In this document: piece by piece, positions 1 to 48,877 of the stretch
How positions within the stretch are numbered: position 1 is the stretch's first letter
Layout of the letters: every line of letters begins with the position of its first letter
Made by a program: the position numbers and the translations under genes
NCBI GenBank assembly: GCA_900696575.1
Contig: CAADHD010000019.1
Span: forward strand, 1 to 48,877
From: an uncultured Bacteroidota bacterium
Lineage (GTDB): Bacteria > Bacteroidota > Bacteroidia > AKYH767-A > OLB10
DNA: 48,877 bases
Direction of reading: 5' to 3'
The notes under the pieces: generated by a model
Database searches by the model: none
Told to the model about the DNA's origin: nothing
The model's input: the letters and a program-made list of their open reading frames with translations, nothing else

Positions 1-178
1 GCGCCAGCTGCAGCGCAGGGTAGCTATGTCCGGTTAAGATAAGCGCTGAAAGCATCTAAGCACGAAACTTGCCTCAAGATAAGACTTCTTTATAAGGGTC
101 GTCAAAGACTATGACGTTGATAGGTTGCAGGTGTAAAGACAGCAATGTCAAAGCTGAGCAATACTAATTACCCGTAAA
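1..178 (+). rRNA. rrl: 23S ribosomal RNA, 3' end (partial)
   Basis: The window opens inside the last part of a large-subunit rRNA. The segment containing GCTGAAAGCATCTAAGC is the highly conserved 3' region of bacterial 23S rRNA, and the stretch ending near CTAATTACCCGT resembles the usual Bacteroidota 3' end. The 5' part lies outside the window. The exact 3' end is uncertain by a few bases. A 5S gene follows about 57 bases later on the same strand, the normal 23S-5S order, with no tRNA between them. Confidence 0.95.
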
Positions 179-234
179 CTTTTTTCCTTAAGGATATTTA
201 TTGTTTTCTCTTTCAAACTATGTCATTAAAAGAC

Positions 235-346
<112 letters not shown>

Positions 347-352
347 TAATTT

Positions 353-378
353 AAGCCTCCCAATCGGGAGGCTTTTTT
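353..378 (+). terminator. Intrinsic terminator of the rRNA operon
   Basis: Perfect 8-bp hairpin AAGCCTCC / GGAGGCTT with a six-base loop, followed by a run of T. It starts about 7 bases after the 5S 3' end and precedes the porin-like gene. Confidence 0.9.
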
Positions 379-398
379 ATTTTAGGCAACTTTGACTC

Positions 399-2186
399 AT
401 GATATCTTTTCGATTTTTCTTTATTACAATTTTGATTGGCTTTAAGACAAGCTGCTTTGGGCAGGGTTTTGGTAACTCATTTTTGTCATCAAACATTTAT
501 AAGAATTTACAAGTTGGTTTACTTGCCTTTTCTGATAACAGGCCGATGATTTCTTTGGACAGTATTTTTTTTCTTCATGAACCAATTCATGCAAAAAAAT
601 CATTTCTCGAATCTAATGATGTTTACTTTACGCTTTTTGGAAAAGAAGAATTTAATCTTGATTTAAGCCATTGTACGCAAGTCAAGTATCAGTTGGCTTC
701 AAAAACTTCGCAAAGGCTACAATTGCGTCATTATCAGATGATGAATTTAAACAGCAACCTTGATTTGATTGCCGATTTTGGATCAACCAAGGGCTATTAT
801 CCTTTTCAAGAAGGGAAGTTCAAAATTTTTCGCCCAAATATTCAAAAGGGTTTTTTCAAAGATGTTTACACTATCAGAATTGGTTATGAAAGTTTTTCAT
901 TTAAATTAGCTGAAAATGGTGGTTTGAAAGATGCTAATTCTTTTGTATTTAATCAGACAAGTGATGAAAGGACAGTTCCTGTTAAAATGAATAATTCTTT
1001 TTCAGAAGCAAATTCCAATTCATTTTTAATTACTCAACAAATAAAGATTCCGGATGAATTAACAGATTCGAGTATCCCTACCGACAGATTTATATGGAAA
1101 AATTTAATTAAATACCATAGATTGAAAAGAAAGTTTTTTACGGACCGTGTTTACAGTGAACTTTTTTCGAATGCATTTTTGGATACTAACTCAACCAAAG
1201 ATTCAGTTATGATAAATGAGATAGTCAATCAGTCTACAATGGAATATGATCTCAAGAAGATATTGAATTATGATTCTGATATTCGCAAAATATATTTTAA
1301 GTTTGATGCTAACTTTCAACTTGCGGAAGTAAGGTTAAACGGCAAGCAGACTCCGTTATTCAGAGGTATTCAATTCTATCCAGGCTTTTCACTCAGAGCG
1401 AAGAAATTTAACTCCCTGATTTATTTTATTGCCGCATTTTATAACAGACTTGATAATAGCTTCGGGGCTGGTGCAGAAGGTGAGATCAAATCGGGATCTT
1501 CCCGATTTTCATTTTCATTGTCATCGAGGGATAGTTGTCCTCCATTTTTTTATTTTCATACTTTTTCTAATCACTTTATTTGGGAAAGAGACTACAGGTC
1601 AATTCGCAATTATGCGGCACAACTAGGCTATCAGAAATTTTGGAATCAGTTGCAGATTTCAGCAACAATAAATTTCGATTATTGGAAAAACCATCATTTT
1701 CTTAACGCGTTATCTGAACCAGAAGTTTATTCAAGCACTATTTCTTTGACAAAATCCATCATTCGGATTCAATACAACATCAACAAGTGGAGATTTAACT
1801 CTGAGTCACGTTTTCAGAGTACTAACCGAAAAGAGCTGATTCGTCAGCCCGGAATCGTTCAGTTTCTGCAAGTCTTGATTGGCGATTCGGTTTTTAGATC
1901 AAAGGCATTGCTTCAAGCCGGTCCATCAGTGAACTATGTTTCAAGTTATTTTTTGCCATCATTCAATCCTGCGCTTCAGGAATTTTATTATGGCAAGATG
2001 ATCAAGTTAAAAGGATATTATCAGGTTAATTTTTATACCCAATTAACCATCAACCGGGCCGAAATATACTTTGTATTGGAGCATATGAATGCCGGGTGGG
2101 GTAACAGGAATTACTTCTATGCGGTAGATTATCCTTTACCCGGAAGAATGATTAAGTTGGGGATAAAATGGCTGCTTGAAAACTGA
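399..2186 (+). CDS. Putative porin, outer-membrane beta-barrel (Porin_10-like)
   Basis: 595-residue protein with a short N-terminal signal peptide (about residues 1-21, cleavage near CFG-Q). The rest is rich in alternating aromatic and polar residues, as in beta-barrel strands. The C-terminal 100 residues fit the Bacteroidota putative porin family: a 'LPSFNPALQEFYY' type loop, a 'VLEHMNAGWGNRNYF' segment, and a final strand 'YPLPGRMIKLGIKW' ending close to the C-terminus. Expected location is the outer membrane; substrate unknown. It begins 54 bases after the 5S gene, behind the rRNA terminator, so it needs its own promoter. CAACTTTG (387-394), a fair -7 element, ends only 4 bases before the ATG, which would give an almost leaderless message. 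The 3' end faces crtB with a 7-base gap and no visible terminator. Family assignment is from memory of the pattern. Confidence 0.75.
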   Translation: MISFRFFFITILIGFKTSCFGQGFGNSFLSSNIYKNLQVGLLAFSDNRPMISLDSIFFLHEPIHAKKSFLESNDVYFTLFGKEEFNLDLSHCTQVKYQLASKTSQRLQLRHYQMMNLNSNLDLIADFGSTKGYYPFQEGKFKIFRPNIQKGFFKDVYTIRIGYESFSFKLAENGGLKDANSFVFNQTSDERTVPVKMNNSFSEANSNSFLITQQIKIPDELTDSSIPTDRFIWKNLIKYHRLKRKFFTDRVYSELFSNAFLDTNSTKDSVMINEIVNQSTMEYDLKKILNYDSDIRKIYFKFDANFQLAEVRLNGKQTPLFRGIQFYPGFSLRAKKFNSLIYFIAAFYNRLDNSFGAGAEGEIKSGSSRFSFSLSSRDSCPPFFYFHTFSNHFIWERDYRSIRNYAAQLGYQKFWNQLQISATINFDYWKNHHFLNALSEPEVYSSTISLTKSIIRIQYNINKWRFNSESRFQSTNRKELIRQPGIVQFLQVLIGDSVFRSKALLQAGPSVNYVSSYFLPSFNPALQEFYYGKMIKLKGYYQVNFYTQLTINRAEIYFVLEHMNAGWGNRNYFYAVDYPLPGRMIKLGIKWLLEN

Positions 2187-2193
2187 TGGAGGA

Positions 2194-3042
2194 TTACCAG
2201 CTTAGAATGCGAGAAGGGTACCGGATGTAAGTTCTGCCCAGCAGGATCAGCTTATGCCAGTCAGGAACTCTGATTCTGGTCTGCTGAATTCTTGAGGCAG
2301 GTGTTTTCTGAATTTTATAGAATAATTCTCGGTAATAGATAAAAGCAGTGTAAACACCGGGTTGAACTTTTTCGGGTAGAATATCAATGGCAGGATATGC
2401 CGCTTTGAAGTCTGCATCAATATCGGATTCAATGTTTTGTTTATCTTCATTAGAGAACCTGGTGAAGTCAACTTTCGGAAAATATGTACGGCCTCTTTCA
2501 GCAAAATCGGATTTTAAGTCGCGAAGAAAATTTACTTTCTGAAATGCTGCTCCCAGTCTTTTAGCCGGTTTAATTAATTGATTGTATAGTTCTTTATTTT
2601 TATCAGTGAAAACGTGCAGGCACATAAGGCCGACAACTTCGGCTGAGCCATAGATGTATTCGTTGTATAGCAAATCATCATATCGGGATTGAGTCAGATC
2701 CATTTCCATGCTTCTGAAAAAGGCTTCGACCAGGTCGGGCGTGAATTGAAATTTGTGATAAGTAATCTGAAAGGCATGAAGCACAGGGTTGGTGCTTATT
2801 TTTTCATTAATGGCCTGCCACGTTTGTTCTTTTAGCTGATCGAGCAATGCTTTTTTGTCATGATTATGGAAGGTGTCAACGATTTCATCAGTCAATCTCA
2901 CAAAACCATAAATGGAATATATTTCTTTATGAATACTTCTGTGTAAAAGTTTAATTCCTTTCGTAAATGAAGTACTGTAACGATGAGTTATCAGTTCACT
3001 TATTTCTCCACATAGCTGATGGTATTGGTTTATCGGAGTCAT
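2194..3042 (-). CDS. crtB: Phytoene/squalene synthase family protein
   Basis: 282 residues, the usual size of bacterial phytoene synthases. Both Asp-rich prenyl-diphosphate/Mg2+ binding motifs are visible: DEIVD at residues 52-56 and DLKSD at 175-179 within 'NFLRDLKSDFAERGRTYFP', a typical CrtB signature. Family role: head-to-head condensation of two geranylgeranyl diphosphates to phytoene, the first committed carotenoid step; a C30 squalene/dehydrosqualene-type substrate cannot be excluded from sequence alone. It lies 3 bases downstream of crtI, so the two form one transcription unit. No cyclase, ketolase or hydroxylase gene is beside them, so the final pigment cannot be predicted. Confidence 0.92.
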   Translation of the reverse strand: MTPINQYHQLCGEISELITHRYSTSFTKGIKLLHRSIHKEIYSIYGFVRLTDEIVDTFHNHDKKALLDQLKEQTWQAINEKISTNPVLHAFQITYHKFQFTPDLVEAFFRSMEMDLTQSRYDDLLYNEYIYGSAEVVGLMCLHVFTDKNKELYNQLIKPAKRLGAAFQKVNFLRDLKSDFAERGRTYFPKVDFTRFSNEDKQNIESDIDADFKAAYPAIDILPEKVQPGVYTAFIYYRELFYKIQKTPASRIQQTRIRVPDWHKLILLGRTYIRYPSRILSW

Positions 3043-3045
3043 AGG

Positions 3046-4527
3046 TTAAGCAAGTGCTTGTGCAAAATCATTAAGAATTCTTTCGGTTACTAATTTACTG
3101 CTGATAACAACCATTGGTAATCCTGTGCCGGGAAGAGTACTGGCACCCACATAAAACAGATTTTTAAATTGTTCATCCTTATTGGAAGGCCTCAATGCAC
3201 CTACCTGATTCAATCCATGGGCTAATCCTAATCCGCTGCCGCGGTAAAGATTAAAAGTGTTTTGCCAGTCAACAGGATTCATGATTGTTTTTGAAATAGT
3301 ATTTTTATGTAAATCGAAGTTTATTCTTGATGATAAATCTGTGATAATATTATCTGCAAGAGCATTTGTATCGCTCCAGTCGGTTTTGAATCGCAAATCA
3401 GGAACAGGGCAAAGAATGAAAAGGTTTTCGCATCCTTCGGGAGCACACTGCGGATTGGATTTGCTGCTGGCATTAACATAGTAATACGGTTTCTGAGGAC
3501 TGACGGAAGACTTAAAAATTGTGTCAGCGTATTGCCTGAAATTATTTCCAAGAAAATAGTTGTGGTGATGAAGGTTATCACACAGGCCTTTTACGCCCAG
3601 ATAGATAGTGAAAGGCGCCAATGTCCATTCCATTTTATCGAGTTTCTGTGTATTGAATTTCGTCCGTTTTAGAATCTGTCCTCTGAAAGCAGCAGCATCG
3701 CTGTTGGAAATAAAAATATCTGCATGATATTTTTTGCCGTCCTGATCAGTAACGGAAACTATTCTTTTACCTGAGTATTCAATGCCTGTAATTTCTGTAT
3801 TAAGTTTTATCGAAACATTTTTTTGATTCAATAATTCAAGCAGATTTTCGACAATCCGATACATACCCCCTTTTACATTCCAGTATCCATCGTGTTTAAG
3901 TTCCGTGTAGTTCAACAGTTGATAAACCGCAGGAGTCTGAAACGGGGTGGATCCAAGAAAGAAAGCTACCAAGGAGAATATGATTTTTAATTCTTCGCTC
4001 TGAAAATTTCTTTCCAGTTCTGACCACATATTTCGGAATAATTTAGGGCTGTGCCGCAGTGGAACTTTTATTAGCGCGAGTAAATAATCAGTTTTAGAAA
4101 TGAAGTTCCGCCTGATGATGAGGTTTTCGGTATCATGAAAAAGGCGGCCGGCACTTTTGAGGTAATTTTCAACTTTAGAAATCAGATGGTCTTCTATATT
4201 TTCAAACTCTTTCTGTAATTTATCAAGGTCTTTATATATTAGAAAGGGCTTTTGCCTATGTTCAAAATAAACAGCATAAAGAGGATTAAGCTCATTTAGT
4301 TTAATGGGATTTTTAATTCCACACGAGGTAAACAATTCTTCAAATTCGTAGCTCATAGAAAAAAAGGAAGGACCGACATCGAAGGTAAAGCCATCCTTTT
4401 TAAGTATATTTAACCTTCCGCCCGGTGAATGGTGTTTTTCAATAATTTCTACTTCAAAACCTTTATGAGCCAGGCGGAGAGCAGTTGACAATCCTCCAAG
4501 ACCTGAGCCAATAATAATTGCTTTCAT
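3046..4527 (-). CDS. crtI: Phytoene desaturase (CrtI family)
   Basis: 493 residues, normal for CrtI. The N-terminus is a FAD-binding Rossmann fold with GSGLGG at residues 7-12 and the ribose-binding Glu at 30, followed by 'SPGGRLN'. The C-terminus carries the CrtI signature 'FYVGASTLPGTGLPMVV', the second FAD-contacting segment. Family role: FAD-dependent desaturation of phytoene towards lycopene or neurosporene at the membrane. First gene of the crtI-crtB pair; the 47-base gap to the divergent gene at about 4575 must hold its promoter, but no clear TAnnTTTG element is visible on this strand. The number of desaturations performed cannot be read from sequence. Confidence 0.93.
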   Translation of the reverse strand: MKAIIIGSGLGGLSTALRLAHKGFEVEIIEKHHSPGGRLNILKKDGFTFDVGPSFFSMSYEFEELFTSCGIKNPIKLNELNPLYAVYFEHRQKPFLIYKDLDKLQKEFENIEDHLISKVENYLKSAGRLFHDTENLIIRRNFISKTDYLLALIKVPLRHSPKLFRNMWSELERNFQSEELKIIFSLVAFFLGSTPFQTPAVYQLLNYTELKHDGYWNVKGGMYRIVENLLELLNQKNVSIKLNTEITGIEYSGKRIVSVTDQDGKKYHADIFISNSDAAAFRGQILKRTKFNTQKLDKMEWTLAPFTIYLGVKGLCDNLHHHNYFLGNNFRQYADTIFKSSVSPQKPYYYVNASSKSNPQCAPEGCENLFILCPVPDLRFKTDWSDTNALADNIITDLSSRINFDLHKNTISKTIMNPVDWQNTFNLYRGSGLGLAHGLNQVGALRPSNKDEQFKNLFYVGASTLPGTGLPMVVISSKLVTERILNDFAQALA

Positions 4528-4567
4528 TTACGATTACTTGAAAAATCCAAACAAAGGAAGGAATAAA

Positions 4568-4575
4568 TAGTTTTG
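4568..4575 (+). promoter_or_regulatory. Candidate -7 promoter element (TAGTTTTG)
   Basis: Exact match to the Bacteroidota -7 consensus TAnnTTTG just before the TfoX-like gene. No well-spaced TTG is seen upstream (nearest is 27 bases away). The element overlaps the GTG codon at 4575, which bears on where translation can start. Confidence 0.4.
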
Positions 4576-4997
4576 TGCAATTAAAATGCTTTCCGGTGTG
4601 TAAATGCGCTTTTGATTTTGTGCTTGACTATTTGTATCCGCTTGAAGTAAAGATTAAGCCTATGTTCGGATGTCATGCCATTTATGTGGACAGCAAAATA
4701 ATGTTCATAACACGGAAGAAGCCTTCACATGAGAATTCCAACGGAATCTGGATTGCCACTTCATATGAGCATCATGGAAGCCTGAAGAAAGAATTTCCCT
4801 CCCTGCAAAGTGTCCATGTATTGAATGATGGAAAAGGAGAGACAGGTTGGAGGCTGCTTCATGAGGCTGTGGAAGATTTTGAGTCGTCAGCAATCAGACT
4901 TTGTGAATTAATCAAAGAAGGAGATCAGCGAATCGGAAAATTTCCTAAACGGAAAAAGAAGAAATCAGCTAAATCGTTTTTGAAGAAAGGCAAGTGA
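4575..4997 (+). CDS. TfoX-like N-terminal domain small protein
   Basis: Up to 140 residues. The stretch around residues 25-60 ('IKPMFGCHAIYVDSKIMFI') resembles the MFGG-type core of TfoX/Sxy N-terminal domains; the last 20 residues are a Lys/Arg-rich tail. Function is unknown; in Gammaproteobacteria full-length TfoX is a competence regulator, but there is no reason to transfer that role. The reading frame opens at GTG 4575, but that GTG overlaps a perfect -7 promoter element, so the true start may be the in-frame GTG at 4596 or the ATG of the MFG motif. Its 3' end overlaps the 3' end of hutH by 33 bases tail to tail. The codon pattern looks genuinely coding; the family call is moderate. Confidence 0.65.
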   Translation: MQLKCFPVCKCAFDFVLDYLYPLEVKIKPMFGCHAIYVDSKIMFITRKKPSHENSNGIWIATSYEHHGSLKKEFPSLQSVHVLNDGKGETGWRLLHEAVEDFESSAIRLCELIKEGDQRIGKFPKRKKKKSAKSFLKKGK

Positions 4998-6449
4998 TGA
5001 TTTAATGTCATCATACAAGAAACGGTCGTTATTAAGAAAAGAAACCTGAGTTCTGAAATCAGAATATAGATTTTCAAGATTTTGTGATGATTTCAGCGGT
5101 CTTCTGAATTCAAAAGCCTGAGCAGCATTGAGCAGTTCGATGGCTAAAATATGTTCGAGATTGAGTACAATACGGTAAAGTTTAGTTGCCGAATTAGCCC
5201 CCATGCTTACATGATCTTCCTGCCCGTTGCTTGAAACTATCGAATCAACTGATGCCGGAGCGGATAGCTGTTTATTCTGCGAAACAAGTGAAGCGGCCGT
5301 GTACTGAGGAATCATCATGCCGGAATTTAATCCGGGATTTGCCACCAGAAATGGAGGTAAGCCGCGCTGGCCTGAAATTAACTGATAAGTCCTTCGTTCG
5401 CTGATGTTCCCGAGTTCTGAGAGAGCGATTGCGAGAAAATCCATAGCCAGAGCTAACGGTTGGCCGTGAAAGTTGCCTGCAGAAATGATTAAATCCTGAT
5501 CAGAAAAAACAGTTGGATTATCGGTTACAGAATTTATTTCGTTGAAGAAAACCGATGCAGCATAATCAATAGCATCTTTAGAAGCACCATGAACCTGTGG
5601 GATGCAGCGGAATGAATAGGGGTCCTGAACGTGTAATTTCTTGCGGGATGCTATTTCGCTACCTTTCAGCAATTGACGAATACGGATAGCAGTTTCAATC
5701 TGCCCTTTATGAGGCCGAATCTCCTGAATGAGGTGATGGAAGGGTTCAGTCCTGCAATCAAAAGCTTCTAAAGAAAGAGCTGCAATTTCATCAGCGGCTT
5801 GTGATAGTTTCATGGCACGCATCAGGCAGTAAGTGCCGTATGCGCTCATGAATTGAGTACCGTTAAGCAGGGCAAGCCCTTCTTTTGATTTCAGCCGTAC
5901 AGGTTGCCAGTTGTATTTTTTCAAGGCCATGGAGGCATTCATTTTTTCTCCATTGTAATTTACTTCGCCTTCTCCAATAAGCGGAAGACATAGATGAGCC
6001 AGCGGTGCTAAATCGCCCGAGGCGCCTAATGAACCTTGCTCATAAACTACCGGCAGAACATCATTATTGAAAAAATCAATCAATCGCTGAACAGTTTCTA
6101 ATTGCACACCGGAGTTGCCGTAACTCAGTCCCTGAATTTTCAGAAAGAGCATGAGCTTAACAATAGGTGAGGGAACTTCAGTTCCTGTACCGCAGGCATG
6201 GGAGCGCACTAAGTTTACCTGAAGCTGTTCAAGGTCACTGCCCGAAATACTTTTATCGTGCAGTGCCCCAAATCCGGTATTAATGCCGTAATAACTGGCT
6301 GAATTGTCCTTCAGTTTTTCGTCAAGATAATTCCGGCATTTGATGATTTTATTTTTTGCTTCAACGGATAATTCAAGCTTAGCATTTGTAGTAATGATTT
6401 CACGGATTTTAGTGAAATCAAGATGGGTAGAGGAGATAACGTGAGTCAT
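4965..6449 (-). CDS. hutH: Histidine ammonia-lyase
   Basis: 494 residues, the family's normal length. The autocatalytic MIO cofactor triad Ala-Ser-Gly is at 143-145 within 'GSLGASGDLAPLAH'. The N-terminal 'YYGINTGFG' (53-61) and 'QEDHVSMG' are classical HAL motifs. The Ser-His pair at 83-84 in the substrate selectivity loop matches histidine-specific enzymes; tyrosine or phenylalanine ammonia-lyases usually differ there. Reaction: L-histidine to trans-urocanate plus ammonia, cytoplasmic, first step of histidine use. hutU, hutI and hutG are not in the window. It is the last gene of a tight unit behind hisS (3-base gap) and ettA. Confidence 0.92.
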   Translation of the reverse strand: MTHVISSTHLDFTKIREIITTNAKLELSVEAKNKIIKCRNYLDEKLKDNSASYYGINTGFGALHDKSISGSDLEQLQVNLVRSHACGTGTEVPSPIVKLMLFLKIQGLSYGNSGVQLETVQRLIDFFNNDVLPVVYEQGSLGASGDLAPLAHLCLPLIGEGEVNYNGEKMNASMALKKYNWQPVRLKSKEGLALLNGTQFMSAYGTYCLMRAMKLSQAADEIAALSLEAFDCRTEPFHHLIQEIRPHKGQIETAIRIRQLLKGSEIASRKKLHVQDPYSFRCIPQVHGASKDAIDYAASVFFNEINSVTDNPTVFSDQDLIISAGNFHGQPLALAMDFLAIALSELGNISERRTYQLISGQRGLPPFLVANPGLNSGMMIPQYTAASLVSQNKQLSAPASVDSIVSSNGQEDHVSMGANSATKLYRIVLNLEHILAIELLNAAQAFEFRRPLKSSQNLENLYSDFRTQVSFLNNDRFLYDDIKSSLAFLQKRFS

Positions 6450-6452
6450 TAG

Positions 6453-7826
6453 TTATTTCTGTTTAACAATGTTCTCTGTTTTTAATCTTTCAATTAATTT
6501 ACCAGAAGAAATGGTCTCTTGTTTTCCCTGATCCATAAGCTTAATGGTTAATTGATTATTTGTTATTTCATTAGTTCCTGCAATGACAACAAATGGAATT
6601 TTATTCGAGTCGGCATAGCTAATTTGTTTTTTCAGTTTGACAGCATCGGGGTAGAGTTCGGCATTAATTGATGCAGCACGAAGCTGCTGAAGAACGGGAA
6701 GAATGTATTTTACTTCTTCTTCACCGAAATTGACAAACAACACCTGAGTAGAGGAGGCTTGAAGGTTGATACTTTCAAACAGTTTCAGTTCGTCCATCAC
6801 ATCATAAATGCGGTCAATGCCAAATGATATTCCTACTCCGCTTACATGGGGTAATCCGAAAATGCCCGTAAGATCATCATACCGTCCGCCACCGAGAAGG
6901 CTTCCGGAGAAATTGCTTCCGGGATGATTTACTTTAACTTCGAAGATGGCGCCAGTATAATAATTAAGGCCGCGGGCAAGTGTATGGTCAAATTGAATAG
7001 TCTGAAAATGGAAATTTACTGCTGACAATGAATCAAAAACACTCTGAATTTCATGAATGCCTTTTAATCCCGTTTCAGAAGCACTCAATTGATTTTTTAA
7101 AAAAGAGAGAGCAGAAATGCTATCGGATTGGAATTGCAGAATAGGTTCTAATTTCAGAATTGCAGACGGACTTATTCCCTTTGAAAGTAATTCTTCTTTT
7201 ACCTTATGCCATCCTGTTTTGTCAAGCTTGTCAATGGCAATGGTTATGTTCATCATCTTATCCGGTACTCCAATGGCTTCGCAGATTCCGGCAAGTACTT
7301 TCCTGTTATTGATTTTAATGGTTACACCCAGCCCCAGTTTTTGAAAGACATCTTTAATCATCATCACCATTTCCACCTCATTAAGCAGCGAGTTACTGCC
7401 TATTACATCAGCATCGCACTGGATAAATTCGCGGTAACGTCCTTTCTGCGGACGGTCGGCACGCCAGACAGGCTGCACCTGATAACGTTTGAAAGGAAAA
7501 GTAATTTCATTCTGATGCATCACGACATAGCGCGCAAACGGAACAGTGAGATCATAGCGCAGTCCTTTTTCGGTGATAGCATTTATACTGTCCGATTTTT
7601 TTAAATCTTCCGGTTTTAATCCGGAATTCAAAATTCTGAATAATAATTTATCACCTTCTTCCCCATACTTTCCTTCCAGGGTTGAGAGATTTTCCATTGC
7701 CGGAGTTTCTATCTGCCTGTATCCATAGTGCCGGTATGTATTGGTAATGGTATTAATAATAAAATTCCGTTTCACCATTTCATAGGGCGCAAAGTCGCGT
7801 GTGCCTTTGGGTATTGCAGGTTTCAT
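6453..7826 (-). CDS. hisS: Histidyl-tRNA synthetase
   Basis: 457 residues, class II synthetase of the HisRS family. Visible signatures: 'LRYDLTVPFARYV' (motif 2 region), 'QPVWRADRPQKGRYREF', and the histidine-specific 'RGLNYYTGAIFE'. A C-terminal anticodon-binding domain follows from about residue 350 ('STQVLFVNFGEEEV'). It charges tRNA-His in the cytoplasm. The start overlaps the ettA stop by 4 bases (ATGA), and hutH starts 3 bases after its stop, so translation of the three genes is probably coupled. Confidence 0.96.
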   Translation of the reverse strand: MKPAIPKGTRDFAPYEMVKRNFIINTITNTYRHYGYRQIETPAMENLSTLEGKYGEEGDKLLFRILNSGLKPEDLKKSDSINAITEKGLRYDLTVPFARYVVMHQNEITFPFKRYQVQPVWRADRPQKGRYREFIQCDADVIGSNSLLNEVEMVMMIKDVFQKLGLGVTIKINNRKVLAGICEAIGVPDKMMNITIAIDKLDKTGWHKVKEELLSKGISPSAILKLEPILQFQSDSISALSFLKNQLSASETGLKGIHEIQSVFDSLSAVNFHFQTIQFDHTLARGLNYYTGAIFEVKVNHPGSNFSGSLLGGGRYDDLTGIFGLPHVSGVGISFGIDRIYDVMDELKLFESINLQASSTQVLFVNFGEEEVKYILPVLQQLRAASINAELYPDAVKLKKQISYADSNKIPFVVIAGTNEITNNQLTIKLMDQGKQETISSGKLIERLKTENIVKQK

Positions 7827-9508
7827 TTTACTAAGCTTTTATACCTGATTCTGTGCGGCTGATCATCGCCCAGCCTTTTCTTTTTATTTTCTTCGTAATC
7901 GGAGTATCCGCCTTCAAAATAATAGACCTGCGAGTTGCCCTCAAAGGCAAGGATGTGGGTGCAAACGCGGTCAAGAAACCAGCGGTCGTGGCTGATGATG
8001 ACGGCACAGCCGGCAAAATTTTCAAGCGCTTCTTCAAGAGCACGAAGTGTATTTACATCAATATCATTGGTAGGTTCATCAAGAAGAAGCACGTTGGCTT
8101 CGCTTTTCAATGTGAGCGCCAGGTGCAGGCGGTTTCTTTCACCACCGGAAAGCACACCGCATTTTTTCCCCTGATCAGCGCCACTAAAATTAAAACGCGC
8201 TACATAAGCACGTGAGTTGATTGGTTTGCCGGCCAGTTCGATAAACTCATGCCCGCCCGAAATCACTTCCCAAACGGTTTTTTCAGGGTCTATGGCTTTG
8301 TGTGTTTGATCTGCATAACCAATGCGTACGGTTGAACCGATTTTAAATTCTCCGCTGTCAGCAGTTTCCATTCCTAGTATCATTCGGAAAATGGTGGTTT
8401 TACCGGCACCGTTAGGCCCGATGATACCTACAATTCCATTGGGTGGTAAACGGAAATTCAAATCATCATAAAGCAGCTTGTCGCCATACGCTTTTGAAAC
8501 ATGAACAGCTTCGATTACTTCGTTGCCAAGACGAGGGCCGTTAGGTATAAAAATTTCAAGCTTTTCTTCTTTCTGTTTTACATCTTCGCTTAACAGGTTT
8601 TCATATGCCGTTAAACGCGCTTTTCCTTTTGCTTGTCTTGCCTTCGGGCTCATACGTACCCATTCCAGCTCGCGCTGCAGGGTTTTCTGTCGTTTGCTTT
8701 CGGCTTTTTCTTCCTGGGCTAATCTTTTTGATTTCTGGTCAAGCCACGAAGAGTAATTGCCTTTCCATGGAATGCCTTCGCCACGGTCAAGTTCCAAAAT
8801 CCATCCGGCAACGTTATCAAGAAAATAACGGTCGTGTGTAACTGCAATCACCGTTCCGGCATATTGTTTCAGGTGCTGCTCTAACCAGTCCACCGATTCG
8901 GCATCGAGATGGTTGGTTGGCTCATCCAGCAGTAAAATATCGGGCTGTTGAAGAAGCAAACGGCAAAGCGCTAATCTTCTGCGTTCACCGCCCGAAAGAA
9001 TTTTTACAGGTGCAGCTTCTTCGGGGCAACGCAATGCATCCATAGCCACTTCAATTTTATTATCAAGATTCCATGCATCTGCATGCTCTATTTTTTCCTG
9101 TAATGCAGCCTGACGGTTCATCAGCTTTTCCATCTTATCCGCATCATTGATGTATTCTTCTTCGCCAAAAAGATTATTCACATCATCGTATTCTTTCAGT
9201 AAATCAACGATAGGCTGCACGCCTTCCATTACAATTTCCCTGGCAGTTTTATTTTCATCAAGATGGGGTTCCTGTTCCAGATAGCCAACAGAGTAACCGG
9301 GCGAAAACACCACATCGCCATTATATGATTTATCAATACCGGCAATAATTTTAAGCAGGGTTGATTTGCCGGCACCGTTCAATCCGAGGATACCGATTTT
9401 GGCACCGTAATAAAAGGACAGGTAAATGTCTTTTAAAATTTGTCGTTGAGGTGGAACGGTTTTACTGACTCCCACCATGGAGAAAATGATTTTTTTATCG
9501 TCTGACAT
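7823..9508 (-). CDS. ettA: Energy-dependent translational throttle protein EttA (ABC-F)
   Basis: 561 residues with two ABC ATPase domains and no membrane segments, the ABC-F layout. Walker A motifs 'GLNGAGKST' and 'GPNGAGKTT', signatures 'LSGGERRRLALCRLL' and 'LSGGERNRLHLALTL', and Walker B 'LLLDEPTNHLD' / 'LLLDEPTNDID' are all intact. Length and the arm/linker layout fit EttA better than Uup or antibiotic-resistance ABC-F proteins. Family role: binds the ribosomal E site and gates entry into elongation according to ATP/ADP level. First gene of the ettA-hisS-hutH unit; a perfect TAnnTTTG element lies 31 bases upstream of the ATG. Confidence 0.94.
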   Translation of the reverse strand: MSDDKKIIFSMVGVSKTVPPQRQILKDIYLSFYYGAKIGILGLNGAGKSTLLKIIAGIDKSYNGDVVFSPGYSVGYLEQEPHLDENKTAREIVMEGVQPIVDLLKEYDDVNNLFGEEEYINDADKMEKLMNRQAALQEKIEHADAWNLDNKIEVAMDALRCPEEAAPVKILSGGERRRLALCRLLLQQPDILLLDEPTNHLDAESVDWLEQHLKQYAGTVIAVTHDRYFLDNVAGWILELDRGEGIPWKGNYSSWLDQKSKRLAQEEKAESKRQKTLQRELEWVRMSPKARQAKGKARLTAYENLLSEDVKQKEEKLEIFIPNGPRLGNEVIEAVHVSKAYGDKLLYDDLNFRLPPNGIVGIIGPNGAGKTTIFRMILGMETADSGEFKIGSTVRIGYADQTHKAIDPEKTVWEVISGGHEFIELAGKPINSRAYVARFNFSGADQGKKCGVLSGGERNRLHLALTLKSEANVLLLDEPTNDIDVNTLRALEEALENFAGCAVIISHDRWFLDRVCTHILAFEGNSQVYYFEGGYSDYEENKKKRLGDDQPHRIRYKSLVK

Positions 9509-9539
9509 AGGAATAATTTCAATGCAATTAAAAAGGTCG

Positions 9540-9547
9540 CAAACTTA
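9540..9547 (-). promoter_or_regulatory. Candidate -7 promoter element for ettA (TAAGTTTG)
   Basis: Exact TAnnTTTG on the minus strand, ending 31 bases before the ettA ATG. No good TTG -33 partner is seen at the usual distance. Confidence 0.5.
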
Positions 9548-9595
9548 TTCTTTTAAGAGGAAGATTTCTTCTCGGTGCGAGAATTAGTTTGATTA

Positions 9596-9976
9596 CTATT
9601 TCTGAATGCCTAAACTGTCAAGCTCAGCAATGGTAACCGAAGGAGGATTGATGTTATTGCGAAGTTTATAGGCAACCAAACCGCCTGTTTTTTCAGCATC
9701 TTCAGCAGAGGCAAAGCCCTTGTTTCCGCTCACAGCCGGAATAGTTGGCTGAAAGATGAAAGGGTTGCCATTCACTTTAATCAGATATCCAAAGCCACCG
9801 GCTTGCGGTATGCGCGAAGTATCGTTATTGAAAATGATTACTTCGGTTGAGACAGGAACTGAAGGTTGTACAGTTTCACTTTTCGTATCATTTTCTGTTG
9901 ATTCGTCTTTGTTTTCTGCGTTACAGGTGCAGAATAATGCAGAGACTGCAAGAAACAGGAAAACAGTGTTTTTCAT
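9596..9976 (-). CDS. DUF4907-type lipoprotein-like protein
   Basis: 126 residues. An N-terminal hydrophobic signal segment ends at 'FCTCNA', with Cys residues that could be lipidated, although the lipobox is not canonical. A low-complexity acidic/Ser-Thr linker covers about residues 20-45. The folded part fits the small Bacteroidota DUF4907 pattern: 'GFGYLIKVNGNPFIFQPTIP', 'GNKGFASAEDAEKTGGLV', then 'NPPSVTIAELDSLGI'. Function unknown; likely envelope-attached. The start overlaps the stop of the upstream glycosyltransferase by 4 bases, so the two are cotranscribed. Domain name is from recalled pattern. Confidence 0.7.
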   Translation of the reverse strand: MKNTVFLFLAVSALFCTCNAENKDESTENDTKSETVQPSVPVSTEVIIFNNDTSRIPQAGGFGYLIKVNGNPFIFQPTIPAVSGNKGFASAEDAEKTGGLVAYKLRNNINPPSVTIAELDSLGIQK

Positions 9977-11031
9977 GATTTCAGTTGCATCAAATCTTCA
10001 GCAAGTTTAAGCAGATTTTCTTTTCTGGCAGAAAGGGGAAAGAACTCAACAATTCTTTTCCGGGCTTTTTCAGAAAGCATTTTCTTATCGCATGATAAAG
10101 CAAGACAGATAGCATGATACAGTTCATCCGCACTGCGATGGTGAATCATGAATCCTGAATCGCCAACAATATCAGGCAATGCATTTACATCCGAAGTTAT
10201 AGGGATGCAGCCACAGAGCATAGCTTCGCAAACGGCATTCGGAAATCCTTCACTCATGGAAACCTGCAGGTAAAACGCATGCGATTGATACAACTGCAAC
10301 AAATGATCTTTGTCTTTTATGCAAGCCCATTTAATATTGGTTGCAGATTCAGGCAGAGAATGGTTTTCGGGGCTGCCGGCAATGGTGAATACAGCTTCAG
10401 AAAACAGCGGAGCCACTTTTAAAATAAGATCAATTCCTTTAAGCGGAATGGTGAATGGAAGTTCCATGCCGGCCGCTACAGTAAGAAAGGACGAGGGAGT
10501 TTTTATACCGGATGGATAGAATACTCCGGAATTATATCCATTAGGAATAATGGTAAACGGGGTATTAAAATTTCTGATGAATGCCTTTATTCCCTGACGG
10601 GGAGGTTGCGAGGCATCATAGGTATAATCGTAATCAATCAAAGAAGGATGTTTGGGAGCCAGATGATCCGCATTGCAAAGCGAGTATGCGGTAAACCAAC
10701 CCAGAAGTTTTTTGTGAAAATTGCCGTAACGGATGGAAGGAAAGGAAACGCTTTCAGTGCCTCCGCAAATAATGAGTACGGGGATGCGGAATAATTTTCC
10801 GAAAAAAACAGGAAGGAATGAGTGATAACCTGCAAACTGGCAGATGATCAGCTGGTAACGATGGATGGTAAAGAGGAGGATTATCTTATGGCGGATGAAT
10901 TCAAAGAGCGCTTTCCATTTGGGATAGGAACGAAAGACCAGCAGCTTTACCCGGTGTTTCTCTCTTAGCGATTCAGCATCCTGTTGTACAAAGGATGACG
11001 CGGCAGTAGCAATGAGGAGGATGCGGGCCAT
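9973..11031 (-). CDS. Glycosyltransferase family 4 (GT-B fold)
   Basis: 352 residues. The C-terminal half shows the GT4 nucleotide-sugar binding pattern 'EGFPNAVCEAMLCGCIPITSDVNALPDIV', with the EX7E-like pair of Glu residues; the N-terminal half is a Rossmann-like acceptor domain. Probable role: transfer of a sugar to a lipid-linked or surface glycan on the cytoplasmic face; donor and acceptor unknown. It stands apart from the polysaccharide locus, downstream of lysC, separated by 61 A/T-rich bases containing an inverted repeat. It overlaps the DUF4907-type gene by 4 bases. Confidence 0.85.
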   Translation of the reverse strand: MARILLIATAASSFVQQDAESLREKHRVKLLVFRSYPKWKALFEFIRHKIILLFTIHRYQLIICQFAGYHSFLPVFFGKLFRIPVLIICGGTESVSFPSIRYGNFHKKLLGWFTAYSLCNADHLAPKHPSLIDYDYTYDASQPPRQGIKAFIRNFNTPFTIIPNGYNSGVFYPSGIKTPSSFLTVAAGMELPFTIPLKGIDLILKVAPLFSEAVFTIAGSPENHSLPESATNIKWACIKDKDHLLQLYQSHAFYLQVSMSEGFPNAVCEAMLCGCIPITSDVNALPDIVGDSGFMIHHRSADELYHAICLALSCDKKMLSEKARKRIVEFFPLSARKENLLKLAEDLMQLKS

Positions 11032-11041
11032 AAAGAATTAT

Positions 11042-11064
11042 ACATTTTGTGTAAAACAAAATGT
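11042..11064. repeat. A/T-rich inverted repeat between lysC and GT4
   Basis: ACATTTTG at 11042-11049 and CAAAATGT at 11057-11064 form a perfect 8-bp palindrome with a seven-base spacer; a further CATTTTGTA copy follows at about 11071. There is no G/C-rich stem or T run, so it is a poor terminator. It could be an operator or a weak transcript hairpin. Confidence 0.45.
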
Positions 11065-11092
11065 GTAATGCATTTTGTATGATGATCTATAA

Positions 11093-12373
11093 TTAATTAC
11101 CATGTTCTCTGATGACCAACTGTGCCGTATTGCGGCTGCGCTGTTCGAGCAATACTTCTTTTTCTTTGTAAAACTCTTCAATGGTTGAAGGAAAATAATT
11201 ACGAATGGTGTAAAGGCTCAGGTGCTCATTAAACAGGATGGCGTAATTTCTTTTAAGATCATCGAGCAAGGCAGGGATTTTCAATGGATCGTTATCCAGA
11301 CACACGGTAAAGCTTATGGCAGAGTTCTGCATCAGGTTTATTTTGGCTTTGTGCCCGGCAAACAGGCTGAACAGTTCGCTCAGGTTTTCTTCGGCAATGA
11401 AAGAAAAATCGCGAGCGGAAATACTAATCAGAATCTGATCAGGTTTCAGGATAAATGACGGTACTTTCGGGCGGGTAGCCGCATGGCGCATGATCTGCGT
11501 TCCTTTTGATTGCGGATTGGCAAAAGATCGGACGTATAGCGGAATGTTTTTGTTTTCGAGCGGCTTGATAGTTTTCGGATGTATTACAGTGGCTCCATAG
11601 TAAGTTAATTCAATCGCATCGTGATAACTGATTTGTTCAAAGCGTATGTAATCCTGAAAATAACGCGGGTCAGCGCTGAGCACACCGGGTACATCTTTCC
11701 AGATGGTTACGTTTTCAGCATTCAAACAATAAGCAAGGATGGCAGCCGTATAGTCTGAGCCTTCACGACCCAGTGTTGTGGTGTAGTTTTCGGAAGTGCA
11801 TCCGATAAAACCCTGGGTCAGAATTATTTTTTCACCCGACTCAAACGAACCGGAAATATGCTGTTGTATTTCCGCGCAGGTTTCATCCCATAAAATTTTT
11901 CCTTCTCGCCAGGTTTCATCCGTCCTGATAAAATTGCGTGCATCTAACCATTTAACTTTTATGCCTGTTGAGTTCAGGTAGGTGCTAACAATTAAGGTTG
12001 ATACTAATTCACCCATGGAAACTACCTGATCATAGATAAAATTGTATCCTTTTCCCGTGTCTTCCTCCATGGCCCAGGAAGCTTCGGTAAAGAAATTATG
12101 AACTGAGTTTTGCAATTGATCATTTCCTGAAGGAAACAGTTCAGCCATTATTTTCAGGTGATAACTTTCAATTTCTTCGAGCAGTTTGTGCTTTTTACCG
12201 TCATTTCTGAGATGCGATTCAACTACTTTTTCAAGTGCGTTGGTAGTCTTGCCCATGGCACTTACCACCACAGCCATCTTATTTTCTTTCAACGATTGAA
12301 TAACAGCAGCGGCATTTTTAACGGAGGCGGCATCGCGAACGGAAGCTCCGCCAAATTTGTGAACAGTAATCAT
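11093..12373 (-). CDS. lysC: Aspartate kinase
   Basis: 426 residues. The N-terminal kinase signature is 'KFGGASV' (the common form is KFGGTSV), and the catalytic domain holds 'TTLGREGSDYTAAILAYCL' and 'IWKDVPGVLSADPR', both diagnostic of aspartokinases. A regulatory ACT-type region lies after about residue 310. It is monofunctional: no homoserine dehydrogenase domain follows. Reaction: ATP-dependent phosphorylation of L-aspartate, first step to lysine, threonine and methionine. Its ATG shares one base with the scoB stop (TAATG). Feedback specificity cannot be inferred. Confidence 0.93.
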   Translation of the reverse strand: MITVHKFGGASVRDAASVKNAAAVIQSLKENKMAVVVSAMGKTTNALEKVVESHLRNDGKKHKLLEEIESYHLKIMAELFPSGNDQLQNSVHNFFTEASWAMEEDTGKGYNFIYDQVVSMGELVSTLIVSTYLNSTGIKVKWLDARNFIRTDETWREGKILWDETCAEIQQHISGSFESGEKIILTQGFIGCTSENYTTTLGREGSDYTAAILAYCLNAENVTIWKDVPGVLSADPRYFQDYIRFEQISYHDAIELTYYGATVIHPKTIKPLENKNIPLYVRSFANPQSKGTQIMRHAATRPKVPSFILKPDQILISISARDFSFIAEENLSELFSLFAGHKAKINLMQNSAISFTVCLDNDPLKIPALLDDLKRNYAILFNEHLSLYTIRNYFPSTIEEFYKEKEVLLEQRSRNTAQLVIREHGN

Positions 12374-13032
12374 TAATCCAATATCATTTCAGGAATGTCG
12401 CCTTCAATAATCAGTTTGCCGGCAGTGGCTTTTTTAATATCCTCAACAGAAATTCCGGGAGCGCGTTCAAGTAATTGAAAACCTCCCTGAGGGAGTACAT
12501 CAAGCACGGCCAGTTCGGTAACAATTCTTTTTACGCATTTTTTTCCTGTTAATGGCAAGGTGCATTCAGGCAACAGTTTCGATTCACCGGCTTTGTTGAC
12601 ATGCTGCATGGCGACAATGATGTTTTTTGCAGAAGCAACCAGATCCATGGCACCCCCCATTCCTTTAACCATTTTACCCGGAATTTTCCAGTTGGCAATA
12701 TCTCCGTTTTCGCTTACTTCCATTGCGCCAAGTATGGTGAGGTCAACTTTTTGAGCGCGTATCATGCCGAAACTCATGGCCGAATCAAAAATAGCGGCAC
12801 CCGGAAGCAGCGTTACCGTTTGTTTTCCGGCATTGATAAGATCGGCATCTTCTTCGCCTTCATAAGGAAAGGGTCCCATTCCCAAAATCCCGTTTTCTGA
12901 TTGCAGAATTACTTCAATTCCTTTCGGAATAAAGTTGGCAACTAAGGTTGGTATTCCGATGCCGAGATTTACATACATCCCGTTTTTAACTTCTTTTGCA
13001 ATGCGTTTGGCTATTCCGTTTTTGTCGAGCAT
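12373..13032 (-). CDS. scoB: 3-oxoacid CoA-transferase subunit B
   Basis: 219 residues, normal for the B subunit of two-chain SCOT enzymes. The catalytic Glu is E46 in '[13 protein letters not shown]', the residue that forms the glutamyl-CoA thioester in this family, and '[10 protein letters not shown]' precedes it. Reaction: transfer of CoA from succinyl-CoA to acetoacetate or a similar 3-oxoacid. It lies 39 bases behind scoA and touches lysC by one base. Confidence 0.94.
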
Positions 13033-13071
13033 TGTTTTTTATTTAGTAATGAATATGGAGTATTGAAGAAT

Positions 13072-13779
13072 TTATTTTTTTCTGACAGTACGTTGCTCAA
13101 TACGTTTTTCGTAATTACTTCCCTGAAAGATGCGGTGGATATAAATGCCCGGCACATGAATCTGATCGGGATCAAGTTTTCCCGGCTCAACTAACTCTTC
13201 AACTTCGGCAATGGAAATTTTTCCGGCCATGGCAACTAACGGGCTGAAGTTTCTTGAAGTCATACGAAAAACCAGATTTCCGAGGCTATCGCCTTTCCAA
13301 GCTTTTACTATGGAAAAATCCGGTTCAAAAGCATATTCGAGCAGGTAATCTTTTTCCTGTCCGTTAAAAGAAAATTTTCGTACTTCTTTTCCATCGGCTA
13401 CTTCGGTACCCACACCGGCAGGAGTATAAATTGCCGGCATACCATAACCACCGGCAAGCAGGCGTGTGGCCAAGGTTCCCTGCGGAATTAAATCAACCTG
13501 TAGTTCCCCGCTGAGCATTTGTCGTTCAAATTCGGCATTCTCACCTACATAGGATGAAATCATTTTTTTGATTTGTTTTCCCTGAAGTAAAAGACCTAAT
13601 CCGAAATCGTCTACTCCGGCATTGTTGCTTATGCAAGTAAGATTTTTAATTCCTTTTGTTACAAGGGCGTTAATACAATTTTCAGGTATGCCGCAAAGGC
13701 CGAAACCTCCGAGCGCCAGGGTCATTCCATCCTGTATATCGCGGATGGCTTCATCTGCATTTTTTACTATTTTGTTCAT
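13072..13779 (-). CDS. scoA: 3-oxoacid CoA-transferase subunit A
   Basis: 235 residues. The N-terminal '[16 protein letters not shown]' glycine-rich loop and '[17 protein letters not shown]' are typical of the A subunit of succinyl-CoA:3-oxoacid CoA-transferases. It works as a heteromer with the downstream scoB product in ketone-body and branched amino-acid breakdown. It starts 11 bases after the stop of the penicillin-binding protein gene, so it may be read from that transcript. Confidence 0.94.
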
Positions 13780-13790
13780 GATTCAAAAAA

Positions 13791-16010
13791 TTAAAATCCA
13801 AAATCATCATTACCGGGTTGCTGTACATTTTTGTATTTGTTGCAATCAAGTTCAATCGAAATCTTTCCTGCAGGTTTTTCAAAATCTCCCTGATAAATAT
13901 TCAGCTCCTTATCGGCATACAGTTTTTTCATATACAAAGCCCATATAGGCAAAGCCATGTTCGCCCCTTGTCCTAACTGAGTAGAGCGAAAATGCACCGA
14001 GCGGTCTTCGCATCCTACCCATACACCCGAAACTAATTCCGGAGTAATGCCCATGTACCAGCCGTCACTTTGGTTTTGTGTGGTTCCTGTTTTTCCGGCC
14101 ATCGGTTGCGTGAGTCCGTATTTATACCTTAGCCTTACGCTGGTTCCGAACTGAACAGCGCCCTGCATCATGTTAATCATTACATAAGCGGTTTCTTCAT
14201 TGATGGCTTCCACTTTTTTCGGAACAAATTCCTGCAATACAACTCCGTTTTTATCTTCAATGCGGGTAATGTAAACAGGCTCTGTCCATACGCCTTTGTT
14301 GGCAAAGGTGCTGTAAGCGCCTGTAAGTTCAAAGACAGATAAATCAACAGTGCCCAGGCAAATAGAAGGAACTTTTTCAAGCGGACTTTGAATGCCGAGT
14401 TTGTGAGCCATTTCAACCGTTGCATAGGGGCCGAATTGTTTCATCAGATATGCTGAAATGGTGTTTACTGATTCAGCCAGTGCTTCTTTAAGCATTAACA
14501 TGCCTCCGTATTTATTATCAGAATTTTTCGGAGTCCATGATTGGCCTGCTTCGGTAATGATGGTAACCGGTGCATTGGGAACTTTAAAGCATGGCGAATA
14601 TCCTTCCTGAACAGCCAGGGTATAGACAACCGGTTTGAAGGCAGAACCAACCTGCCGTTTTCCATCTTTTACATGATCATATTTAAAATGCTCATAATTA
14701 TTTCCGCCAACCCATGCACGGACAAAGCCGGTTTGCGGCTCCATACTCATCATTCCGGTTTGTAAAATCATTTTGTAATACTTCACAGAATCAAGCGGAC
14801 TCATGAGTGTGTCTTTATCGCCTTGCCAGGTAAAGATGGACATTCGTATTTTACTATTGAAAATCTTACGGATGGAATCTTCTGAAATTCCTTCTTCTTT
14901 CAATTCGGCATAACGTGCAGAGCGTTTTATGCCCTGTTCAATCACTTCGGGCACTTCGCTGAACGGATTACGGTTTTTCCAGTGTTCAAAAAAAGTTTTC
15001 TGCAAATCAGTAAGATGTTCTTTCACGGCTTCTTCGGCATAGCGTTGCATGCGTGAATCTATGGTAGTATAAATGCGCAAACCATCGCGGTAGATATTGT
15101 AGGTTGTGCCATCTGCTTTTTTATGTTCCTTACACCATTTGTTAAGTTCAAGCCTCAGTACTTCACGGAAGTAGGTGGCTAATCCGGCATTATGATCATC
15201 GGGTTTGTATTTTAGAACAATCGGCAACACTTTAAGGGAATCTAATTCTTTGTCGGATAAAAAACCATACTTATTCATTTGCCCTAGAACTACATTCCTT
15301 CTTGATGTTGAATTGCCCGGATTGCGCACCGGTGAAAACAATGTAGGGCCTTTAAGTAAGCCTACAAGCACTGCTGATTCTTCAACATTCAGTTCATCGG
15401 GAGTTTTCTGAAAAAAAGTTCTTGCTGCCGATTTGATTCCATAGGTATTATGACCAAACTCCACCGTATTGAGGTACATGGTCATTATTTCTTCCTTGGT
15501 ATATCCGCGTTCAAGCCTTACGGCAATAATCCATTCTTTGATTTTTCGGATAACAAGCTGAAACTTGCTCATCTTTTCGCGTGGAAAAAGATTTTTTGCC
15601 AATTGCTGCGTAAGTGTGCTTCCGCCTCCTGCATCCTGCCGGGTAAGCACAGTTTTAAAAAGCACCCGGAACAATCCTTTCAGGTCAATGCCTGAGTGTT
15701 TTTCAAAACGAATGTCTTCGGTAGCTAATAATGCTTTAACTAAGTTGGGAGACAATTCATCAAAATGTACGTTCGACCTGTTCTGTATGAAATACTTTCC
15801 TATAACAGTACCATCAGCAGAAATAACTTCAGAGGCAAGGCTTGATTTCGGATTTTCTAATTCTTCAAAGGTGGGTAAATCGCCAAGAAAGTTGTTTGAA
15901 ATGGCAAGCACAAAAGCAAACAGGCAGGCAATAGGTAACAATACCACAAGCCATATCATCAAATATGGCCACAGGGATTTTCTTTTCCTTTTTTTCTTTT
16001 TCGGGTTCAA
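13791..16010 (-). CDS. Class A penicillin-binding protein (transglycosylase/transpeptidase)
   Basis: 739 residues, PBP1a type. A very basic N-terminus is followed by one membrane anchor (about residues 13-36). The GT51 transglycosylase domain has its catalytic Glu at 98 in 'ATEDIRFEKHSGID' and 'GGSTLTQQLAKN' at 129-140. The transpeptidase domain has S456-x-x-K459 ('GSAFKP'), S514-V-N516 and K640-T-G642. It polymerises and crosslinks peptidoglycan on the outer face of the inner membrane. The start is odd: the frame opens only at TTG 16010, an upstream stop blocks extension, and the first ATG (residue 18) would delete the basic residues and cut into the anchor, so TTG is preferred. Confidence 0.95.
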   Translation of the reverse strand: MNPKKKKRKRKSLWPYLMIWLVVLLPIACLFAFVLAISNNFLGDLPTFEELENPKSSLASEVISADGTVIGKYFIQNRSNVHFDELSPNLVKALLATEDIRFEKHSGIDLKGLFRVLFKTVLTRQDAGGGSTLTQQLAKNLFPREKMSKFQLVIRKIKEWIIAVRLERGYTKEEIMTMYLNTVEFGHNTYGIKSAARTFFQKTPDELNVEESAVLVGLLKGPTLFSPVRNPGNSTSRRNVVLGQMNKYGFLSDKELDSLKVLPIVLKYKPDDHNAGLATYFREVLRLELNKWCKEHKKADGTTYNIYRDGLRIYTTIDSRMQRYAEEAVKEHLTDLQKTFFEHWKNRNPFSEVPEVIEQGIKRSARYAELKEEGISEDSIRKIFNSKIRMSIFTWQGDKDTLMSPLDSVKYYKMILQTGMMSMEPQTGFVRAWVGGNNYEHFKYDHVKDGKRQVGSAFKPVVYTLAVQEGYSPCFKVPNAPVTIITEAGQSWTPKNSDNKYGGMLMLKEALAESVNTISAYLMKQFGPYATVEMAHKLGIQSPLEKVPSICLGTVDLSVFELTGAYSTFANKGVWTEPVYITRIEDKNGVVLQEFVPKKVEAINEETAYVMINMMQGAVQFGTSVRLRYKYGLTQPMAGKTGTTQNQSDGWYMGITPELVSGVWVGCEDRSVHFRSTQLGQGANMALPIWALYMKKLYADKELNIYQGDFEKPAGKISIELDCNKYKNVQQPGNDDFGF

Positions 16011-16065
16011 ACTGCCTTGTTTTAAAGCGCGCTAAATTAACTATTGAAGCAACCTTGAGTGGCTG

Positions 16066-16078
16066 TTCGTTAAACGAA
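16066..16078. repeat. Short palindrome upstream of the PBP gene
   Basis: TTCGTTAAACGAA, a perfect 13-base palindrome, in the 81-base gap between the O-antigen ligase-like gene and the PBP gene (both minus). Possible operator; function unknown. Confidence 0.3.
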
Positions 16079-16091
16079 ATTTAAGGAAGTT

Positions 16092-17312
16092 TCATGTATC
16101 CTTTAGTAAATGGGAAGGCCTCACATTCCAAAGAACATAAAAGGAAGCAATCAGCATTACTCCATTCTGAACTTCGAGCATGGATTCAAACAGAAGATTA
16201 ATAAATACCAGCAAATTGAAAATAAGAGGCAAGGATTCTTCTTTTTTTCTGCGGATTAAAGGAATGAACAGAATGAATGCAAGCGACACAAGGCCTCCTA
16301 TTCCTATGGCAGCCACACTTTGTAAGTACTGATTATGTGCATTGAGTTTGTAATACAATGGCCATGAATAACCTGAATGTTCATAGTAGCTTAAGGTTAC
16401 ATTTTTAATATCACCGGTTCCTGTACCCAGCGGAAAATAATCTTTGGCAATGTGCCATGCGGTTTGCCATGCAAGTAAACGACTGGCAGTGCCCTCCTGC
16501 ATAGTTGCTGCTTTTTCGGGATGGCGCAAGGCTTCCAGCGATTGTTTCACTCTTTCTTTTACAGGAAAAATGAAAATGATGGCTAAAGCAATCATAACGA
16601 TTGTGCCGGTTAGGAGGAATTTAGAAAAACGGTTTCCGGAAAATGTTTTTATGGCGAAAGCAAGATAAACTATCAACATGGATAGTAATCCCGCTTTGGA
16701 AGCCATCAGTATTGCAGAGGCGGAAAGAAAAATAATGCTCAGCAATGAAATCACTTTCTTTTTGGAAAAAGCAGAAGTATCATCAAAAATCAGAATGGAA
16801 ATGGCAGTAACATTCATCAATGCCATATAAGCGGGATGAATTAACACAGAATAGGAATCGTAAAAGAATGGATCCTGCATTCCTGAATGGTGATTGATCA
16901 CAGCACGAATCAGAAGAAAGAGATTAACCGTAACGCATGAATACGAAAATGCAATTGCAGCTTTTTTCTTAAGAGAATCGGATATGCCAGTAAAAACAGC
17001 GATAACCGGAATTAATACCAACGGGATTTTAACCGAAAGGTCTTTAAAGCCAAAATCAAAATCATCGGTGTAAAGCATTCCGGTCAGATGAAAGAAAAAA
17101 AAGAGAAGCATCGGCCAGACCGATTTCAGGTTTTGCTTTACATATTCAGTTTCAATTATTCTGATTGAAAGAAGCGAAATCGCCACCACCAAAACCAATG
17201 TATATGTGGTGAATGGCCGGCCTGCAGGAAGCGAAATAAAAAGCAGAATCCATGCCCATTCACTGATGGTTAGCCGCCAGCGAAAGAGTGAAATCCGAGA
17301 AGCAGGAATCAT
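16092..17312 (-). CDS. O-antigen ligase family membrane protein (Wzy_C-like)
   Basis: 406 residues with about ten to twelve hydrophobic segments. Near the C-terminus a periplasmic loop holds 'GTGTGDIKN' and 'KLNAHNQYLQSVAAIG', the H-N-x-Y/L pattern of the O-antigen ligase/polymerase (Wzy_C) family. Probable role: polymerising or ligating undecaprenyl-linked glycan in the periplasm. It cannot be told from sequence whether it is WaaL-like or Wzy-like; a second, more divergent polymerase-like gene lies at 26472-27788. The ATG at 17312 is preferred over the TTG one codon earlier. It lies 6 bases after wecB. Confidence 0.82.
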   Translation of the reverse strand: MIPASRISLFRWRLTISEWAWILLFISLPAGRPFTTYTLVLVVAISLLSIRIIETEYVKQNLKSVWPMLLFFFFHLTGMLYTDDFDFGFKDLSVKIPLVLIPVIAVFTGISDSLKKKAAIAFSYSCVTVNLFLLIRAVINHHSGMQDPFFYDSYSVLIHPAYMALMNVTAISILIFDDTSAFSKKKVISLLSIIFLSASAILMASKAGLLSMLIVYLAFAIKTFSGNRFSKFLLTGTIVMIALAIIFIFPVKERVKQSLEALRHPEKAATMQEGTASRLLAWQTAWHIAKDYFPLGTGTGDIKNVTLSYYEHSGYSWPLYYKLNAHNQYLQSVAAIGIGGLVSLAFILFIPLIRRKKEESLPLIFNLLVFINLLFESMLEVQNGVMLIASFYVLWNVRPSHLLKDT

Positions 17313-17318
17313 CAATTT

Positions 17319-18395
17319 TCAATCATGAAAATTTTCAAGTAATAGAGCAGCAATTTTTTCACCGGCATGACCATCGCCATAAAAATTTTCGGTGAATGAT
17401 TTTTTCAATTTCATGGCAGATTCAAATGCTGCTGAAATTTTTCCTGCATCGGTTCCGGCCAGCAGGTTGTATCCGTTATCAACCAATTCAGTCCATTCGG
17501 TATCATTGCGCAGAGTTATGCAGAATTTTTTCATAAAGAAGGCTTCTTTCTGCAGTCCACCGCTGTCAGTCATCACCAGTCTGCAGTTTTTAAGCAGCGC
17601 CATCATTTCAAAATAGCCTGCCGGTTCAGTCAGATAAAACCTGCAGTCTATCATTTCGTTTTTAATGAGCGCTGCTGTGCGCGGATGAACAGGCATAACG
17701 ACAGGCATTTTCTGATGAATACCATTAAGTGCATCAATAAGTTTTTTCAGAACAGAGGATGTTGTGTTTTCCTGCCGGTGAATGGTGCAGAGGATGTATT
17801 CGTTAAGCTTTAGGTTTTCAATGAATGGATGTTTAGGGGGGATATTTTTTTCTGCATGAAGTACGGCATCATACATCACATCTCCGGTAAGAAACATTTT
17901 TGCGCCAGACATTTCTACGCTTTCTTTTTTAAGGTTGTTTATGGCTGAAGTTGTGGGGCAGAAAAGCATATCGGAAATTCGGTCGGTCAGCATGCGGTTG
18001 ATTTCTTCGGGCATAGCCATGTTGAAGCTGCGCAGGCCTGCCTCCACATGCGCTACTCTTACCTGTTGTTTTTTGGCAGCCAATGCTCCGGCCAATGTCG
18101 AATTGGTGTCGCCATAAACCAAAACGGTATCAGGTTTTTCTTTCAGAATTACTTCTTCAATTTTTTCAAGCATCCGGCCTGTCATCGCTCCATGGTTGAG
18201 GTTACTGATGTTTAAATGATAACCGGGATTTTTTATTAGTAATTGTCTGAAAAAAATTTCCGACATGTTATCATCAAAATGCTGGCCGGTATGAATCATC
18301 ACTTCCTTGGTGCCGGAATAATTTTGTAATGCTCTGCTTACTACGGCAGCTTTGATAAACTGCGGACGCGCGCCAACCACGCTAATTATTTTCAT
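17319..18395 (-). CDS. wecB: UDP-N-acetylglucosamine 2-epimerase (non-hydrolysing)
   Basis: 358 residues. Active-site residues known from E. coli WecB line up: R10 and K15 in 'GARPQFIKAAVV', D96 in 'VYGDTNST', E118 in 'HVEAGLRSFN', Glu in 'MPEEINR' (130-131), and the His in 'CTIHRQENT'. Reaction: UDP-GlcNAc to UDP-ManNAc for surface glycan synthesis. No UDP-ManNAc dehydrogenase (WecC) is beside it, so ManNAc itself may be used or the partner lies elsewhere. ATGA overlap (4 bases) with the upstream acyltransferase gene. Confidence 0.94.
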   Translation of the reverse strand: MKIISVVGARPQFIKAAVVSRALQNYSGTKEVMIHTGQHFDDNMSEIFFRQLLIKNPGYHLNISNLNHGAMTGRMLEKIEEVILKEKPDTVLVYGDTNSTLAGALAAKKQQVRVAHVEAGLRSFNMAMPEEINRMLTDRISDMLFCPTTSAINNLKKESVEMSGAKMFLTGDVMYDAVLHAEKNIPPKHPFIENLKLNEYILCTIHRQENTTSSVLKKLIDALNGIHQKMPVVMPVHPRTAALIKNEMIDCRFYLTEPAGYFEMMALLKNCRLVMTDSGGLQKEAFFMKKFCITLRNDTEWTELVDNGYNLLAGTDAGKISAAFESAMKLKKSFTENFYGDGHAGEKIAALLLENFHD

Positions 18396-18994
18396 GAGTT
18401 AGTTAGGTAATAATTGTTTCCTGTTTTCCATTCTTTCAATAGCTTTTCATCCAGCTCGCGTGTATCTCCTTTTACAGTTGCCGGATTGCCTGCTGCAATT
18501 TCAAAATCTTTTATGTCTGTGGTAACCACACTTCCGGCTCCTATAATGCAGCCTTTACCTATTTTAACACCGGGCAAAAGCACGCAGTGTGTACCTACAA
18601 ACGTGAATGCGCCAATGCTGACGGGAGCAATGTTATAGGCGGGCCTTTGCAGGGCATCAACTTCAATAAATTTTTTTCCAAGCAGCCTGATGGAATTGTG
18701 ACTGCTGTGGGTATAAATGCAGGTATGAGAAGCAAGGTGTACGCCTTCCTGAATCCGGATTCCACCAATGCCATCCAGCAGGCAGTAATGCCCAACCCAT
18801 ATATGGTCATCAAGCTGGATATTTTTTTTTGAAGAAAGAATGGCCGATGAGCTAACCCGTGTATTTTTTCTGAAAGCAAAAGGTCTACGGTTGAAGTATC
18901 CGTAAATCATAAATGCTTTGGGCCAGAAGCTGAATAGATTCATCAGCAGTGAAATGAAAATGCCGAGCGGTGAGAGGTAGAGTTTGCGAAGCAT
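18392..18994 (-). CDS. Hexapeptide-repeat (LbH) acyltransferase, WcaF-like
   Basis: 200 residues. From about residue 55 the protein shows left-handed beta-helix hexapeptide repeats ('IQLDDHIWVGHYCLLDGIGG', 'VSIGAFTFVGTHCVLLPGVK', 'IGKGCIIGAGSVV'), ending with 'AAGNPATVKGDTRELDE', the layout of acetyl-CoA-dependent sugar O-acetyltransferases. The N-terminus has a hydrophobic stretch (about 10-30). It probably acetylates a sugar of the surface glycan. N-acetylation of the 3-amino sugar made by the ketoisomerase/aminotransferase pair is a less likely option. Overlaps wecB by 4 bases; 4 bases downstream of the next glycosyltransferase. Confidence 0.82.
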   Translation of the reverse strand: MLRKLYLSPLGIFISLLMNLFSFWPKAFMIYGYFNRRPFAFRKNTRVSSSAILSSKKNIQLDDHIWVGHYCLLDGIGGIRIQEGVHLASHTCIYTHSSHNSIRLLGKKFIEVDALQRPAYNIAPVSIGAFTFVGTHCVLLPGVKIGKGCIIGAGSVVTTDIKDFEIAAGNPATVKGDTRELDEKLLKEWKTGNNYYLTNS

Positions 18995-18998
18995 GATT

Positions 18999-20153
18999 TC
19001 AGTTGGTATTTACTACCGTGTAATAATGGGTTGCATTGGCGGGTGAAAAATGCTTTGCGGCAGTGAGCGACTTTTTACGGTATTGTTCAATCATTTCAAA
19101 ACTGGCGGCAAGATGCATCAGAAAGCGGGTAATGGAGTCAACTGCATTCTCCGGAAAAATTTCTCCGCACCGGTATTGACGGATGATTTCACCCAGCCCT
19201 GATTCTTCGGGCCCAATAACCAGCAAGGCAGAACCTGCCGACATAGCAGTAAACGTTTTGCTGGGTACCGACACATCGGCTGCGCTGTTGCTTAGTGTGA
19301 TGACTGATACGTGCGCTGCCGCTAAAGCCTGTGGAAACATATCCGGATTCTGATAGGGCAAAAGTAAAACGTTGTTTAACTGTGCTTCCTCTTTTAGCTT
19401 TTGCAGCAGCTTTTTCTTTTCGCCCTCCCCAATAATCACAAATATTAATCTTGAATCATTTTTAAATTGCGCAGCAACGTTAATGAGCACTTCTACCGGA
19501 TGTGTTATACCGAGATTACCGGCATAAAGCACCACAAATTTATTTTCGAGCCGGTACGTTTTAATAAATTGGTTTTTTATCGGATCAATTAACTGCACAT
19601 ACGAAGTGTCAGCCCAGGGAGGAATAATGTTCACTGTTTTATTGGTATATGCAGCAAGGGATGTGGCCATTTTGTTTCCTAAGGTGATAAGCGAAGAGCA
19701 GTGGTTGAAAAGAGAAGTATTCCGTTTACTCCAAAATTTAATCAGCAAGGATGTTTTTCTGATGGTATTCATCCTTACCAAAACATCGGGATAGAGGTCC
19801 CAGATGAGCAGATGATATTTCTGTTTGCGCAGGCGGTAGAAGAATAATCCAAGAAAGGGAAGAAAGGGAGGTGTGCTAATCAATATCAGTTCGTGCCTGC
19901 GGCCATGTATCAAAATATAAAAGAAACAGCGGAGATGAAAATACAGTCCGGACAGGATTCTTCCGGAAAAACTTGAATTGTTATAACGGTTGAATAGTCT
20001 GGTTTTTACATTGCCATGCAAACCGGTATGTTGCTTTTCTATGCTACCGGTAAGTAAAACTACCGGATGCTCATGTTTTGCAAATTCATTTAGGATGTCA
20101 ATAGAAAGCTGCCGTGTTACCTGAACAATGTAAATATACTTTTTGGCTTCCAT
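18999..20153 (-). CDS. Glycosyltransferase family 4, WbuB-like
   Basis: 384 residues from the preferred ATG at 20153 ('MEAKKYIYIVQ'); the longer frame reaching 20225 would run across the divergent gene's start and its promoter. The N-terminal domain has 'LISTPPFLPFLGLFF' and 'HLLIWDLYPDVL', and the C-terminal domain 'VVLYAGNLGITHPVEVLI' and 'VPSKTFTAMSAGSALLVIGPEESGLGEII', the pattern of WbuB-type GT4 enzymes acting on amino sugars such as FucNAc. Likely role: adding a sugar to the lipid-linked repeat unit in the cytoplasm. Next gene downstream is the acyltransferase. Confidence 0.86.
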   Translation of the reverse strand: MEAKKYIYIVQVTRQLSIDILNEFAKHEHPVVLLTGSIEKQHTGLHGNVKTRLFNRYNNSSFSGRILSGLYFHLRCFFYILIHGRRHELILISTPPFLPFLGLFFYRLRKQKYHLLIWDLYPDVLVRMNTIRKTSLLIKFWSKRNTSLFNHCSSLITLGNKMATSLAAYTNKTVNIIPPWADTSYVQLIDPIKNQFIKTYRLENKFVVLYAGNLGITHPVEVLINVAAQFKNDSRLIFVIIGEGEKKKLLQKLKEEAQLNNVLLLPYQNPDMFPQALAAAHVSVITLSNSAADVSVPSKTFTAMSAGSALLVIGPEESGLGEIIRQYRCGEIFPENAVDSITRFLMHLAASFEMIEQYRKKSLTAAKHFSPANATHYYTVVNTN

Positions 20154-20173
20154 CAAACTGACCGTTACATTTG
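20142..20173 (+). promoter_or_regulatory. Strong Bacteroidota-type promoter (TTTG-N20-TACATTTG)
   Basis: TTTG at 20142-20145 and TACATTTG at 20166-20173 with a 20-base spacer fit the Bacteroidota -33/-7 consensus fully. The ATG of the membrane gene lies 43 bases after the -7 element. The -33 box falls inside the first codons of the divergent glycosyltransferase gene. Confidence 0.65.
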
Positions 20174-20216
20174 AAGGCGCTAAAAGTAGGCAACGTCTTA
20201 TTTTCCGGGCGCAAGT

Positions 20217-22010
20217 ATGCAACAAGCCATCAACAGAGTTTCTGCAGTAATTATATGGGTACTGTTCATTAGTATGATGGTAATTTTATTGTGGGGGATG
20301 AATAAAGGATTCGACCTTTCCGATGAAGGCTTTTCTCTGCTTTCGCTTACGGAAGGTCAGGAGCAGGGAATGGAAATTATGCCTGTTTATATCATACTTC
20401 AGAAATTTTTTTCAGTATTTAATCCCGGGGTAGTCTTTTATCGTTTGCTGCGGCTTGTTCTTCTGCTTGCCGGAACAGCCGTTTTTGTAACAGGACTGAT
20501 TTCCTGTTTACGAAAAATTCTTCCTGAAGTTGAATGGCCTGTTTTCGGCATTACTTATCCCGTTGCAATTTTATGCGGGTTAATCAATTACTCCCGGTTT
20601 TATCAAACTCTTTCTTACAATTCATTAACATTTATCATGATTTTGATTGCTGCCGGAATCTTTCTGAAAGGCCTGTGCCTTTCAGAAAGCGATTCTCAAA
20701 AAAGAAAAAATTTGTTTCTGCCGGCAACCGGGTTATCCTGCGGCATTCTCTTTCTGATCAAGTTGAGTTCAGGAATTCTTTTCTCTGCAGTATCCCTCCT
20801 TTTATTGTTTACGAACATTCCTAAAAAAGAAAAAATGAAATCTCTGGCGATAACGGTTATCTTGTTTTTTTCGGGGTTTTCGGTTGCACTTCTGCTTTTA
20901 TATGTTGCCGGTTCTTCACCGGTAGCATTTGCCGCTAATTTTATAAAAGCATCGTCCCTTTTGCCGGGACATCAGTTCTCCGTATTGCTTGAAGTTTATC
21001 GGGAGGATCTGCAAAAGAATTTTTTTGAAGTTATTTTATATCACAAGCTCTTTTTATTGATACCTGTTATTCTCTGGCTGCTGTACAGGTTTGCATACAC
21101 AAGAATGTTTGTTTCTGCATTTATTTTTAGCTGCCTGCTTCTGATGCAAAAATTTGTTAACGAAGGTTGGTATAAATCAGGAATGGAGGGGCTTTATTCG
21201 GCTTCCTTAGTTTACATCCTGCTGATGTGGTTTTTTTTTGTTTTTTTACTGATGGAATCGCTTGCCTTCTTGTTAAAGCTAAAGTACAGACCAACTTCGT
21301 TATACCTTCAGCGTTTATGGCCTGTTTATTTGTTTTTGACTTTTATTCCGTTTGTCGCTTCAGCGGGAACTAATAACCCGCTTTCCGTTCATGTTACCCA
21401 ATTTCTGTTTTTCTGGATGATTAATTTTCTGATTTTCATTCAAGTCATTTCAAATCTGAACAAACTGACCGGAATTATAAGACCGATGTTTGCTTTGATA
21501 TTGCTTTTTATGGTAAGCTCGCAATTTCTTTATGGATATATCCAATCGCCTTACAGATTAAATGATGGACTTATTCATCAGACATTTAAATTTTCAGCCG
21601 GCAAACGGGTTGCATCTCTGTTTCTAGATCAATCAGCCTGTAATTTTGTTAATGCCATTATGAGCATTCTGAAAGAACATGGTTATGATAAAGGAGACTA
21701 TCATGCCATTTCGCTTTACAGTTATCCCGGATTGGTATATCTGTCAGGTGCAACTTCGCCCGGTGCAGCCTGGTACTTTGGTGACGGATATGATGGAAAT
21801 GATAAGGCAAATTGTTTTATGATTTCGAAAACGAAAATTCCTGATTTGAAAAGGACTGTAATTTTTCTTGACGGCAATAGCAGAATATCAACAGAGTTTT
21901 CAGCGTGCCTGAAAACCAAAGGAATTTTATTTCCCGAAAATTATTTCTGCGCTGATTCTGTAATGCTTCCTGATTCTTCAGGCTATATGAAAATATACCT
22001 GCCAAACTGA
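20217..22010 (+). CDS. Polytopic membrane protein, GT-C glycosyltransferase-like
   Basis: 597 residues with about eleven to thirteen hydrophobic segments. The first extracytoplasmic loop carries 'FDLSDEGF' (D33, D36, E37), an acidic motif at the place where PMT/ArnT-type GT-C enzymes keep their catalytic Asp; the C-terminal 100 residues are a soluble extracytoplasmic region. Probable role: transfer of a sugar from a polyprenyl-phosphate donor in the periplasm. No named family could be assigned. It is the only plus-strand gene in the polysaccharide locus, has its own strong promoter, and faces the next gene tail to tail with a 2-base gap. Confidence 0.7.
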   Translation: MQQAINRVSAVIIWVLFISMMVILLWGMNKGFDLSDEGFSLLSLTEGQEQGMEIMPVYIILQKFFSVFNPGVVFYRLLRLVLLLAGTAVFVTGLISCLRKILPEVEWPVFGITYPVAILCGLINYSRFYQTLSYNSLTFIMILIAAGIFLKGLCLSESDSQKRKNLFLPATGLSCGILFLIKLSSGILFSAVSLLLLFTNIPKKEKMKSLAITVILFFSGFSVALLLLYVAGSSPVAFAANFIKASSLLPGHQFSVLLEVYREDLQKNFFEVILYHKLFLLIPVILWLLYRFAYTRMFVSAFIFSCLLLMQKFVNEGWYKSGMEGLYSASLVYILLMWFFFVFLLMESLAFLLKLKYRPTSLYLQRLWPVYLFLTFIPFVASAGTNNPLSVHVTQFLFFWMINFLIFIQVISNLNKLTGIIRPMFALILLFMVSSQFLYGYIQSPYRLNDGLIHQTFKFSAGKRVASLFLDQSACNFVNAIMSILKEHGYDKGDYHAISLYSYPGLVYLSGATSPGAAWYFGDGYDGNDKANCFMISKTKIPDLKRTVIFLDGNSRISTEFSACLKTKGILFPENYFCADSVMLPDSSGYMKIYLPN

Positions 22011-22012
22011 AG

Positions 22013-23038
22013 TTAATAGATTTGTTTTTGACTTTTTAAATAACGGATGATGATGTTTTCCGTTCGGAACAGATTATATCTGAAAATTTTCTTGTACCAG
22101 AACTTCAATGTGTCTTTCAGGCCTTCGTGTTTGATTAAGGTGTATTCAGGAACAGGAATTTTAAAAGTGGAATCAAGTTTTTTCAGCTCTGCTTCGGTCT
22201 GCATCAGTTCAAGAATGTAAGGAGCATAAATCTGAATGATGATGCTTTTGCCGGGATATCTCCAGCCCAAATCAACCAAACCTCCTTTAAAAAAACGGAC
22301 ATGATGAAAGTGATAAAACACCGCTTCAAATTTTTTTTCTGATGATTTTTCGGAAAGAAAAATTTTATTTCCTGACCTGTTAACCACGCTGTATTGTTCT
22401 GCATTCCATGGCGCTAATCCGCCACCTAAATGTTTAAGCACATGCACACTTTCAAATCGTGTTTCCCAGTCATCAAGATATTTCTGGTCGCCAAACTTAC
22501 CGTCTTCGTAACGGTTGTAGCACCATTCAAGACAACGGTCGCGCCACCAGTATAAAGCGTTCAATCCTTCAGAATTATTTTTAAAGGTGATGAACTGAAC
22601 ACAGAACCTGCCGGCTAATGTTGAACGGTTGAACTTTGGCGGAAAGCGATGCTCAGTCAGCAAAACAGAATTACATCCCATTTCTTCAAACAACACTTCA
22701 GGATTCTGATAGAAATACATATCGGCATCCAGATAAGTGCATGCCGGTTCATTGAATTTTTCAATTACATAAACAATAGTGGCCGGAGTACATGTCCAGC
22801 AGTATTCAGCAAGCGTACGGTCTGGCTTGACGGTTTTTAGTTTATCATCTTCAAAATCCTGAAGGGAAATAATGGTGGCAAACCGGAGATTTAACTTTTT
22901 CAGGAGTTGAAAGGCTTTATCATCAAACGCAAAAATGTAAAGGTGAAAATCAGTGCCTGTGTTTTCAAGTGAACGGTAAAGCAACAATCCGCGAGGCAGA
23001 TAAAACGAGTTGAACAGTGTGCAGAATACCTGTTTCAC
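22013..23038 (-). CDS. GT-A glycosyltransferase-like protein (DxD)
   Basis: 341 residues. The N-terminus 'FCTLFNSFYLPRGLLLYRSL' and the metal-binding D104-A-D106 in 'YLDADMYFY' indicate a GT-A nucleotide-sugar transferase, similar in layout to GT8 proteins; 'FGDQKYLDDW' and 'GGGLAPWN' further along are also seen in such enzymes. Cytoplasmic. Starts with GTG at 23038, 4 bases after the stop of the aminotransferase gene; no early ATG exists. Sugar donor unknown. Confidence 0.78.
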   Translation of the reverse strand: MKQVFCTLFNSFYLPRGLLLYRSLENTGTDFHLYIFAFDDKAFQLLKKLNLRFATIISLQDFEDDKLKTVKPDRTLAEYCWTCTPATIVYVIEKFNEPACTYLDADMYFYQNPEVLFEEMGCNSVLLTEHRFPPKFNRSTLAGRFCVQFITFKNNSEGLNALYWWRDRCLEWCYNRYEDGKFGDQKYLDDWETRFESVHVLKHLGGGLAPWNAEQYSVVNRSGNKIFLSEKSSEKKFEAVFYHFHHVRFFKGGLVDLGWRYPGKSIIIQIYAPYILELMQTEAELKKLDSTFKIPVPEYTLIKHEGLKDTLKFWYKKIFRYNLFRTENIIIRYLKSQKQIY

Positions 23039-23042
23039 TTAT

Positions 23043-24125
23043 TTAAAATTTATTCATGACTTCCACAACACGGTAAATGTCATCCTCAGTATGAATGAAG
23101 GAAACCGGAAGGCTTAAAACGGTTTTGTGAATTTCCTCGCTGATGGGATATTCTCCTTTAATCATTCCGTGCATGGCCTTCTGCCGGTGAGGAGGAACAG
23201 GATAGTGAACCTCTGTTTTGATATTATTTTTCAAAAGGTACTCGCGCAACTTATCGCGCTGCGGATGGCGAACCTGGTAAATGTGAAATACATCAAAACA
23301 ATCTTCTTCCTGTTTGGGTTTGATAAAATCATCCTTCAGTAGCTGCTGATAGATAGCGGCCAGTTTTCTTTTATGATGATTGATTTGATCTAACATTTTA
23401 AGTTTTACTGACAGAAAAGCGGCCTGCATTTCGTCCAATCGCGAGTTAACGCCAATAAGATCGTTGTAATATTTTTTTTCTGAGCCGTAATTGCGGAGCT
23501 TGCGGATGATGGCCGCCTGTTCCTCGGCTTTACATGTTACTGCACCGGCATCGCCCAAGGCGCCTAAATTTTTGGTAGGATAAAAACTGAAAGCTCCGAA
23601 GTCGCCAAAGGTACCTGTCATTTGTCCTTTGAATGTTGCTCCGTGCGATTGGGCACAGTCTTCAATCAGTTTTAAATTGTGTTTTCGGCACAGTTCCGTT
23701 ATTTTATCCATCCGGCAGGGCTTGCCATACAGATGAACAACAACAACGGCTTTTGTATTTGGAGTAAGGCAGCGTTCAATTTCTTCAACACTGATGTTGC
23801 ATGAATCAGCATAAGGTTCGGCAAGTAAGGGTTTGAGGCCACAGTGAAGAACGCTGAGTATTGTGGCAATGTAAGTGTTGGAAGGAACAATGACTTCCGT
23901 ACCGCGTGAAAAATTAAACGACTGCAGAGCCAGCGTAATGGCATCAAGGCCTGAGGCTACGCCAATACAATGCGGTGATTGAATGTATCCGGCAAATTCT
24001 TGTTCAAACTGACGGACATGATTCCCGAGAATAAACCAACCCGATTGCAGCACGCGGCTGTAGGCTTCTTCCAGTTCCTTCCTGAAAGGTGCATTTAATG
24101 CTGCAAGATTTTCGTAGTCAATCAT
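23043..24125 (-). CDS. Sugar 3-aminotransferase, DegT/DnrJ/EryC1/StrS family (FdtB/QdtB-like)
   Basis: 360 residues. The PLP lysine is K185 in 'SFYPTKNLGALGDAGAV'; 'EDCAQSHGA' (155-163) contains the PLP-pyridine Asp. Together with the overlapping upstream cupin (ATGA, 4 bases) this matches the FdtA-FdtB or QdtA-QdtB pairs that turn a dTDP-4-keto-6-deoxyhexose into dTDP-3-amino-3,6-dideoxy-galactose or -glucose. Which epimer is made depends on the ketoisomerase and cannot be read here. The N-acetyltransferase usually following (FdtC/QdtC) is not adjacent. Confidence 0.88.
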   Translation of the reverse strand: MIDYENLAALNAPFRKELEEAYSRVLQSGWFILGNHVRQFEQEFAGYIQSPHCIGVASGLDAITLALQSFNFSRGTEVIVPSNTYIATILSVLHCGLKPLLAEPYADSCNISVEEIERCLTPNTKAVVVVHLYGKPCRMDKITELCRKHNLKLIEDCAQSHGATFKGQMTGTFGDFGAFSFYPTKNLGALGDAGAVTCKAEEQAAIIRKLRNYGSEKKYYNDLIGVNSRLDEMQAAFLSVKLKMLDQINHHKRKLAAIYQQLLKDDFIKPKQEEDCFDVFHIYQVRHPQRDKLREYLLKNNIKTEVHYPVPPHRQKAMHGMIKGEYPISEEIHKTVLSLPVSFIHTEDDIYRVVEVMNKF

Positions 24126-24487
24126 CGGTACGGTTCAAAAATGTAATCGTTTTCATCAAAAAATTCTGAAGCCAGCACCATCAGGATAGCATCGTGAGTA
24201 AAGTCGTACATTTTATGCCAGTCATCAGGCATTAGGAGCAGGCATTTGTCAGGCGAATCAAGCAGAAATTCTTCCTGTATTTTGTTGTTGTCATTAAAGA
24301 TTCGGCAACTTCCCTTCAGGCAAATTGCAGCCTGGATGGTTTTTTTATGACGATGGCCGCCACGTTCAGAATTATCAACCCCATAGATGTAAAAAATACG
24401 TTTGATATTGAAAGGAATAATTTTTTCGATGACAGTAAGATTACCGCGTTTATCGGTAAAGGTTTTCAGACAAAGCAGGGATGCCAC
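24122..24487 (-). CDS. dTDP-sugar 3,4-ketoisomerase, cupin (FdtA/QdtA-like)
   Basis: 121 residues forming a single cupin. The motif 'RGGHRHK' (42-48) carries the His pair (H45, H47) that is catalytic in FdtA/QdtA; 'LLMPDDWHKMYDF' is the second typical segment. Reaction: 3,4-keto isomerisation of dTDP-4-keto-6-deoxyglucose, feeding the aminotransferase encoded next. Starts with GTG; no upstream in-frame ATG. The dTDP-glucose genes rmlA and rmlB are not in the window, so the substrate must come from another locus. Confidence 0.88.
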   Translation of the reverse strand: MASLLCLKTFTDKRGNLTVIEKIIPFNIKRIFYIYGVDNSERGGHRHKKTIQAAICLKGSCRIFNDNNKIQEEFLLDSPDKCLLLMPDDWHKMYDFTHDAILMVLASEFFDENDYIFEPYR

Positions 24488-24520
24488 GGATTGTGAAATG
24501 TTCGGGCGAATATAATCCTG

Positions 24521-25321
24521 TTATTTTCTTTTCAGAAAAAATCCGCAAAAGGCTGCATCGCTGATATTGATGCGATCATGATGCTTCCACTGATGTATCA
24601 ATTCAAAATTTTTAAATAAGTGGTCTTGCAGTTCTTTAATATTGAATAGCCTGCATGGATAAGATGCATTGTAAATGGAAGGATGGACATGTTGCACGGT
24701 AATTCGTGTTGGCTTGGTCATCATTAAAGGAGTACGGTCAATCAATAAATAAGGAATTCCGGCATTTACTATCTCATCAATTACTGAAAGTGGAAACTCA
24801 AGGTATTGAAGCGAGGAGCCAAACAGTGCTACATCAGCCATTTCTTTTGAAACGGATTGTAAAACGGAAGTGAAGAAGTGTAAAGTTTCATTTTCAAAAA
24901 AAGTTTTACCCGCAGTGGCAAAGTTTTTTTGTTCCACTACATGCCATTGGACAGACGGAACCGAAGTAAAAAGTTTTTTATGCTGAAAATAAAGACTTCC
25001 CAGCGAGCCTCCATAATCAAGTACCTGCAGTCGTTTCTTTTCGAAAGCGACATAGAAGAGAGAGGCCAGCAGAGGAAAAGCATAATCAGGCTGGTTAAAA
25101 AGAACAGAGTCGCGCTCAAAGGCAGCTTCACCATCTTTTACTTTCAGGGCTGCAGAGGTTACTTTTTCAAGAATGGAAGGAGCATCATAGCCTTTTGATT
25201 TTGCTGAAGCCGCCTCCCATGTAGGGTAGTTTCCTTTCCAGCCATAAAAAAATCCGGTGGCATAACGCAGCAGAGCAGGAGGTAGCCAGTCGGTCAGAAA
25301 ATTTTTTAGCTGCGGGTTCAT
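24521..25321 (-). CDS. Putative methyltransferase, TIGR04325 type
   Basis: 266 residues. A SAM-binding-like motif 'LDYGGSLGS' sits at 101-109, preceded by the conserved N-terminal 'YPTWEAASAKSKGYD' block typical of the TIGR04325 (LIC12133-like) putative methyltransferases found in O-antigen loci. 'LFGSSLQYLEFP' and 'YLLIDRTPLM' follow. Probably methylates a sugar of the glycan; the reaction has not been shown as far as I know. ATGA overlap with the upstream glycosyltransferase gene; 33 bases before the ketoisomerase gene. Confidence 0.78.
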   Translation of the reverse strand: MNPQLKNFLTDWLPPALLRYATGFFYGWKGNYPTWEAASAKSKGYDAPSILEKVTSAALKVKDGEAAFERDSVLFNQPDYAFPLLASLFYVAFEKKRLQVLDYGGSLGSLYFQHKKLFTSVPSVQWHVVEQKNFATAGKTFFENETLHFFTSVLQSVSKEMADVALFGSSLQYLEFPLSVIDEIVNAGIPYLLIDRTPLMMTKPTRITVQHVHPSIYNASYPCRLFNIKELQDHLFKNFELIHQWKHHDRINISDAAFCGFFLKRK

Positions 25322-26475
25322 TTCAAGTGACGGCTGATGATTTCGTTAAGCTGTGCTGCTCTTTTAGCAATGGTATGGTCGCGCAGGGTACGCTGCTGAC
25401 CGGCTTTGGCAATTTTTTCCATATCATCCGGATGATTCAGCAGCCATTTAATTTTGTCAATGCATTCTTCTGCACTGCGGTAGGTTACAATTTCCTTTTC
25501 GGGTTCGAAGAGTTCATGAATGTTGTCTTTGTAATCGGTTACAAGGCATGTGCCCATTCCGGTAGCTTCGAATAATCGGATGTTTCCGGCACTGTTTCCG
25601 GCCACTTCTCCATGCATGTTAAAACAAATTTTACTGTTGCCTAACAAGGTGTACATTTCTTTTCCGAAAACAGGTGCTTTGATTTTTTGCTTCAGGTTGC
25701 GGCTGTAGTATTTCGTGTTTAGAGATCTGCCAAAATCATGTTTCAGCAATTCGTAAATTTTTCGTGCTGTAAATTTCAGCCTCGATTCGGTGTTGGCGAA
25801 AATTTCTAAATCAAGACCTGCATTAATCATTTTTTCCAGAAAACGGATTCTTCCCTGATGATATGCCGAACCGGTATAAAGCGAACCGGAAAATACAATG
25901 GCATGTTGCTGAGCTGGAACAGGCTTTAAGAAATCAAGAATCCGTGAATCAAATCCGTGATATATCAATGTGCTGTTTAGGCCCAGCGATTTTAATTCAT
26001 TGGCAAATGCCGGTGTACAGGTTATAACAAGGTCAAAGAATTTAAGTTTTGTTTCAATGGATTTATTATAGGGAGCGCAAAGGTGAGTGATCAGTAATTT
26101 CAGTTCGGGAATGGATGAGCGGATGGCTGAAATAAAATAAGGTTCTGCCAGAGAAAGGTCATCAATCCACAAAATGTCAGGTTTTAATTTTTTCAATTGA
26201 TTCAACACGGTTTCATTTACCGGCAAGGTTGGAGTGAAACGATTTTCTATTAACCATGCAAGTTGTAAATCTTTAGCATTGGAAATTATTTCAGTTGCCT
26301 CATATCCGAAATTATTCAGCTCGTGGATATAAGCACTTACTTGATCCAGAACATTAGCAGAGATGTTCTGATACTGCCGGTTGTAAGATGCTGAGGCAGC
26401 AGCCGGATTTGTTTTATAAAACCAATCAATTACCTGAGGGTAATAATTTGTCAGGCGGACAAAGCGATAATTCAT
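25318..26475 (-). CDS. Glycosyltransferase, CgeB/GT4-like (GT-B)
   Basis: 385 residues. The N-terminal half has a Rossmann-like acceptor domain ('LKPDILWIDDLSLAEPYF'); the C-terminal half shows 'NMHGEVAGNSAGNIRLFEATGMGTCLVTDY', the pattern of the Glyco_trans_1_2 domain seen in CgeB-like and spore-maturation glycosyltransferases. Cytoplasmic sugar transfer to the repeat unit; donor unknown. Overlaps the Wzy-like gene upstream and the methyltransferase gene downstream by 4 bases each, a translationally coupled chain. Confidence 0.82.
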   Translation of the reverse strand: MNYRFVRLTNYYPQVIDWFYKTNPAAASASYNRQYQNISANVLDQVSAYIHELNNFGYEATEIISNAKDLQLAWLIENRFTPTLPVNETVLNQLKKLKPDILWIDDLSLAEPYFISAIRSSIPELKLLITHLCAPYNKSIETKLKFFDLVITCTPAFANELKSLGLNSTLIYHGFDSRILDFLKPVPAQQHAIVFSGSLYTGSAYHQGRIRFLEKMINAGLDLEIFANTESRLKFTARKIYELLKHDFGRSLNTKYYSRNLKQKIKAPVFGKEMYTLLGNSKICFNMHGEVAGNSAGNIRLFEATGMGTCLVTDYKDNIHELFEPEKEIVTYRSAEECIDKIKWLLNHPDDMEKIAKAGQQRTLRDHTIAKRAAQLNEIISRHLK

Positions 26476-27788
26476 GCCGGAATTACATTTTTGCGGTAAC
26501 TGCCTTCATCACTTCGGAGAAAAAACATGCCGAATAAAATAAAAACCAGCAACCCTCCCGTAATAAACACTGAAAAGAATGGCGCACTCAGAAAAACAAA
26601 AACATAACTGAAATAAACTCCGAAATAAGATTGACTGAGTCTAAGTGACTTTAAAAAGGAAAATAAAACGGTAAAGCCTGCCGCAAAAAGAAAAACACCG
26701 GGCCAGCCTGCATTCATAAATCCATCCGATACAATTCCGTTATTGCCATACACTCCCTCTTCATTCCAGAAGTGTTCAATGATAACGAAGCCGGCCGGTT
26801 TATCAAAAGGAGAATGTATAAACCAACTGAACAGATTGCTCTCGGCAAACCATAAATGATGATCCATAAAGAAATCAAAATAAAACCTGTTGAGTAAAGC
26901 AGGAATAAACAGCATACGGTTTATGAAGGTTCCGCTCAACACAGGTTGATCAAGTAATAAATTATCAATAAAAGGAAAAATCATCATGAGCAATGCGATC
27001 AAAAACAGAAAGCTATTCACTTTTGCTGTAAAGCTTTTTCCGATAAAGTAAAAGAACAACACTATCAGAGTGGAAAAATAAACAAGTTTGTTGCCTGAAA
27101 TAAGATACAGAACGAGCAACATGAGGACCGGAATAAGTGCCAGTTTATATTTTTTTTCAGTAAAAGATAGGACCAAGGCCACCGGTAATATGCATTTCGA
27201 AAGCAGGTGAAAAGAATAGTTGGCAATTCCGCTGATGTGTTTGCTGAATTCTTCCCGGGTTTCGTAAATTTCTTTTAACAGTAAAGTATTGAAATTAATA
27301 GCAGCTCCGGTTTTAAATAGAATCCAAGCAAAGGGAATGAGTGCAAATAGAATCAAAGCTGCTGAATTCCCCTTTTGAAAAGTCTTAAATTCCGGTATCC
27401 TGAAACGTATTAATCCGCTTAAAGGAAAAATGATAAGAAAAATGGTATTGGCAATTAACGGGCTGAATTCAGCATGACCGTAAGAAAACAAAATTGCATT
27501 GGGAATAAAAAAGAAAAAAACAAGCAAGATGAAGATGCTGAATAGAAAACCTTCATTCTTCAACAGCTTGAATGCTATGCCGAAAAGTAATGAAAACAGC
27601 CCCCAGGTCAGAATAGTTCTGGAAACAGATGGCATGTAAGCAAATCCCATGTAATTATATTTCGGTACAATCAGCAATACATAGTAAAGCGATAAAATGA
27701 AAAAGCATGCAGCGCAGAAACCGAATCCGGCAATAAACTCTTTTTTAATTTTCCATTGAATGGTGCCGGATAAATCAGGTATGTTCAT
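26472..27788 (-). CDS. Wzy-like O-antigen polymerase candidate (membrane protein)
   Basis: 438 residues from the ATG at 27788 ('MNIPDLSGT'); the longer frame starts at TTG 27815 and is less likely. About twelve to fourteen hydrophobic segments, with a long extracytoplasmic loop around residues 290-350 ('HHLWFAESNLFSWFIHSPF', 'NEEGVYGNNGIVSDGF'), the typical topology of Wzy polymerases. Sequence is too divergent for a firm family call; position between the Wzz-like gene and glycosyltransferases supports it. Confidence 0.65.
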   Translation of the reverse strand: MNIPDLSGTIQWKIKKEFIAGFGFCAACFFILSLYYVLLIVPKYNYMGFAYMPSVSRTILTWGLFSLLFGIAFKLLKNEGFLFSIFILLVFFFFIPNAILFSYGHAEFSPLIANTIFLIIFPLSGLIRFRIPEFKTFQKGNSAALILFALIPFAWILFKTGAAINFNTLLLKEIYETREEFSKHISGIANYSFHLLSKCILPVALVLSFTEKKYKLALIPVLMLLVLYLISGNKLVYFSTLIVLFFYFIGKSFTAKVNSFLFLIALLMMIFPFIDNLLLDQPVLSGTFINRMLFIPALLNRFYFDFFMDHHLWFAESNLFSWFIHSPFDKPAGFVIIEHFWNEEGVYGNNGIVSDGFMNAGWPGVFLFAAGFTVLFSFLKSLRLSQSYFGVYFSYVFVFLSAPFFSVFITGGLLVFILFGMFFLRSDEGSYRKNVIPA

Positions 27789-27831
27789 TTGTGCAAAATA
27801 GCTGTTGCTAATCAACGAAAGTATTCCGGTA

Positions 27832-28572
27832 TCAGGATGTCTTTTTTTTCGCTGATTGATATGATTCTGAAAGAAAGGAAACCATTAACCCTGCTAACAG
27901 CCCAATAACGGAAAGCCCTGCCAGCAGCATACTTCTTTCTCTGTGTTGAGAAATGAAAACGGGTGCATTATCAACCATGTTAATTTCGAATACGGCATCG
28001 TTTTGTAGTTGAGTTTTGATTTCAGATTGCTTCTGCAATATGGCAAGGCATTTTTCAGTAATTGTATTTTCACTCTTGCATATTGAATCTGCCATCAATT
28101 TCAACTCTTTAAGAAAGGCTGACTTTATCTCTCTTTGTTTTTCATGCTCTTTATTGAGGCCTTCGTGATTAATCAATTCTTTATGAAACGCAGACAATAA
28201 TTGAGGCATGGCTGCGCTGTCAAAAGCAGAAATTGAAATTACTAATCTTGACTCTTTCAACGCATTTAAAATCAGTTTCGGTTCGATGTTACGAAGTGAA
28301 GAAATATTTTCCTGTTTAGTTGAAACTATTTTTCCAGCTAAAGATCTGGTGACGTCATAGATGTATTCATTTTCACAGGCTGATTTCAAAACAAAATCCT
28401 GTTTATAGAAATCTTTTCCGGGTTTCATTCCGGTGGTATAAATGTAAAAGCCTGAAAGCAAGCCGGCCATTACAAAAACGAGTATCAGGAAGATTTTCCT
28501 TTTAAAAAGCAGTAAAAGGCCGTAAGCAAACCGGATTAAGTCCAATTCCTGATTTTCGTTTTCGGATGGCAT
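27832..28572 (-). CDS. Wzz-like chain-length regulator candidate
   Basis: 246 residues from the ATG at 28572 ('MPSENENQ'); a TTG lies 12 bases earlier. Two transmembrane segments bracket the protein (about residues 27-47 and 212-232) with a mostly helical periplasmic region of about 160 residues between them, the layout of Wzz/polysaccharide co-polymerases. No C-terminal tyrosine kinase domain. Likely sets glycan chain length together with the Wzy-like protein encoded 43 bases downstream. It begins 14 bases after the rny stop, so the polysaccharide genes may be read through from the zapA-rny unit. Confidence 0.65.
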   Translation of the reverse strand: MPSENENQELDLIRFAYGLLLLFKRKIFLILVFVMAGLLSGFYIYTTGMKPGKDFYKQDFVLKSACENEYIYDVTRSLAGKIVSTKQENISSLRNIEPKLILNALKESRLVISISAFDSAAMPQLLSAFHKELINHEGLNKEHEKQREIKSAFLKELKLMADSICKSENTITEKCLAILQKQSEIKTQLQNDAVFEINMVDNAPVFISQHRERSMLLAGLSVIGLLAGLMVSFLSESYQSAKKKTS

Positions 28573-28586
28573 GCAGTTAAGCAATT

Positions 28587-30155
28587 TTACTTAGCCACGT
28601 TCACAGCCCGTGTTTCCCTGATTACGGTAACACGCACCTGCCCGGGATAAGTCATTTCGTTTTGTATGCGTTGCGCAATTTCAAAAGACATGTTCTCGGC
28701 AAGTTTATCATCCACCTTATCACTTTCCACAATGACGCGAAGTTCGCGACCTGCCTGTATGGCAAACGCTTTTTCAACTCCTTTGTAAGTAAGCGCTAAT
28801 CCTTCCAGGTCTTTCAAACGTTTGATGTATTGCTCGGCAATTTCACGTCTTGCACCGGGCCTTGCACCGGATATAGCATCACAAACCTGGATAATTGGAG
28901 AAAGGAGACTGGTCATTTCAACTTCGTCATGGTGCGCACCAATGGCATTGCAAACCTCCGGATTTTCTTTATTCTTTTCGGCTAACTTCATTCCGAGAAT
29001 AGCATGAGGAAGTTCCGGTTGGTCATCCGGCACTTTACCTATATCATGCAGAAGCCCGGCACGTTTAGCAAGTTTGGTATTCAAACCAAGTTCGGCAGCC
29101 ATTATGGCACAGAGGTTTGCAACTTCGCGTGAGTGCTGTAACAAATTCTGTCCGTAAGATGAACGGTATTTCATTCTGCCAACCATACGTATTAACTCAG
29201 GAGCAAGCCCGTGAATTCCTAAATCAATGCAGGTGCGTTTTCCGGTTTCAATTATTTCATCCTCCAACTGCTTACGTACTTTATTAACAACTTCTTCAAT
29301 GCGTGCAGGGTGAATGCGTCCATCACTGACTAACTGATGTAAAGCAAGCCTTGCTAACTCGCGCCTTACCGGGTCAAATCCGGAAAGGATAATAGCCTCA
29401 GGAGTATCGTCAACTACAATTTCAATTCCTGTTGCTGCTTCGAGGGCACGTATATTTCTTCCTTCGCGGCCAATAATTCGTCCTTTCACTTCATCGTTTT
29501 CAATATTGAAAACAGTTACCGAATTTTCAACCGCTTGCTCCGTTGCTACTCTTTGTATGGTTTGAATTACAATTCGTTTTGCTTCTTTATTGGCGGTGAG
29601 TTTAGCCTCATCCATTATTTCTTTTATGTAAGACTGCGCACCGGTCTTGGCTTCTTCTTTCAATGCATTGATAAGCTGGTTTTTTGCTTCATCGGCAGAG
29701 ATGCCGGCAATTTTTTCGAGCGCTTCTACCTGCTTCTGATGCTGTTTGTTTATTTCTTCCATCTTGCGGTCAAGAACCTGCTTCTGGTTAAAGAAGTTTG
29801 TTTTCATGCTTTCCGCTTCATTTTGTTTACGTTGAAGCTGTTCCATTTTCTGAGAGATGGCTTGTTCTTTCTGCTTGATGCGGTTTTCGGCAATGGTAAT
29901 TTGTTTTTCTTTTTCCCGGATAGAGTTTTCGTGTTCCTGTTTTAATTGATAGAAGCGGTCTTTTGCTTTTAACTCTTTGTCTTTAAGCATGACTTCCGCT
30001 TTAGCCTCTGCGTCCTTTATGATGGCTTGAGCACGTTCCTGAGCGGCTAACTCTTTGGTTTTATTTGATTTACGGGTGAGCGCCCAGGTAAGGGCAATGC
30101 CGACTACTAATGAAGTAGTACCCACGGCAATTATTAGAATCATTTGTTCGTCCAT
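28587..30155 (-). CDS. rny: Ribonuclease Y
   Basis: 522 residues, the standard length. An N-terminal membrane anchor (about 5-24) is followed by a long coiled coil (about 35-180), a KH RNA-binding domain with '[15 protein letters not shown]' at 225-239, and an HD domain with H341, H370-D371 ('LLHDIGKVP') and H408-H409-D410. Membrane-tethered endoribonuclease that initiates mRNA decay. It lies downstream of zapA and a structured RNA element; a weak promoter-like TATATTTT stands in the 120 bases before its ATG. Confidence 0.96.
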
Positions 30156-30270
30156 AATAATGTTAATGTGATAGAATTTATGAAAAGTTGAATTGTAAAA
30201 TATATTGAGAATTGACTGTCAGTTGTTTTTCTGACCTGCATTAAAGAGCAGACAGGAAATTGGAGAAATA

Positions 30271-30476
30271 AAAAAACCCGCGATAAATCCTGTTGTAAAT
30301 AAACCCCAGATGATAAGGGCGGAGTTGCCGGAAGTTTCTTTCTACTGCTGTTGTCCTTTCGTTCAATCCTCCCACGCGGAGCGTGGGGATATGCAGCCTG
30401 AATTACGCATCCATGAGCTTATATTCTCCTTTTTTTGTTTGTGTTGAGTTTAAAACATGATCAGAATTTACGCGGG
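30271..30476 (-). ncRNA. Structured RNA, candidate 6S-like RNA between zapA and rny
   Basis: On the minus strand a roughly 200-base segment is closed by its own ends: the 5' arm CCCGCGTAAATTCT (from 30476) pairs with the 3' arm AGGATTTATCGCGGG, leaving only a two-base internal mismatch. The 3' arm is followed by a T run, so the closing stem ends like an intrinsic terminator. Inside are a perfect 7-bp hairpin (30371-30387) and a 3'-side stem AACTCC/GGGGTT. Size, long closing stem and position between zapA and rny fit a 6S RNA (ssrS lies beside zapA in Gammaproteobacteria). No covariance search could be run, and no clear promoter is seen directly upstream; it might be processed from the zapA transcript. 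Confidence 0.55.
30371..30387. repeat. Perfect hairpin inside the candidate ncRNA
   Basis: CCCACGC / GCGTGGG with a GGA loop, 7 bp, all Watson-Crick. It lies near the middle of the structured RNA and could be its terminal stem, or a dispersed palindromic unit. Confidence 0.5.
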
Positions 30477-30486
30477 TTTTCTTAGT

Positions 30487-30507
30487 TGCCCGCTAAACTG
30501 GCGGGCA
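30487..30507. repeat. G/C-rich hairpin after zapA
   Basis: TGCCCGCT / GGCGGGCA around AAACT (8 bp including one G-T pair). It sits between the zapA stop and the 5' end of the candidate ncRNA. No T run follows on the minus strand, so it is more likely a processing or pausing hairpin, or a dispersed palindrome, than a terminator. Confidence 0.45.
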
Positions 30508-30536
30508 GAAAATCCATTTGGTATGTAAAAGAACGT

Positions 30537-30830
30537 CTACAATGCAGCGATGTACTTGCCAAGCAGTTCGTTGGCTTCGTCTAATTTGGCCAGATCAACT
30601 TCCGAAAGTTCATTCGAACCCTGCTTCTTCATTGATTCGGTTGCGAAATAAAGTGCAGCCATGGCTAATAAATCACGCATGTCTTCAATGTTATATTTCG
30701 CATCGTACTCCTTAAGTATTTCGTTAAGTTTCTGTTCAGCCTGCTGCACAAACTGAACTTCATCCTTACTCACCAGCGTTTTATAATCACGCTTTCCTAT
30801 CTGTACTTTTATGGAGACCTGGTTGCTCAT
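30537..30830 (-). CDS. zapA: Cell division protein ZapA
   Basis: 97 residues, normal ZapA size. N-terminal beta-rich 'VSIKVQIGKRDYKTLVS' followed by a long amphipathic helix with 'YNIEDMRDLLAMAALYFATE', the typical ZapA pattern. Binds and bundles FtsZ at mid-cell. It is 6 bases downstream of a coiled-coil gene and is followed by the structured RNA element and rny, a recurrent Bacteroidota neighbourhood. Confidence 0.88.
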   Translation of the reverse strand: MSNQVSIKVQIGKRDYKTLVSKDEVQFVQQAEQKLNEILKEYDAKYNIEDMRDLLAMAALYFATESMKKQGSNELSEVDLAKLDEANELLGKYIAAL

Positions 30831-30836
30831 TGGTAG

Positions 30837-31136
30837 TTATTGATGGAGGATAGCAAGGCATCGGTCAATCTCATGGATGTATTTGTTGAGTTTGACTTTA
30901 AGGTCGCGGGTATTCTGATCGCCACCCGCATCAGTACCTAATGCCTGCGCCAGCCTTAATGTTTTATTGGTATCTTCTGCCAGTTTAAGCTGGTGTTTAA
31001 GTTCCTGAATCTGTTGTGAAAGTTTTTCGTTGGATGACTTTAACCTGGCGTTTTCTTCACTCAATGATTTATGCAGGCTGAGTATTTTTTTTACTCTGCT
31101 TTGTAGTTCTGCAATAACGGAAACCTGCTTGTTCAT
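30837..31136 (-). CDS. Small coiled-coil protein upstream of zapA
   Basis: 99 residues, predicted to be one long coiled coil: heptad-like Leu/Ile spacing from residue 5 to about 65 ('RVKKILSLHKSLSEENARLK'), then a short second helix. No catalytic motif. The position directly before zapA suggests a division-associated partner, a ZapB-like role by analogy only. First gene of the unit, with a strong Bacteroidota promoter 22 bases upstream. Confidence 0.75.
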   Translation of the reverse strand: MNKQVSVIAELQSRVKKILSLHKSLSEENARLKSSNEKLSQQIQELKHQLKLAEDTNKTLRLAQALGTDAGGDQNTRDLKVKLNKYIHEIDRCLAILHQ

Positions 31137-31157
31137 TGATGTTATTTAATTTGAAAG

Positions 31158-31190
31158 CAAAGCTAAATTCTTTTATAAGTAATTTCCAAA
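31158..31190 (-). promoter_or_regulatory. Strong Bacteroidota-type promoter (TTTG-N21-TAGCTTTG)
   Basis: On the minus strand TTTG (31190-31187) and TAGCTTTG (31165-31158) are separated by 21 bases, a full match to the -33/-7 consensus. It drives the coiled-coil gene, zapA and possibly the ncRNA and rny. Confidence 0.7.
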
Positions 31191-31249
31191 TAAAAACCCG
31201 AAAATAGTTTTAAACCGGTTGTAATTATCATGCTTTACATCTTTGCACC

Positions 31250-32944
31250 ATGAGCAGAGTCATATTCCCGGTTTTATTTTCTTTTCTGATGTCAGTGCCT
31301 GTTCAGGCTCAAGTAAGCTTTAGCAATCCTTTACTTATTCCGCCTGCGCTTTCCGGCTCGTTTGCTGAAATCAGAAGTAATCATTTCCATTCAGGAATTG
31401 ATCTCAGAACGAACGAGGCAGAAGGGTTGCCGGTGCTTGCTGCTGCTGACGGATTCATCAGTCGCATTAAGGTAAGTGCAACAGGGTTCGGAAAGGCAGT
31501 TTACCTGAAACACTCTTCAGGAGTTACAACCGTGTATGCCCATTTGCATCATTTTAATGATACCCTTGAAAAACTTGTGGAGACCGAGCAGTACCTGAAA
31601 AAATCTTTTGAAGTAGAATTGTTTCCTGCCGAAAGAAGCTTGCCGGTTGATCAGGGACAGTTGATCGGCTTTTCCGGCAATACAGGAAGCTCGGCAGGCC
31701 CCCATCTGCATTTTGAAATCAGAGATACAAAAACAGAAATGCCTTTTAATCCTCTTTCAAAACTATATCCGATGGAAGATACTATTGCTCCCGTCATCAG
31801 AAATATCATGTTGATTGATTATGCACCGTTTAATGAAGCCTTCTACCCAATTACACGAACTGTAATACCTTTTAACGATCCGGAAGTTACTCCGGTAGCT
31901 CCAACTGATACGTTGAGTTTTACTTCATTGGCAGGAATTGCCGTTGAAGCAGACGACAGAATGAATGGCTCGAATGCTATGCTCGGGGTTCAGAAGCTTA
32001 TTCTGAAAGTAGATGGAAAGGTTGCATTCAGTTTTGAAGTAGAGAGGTTTTCGTTTGGTGAAACACGGTATGTGAATGCAAGCATTGATTATTCGCAGTT
32101 AATCGAACAGGGAAAAACTTTTATTTTATTGCATCATCTTCCGGGCAATGATTTCAGCGCATTGAGTTCTCAGAAAAACTCAGGAATTTTGGATGGTGAA
32201 CCAAGCAGGATTTTACAATGTGAAGTTTCGGTTATTGATTTTCATGGAAATTCTGTATCCCAAATTTTCCACATTCGGAAAGCAAGCCAAAAGACTTTAC
32301 CGTTATTTCCTGAAAGCAACCGTTACATTGCTTTCAACAAAAGCCCGATGGCCCGAAATGATCAAGCCAGAATTGAATTTCCATCAGGCAGGGTTACGTA
32401 TAACATCCATGATTTTGATTTTCTGACGGTTGATTCCTCTATAGCTGAGTTTTCAAGTTTTGTTATGGCAGGATCTTCCTCAATACCGCTGCATCAATCG
32501 TGTGAACTTTCCATAAAAACCGGAAATCTTCCCGTCTCGCTTCAACCTAAATCCGTAATTGTAAAACTAAACGATAAAAATGAAAGAATAAGCATGGGCG
32601 GAGTTTTTCAGGATGGATGGGTTAAAAGTTCAATTAGGACGTTTGGAAACTTTTTTGTAACTATTGATACCATTGCACCGGTTATAAACCCTTTAGGCAT
32701 TACAAATGATTTGATATGGCAGAGAAGTATTATCTCTTTCAAGTTGTCGGATGATTTATCAGGAATAGATAAGTATGAGATGACAGTGGATGGGAAATGG
32801 GTTCCGGCCAATTTTGATCTGAAAACCGGTCATTTGTTTTTTGTGGTACCTGCCGGCCAAACTGCTACAGAAAGAAATATAAAAGTTAAGGTAACCGACC
32901 GGAAAGGAAACAGATCGGTATTTGAAGGCAGATTCAGTTTTTAA
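31250..32944 (+). CDS. Secreted M23 family metallopeptidase
   Basis: 564 residues. Signal peptide at 1-20 ('PVQAQ'). The LytM/M23 domain covers about residues 40-165: 'NHFHSGIDLR' gives Zn ligands H47 and D51, and 'GPHLHFEIRD' gives the catalytic/ligand His pair H152 and H154. The remaining 400 residues are beta-rich without a family I recognise, ending in an Ig-like segment ('IAPVINPLGI'). Likely cuts or remodels peptidoglycan crosslinks in the periplasm; some M23 proteins are inactive regulators, but here the ligands are intact. The ATG is 4 bases after a CATCTTTG element, so the message may be nearly leaderless. Convergent with pyrE (7-base gap). Confidence 0.9.
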   Translation: MSRVIFPVLFSFLMSVPVQAQVSFSNPLLIPPALSGSFAEIRSNHFHSGIDLRTNEAEGLPVLAAADGFISRIKVSATGFGKAVYLKHSSGVTTVYAHLHHFNDTLEKLVETEQYLKKSFEVELFPAERSLPVDQGQLIGFSGNTGSSAGPHLHFEIRDTKTEMPFNPLSKLYPMEDTIAPVIRNIMLIDYAPFNEAFYPITRTVIPFNDPEVTPVAPTDTLSFTSLAGIAVEADDRMNGSNAMLGVQKLILKVDGKVAFSFEVERFSFGETRYVNASIDYSQLIEQGKTFILLHHLPGNDFSALSSQKNSGILDGEPSRILQCEVSVIDFHGNSVSQIFHIRKASQKTLPLFPESNRYIAFNKSPMARNDQARIEFPSGRVTYNIHDFDFLTVDSSIAEFSSFVMAGSSSIPLHQSCELSIKTGNLPVSLQPKSVIVKLNDKNERISMGGVFQDGWVKSSIRTFGNFFVTIDTIAPVINPLGITNDLIWQRSIISFKLSDDLSGIDKYEMTVDGKWVPANFDLKTGHLFFVVPAGQTATERNIKVKVTDRKGNRSVFEGRFSF

Positions 32945-32951
32945 AAAAAAA

Positions 32952-33584
32952 TTATTTGCCCCATTCTGCAGGATTCTCACGCCAGCGTTTAAGATGTTCA
33001 ATCTGATCTGCACGGATAAACTTAGCCAAAGAGGCAATACGTACCAATGTTTCGTAATTGCTTAATGAGTAAAACGGAACACCGGCCTTGCGGAAATTTT
33101 CTGCCGCTTCGGGAAATCCGTAAGTAAAAACGGAAGCCATCCCTTTCACTATAACTCCGGCAGCGCGTAATGAATTAACAGCATTCAAACTGCTTTTGCC
33201 TGTGGAGATTAAATCTTCAATTACCACAGCCGACATGCCGGGATGTACTTCGCCTTCAATCAAATTCTTCATCCCATGCTCTTTAGGAGTACTACGAACA
33301 TAAACAAAAGGAAGCCCCATGGCTTCGGCTACAAGTACGCCCTGTGCAATGGCTGCCGTGGCCACTCCGGCTATTAAATCAGGCCGTCCAAAACGCTGCC
33401 CAATAAGTTTAACAAGTTCTTGTCTTATAAATGTACGCACCCGCGGATGCGAAAGCGTAATACGGTTATCACAATAAACCGGAGACTTCCATCCCGAAGC
33501 CCAGGTAAACGGTTGTTCAGGCTGAAGCTTAACGGCTTTCACCTGAAGAAGGAATTCGGCTATTTTTGACGCGGTATCTTCCAT
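32952..33584 (-). CDS. pyrE: Orotate phosphoribosyltransferase
   Basis: 210 residues from the ATG at 33584 ('MEDTASKIAEFLL'), the family's usual length; the frame could extend to 33623 but would then cross the divergent NUDIX gene's start. The PRPP-binding motif 'AVVIEDLISTGKSS' is intact, and 'YVRSTPKEHGMKNLIEG' is the typical catalytic loop. Reaction: orotate plus PRPP to OMP in UMP synthesis. Divergent to the NUDIX gene with 13 bases between the two starts. Confidence 0.95.
   Translation of the reverse strand: MEDTASKIAEFLLQVKAVKLQPEQPFTWASGWKSPVYCDNRITLSHPRVRTFIRQELVKLIGQRFGRPDLIAGVATAAIAQGVLVAEAMGLPFVYVRSTPKEHGMKNLIEGEVHPGMSAVVIEDLISTGKSSLNAVNSLRAAGVIVKGMASVFTYGFPEAAENFRKAGVPFYSLSNYETLVRIASLAKFIRADQIEHLKRWRENPAEWGK
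33561..33568 (+). promoter_or_regulatory. Candidate -7 element for the NUDIX gene (TATTTTTG)
   Basis: Exact TAnnTTTG, 29 bases before the NUDIX ATG and inside the first codons of pyrE. No clear -33 partner. Confidence 0.4.
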
Positions 33585-33597
33585 CAAAAGCGCCACA

Positions 33598-34218
33598 ATG
33601 TACAAAGTTTTTGTAAACAACAAACCTGTTTTTTTTCTGCATAAAATGAATATGCCTCATCCTGCAGATGCGGATGATTTGGTAATTCCCTTTAATGGAA
33701 GGCAGACAATGGAAGACATTCTGAAAGTAGGGTATTCGAAAAATTCAATTCGAAAAATTTACCTCATTACCCAATCTGCTGATGAAGCCATGCATCACTT
33801 TTTAAGTTATTTCAAAATCATACATGCAGCAGGAGGTATTGTTATTAATGGTAACAATGAATTACTGGTGATTTACCGAAATGGAATCTGGGATTTGCCG
33901 AAAGGCAAAATTGAAAGAGATGAGTCACCTCAGGAAGGCGCTATGCGCGAAGTTTGCGAAGAAACCGGAATTTGCAATCTCGCTATTATTGGATTTGCCG
34001 AAGAAACATGGCATACCTATTATCATAACCAAACTCCGATAATGAAACATACTTCCTGGTATAAAATGAAATCATCATACACCGGAGAATTTAAACTTCA
34101 GAAGGAAGAAGGCATCGAAGAGGCCCGATGGATACAGCGGGAGAAAGTCAAAAAAGTACTTAACGCAGCATATCCTTCAATAGCCGGCTTGATTGAAAAT
34201 TACTTTTTAAATAGTTAA
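33598..34218 (+). CDS. NUDIX hydrolase
   Basis: 206 residues. A complete Nudix box, G-x5-E-x7-R-E-V-x-E-E-x-G-I, runs from G103 to I125. The first 75 residues form an extra N-terminal domain ('MYKVFVNNKPVFF') common in Bacteroidota homologues. It hydrolyses a nucleoside diphosphate linked to another group; the substrate cannot be inferred. 'GIWDLPKGKIERDE' is the generic pattern. Its stop overlaps the 3' end of the convergent small membrane gene by 4 bases. Confidence 0.92.
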   Translation: MYKVFVNNKPVFFLHKMNMPHPADADDLVIPFNGRQTMEDILKVGYSKNSIRKIYLITQSADEAMHHFLSYFKIIHAAGGIVINGNNELLVIYRNGIWDLPKGKIERDESPQEGAMREVCEETGICNLAIIGFAEETWHTYYHNQTPIMKHTSWYKMKSSYTGEFKLQKEEGIEEARWIQREKVKKVLNAAYPSIAGLIENYFLNS

Positions 34219-34745
34219 TAATAGCGATTCATCTCCTGTTTAAGATCATCAATGCAGGGTTGAACAGCATTCCAGTTTTCATTCATGATAAGCTCAAAAA
34301 CAGCCTTATTAAGCATGGCTCCTTTTTCTTCGTTAATAACGCTTGAAGCGGCTCTGTTCAGTAATTTGATTACTTCATCACGGGCAGTTTTTACAGAGTC
34401 CCATGCATCGGCTGATACATAAACTTGTTGTGTGATGTTATGCTCAAATTCCTGCCTGATTACGCTGAGTAACTCAAGGTGAAATTCTTTAACGGTATAT
34501 CCGGGTTGATAGATACGATGCAGTAAATTATTAGGTGTAATCCGTTCAAGAAATAAAACTAATCGTTCATACGCCTGAAAACGCAATGGCAAGGTATCTT
34601 TCTGCATCTGCATTTTCATCTCAAGCATTTTAAGGCGGTGCTGGTTATCAAGAAATTTTTTAATCAGGAAAAAAGCAGTTACCAGCACCAATACGGCAGG
34701 TGAAATGATGAGTAAAACATCCGTCAGGGTTTTTTCTGTATTCAT
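34215..34745 (-). CDS. Small membrane-anchored protein, Bacteroidota-conserved type
   Basis: 176 residues from the ATG at 34745 ('MNTEKTLTD'); the frame extends to a TTG at 34757, which overlaps a promoter element. One transmembrane segment (about 8-30) is followed by a helical cytoplasmic domain ('[21 protein letters not shown]'). It resembles the uncharacterised DUF7935-type proteins common beside lpxD in Bacteroidota; function unknown. A TAGTTTTG element ends 9 bases before the ATG. Confidence 0.7.
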
Positions 34746-34754
34746 ATCGGGTTG

Positions 34755-34762
34755 CAAAACTA
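34755..34762 (-). promoter_or_regulatory. Candidate -7 element (TAGTTTTG) for the small membrane gene
   Basis: Exact TAnnTTTG on the minus strand, 9 bases before the preferred ATG at 34745; it argues against the TTG start at 34757. Confidence 0.45.
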
Positions 34763-34840
34763 CAGCAATTGAAAACGTTGAAATTATCAGGAACTATTTC
34801 TCTCCTTCAGGAAAATCTTTCAAGGCTGGAAATCATACTT

Positions 34841-34848
34841 TACCTTTG
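34841..34848 (+). promoter_or_regulatory. Candidate -7 element for lpxD (TACCTTTG)
   Basis: Exact TAnnTTTG, 16 bases before the lpxD ATG at 34865. It lies inside the longest reading frame and so excludes the 34769 start. Confidence 0.5.
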
Positions 34849-34864
34849 CGCGAATTATTTGAAA

Positions 34865-35902
34865 ATGGAATTTACAGCAGGCCAAATTGCAGCATTGATT
34901 GGTGGCAAGGTGCAGGGCAATGCCGATATTAAAGTAACCCGTTTAGCCAAGATTGAAGAAGGCGAACCGGGTAGTTTGTCTTTCATTGCCCGCGAGTCAT
35001 ATCTGCCATATCTCGGCAGCAGCCAAGCCTCAGTCATTATTTTAAATGAGTCATTTAAAGTTCCATCTGAGACAAGAGCTACATTAATACTGGTAGCAGA
35101 TGCTCATCAGGCCTTTGTAAAACTGCTGCAAGCATATCATTCAGCCAAAAAATTGCCATCAGGATTAGACAGTCTTTCTTTTGTTCATCCCGAAACAGAA
35201 ATTGGGACTGATGTTTGGGTGGCTCCGTTTGCTTATGTAGGCAAAAACGTAAAACTCGGTAACGGGGTAAAAATCTTCCCTCATGTTTTTATTGATGATA
35301 ATGTCATCATTGGCGAAAAAACCATTTTGCATTCCGGAGTTAAAGTTTATCAGGATTCAGTTATAGGGAATCATTGTGTTATTCACAGCGGAACAGTGAT
35401 TGGCGCTGACGGTTTCGGATTCGCACCCAATGCAGGCAGTTACGAAAAGGTGCCGCAAACAGGCAATGTTATTATTGAAGATCATGTAGAAATAGGTTCT
35501 TGTACTACCATTGACCGGGCTACTATGGGCAGTACCATTATTCGCAAAGGCGTGAAACTTGATAACCTGATTCAGGTGGCTCATAATGTTGAGATTGGCG
35601 AGAATACAGTAATAGCTGCTCAGACCGGAATTGCAGGCTCAACCAAAATCGGCAGGAATTGCATGATAGGAGGACAGGTTGGAATTGTCGGGCATATCAC
35701 CATTGCCGATGAGGTAAAAATTGCCGCGCAATCAGGTATTGGAACTTCCATCATGAATAAAGGTGAAATTATGCAGGGCTCACCGGCATTTCCTATCGGA
35801 GATTATAAAAGGGCTTATGTAGTATTTAAAAAATTACCTTTGCTCGAACAAAAAATTCAGGAGCTTGAAAAAGCGCTTGCAGTCTATAAACATTCGGGTT
35901 AA
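34865..35902 (+). CDS. lpxD: UDP-3-O-(acyl)glucosamine N-acyltransferase
   Basis: 345 residues from the ATG at 34865 ('[19 protein letters not shown]'), the standard LpxD N-terminus and length. An N-terminal uridine-binding domain is followed by a left-handed beta-helix of hexapeptide repeats (about 105-300); '[17 protein letters not shown]' contains the catalytic His. The C-terminal helix '[15 protein letters not shown]' is typical. Third step of lipid A synthesis. First gene of lpxD-lpxC/fabZ-lpxA; lpxC starts 8 bases after its stop. Confidence 0.96.
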
Positions 35903-35910
35903 TTTAGAAA

Positions 35911-37308
35911 ATGATTAAGCAGACGACCATTAAAAAGCCGGTAAGTATTGAAGGAATAGGCCTCCATACAGGGGCAAAAACAAGAATCACTTTTAAGCCT
36001 GCCCCACCCAATCATGGTTTTAAGTTTATTCGTACAGATGTACCAGACAAACCGGTAATTGAAGCCGATGTTGATCTGGTGACCGATACTGCCCGCGGAA
36101 CAACACTTGCCAAGAATGGAGTGAAAGTAAGCACTACTGAACATGCACTTGCAGCGTTGGCAGGCTTGGAAATTGATAATATCCTTATGGAACTTGAGGG
36201 CCAGGAAGTTCCGATTCTTGATGGAAGTTCAGGACCATTTATTAAAGCGCTGCAGGATGCAGGGATTGAACAACAGGATGCCGAAAGAAACTATTTTGAG
36301 CTTAAAGAAAATCTCACATATGAAGATGCAGACCGCAAAGTGGAGATGCTGGCTGTTCCAAGTGAGGATTTCAGAGTTACCGTTATGGTTGATTATAACT
36401 CTGATGTTTTAGGAACTCAGCACGCCCAAATTCATAACATTGAAGAGTTTTCAGGTGATATAGCCCGTTGCAGAACATTTGTTTTTTTGCATGAGTTGGA
36501 AGCTTTGGTGAAGCATAACTTAATTAAGGGAGGAGATTTAGATAATGCGATAGTTGTTGTTGATAAGCCGGTTGAAAAAACCAAACTGGATGAAATTGCT
36601 TCATTAATGAATAAGCCCAAAGTTGAAGTAGTTGAAAAAGGATTTCTTAATAATGTTAAGCTCCATTTTCAAAATGAACCGGCACGCCATAAATTACTGG
36701 ATATAATCGGAGACTTTGCTTTGATTGGAACTCCTGTTAAAGCACACATATTGGCTGCCCGGCCGGGTCATAAAGCCAACATTGAGTTTGCCAAAAAAAT
36801 TAAAGAGTACATTCACAAAGAAAGAAAGAAATCGCAGAAAAGCGTTTATGATATTTCAAAACCTCCATTGATGGATGTGAATGAGATAATGAAAAAACTT
36901 CCGCACCGTCCGCCCTTTTTGTTTGTAGATAAAATAATGGAATTGAGTGAAGATAGGGTTGTGGGTTTGAAAAACATGAGCATGAATGAGTGGTTTTTTT
37001 CCGGCCATTTTCCGGGCAATCCGGTTACTCCCGGTGTTATCCTGATAGAAGCCATGGCTCAGACTGGCGGCATTCTGGTTTTAAGTCAGGTACCTGATCC
37101 CGAAAATTACTGGACTTATTTTATGAAAATAGCTGAAGCCCGTTTCAAACAAAAAGTTTTACCTGGCGATACTGTTGTTTTCGATTTGAAACTGGCATCA
37201 CCAATTAGAAGAGGAATTTGTCACATGAAAGGCGAAGCAATTGTCGGTGACAAAGTGGTTATGGAAGCAGAGATGATGGCACAAATCAGCAAAAAAGATT
37301 TTGCATGA
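35911..37308 (+). CDS. lpxC: Bifunctional LpxC deacetylase / FabZ dehydratase fusion
   Basis: 465 residues. The N-terminal LpxC domain (1-305) has its zinc ligands H78 ('TTEHALAAL'), H260 and D264 ('RHKLLDIIGD'), with the catalytic H287 ('PGHKAN'). The C-terminal FabZ domain (about 318-465) has the hotdog motif 'HFPGNPVTPGVILIEAMAQ' with H366 and E380. LpxC removes the acetyl group in the committed lipid A step; FabZ dehydrates 3-hydroxyacyl-ACP. The two enzymes compete for the hydroxyacyl-ACP pool, which may explain the fusion. This fusion is widespread in Bacteroidota. Overlaps lpxA by 4 bases. Confidence 0.97.
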   Translation: MIKQTTIKKPVSIEGIGLHTGAKTRITFKPAPPNHGFKFIRTDVPDKPVIEADVDLVTDTARGTTLAKNGVKVSTTEHALAALAGLEIDNILMELEGQEVPILDGSSGPFIKALQDAGIEQQDAERNYFELKENLTYEDADRKVEMLAVPSEDFRVTVMVDYNSDVLGTQHAQIHNIEEFSGDIARCRTFVFLHELEALVKHNLIKGGDLDNAIVVVDKPVEKTKLDEIASLMNKPKVEVVEKGFLNNVKLHFQNEPARHKLLDIIGDFALIGTPVKAHILAARPGHKANIEFAKKIKEYIHKERKKSQKSVYDISKPPLMDVNEIMKKLPHRPPFLFVDKIMELSEDRVVGLKNMSMNEWFFSGHFPGNPVTPGVILIEAMAQTGGILVLSQVPDPENYWTYFMKIAEARFKQKVLPGDTVVFDLKLASPIRRGICHMKGEAIVGDKVVMEAEMMAQISKKDFA

Positions 37309-38093
37309 TTTCAAAGCTGGCATTTGTTCATCCGGAAGCACGCATTGGAAGCAATGTGCATATAGAACCTTTTGTTACTATAAACCGTGATGTGGAAATT
37401 GGTGATGGAACATGGATTGGTTCATCCGTAACCATTATGGATGGTGCACGCATAGGAAAAAATTGCAGAATTTTTCCCGGAGCAGTTATCTCAGCCATTC
37501 CTCAAGACTTGAAATATAAAGGAGAAAAAACCACTGCTGAAATAGGAGATTATACTACTATCAGAGAGTTTGTAACCATTAACAAAGGCACTCAGGCATC
37601 AGGCAAAACCGTGGTTGGTGAAAATTGTCTGATTATGGCTTATGTTCATATTGCTCATGATTGCGTTGTTGGCAACCATTGCATTCTTGCTAACGGGGTA
37701 ACACTGGCAGGGCACATTATTATTCATGATCATGCCATTATTGGCGGACTTACTGCGGTGCATCAGTTTGTGCATATAGGCTCGCATGTAATGATAAGCG
37801 GAGGTTCGTTAGTCAGAAAAGATGTTCCTCCTTATGTAAAAGCAGCACGAGAACCACTTTCATATATTGGTATTAACTCTGTTGGTTTAAGAAGACGCGG
37901 GTTCAGTAACGAGAAGATTTCGGAGCTTCAGAATATTTACAGGGTTATTTTTCTTGAAAAGCATCGCTACAGCAGAGCACTGGAAATTGTAGAAAATGAA
38001 ATGCCTGTAAGCGGAGAAAGGGATGAAATTATTCAGTTTGTAAAAAGCTCATCCAGGGGAATTATGAAAAGATATGCCGGAGGAGAAGATTAG
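37305..38093 (+). CDS. lpxA: Acyl-ACP--UDP-N-acetylglucosamine O-acyltransferase
   Basis: 262 residues, the usual length. Left-handed beta-helix repeats cover residues 5-185; 'LMAYVHIAHDCVVGN' contains the catalytic His, and 'GGLTAVHQFVHIG' is the LpxA signature. The C-terminal helical region 'INSVGLRRRGFSNEKI' is standard. First acylation step of lipid A. ATGA overlap with lpxC/fabZ; its 3' end overlaps the next ABC ATPase gene by 20 bases. Confidence 0.97.
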   Translation: MISKLAFVHPEARIGSNVHIEPFVTINRDVEIGDGTWIGSSVTIMDGARIGKNCRIFPGAVISAIPQDLKYKGEKTTAEIGDYTTIREFVTINKGTQASGKTVVGENCLIMAYVHIAHDCVVGNHCILANGVTLAGHIIIHDHAIIGGLTAVHQFVHIGSHVMISGGSLVRKDVPPYVKAAREPLSYIGINSVGLRRRGFSNEKISELQNIYRVIFLEKHRYSRALEIVENEMPVSGERDEIIQFVKSSSRGIMKRYAGGED

Positions 38094-38703
38094 ATTGACG
38101 GAACCTGATATGGAAATCAGGCTGAATGGAATTGGAAAAAAATATGCCGGCCGATGGATTTTCAGAAACCTGAATCAAGTTTTGGTTTCCGGTTGCAGAG
38201 TAGCAGTAACCGGTCATAATGGCTCAGGAAAATCAACTTTGCTTCAAATCATTTCAGGATTTATTACCGCCAGCGAAGGGCAAGTGTTATTAAATAAGCA
38301 AATAGAACGCAACAGGATATTATCAAGCGTTATTACAGCACCTTATCTTGATTTGCCCGAAGAGCTCACTCTAAATGAATTGACGAACTTTTATTTCAGG
38401 TTTAAAAAAATGAGATTACAGATTCTTGATTGTCTTCAGGAGTGTAAACTCAGGGACTATATTCATCTTCCGTTAAAACAGTTCTCATCAGGAATGAAAC
38501 AAAAAGTAAAGCTTAGTCTTACTTTTTCCTCAGAAGCAGATGTTTACATATTTGATGAACCTTGCTCTCATCTGGACGAAGATTCTGTAAATTGGTATAA
38601 AGAAAATTTTATCAGGCTTCCCCTTAAGTCAATTGTTCTGGTAGGTTCAAATTCAGTCCAATCTGAAATTCTGAATTGCAATCAGACAATCAATTTAGCC
38701 TGA
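38074..38703 (+). CDS. ABC transporter ATP-binding protein (stand-alone)
   Basis: 209 residues. Walker A 'GHNGSGKST' (47-55), signature 'FSSGMKQK' (137-144) and Walker B 'VYIFDEP' (157-163) are intact, with D-loop 'SHLDED'. The usual switch-loop His is not seen: the segment reads 'VLVGSNSVQSE'. Start at 38074 overlaps lpxA by 20 bases; the internal ATG at 38110 is an alternative. No permease gene is adjacent, so partner and cargo are unknown. Placement suggests a link to lipid A or lipid export, by inference only. Confidence 0.85.
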   Translation: MPEEKIRLTEPDMEIRLNGIGKKYAGRWIFRNLNQVLVSGCRVAVTGHNGSGKSTLLQIISGFITASEGQVLLNKQIERNRILSSVITAPYLDLPEELTLNELTNFYFRFKKMRLQILDCLQECKLRDYIHLPLKQFSSGMKQKVKLSLTFSSEADVYIFDEPCSHLDEDSVNWYKENFIRLPLKSIVLVGSNSVQSEILNCNQTINLA

Positions 38704-38805
38704 ACATATCCCTTTGCAAGAATTATGTAAGCTAACGGTGAAGTTTTAACCGAATGTAACTTTATGGATTAAATCTTGTATGAAGGGGTAAACAACTTTT
38801 ATACG

Positions 38806-38967
38806 ATGAATCCCGCAATCAAAAGCGACTCCGCCATCACTTACAATCACATGGAAGGTGAAAACAGTTCCCCTAACAGAAAGACCAGGAAAAAACTTAT
38901 ACTTCGATTTGTTGCAGAGGAACTTATAATTGCGCTGTTGCTGGCGCTGATTTTTTACATGATTTGA
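38806..38967 (+). CDS. Small single-span membrane protein (hypothetical)
   Basis: 53 residues from the ATG at 38806; the frame opens at a TTG at 38776. A polar, Lys/Arg-rich N-terminal half ('NRKTRKKLILRF') is followed by a hydrophobic C-terminal helix ('LIIALLLALIFYMI') reaching the last residue, like a tail-anchored protein. No family recognised. It lies between the ABC ATPase gene and the convergent coiled-coil gene (2-base gap). Could be chance, but the basic-then-hydrophobic pattern is protein-like. Confidence 0.4.
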   Translation: MNPAIKSDSAITYNHMEGENSSPNRKTRKKLILRFVAEELIIALLLALIFYMI

Positions 38968-38969
38968 TT

Positions 38970-39356
38970 TTAAGTCTGACTCGCGAAATTATTCTGAAGG
39001 AAGCTGGAAAATTCATCCTTCAACTCGCTGAAAATCCTGTTATATTCATCAAGCCTTTCTTTACTTTTAAAATGCAGCTGATTTAATTTTTCGAATTGAT
39101 TCATCTCGCCCCGCTGATGTGACTCTATTGCATTTTCATGTTGCTTGAAATCGTGTCTCATTATATCAAGCACTTCACGTTGAATGGTAAACTGATTTTG
39201 AAAATGCTCAATCTGTGCAAGTAAGTCAGCATCAGGTTTAGCCATCACCATTTCGGAAAGTTGATTATTACATTTCTGAATTTGTGATTTTATTTCTTTG
39301 ATTCGTAATTGCCATTCGGCATGTTCTGAATGCATTTGGTTGAGCTGTTCTTTCAT
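38970..39356 (-). CDS. Coiled-coil protein of unknown function
   Basis: 128 residues from the ATG at 39356 ('MKEQLNQMHSEH'). The frame runs on to 39578, but the 74 extra residues look non-coding and cross a promoter. The whole protein is charged and helical with heptad-like spacing ('LRIKEIKSQIQKCNNQLSEM', 'FQNQFTIQREVLDIMRHDF'). No family recognised. A TTTG-N16-AATCTTTG promoter lies about 65 bases upstream, consistent with the shorter start. Confidence 0.65.
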   Translation of the reverse strand: MKEQLNQMHSEHAEWQLRIKEIKSQIQKCNNQLSEMVMAKPDADLLAQIEHFQNQFTIQREVLDIMRHDFKQHENAIESHQRGEMNQFEKLNQLHFKSKERLDEYNRIFSELKDEFSSFLQNNFASQT

Positions 39357-39422
39357 TTTAGTCTTGGTTTTTAATATTTTTAAGTGAGAATATGACGGTT
39401 TATTACCTGTTTTTTTCTGGTA

Positions 39423-39450
39423 CAAAGATTCAAATAAATTTAACAACAAA
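39423..39450 (-). promoter_or_regulatory. Candidate promoter of the coiled-coil gene (TTTG-N16-AATCTTTG)
   Basis: On the minus strand TTTG (39450-39447) and AATCTTTG (39430-39423) with a 16-base spacer; the -7 element differs from TAnnTTTG at the first position only. Leaves a leader of about 60 bases. Confidence 0.45.
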
Positions 39451-39581
39451 CAACTCCGGAGCCCTACCAGAAGCCGGATTAACCTTTTACGGTAAGGCAT
39501 GATGTAATAAATCAGAAAATTTTGAAAATTTAGAATCTCCGGTGGCTGAACATTTGAAAACCGATATGCAAACGCCACAAT

Positions 39582-40022
39582 ATGAGATTCACAGCCACAA
39601 TAACCTTGATTTTTACTTTATTGATTTTTCAGACTGTTCCACTTTCTGCACAGCAATCACAACTTACCCGTAAATACAGAGTGATAGCTGTAAAAAATGG
39701 GAACAGCGCTATAACCAGCATGTCGAACGAAACAGAGGTTACTCCGACCATGTATATTTATGTGCCGAATTCCTTTACGCCAAACGGAGATGGGCTGAAT
39801 GATTATTTCTATATTCAGGGAGAAGCAATTCAGACATTTAAAATGCAGGTATTCAATCGCTGGGGTGATTTGGTATTCGAATCGAATGATGTAAACAGCG
39901 GTTGGGATGGCAAGTTTAACGGTAATCTTGTTCCACAGGGCGCTTATGTTTATAAACTCTCTGCTTCAAGTGTAACTGGAAGACGAACCAATAAAGAAGG
40001 AACGATTAACGTACTGTTTTAA
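39582..40022 (+). CDS. Secreted stand-alone type B T9SS C-terminal domain protein
   Basis: 146 residues. Signal peptide at 1-23 ('PLSAQQ'). From residue 57 the protein is a gliding-motility-associated CHU_C domain: 'IYVPNSFTPNGDGLNDYFYI', 'MQVFNRWGDLVFES', 'GWDGKFNGNLVPQGAYVYKL', ending in 'GTINVLF'. This is the type B sorting domain that routes cargo through the type IX secretion system. Normally it sits at the end of large proteins; here almost nothing precedes it (about 33 residues of linker). It has its own terminator and lies beside two giant T9SS-type proteins. Either a minimal secreted protein or a carrier or anchor piece. Confidence 0.85.
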   Translation: MRFTATITLIFTLLIFQTVPLSAQQSQLTRKYRVIAVKNGNSAITSMSNETEVTPTMYIYVPNSFTPNGDGLNDYFYIQGEAIQTFKMQVFNRWGDLVFESNDVNSGWDGKFNGNLVPQGAYVYKLSASSVTGRRTNKEGTINVLF

Positions 40023-40134
40023 AAGATGATTTTCATGAGTATAATCATAATCTCCTTTCTTATTCGATACTTCAACAAAATAAAAAGATTCAGTTCAACA
40101 ACCTAAGTGCTGAATTAAAATAAACAAACATTGG

Positions 40135-40157
40135 ATGCCCTTAAAAGGGCATTTTTT
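40135..40157 (+). terminator. Intrinsic terminator after the CHU_C gene
   Basis: Perfect 8-bp hairpin ATGCCCTT / AAGGGCAT with an AA loop and a T run, 113 bases after the stop. The rest of the gap 40023-40345 holds the promoter of the next gene and nothing else recognisable. Confidence 0.85.
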
Positions 40158-40242
40158 GTTTGGGTAAATCCGACTAAAAAATTGGTAAACATTTTTAAAG
40201 CTTGGGTGAATTATAATTGTTAACAGCCTGTTTAAAATTTAA

Positions 40243-40270
40243 TTTGCTGAAAATCATCCTGTTAGGTTTG
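40243..40270 (+). promoter_or_regulatory. Promoter of the first giant T9SS protein (TTTG-N16-TAGGTTTG)
   Basis: TTTG at 40243-40246 and exact TAGGTTTG at 40263-40270, 16-base spacer. It leaves a leader of about 70 bases before the ATG at 40346 and rules out the upstream frame start at 40217. Confidence 0.55.
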
Positions 40271-40345
40271 GTGAAAGTATTTTTTTTATGGGTGAATGAT
40301 TTTTTACATAGATTCGGCCACGCAACCATCCAAAACCAAATCAAA

Positions 40346-43300
40346 ATGAAAATCAATCAACCAACTAAACTGCTGCAATTTCTGCTTGCTTTACTAGTCC
40401 TGGCTTTATTTAGTGTAAAATTTATTTTAGGTCAAAATTATTTACCGCGTAGCTACTGGACATTCGATAATCCATCTAATGTCTTTTCTGATTCAACCGG
40501 CCTGTTCAATTTAGATCCTTTCTATTATCAATCCGGTTATTCTATAGGCAACAACACAGGCGGAACCGGGGTTGGAAAGTTTATGACTTTGAACAGCAGT
40601 TCCGGTTATATAAGAATGGGTTCTTTGCCAACAGATTCTGCGTTCACGATTGAATTTTTATTCAGGCCGGGCTACAATTTTAAAGAAACCCGGTTTTTCT
40701 ATAGGTTAGATGGTGCCATAACGGCAAAAATGAATTACCCGTACATAGTTTTCACTACTACACACCGCAGCAGCAGTGGGGCTGCCGTAAGTGATGACTT
40801 ATGGATTGATTTGAATGGGATTGGAAGAAAATCGTATGGGTATTACATTGATGGAAACTGGCATCACATGGTTTTCAAATTCAACAGTAATACCGGGGTT
40901 AAAGAGTTGTGGGTTGATGGACAATGCCCTTCAGGTTTTTCTAAAACAGTTTCGCCTACCGGGTACTTTGTAAATAATACTTCGGTTAACAGAGACCTCT
41001 TGCTTAATGCTACGATTAACTACATTCAATATCATGGCGATTATGACGAGATGGCTATTTACAGTTATGGCTTACCTGCCAACATGATCTATAAACACTA
41101 TCTTGATTTCATGAGTAATAAGCATTACTCATATCCAAACGCTGCCGTTACCGTACCTGTAGCATCGGCCATTACCGGGCCTATTGATTTAAACGAATTT
41201 CCTCCGGGCCATCCTAATGTTTCCGTGAGTGTTTTAGATCAGTTAAAAACTTTTCCGGTACCTCGTTATAAGCAAGGGCATTCCATGCATCCGAACTTCA
41301 ATTGGATTGATCCGCTTTATACCAGCAGTTATATGCAACCGGGAGTGAGTAATACACAGTCATCTGCCAACAGTGTTACACTGCAAACAGAGTTAGTAAC
41401 CAAGTTTAATTACATGCTTTATTTAGGGTATTCGGGCAGCGTATGGGGCGATGCTTGGATAACATTGGCAAATCAGAATCCTTCTTGGAAAGCAAGCACG
41501 GTAGTAGTAAGAGCACAACTTGGCAATCCATTGGTTTTTAGTCAAAGTCTTCCAAATGATCACTATCTTCAAAACAGCAGTGGCCAGTTTATTGATTTGA
41601 ATGGAAATGTTACTTCACAGAAAATATGGCGGCCAACAGCACCCACTTCTTCATACACCAATGATGGATTAGCCATGAGGAATAATCTGATCAACGCTTT
41701 TCAGAGCAGGTTAACACGACCCATTGACTTTGTGAATGAGAATGGAGAGGTTTTCCCGATGATTACCAATGCAGCTCTTGCCAAAGACCCGGTTGTTACT
41801 GCTGCTAAAAATGCATCCGGTTTGGGCTGGGAAGAGTTTCTGGCCATGAAATATAAAGATCATAGCACCCTTCCTTACCGCGATCAGTTTATGAACCTTT
41901 CTATTTTTAATGCAAATACCAAGTTTACTGAATACAGAATTGACGGTCATCGTACCTATCAGTTCTGGTACGAACAAACGCGTTTCATAAATACTCCAAT
42001 TAATGGAAAGAGATATTCCACTCTGGATTTCTATGTAAAGTTTCCTTACAACTGGAGGTATTGGTCAGGCCCCTGGCATGGCTGGCAATGGGTAGTTGAA
42101 TCGCGGAAATATGAAATGGCCCTTGGCGACAGCCTTTTCTCTCCGTTTGTTGCTGCCGGATGGGATCAGAATACTGAAACGCACGTAAGGCCTGCACAGT
42201 ATCTGGGTTTGCTCAAATGTCTCGGCATGATGGGCGCTGAGTTTTATTATCCTGCATACTTCAATTTACAGAGTTCTTATCAACCGCCCAACCCTCCTCC
42301 TTATGATCCTAAAGGATATATCTGGCAAAATATAGTCCCTTCTTATGCACAGGCAGTATCAAGCAGGTACGAAGATTTATTAAGAAACGGAACTATACTT
42401 GAAGGCGATGTTACTAATGATCCTTACAGCCCCCAATGGAATGCCTATAACTTCTGGACAGGAGATCCGCAAAAGATTGTTGTTGCCCGTAAAAGCAGAA
42501 CACAAAACCGGTATGCCATTACCGGCACCATTCAGCCAAACACTAATATGGCCGGCAATGCTGCTCTGGAAAGTACCGCCATAATAACTCTCGATGGTCA
42601 GCAACTTAAGTTTAAGGTCAGAAGACAAGGCAGCACCTATATTTATGACAAAACTGTTTCTTCTGCTCCTGTTTTTTATCAGCTTGACGAATGGCATGAT
42701 TACAAACATCCTTATTTATGGACTAAGGATCTCAATTATGAAGCAGAAAATTTCGAAACCGGCAACTCAGCTGTGCTAATAAAAACCTCTGTTCCTGCCG
42801 GAACCCCTGCCGGAGATTTTACCAACTTTACCAGTTACATCAGTTTTAATGCAGTGACGGATGTTACTTTTAATGTTGAACCGCGGGGAACTGCTACTGC
42901 TAACTATTACTTATGGGTTAGAGCCAGAAGCAAGAACGGAACTTCAACAGGCTTAACTGTGAAATTGAATGGTTTGAATCCTAAAACGATGGATTGTATT
43001 AAGGATACGGCCTGGATTTGGTACAGATTTGATAATAGTAATTCAGCTATTGTTTACAATGCACTTGCTTTACAGAATCATGTGCTGACAATTACCCCCA
43101 CGAACACCAACATTGAAATAGACAAAATTTCTCTTGTTACAAATTCCGGAGCTTTTTATAATAATAACGTTTCTCCTTGCTCCAATATGGCCAGCATAAC
43201 GGCTTCAGGCCCCACCTCATTTTGTCAGGGTGGCAATGTTACCCTTACGGCTAATTCAGGAAACTCCTACTTGTGGAGCAATGGCTCCACAATGCAGAGC

Positions 43301-45103
43301 ATCACTGTAAATACATCAGGTACATTTACCGTAACAGTAACTACAAATGGAGTTCCTGCAACTTCAAGCCCGGTAACTGTTTCAGTTAATCCTTTACCAA
43401 CGGCCTTCATCACACCCAATGGCGCTACAACCTTTTGTTCGGGAGGAAGTGTATTATTATCTTCCAACTCTGCACAGGGATATTTATGGACTCCGGGCGG
43501 ACAAACCAATCAATCAATTACTGTTACCAGTGCAGGATCTTATACCGTTCGGGTAACGGACAATAATGGATGTTCTAACACATCGGCAGCTGTAACGGTT
43601 ACGATAAACAGTCTTCCGGTTGCTTCTATTACGGCCGGTGGCCCCACAACCTTTTGTCAGGGTGGTTCTGTTGCCTTGACTTCTTCGGCAGGTTCGGCTT
43701 ATTTATGGAGTAATGGTGCAACATCGAAAAGTATATCGGCAACTGCATCAGGTAATTACTCAGTAAGAGTAACAGGAAGCAATGGTTGTTCAGCTACTTC
43801 TGCTGTCACTTCGGTTACTGTTAATCCACTGCCTGCGGCAAGTATTTCGGCTAACGGACCGCTAACTTTCAATCAGGGTGGAAGTGTGATTTTAACGGCT
43901 ACTGCAGGCGCTTCTTATCTATGGAATCCCGGAAACCAGACCACCCAATCTATCACTGTTACCACTTCAGGTACATTTACAGTGAGAGTTACCAATTCAA
44001 ACGGTTGTTCGGCCACCAGTTCACCGGTAACAGTAAATGTAACAACGGGCACCTCTTATGCCATTATTCCGGGAGGTCCTACAACGTTTTGTCAGGGAGG
44101 TAGTGTTACCTTAACTGTTCCCTCAGGTACTTCTTATTTATGGTCAACCGGGGCTACCACACAATCCATTGTAGCCACTACATCAGGTACATACAGCGCC
44201 ACGGTGTATTCAGGCAGCAACGGTGTACCGGCAGGTCCTATTACCGTTACGGTAAATCCATTACCAAATGCAACCATTACTGCTAGTGGCTCTACCACCA
44301 TTTGTTCCGGATCTTCTGTTCAGCTTACGGCCAGCAGCGGCCAGTCATACTTATGGACACCCGGTGGACAAACAACACAAACCATCTCGGTATCATCAGC
44401 AGGATCTTACTCCGTAAGGGTAACCAACAGTTATGGTTGTTCTGCTACTTCTGCAGCCACATTCGTTTCGGTCATTTCCTGTTCATCATGTCCTGTGCCC
44501 TCCGGTCTGTTCACCGATAACATTACTTCAAGCCAGGCGCGATTAAACTGGACACCCATGTCAGGCATCACAAACTATCAGGTAAAGATCATCACCGTTT
44601 CAACAGGCTACACTTATACTACCGGATTATTCAGCGGAACCTTGAGCAACCTCACTATTGCCGTTCAACCCAATACCAAATACCGTTGGAGAATCCGCTC
44701 CTATTGTAACGGAGTTTACAGCAACTGGTCAACCTATAGTTTGTTTACAACACTTCCATTGCGGCTTTCTGATCCTCAAACCGGTTTTGATGACATATCC
44801 TGGACAAGGACAGAAACCGATCCGGCTGATTTAACAGAGGAAATCTCAGACAATGGTTGGATCAATGTAATTCCTAATCCCGTACATCAGCGTTTTAGAA
44901 TTGAGTTTGATGCTGAGGAATCATCTACAGGTGTTTTGATAATCCGCGACCTGTCAGGCAGAGTTGTTTTAAGCACTTCGCTCGAGATAGCAGAATTCTT
45001 CAATTCAAAAGAAGTATTACTGCCTGAATGTTCGCCAGGAGTCTATTCCATTCATATTATAAGCAACAGTAAGACATACATAGCTAGAATTCTGGTTAGA
45101 TAA
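40346..45103 (+). CDS. Giant T9SS-secreted multidomain protein 1 (LamG, unknown central domain, Ig repeats, FN3, type A tail)
   Basis: 1585 residues from the ATG at 40346, chosen because the signal peptide (about 1-30, 'FILGQN') follows it and a promoter lies before it. Domains in order: LamG/concanavalin-like (about 32-258); a large conserved central domain (about 270-790) I do not recognise, with N464-E465-N466-G467-E468, 'RIDGHR', 'SGPWHGW', 'FVAAGWD', 'VRPAQYLGLLK' and 'GAEFYY' (E632); a carbohydrate-binding-like beta domain (about 797-940); six Ig-like repeats of about 72 residues (948-1378); FN3 (about 1380-1470); and a type A T9SS sorting tail (about 1505-1585, 'NPVHQRFRIEF' to 'ARILVR'). 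Probably exported and surface-bound or released, acting on a polysaccharide. Enzyme activity is inferred only. A paralogue follows about 400 bases downstream. Confidence 0.9.
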   Translation: MKINQPTKLLQFLLALLVLALFSVKFILGQNYLPRSYWTFDNPSNVFSDSTGLFNLDPFYYQSGYSIGNNTGGTGVGKFMTLNSSSGYIRMGSLPTDSAFTIEFLFRPGYNFKETRFFYRLDGAITAKMNYPYIVFTTTHRSSSGAAVSDDLWIDLNGIGRKSYGYYIDGNWHHMVFKFNSNTGVKELWVDGQCPSGFSKTVSPTGYFVNNTSVNRDLLLNATINYIQYHGDYDEMAIYSYGLPANMIYKHYLDFMSNKHYSYPNAAVTVPVASAITGPIDLNEFPPGHPNVSVSVLDQLKTFPVPRYKQGHSMHPNFNWIDPLYTSSYMQPGVSNTQSSANSVTLQTELVTKFNYMLYLGYSGSVWGDAWITLANQNPSWKASTVVVRAQLGNPLVFSQSLPNDHYLQNSSGQFIDLNGNVTSQKIWRPTAPTSSYTNDGLAMRNNLINAFQSRLTRPIDFVNENGEVFPMITNAALAKDPVVTAAKNASGLGWEEFLAMKYKDHSTLPYRDQFMNLSIFNANTKFTEYRIDGHRTYQFWYEQTRFINTPINGKRYSTLDFYVKFPYNWRYWSGPWHGWQWVVESRKYEMALGDSLFSPFVAAGWDQNTETHVRPAQYLGLLKCLGMMGAEFYYPAYFNLQSSYQPPNPPPYDPKGYIWQNIVPSYAQAVSSRYEDLLRNGTILEGDVTNDPYSPQWNAYNFWTGDPQKIVVARKSRTQNRYAITGTIQPNTNMAGNAALESTAIITLDGQQLKFKVRRQGSTYIYDKTVSSAPVFYQLDEWHDYKHPYLWTKDLNYEAENFETGNSAVLIKTSVPAGTPAGDFTNFTSYISFNAVTDVTFNVEPRGTATANYYLWVRARSKNGTSTGLTVKLNGLNPKTMDCIKDTAWIWYRFDNSNSAIVYNALALQNHVLTITPTNTNIEIDKISLVTNSGAFYNNNVSPCSNMASITASGPTSFCQGGNVTLTANSGNSYLWSNGSTMQSITVNTSGTFTVTVTTNGVPATSSPVTVSVNPLPTAFITPNGATTFCSGGSVLLSSNSAQGYLWTPGGQTNQSITVTSAGSYTVRVTDNNGCSNTSAAVTVTINSLPVASITAGGPTTFCQGGSVALTSSAGSAYLWSNGATSKSISATASGNYSVRVTGSNGCSATSAVTSVTVNPLPAASISANGPLTFNQGGSVILTATAGASYLWNPGNQTTQSITVTTSGTFTVRVTNSNGCSATSSPVTVNVTTGTSYAIIPGGPTTFCQGGSVTLTVPSGTSYLWSTGATTQSIVATTSGTYSATVYSGSNGVPAGPITVTVNPLPNATITASGSTTICSGSSVQLTASSGQSYLWTPGGQTTQTISVSSAGSYSVRVTNSYGCSATSAATFVSVISCSSCPVPSGLFTDNITSSQARLNWTPMSGITNYQVKIITVSTGYTYTTGLFSGTLSNLTIAVQPNTKYRWRIRSYCNGVYSNWSTYSLFTTLPLRLSDPQTGFDDISWTRTETDPADLTEEISDNGWINVIPNPVHQRFRIEFDAEESSTGVLIIRDLSGRVVLSTSLEIAEFFNSKEVLLPECSPGVYSIHIISNSKTYIARILVR
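43188..44480 (+). repeat. Six tandem Ig-like coding repeats of about 216 bases
   Basis: In-frame repeats within protein 1, each with the pattern 'TTFCQGGSVTLT...SYLW(S/T)xG...QSITV...G(S/T)(F/Y)xVRVT...NGCSATS'. Cys pairing varies: repeats 2, 3 and 6 keep both Cys; repeats 1 and 5 lack the second (NGV); repeat 4 lacks the first (FNQGG). Similar units restart in protein 2 at about 48385. Confidence 0.9.
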
Positions 45104-45122
45104 GCTACAATTGAAAGTTAAG

Positions 45123-45157
45123 CGGGTGCTGATTATTCAGCACCCGTTTTCTTTTTT
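45123..45157 (+). terminator. Intrinsic terminator after giant protein 1
   Basis: Perfect 10-bp hairpin CGGGTGCTGA / TCAGCACCCG with a TTAT loop, followed by T-rich tail, 19 bases after the stop. Confidence 0.92.
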
Positions 45158-45500
45158 AAGGGAGAATGGTATAATATCTTTAACTAAATTAAAATTTATT
45201 ACAGTAGCAAAAACCGGGCTCCACCCTCATTGATGTTCCTCACGGCTGTGTTTTAGTAATGGCAACCTGATTAAATTCCGTTGCTGAGCAAAATTTCTTG
45301 CAAATGAAATGTTGGAGGATAAATAGTAAACTACCCGACTGAAATTGCCGTTTAATTGGTCAGTACTTTCATTTAATAATTATGACCACCACTATGAAGC
45401 CGGCACCATTAAGTTTTCAAATGCAATGCCAGTTGCAGGTTTTGAAAGAAAAATGAAAGACACCATTAAATTTTGAAGAAAATAGACACACATAAGCAAC
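45158..45500. other. Intergenic region between the two giant paralogues
   Basis: About 340 bases with no convincing gene. Near the right end a short direct repeat is visible (CACCATTAAGTTTTCAAA near 45407 and CACCATTAAATTTTGAAG near 45460). The second copy contains AAATTTTG, a partial -7 element about 25 bases before the next ATG, so the promoter of the second giant gene may lie here. No tRNA or terminator besides the one listed. Confidence 0.5.
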
Positions 45501-48500
45501 ATGAAACAACATTACAAAACGCAACTCATGAACATGGAAACCATCCTGAGAGCAGGGCTGACCATCAGTTTTCTGTTAGCACTTCTTTTTGCAGCTTCCC
45601 TGAAAGTAGCATTCAGTCAGCAGGTAATGACTCCGGTAAGGTATTACACCTTCAACGGTTCTAATCCGTCAGCAGATTCTGTCAGTTCAACTTCGTTAAA
45701 TTTTACGGCCTACGGTGGAACAGTTACTCACACAGCTAACGGAGGTATTGTTGGCAAGTATGTAAGTTTATCTACTGCCGGTGGGCTGATAGACGGTGGC
45801 ACTCTTAATCTGGATACTGCCCTTACTATTGAGTTTCTTTTCCGCAGCGGTAGCAACCCGGGTAACAATATCAATAACACTACTTTTTTCAGAAGGGGTG
45901 ACGGGTATTTTGATATTCAGTTTGAATATCCGCAGTTTCGGTTCAGAACTTATCATAAATCAAATGCTGGTTCGTATGTAAGTGACGAAATGCTTGTAGT
46001 TTTAAATGGCGTTGGCCGTAAATCGTATGGCTATTATACTGACGGCAACTGGCATCATCTTGTTTTCCGTTTCAGCGGAACGTCAGGCAAAAAAGAAATC
46101 TGGGTGGATGGACAATGTCCTGACGGTTTCAGTAAAACTGTTACTACCGGATATTTTGATAATCCATCGGGAAACAGTAAAACATTCTGGATAAGCCACA
46201 TGGTGAATTATCAGAAAATTTTAGGCGATTTGGATGAGTTGGCTGTTTACAACCGCGGTATTCCGGCATCGCTTATTTACAAACATTATTTACAGGCTCA
46301 GCAAGGGTTGCCATACAGCTTTGTTAATGATTATACAGGAACCATACCCGGAGCTTCTCCGGTTACTGCCGGTATTGATATCAACGAATTTCCAATCGGG
46401 CATCCCAACCCTACACAATCGGCCACCGAGCAATTAAGAACATATCCGGTTCCCCGTTTTAAACCGGGACATACATTATATCCCAACTTTCAATGGATAG
46501 ATCCGCATTACTTAGCCAGCCGGCTTCAACCCGGTGTTTCTGATGCAACCGCCATTCAGAACAGCCTGGATATTCAAACCGAGCTTGCCAGGAATTATAA
46601 CTACATGCTGTACATAGGGGGTGATGGAAATTTTAATACAGCCTGGAAGAATTTAGCCAATCAGAATCCACAGTGGAAAGTGGGGATGATTATTCTGCGC
46701 GCCCAGATACCTACAAGCCTCTGGAGTCAGAATCATCCCAACGATCATTACCTGCAAAATTCAAGCGGCCAGTTTCTGAATGCCAACGGTACTGTTCAGA
46801 ATGGAAAATTCTGGAGGCCAACCGCTCCTATTTCTTCTTATTCTTCTGATGGAACAACCATGAAAAGCAGGGTACAAAATGCTATTTCCGGGTTGAACCG
46901 TCAATTGGATTTAATCAACGAAAATGCAGAAGTTTTCTACTTGTATCAGAACAATGCCATGGCACTTGATCCTGTGGTTACTGCTGCAAAGAATGCTTCC
47001 GGTTTGGGCTGGCAGGAATTTTTAGCTAAGAAAGCATCAGAAAACCAGATTGATTACCGTAATACTGTGATGAGTCTTCCGCAGTTGGCCAACACCGCTT
47101 TTACAGAGTATAGAATAGATGGCCACCGCGACTGGAATTTCCGCTATGAATACATGCGCGATATTATGACACCTATCAACGGAAGAAAATATGCTACTTC
47201 TGATTTTTATGTTCGCTGGCCGAATAACTGGAAAACCTGGAGCGGCCCCTGGCACGGTTTAAAATGGATTGTGGATTCCCGTCATTATGAAATTCAGGCC
47301 GGTGATAAATTGTTCTCTCCTTTCGTAGCTGCAGGATGGGATGCCAATCCCGAAAATGATGTTCGGCCTGCACAATGGCTGGGTCTGCTGAAACTTCTCG
47401 GAATTTTCGGTGCCGAATTTTTCTATGCAGGTTATTTTAATGAAGCAGCCAGTTACATGCCTCCCAACCCTCCGCCTAACGATCCTAAAGGTTATGCATG
47501 GCAGGCTGCCATGCCCGGTTATGCACAGGCCGTTACCAGCCGTTACGAAGACATTCTTAAAGACGGCAACATCCTTCAGGGTGATATGATGAATGATTAT
47601 GTAAGCCCTACTTCACCGGGATACCAGTTCTCTGCCGGTGATGTCCGCAAGGTGGTGATGGTTCGTAAAAAAGATAATGTTAACCTTTATGCCATCAGCG
47701 GAACCATTCAGCCTAATTCCAATATGATTGGAAATGCCGAACCGGAAGGAGATGCATCCATTAGCCTGGCAGGTCAGAATCTGAAATTTAAAATACGCAG
47801 GCAGGGCAGCACTTATATTTATGACAACACCAATACTTCAGCTCCTGTCTTTTATCAGTTAGATGGATGGCATGAAGCTTCGCATCCTTCGCGATGGTCG
47901 GCTGATTTTAGTATTGAAGCAGAATTGTATGACAATACCAATACTTCGTTCAACCGCAAAACCACTGTGCCTGCAGGAACTTCTGCCGGTGATTACAGAA
48001 ACTTTACTACCTGTATTACCTATCCTGACAATCAGACTTCTTTTACTCCGCTGGAATATAATTTCACGCCACGTGTTTCTCAGCAAAGCACTTTATACTT
48101 CTGGGTACGTGCCCGTTCACGTGGCGGACAAACCGGAATGGCCGTTTCTGTTGATAATGGCGCTGCAAAAAACATTGGCTGTATCAGCGATACTAACTGG
48201 GTATGGTACCGTTTAGACGGATGTACTCAGCAACCGATCTCATTTACTTCTCTCTCCATTGCCAATCATGTTTTGCGAATTACTCCTTCTAATAATAAAC
48301 TGGAGATTGATAAAATTGCTTTGGTTGTGAGTGCCAATACCGGCTTCAATCCTCAGGGTTCAGCTTGCTCCTCCGGTGGTTCGGCTACTATAACGGCCAA
48401 TGGCTCTACTTCTTTCTGTCAGGGAGGAAGTGTAACGCTTACTGCCTCTGCAGGTACTTCTTATGTTTGGTCAAACGGTGCAACTACTCAATCTATTAAT

Positions 48501-48877
48501 GTTACCACTTCAGGCAACTATGTGGTTACGGTGCAAAACGGCAGTTCCTGTGCAGGAGTTTCTTCGCCTGTAACAGTTTCGGTTTCTTCTGCTCCCAATG
48601 CTACTATTACTCCCAATGGTTCTACTACTTTCTGTCAGGGCCAAAGTGTAATGCTTACCGCTTCATCAGGCAGCTCTTATTTATGGACTCCGGGCGGGCA
48701 AACCACTCAATCCATTACCGTATCCTCAGCAGGAAACTATTCTGTACGCGTAAGCAACAGCAGCGGATGCTCGGCCACCTCATCACCAACAACTGTAACC
48801 GTAAATTCAATTCCTTCGGCCACCATCAGCGCCAGCGGTGCTACCACCTTTTGCCAGGGCGGCAGCGTAACGCTTAC
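45501..48877 (+). CDS. Giant secreted multidomain protein 2, paralogue of protein 1 (3' end beyond window)
   Basis: Open frame of 1125 codons running off the window. Signal peptide at about 1-40 ('LLALLFAASLKVAFSQ'); Met 10 or 12 are alternative starts. Same order as protein 1: LamG-like (about 45-270, sharing 'GRKSYGYY-DGNWHH' and 'EIWVDGQCPDGFSKTV'), central domain with N473-E474-N475-A476-E477, 'RIDGHRDW', 'SGPWHG', 'FVAAGWD', 'VRPAQWLGLLK' and 'GAEFFYAGYFN' (E639), a binding-like domain (about 795-955), and Ig-like repeats from about residue 962 (two full, a third cut). The 3' FN3 and sorting tail are expected but not visible. Base usage matches protein 1, so this is an ordinary duplication. 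Confidence 0.9.
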   Translation, partial: MKQHYKTQLMNMETILRAGLTISFLLALLFAASLKVAFSQQVMTPVRYYTFNGSNPSADSVSSTSLNFTAYGGTVTHTANGGIVGKYVSLSTAGGLIDGGTLNLDTALTIEFLFRSGSNPGNNINNTTFFRRGDGYFDIQFEYPQFRFRTYHKSNAGSYVSDEMLVVLNGVGRKSYGYYTDGNWHHLVFRFSGTSGKKEIWVDGQCPDGFSKTVTTGYFDNPSGNSKTFWISHMVNYQKILGDLDELAVYNRGIPASLIYKHYLQAQQGLPYSFVNDYTGTIPGASPVTAGIDINEFPIGHPNPTQSATEQLRTYPVPRFKPGHTLYPNFQWIDPHYLASRLQPGVSDATAIQNSLDIQTELARNYNYMLYIGGDGNFNTAWKNLANQNPQWKVGMIILRAQIPTSLWSQNHPNDHYLQNSSGQFLNANGTVQNGKFWRPTAPISSYSSDGTTMKSRVQNAISGLNRQLDLINENAEVFYLYQNNAMALDPVVTAAKNASGLGWQEFLAKKASENQIDYRNTVMSLPQLANTAFTEYRIDGHRDWNFRYEYMRDIMTPINGRKYATSDFYVRWPNNWKTWSGPWHGLKWIVDSRHYEIQAGDKLFSPFVAAGWDANPENDVRPAQWLGLLKLLGIFGAEFFYAGYFNEAASYMPPNPPPNDPKGYAWQAAMPGYAQAVTSRYEDILKDGNILQGDMMNDYVSPTSPGYQFSAGDVRKVVMVRKKDNVNLYAISGTIQPNSNMIGNAEPEGDASISLAGQNLKFKIRRQGSTYIYDNTNTSAPVFYQLDGWHEASHPSRWSADFSIEAELYDNTNTSFNRKTTVPAGTSAGDYRNFTTCITYPDNQTSFTPLEYNFTPRVSQQSTLYFWVRARSRGGQTGMAVSVDNGAAKNIGCISDTNWVWYRLDGCTQQPISFTSLSIANHVLRITPSNNKLEIDKIALVVSANTGFNPQGSACSSGGSATITANGSTSFCQGGSVTLTASAGTSYVWSNGATTQSINVTTSGNYVVTVQNGSSCAGVSSPVTVSVSSAPNATITPNGSTTFCQGQSVMLTASSGSSYLWTPGGQTTQSITVSSAGNYSVRVSNSSGCSATSSPTTVTVNSIPSATISASGATTFCQGGSVTL
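48385..48877 (+). repeat. Ig-like coding repeats of giant protein 2 (array continues past window)
   Basis: Two full and one partial copy of the same 72-residue unit as in protein 1 ('TTFCQGxSVMLTASSGSSYLW'). Both complete copies keep two Cys residues (FCQ...SSC or SGC), unlike half of the copies in protein 1. Confidence 0.85.

Follow-up and report, generated by a model that had tools for sequence, protein, structure and literature searches.

The window, that is, the whole stretch of 48877 bases analysed (bases 1–48877 of its contig), ends in two neighbouring genes for giant paralogous proteins, preceded by one small gene:

39582–40022, forward strand: CHU_C protein of 146 residues, with little beyond a CHU_C T9SS sorting domain, just upstream of the giants
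40346–45103, forward strand: giant paralogue 1, 1585 residues from the ATG at 40346, stop codon at 45101–45103
45501–48877, forward strand: giant paralogue 2, 1125 residues seen, frame open at the contig end

The frame of paralogue 1 is open further upstream, with a TTG start at 40217 in the ORF listing. ORF 2 is still without a stop codon at 48875, two bases short of the window end, and the locus around the second core, taken with a 1500-base flank, stops at 48877 (4037 bases obtained versus 4548 requested). Paralogue 2 is thus truncated by the contig end, ahead of where a C-terminal sorting domain would lie. Terminator-like hairpins at 40133–40154 and 45120–45149 would split paralogues 1 and 2 into separate units, but hairpins of this kind are about as numerous in the region (nine) as in shuffled sequences (6.2, sd 2.8).

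The first-pass annotation had described one architecture in both genes, and this holds: a LamG-like domain is followed by a core, a second beta-sandwich and Ig/PKD repeats. Numbered on paralogue 1, the two proteins are 47% identical over residues 20–269, 60% over residues 270–789, which correspond to the core, and 43% over residues 790–929. With the first core as query the second was found at E 1.8e-209, far above chance. Those of the conserved blocks reported earlier which were looked for lie at the stated places in both proteins, among them NENGE at 464 (NENAE at 473 in paralogue 2), RIDGHR (531/538), SGPWHG (574/581), FVAAGWD (601/608) and PNPPP (648/655). Outside the core, paralogue 1 comprises:

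40436–41119, forward strand: LamG/lectin-like jelly-roll, residues ~31–258 (AlphaFold model m10e599e45651, pLDDT 91.5)
42719–43150, forward strand: beta-sandwich binding-like domain, residues ~792–935 (strands of the model, pLDDT mostly >90)
43180–44497 (approximate range), forward strand: Ig/PKD-type repeats (Pfam: PKD in four stretches, Ig_2 in two stretches below cut-off)
44498–44737, forward strand: weak fn3-like domain (Pfam E 0.0057, below cut-off)
44870–45097, forward strand: T9SS type A sorting tail, Por_Secre_tail (E 3.2e-8, over cut-off)

The LamG-like domain is matched by domain 4 of AbnA (5hon; VIA Z 18.8, rmsd 2.7, 191 residues aligned, 22% identity), a domain of a GH43 arabinanase. 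Its structural matches also include the binding domains of clostridial neurotoxins, which are lectin-like jelly rolls and from which we read no toxin link. The strand pattern of the beta-sandwich is one which we take to be like that of CBM6/CBM35. The Por_Secre_tail, the PKD repeats and the weak fn3 match at the C-terminus of paralogue 1 are additions to the earlier account, as is the small CHU_C protein. Together with an N-terminal hydrophobic stretch, judged by eye to be a signal peptide, the sorting tail gives paralogue 1 the features of T9SS cargo; in the source genome the T9SS tail model finds 150 or more matches at E <= 0.001.

The core and the residues discussed below are placed as follows, the counts being from an alignment of 55 sequences:

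41150–42718, forward strand: conserved core, residues 269–791, predicted (beta/alpha)8 barrel to about residue 673, then a beta-sandwich
41738–41740, forward strand: E465, last residue of strand 4 (Glu 44, Asp 8; Cys, Ser and Asn one each)
41747–41749, forward strand: E468, loop just after strand 4, invariant (55/55), candidate general acid/base
42032–42034, forward strand: Y563, end of strand 6, invariant (55/55)
42239–42241, forward strand: E632, in strand 8 (Glu 37, Asp 16; Arg and Ile one each)
46341–47888, forward strand: core of paralogue 2, 60% identical, with E477 the equivalent of E468

The core domain is encoded at no fewer than 45 loci of other genomes. The collections were scanned with short peptide patterns (two for the 45-locus scan, three for another), and the counts are therefore lower bounds. 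An alignment of 44 rows was made from 42 of these loci and the two cores of the window, omitting L069 (a fragment) and L074 and L075, in which the frame is not continuous across the match; models and profiles were built on 27, 35 or 33 rows. The 55-row alignment adds three phage copies and eight of 12 Chitinophagaceae-type copies, the other four, whose contigs equal those of L061, L062, L063 and L068 in length, being taken as these loci, already among the 44. In a tree of the relatives the deep branches were unresolved and the phage rows long. A plasmid search for further relatives of the core led nowhere.

That the core belongs to no known family was upheld, in that no Pfam family, NCBIfam family or PDB sequence matched it. 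Among 35 members, each of fourteen Pfam families found a single match (best BT_MCC_alpha, E 2.4e-4), and three NCBIfam families found one or two (best E 0.013); all were taken as chance. GH42 (PF02449) was found in none of the 35 members, and comparison by hhalign with nine aligned GH42 proteins gave a probability of 0.5%. At the sensitivity of HMMER, the core profile run against all PDB chain sequences gave a single match (E 0.78), not to PgaB, and the GH153/PgaB C-terminal domain was found neither in this way nor through Pfam. No description of such a family was met in the open-access PMC literature, as judged by titles and the beginnings of abstracts. On these comparisons the family is probably undescribed, meaning absent from the Pfam, NCBIfam and PDB sequence libraries, with CAZy outside the comparison.

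The barrel proposed at the outset is supported by structure prediction. AlphaFold models of the core (pLDDT 85.1 and pTM 0.88 from 27 sequences; 91.5 and 0.92 from 33) have eight strands alternating with helices in DSSP order, as in clan GH-A, followed by the beta-sandwich, and among solved structures the closest are for the most part glycoside hydrolases. The best structural neighbour is GH42 (VIA Z 15.2, rmsd 5.2, 382 residues aligned, 10% identity); an Ignavibacterium beta-1,2-glucosyltransferase (Z 14.1, 381 aligned), GH164 (Z 13.2) and PgaB/GH153 (Z 12.6) are also among the best, all above 7–8, the Z that the tool gives for models with no clear match. A search of viral structure models was unproductive, its one match at E 1e-3 being to A0A6J5RG31, from an uncultured Caudovirales phage (TM 0.26). 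TIM barrels are common, and fold likeness by itself demonstrates no function. As in the GH42 beta-galactosidases and GH164 beta-mannosidases, beta-rich domains come after the barrel in the core, additional helices follow strand 4, and that strand ends in a Glu in most sequences. Unlike them, the core is 7–11% identical in structural alignments, has no conserved carboxylate around strand 7 and, in the giants, is joined to LamG and CBM-like modules; its genes occur in exopolysaccharide (EPS) clusters and phage tail modules, and there is no profile-profile signal from it to nine GH42 sequences. The PgaB C-terminal domain matches it in structure and no sequence relation between them was found; what sets the core apart from PgaB is the beta-sandwich at its C-terminus, the invariant Glu and its occurrence in clusters with Wzx/Wzy-type genes.

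The first-pass annotation had proposed E465 and E632 as a compatible acid/base and nucleophile pair of a TIM-barrel retaining hydrolase, which we take as one of clan GH-A. GH42 and GH164, first and next in Z among the glycoside hydrolases, both belong to this clan, and their extra helices after strand 4 recur in the core (PMC7105311, in part). E465 ends strand 4, the spacing of 165–167 residues resembles the 158 of the GH42 entry 8ibs (E160/E318), and the two positions are acidic in 52/55 and 53/55 sequences. Nevertheless, some copies, both phage and cellular, have other residues at these positions, 632 being Asp in 16/55. Moreover, clan GH-A enzymes keep the nucleophile at strand 7, according to the same portion of that paper, whereas E632 lies in strand 8 in the DSSP order of the model, and no column of residues 596–615, around strand 7, is acidic in at least 80% of the 55 sequences. 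On this strand numbering no nucleophile Glu is thus seen where strand 7 ends; at the end of strand 4, E465 varies and E468, three residues later, is invariant. We consider the proposed pair very improbable.

E468 is the sole invariant acidic residue of the barrel, and we suggest that it may act as general acid/base. Y563 and K624 are likewise unchanged in all 55 sequences, including the cyanophage copy (22% identical), a distant row whose single-residue assignments are less sure. This conservation bears upon a different view, namely that the barrel has lost catalysis and serves as a large glycan-binding scaffold, within a surface adhesin or matrix protein which retains polysaccharide made by the cell itself. 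Adhesins are common among T9SS giants; in the window the core is flanked by two binding-like domains and long Ig/PKD repeats, and the classical second carboxylate is not conserved. The retention of E468, Y563 and K624 argues against a dead barrel, as does the absence of the repeats from the six Chitinophagaceae-type copies examined, from L099 and from the cyanophage copy (L100 has them). Since, in addition, the EPS-cluster positions described below are known for glycan-cutting enzymes (in part of PMC5933820), we regard a scaffold role as unlikely.

Among 394 sampled genomes of one family, which we read as Chitinophagaceae, 12 have a copy. All 12 copies lie among glycosyltransferase genes, and no more than two genes separate each from a Wzy homologue (blastp to Pfam-typed proteins). 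Measured with the Pfam model, the distance to the closest Wzy_C match is 926–2651 bases in all 12 genomes, which represent five genera; eight of these matches pass the Pfam cut-off and four fall below it. As there are just 2–5 Wzy_C matches in each of these genomes, the chance of such closeness is about 0.2–0.8% per genome. By Pfam, the neighbours of L061 include a flippase, Wzy_C, glycosyltransferase families and a GDP-mannose dehydratase; L060 is a further similar locus, with a Wzy_C match below cut-off. Within the family to which the window belongs, flippase and glycosyltransferase genes are found no further than 9 kb away at L035 and L038, with two Wzy_C in addition at L035, and clustering showed L037 to have neighbours in common with L038. 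Many copies in that family adjoin lpx genes and the CHU_C protein, outside EPS clusters, and a CHU_C-protein homologue adjoins the giants or lies one gene away in 18 of the 45 loci. At each of the divergent loci L056, L057, L059, L067 and L071 two nearby genes were typed by Pfam, and no polysaccharide-biosynthesis gene was among the ten.

Relatives also occur beside phage tail genes. The L099 gene directly precedes those for the tail sheath, tail tube and baseplate hub, and in Dolichospermum phage Dfl-JY23 a copy consisting of the core only (511 residues) closes the tail module, after genes for the baseplate wedge, a tail protein, a tail fiber and the tail collar. The 44-sequence profile gives the Dfl-JY23 protein 90 bits and matched none of 200 shuffled sequences. 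Three proteins of the L100 contig were scanned, and one gene was recognised by PHROG. More phage relatives were sought in IMG/VR and INPHARED and none was gained. The core resembles phage tail depolymerases in gene position, inside tail/baseplate modules or closing them. The known tail depolymerases are mostly beta-helix trimers; unlike them, the present domain is a predicted barrel common to cellular EPS clusters.

Both contexts bear upon whether the core might be a non-hydrolysing glycan modifier, that is, a polysaccharide lyase, or a transglycosylase which joins, caps or anchors the EPS of the neighbouring Wzy pathway. The consistent placement near Wzy, the glucosyltransferase among the top structural matches and the invariant Y563 at the end of strand 6, which could serve a lyase, are in keeping with such a role. 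The top structural matches listed are mostly hydrolases, however, and placement among phage tail genes fits degradation better than transfer; we think this explanation rather improbable and would favour hydrolysis over elimination or transfer.

Because relatives are found in polysaccharide clusters and beside phage tail genes, the core is probably a new enzyme cutting bacterial surface sugars. Our reading, to which we give a probability of roughly 0.6, is that catalysis in a secreted polysaccharide depolymerase is carried out by this domain, most probably a glycoside hydrolase of a family that the searched sequence libraries lack. The fold, the EPS and phage contexts, the invariant E468 and the match of the LamG-like domain to an arabinanase domain count in its favour; against it count the lack of detectable sequence homology to any enzyme family, a barrel without the second invariant carboxylate expected of a classical two-carboxylate hydrolase, the copies with no EPS cluster around them and the single PHROG-recognised gene near L100. 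Of the earlier suggestion of an undescribed hydrolase, the missing family match, the barrel and the polysaccharide contexts thus stand, and the E465/E632 pair does not.

As a depolymerase, the core would probably cut within the chain (endo) of a bacterial surface polysaccharide or exopolysaccharide. Beside Wzy it may trim or release the producer's own EPS; beside phage tail genes it may breach the EPS or sheath of the host. Unlike PslG, a GH39 enzyme studied as an intracellular protein, the family here is exported with lectin-like modules. The two are alike in position, PslG being a glycosyl hydrolase encoded in the psl cluster amid the genes for one exopolysaccharide (PMC9075953, in part). 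Glycan-cutting enzymes within EPS operons are called an emerging trend in a portion of PMC5933820, and the same portion of PMC9075953 states that they are often present there, the reason being an open question.

More tentatively, these proteins may constitute one new family, possibly a new clan, of barrel depolymerases common to bacteria (in Wzy clusters and as T9SS giants) and phage tails, in which one invariant Glu after strand 4 and the strand-6 Tyr would replace the carboxylate pair. The cyanophage copy, an independent version consisting of the core only, is suited to expression and structure work. Enzymes able to cleave a particular EPS are sought after as tools for biofilms, and the family is tied to specific Wzy clusters in Flavihumibacter fluminis RY-1 and Agriterribacter humi YJ03, so that a candidate substrate is obtainable from the same strain.

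Two neighbouring genes of the window encode giant secreted paralogues:

40346–45103, + strand, giant paralogue 1
45501 to contig end, + strand, giant paralogue 2, truncated by the contig end

The first-pass annotation saw the same architecture in both, and the domain order bears this out: a signal peptide (recognised by eye), a LamG-like domain, a core of about 520 residues (269–791 of paralogue 1, whose numbering is used here), a second beta-sandwich and Ig/PKD-type repeats, the two cores being 60% identical. Paralogue 1 closes with a T9SS sorting tail, preceded by a weak fn3-like match; the tail model has at least 150 matches in the window's genome (150 of 206 candidates scored). The tandem duplication came before at least two genera diverged: a tree built from 52 cores strongly supports both a group of paralogue 1 with loci L033 and L032 of other genomes and a group of paralogue 2 with L025 and L024.

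The core family is real, and patchy outside the window's own family. The core is present in 21 of 24 genomes of that family, in none of 18 from other families of the order, in 2 of 395 from a phylum-wide sample (the window's genome counted) and in 12 of 394 from a further family (that of G300), which we read as Chitinophagaceae. Scanning the species-genome collection by pattern turned up 45 loci with the core, mostly from Bacteroidota MAGs; one record each is titled Planctomycetota, Paceibacterota and Nomurabacteria, the assignment being that of the record title. The homologues on the Nomurabacteria and Paceibacterota contigs are L076 and L058, and the C-terminal segment of L076 resembles a peptidoglycan-binding domain.

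Searches of Pfam, NCBIfam and PDB sequences and a profile comparison with GH42 linked the core to no known family at sequence level and, within these libraries, the family is indeed an unrecognised one. AlphaFold models of the core (27 sequences; pLDDT 85.1, pTM 0.88) and of the core with flanking domains (33 sequences; pLDDT 91.5, pTM 0.92) agree with the TIM barrel proposed earlier: in the predicted core, strands and helices follow one another as in a full (beta/alpha)8 barrel, strand 4 being followed by additional helices and the barrel by a beta-sandwich. Its best PDB match by Foldseek is the alpha-L-fucosidase 6tvk (E 6.6e-6). VIA ranks GH42 first (Z 15.2, rmsd 5.2, 382 aligned, 10% identity), then an Ignavibacterium beta-1,2-glucosyltransferase (Z 14.1), 6tvk (13.2), GH164 (13.2) and PgaB (12.6). 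The N-terminal domain matches domain 4 of AbnA (Z 18.8, 191 aligned, 22% identity) and other lectin-like jelly rolls.

The acid/base and nucleophile pair suggested earlier, E465 and E632, fared less well. Among 55 sequences the invariant barrel residues include E468, Y563, K624, G630 and P430, and D440 is Asp in 53 and Glu in one; an acidic residue stands at E465 in 52 and at E632 in 53, both switching between Glu and Asp and being lost in some copies. In GH42 and GH164 the acid/base sits on strand 4, whereas strand 7 bears the nucleophile (PMC7105311). Since E632 falls on strand 8 of the predicted barrel and these sequences have no conserved acid around strand 7, a clan GH-A pair of E465 and E632 appears unlikely. 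With a single invariant acid close to strand 4, the barrel is reminiscent of PgaB, whose D474 probably acts as the catalytic acid and which lacks a counterpart of the second catalytic residue of DspB (PMC5933820). By analogy, the core may have a PgaB-like single-acid arrangement.

In Flavihumibacter fluminis (L061) an 873-residue homologue lies within a run of glycosyltransferase genes, surrounded by a flippase, Wzy_C, an asparagine synthase-like gene, a GDP-mannose dehydratase and an epimerase. The cluster starts with a 786-aa gene which resembles that of a Wzc-type kinase; its Pfam match is only weak, and nucleotide-binding. Such EPS clusters occur in all 12 Chitinophagaceae-type genomes with the core (blastp to Pfam-typed L060 and L061 proteins). 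These genomes hold 2–5 Wzy_C matches each (43 in total, 12 below Pfam's cut-off), and in 12/12 the nearest lies 926–2651 bases from the core gene, a proximity expected at a random place in about 0.2–0.8% of cases per genome; in four (G776, G666, G483 and G480) this nearest match is below the cut-off. The 12 placements are not independent events, since the genomes come from five genera and the six copies tested form a single clade (support 100/100 in the tree of 52 cores). The copies at L060–L064 and L068 end 123–154 residues past the core, too short a stretch to fit a T9SS tail after the CBM-like domain. Of these loci, L062 belongs to Flavipsychrobacter, L063 to Agriterribacter humi and L068 to a Chitinophagaceae bacterium.

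Many copies in the window's own family sit in a conserved block which reads, in Pfam names, lpxD-lpxC-lpxA-ABC-coiled coil-CHU_C-giant(s). Other features of the window are:

39582–40022, 146-aa protein with little beyond a signal peptide and a CHU_C T9SS sorting domain
16092–24125, small polysaccharide cluster (Wzy_C/O-antigen ligase, UDP-GlcNAc 2-epimerase, hexapeptide transferase, group 1 glycosyltransferase, DegT aminotransferase)
4965–6449, aromatic amino acid lyase (PF00221, E 1.3e-190)

A free CHU_C sorting domain without cargo is odd; 18 of the 45 loci have a homologue of this protein close to the giants. The polysaccharide cluster is about 16 kb from the giants. Three close own-family relatives (L035, L037 and L038) stand near flippase and glycosyltransferase genes instead of the lpx block, L035 having two Wzy_C genes nearby as well. 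At five other, divergent loci (L056, L057, L059, L067 and L071), Pfam gave no polysaccharide-biosynthesis genes among two nearby genes each. Clustering also showed a gene family resembling NamZ/DUF1343 (GH171) in the vicinity of the giants at 11 of the 45 loci, for example at L036 (14083–15282). The aromatic amino acid lyase could be part of pigment synthesis; squalene/phytoene synthase and amine oxidoreductase genes are found near it.

The core also occurs in phages. On the IMG/VR contig L099 a 962-aa homologue directly precedes tail sheath, tail tube and baseplate hub genes. Judged by eye, both this homologue and the product of the gene just upstream (2653–3816) seem to have a Sec-type signal peptide; exported proteins within a phage tail module, as this suggests, would be unusual. 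A second IMG/VR contig, L100, encodes a 1333-aa homologue with Ig-type repeats, and one of three proteins scanned there had a PHROG match (exonuclease). INPHARED held one matching record, Dolichospermum phage Dfl-JY23 (22% over 91% of the query, E 1e-6), whose 511-aa homologue, annotated as hypothetical, consists of the core only and follows baseplate wedge, tail protein, tail fiber and tail collar genes as the last on its strand. It scored 90 bits against a profile of 44 cellular cores, which matched 0/200 shuffles.

The core family thus has a barrel fold and is tied to surface polysaccharide in two settings, EPS clusters and phages. Of the earlier proposal of a possible undescribed glycoside hydrolase or lyase family, the novelty within the libraries searched and the predicted barrel stand, and the catalytic pair appears unlikely. 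The most economical reading of the family is that the core would act as a secreted depolymerase, probably a glycoside hydrolase whose family those libraries lack.
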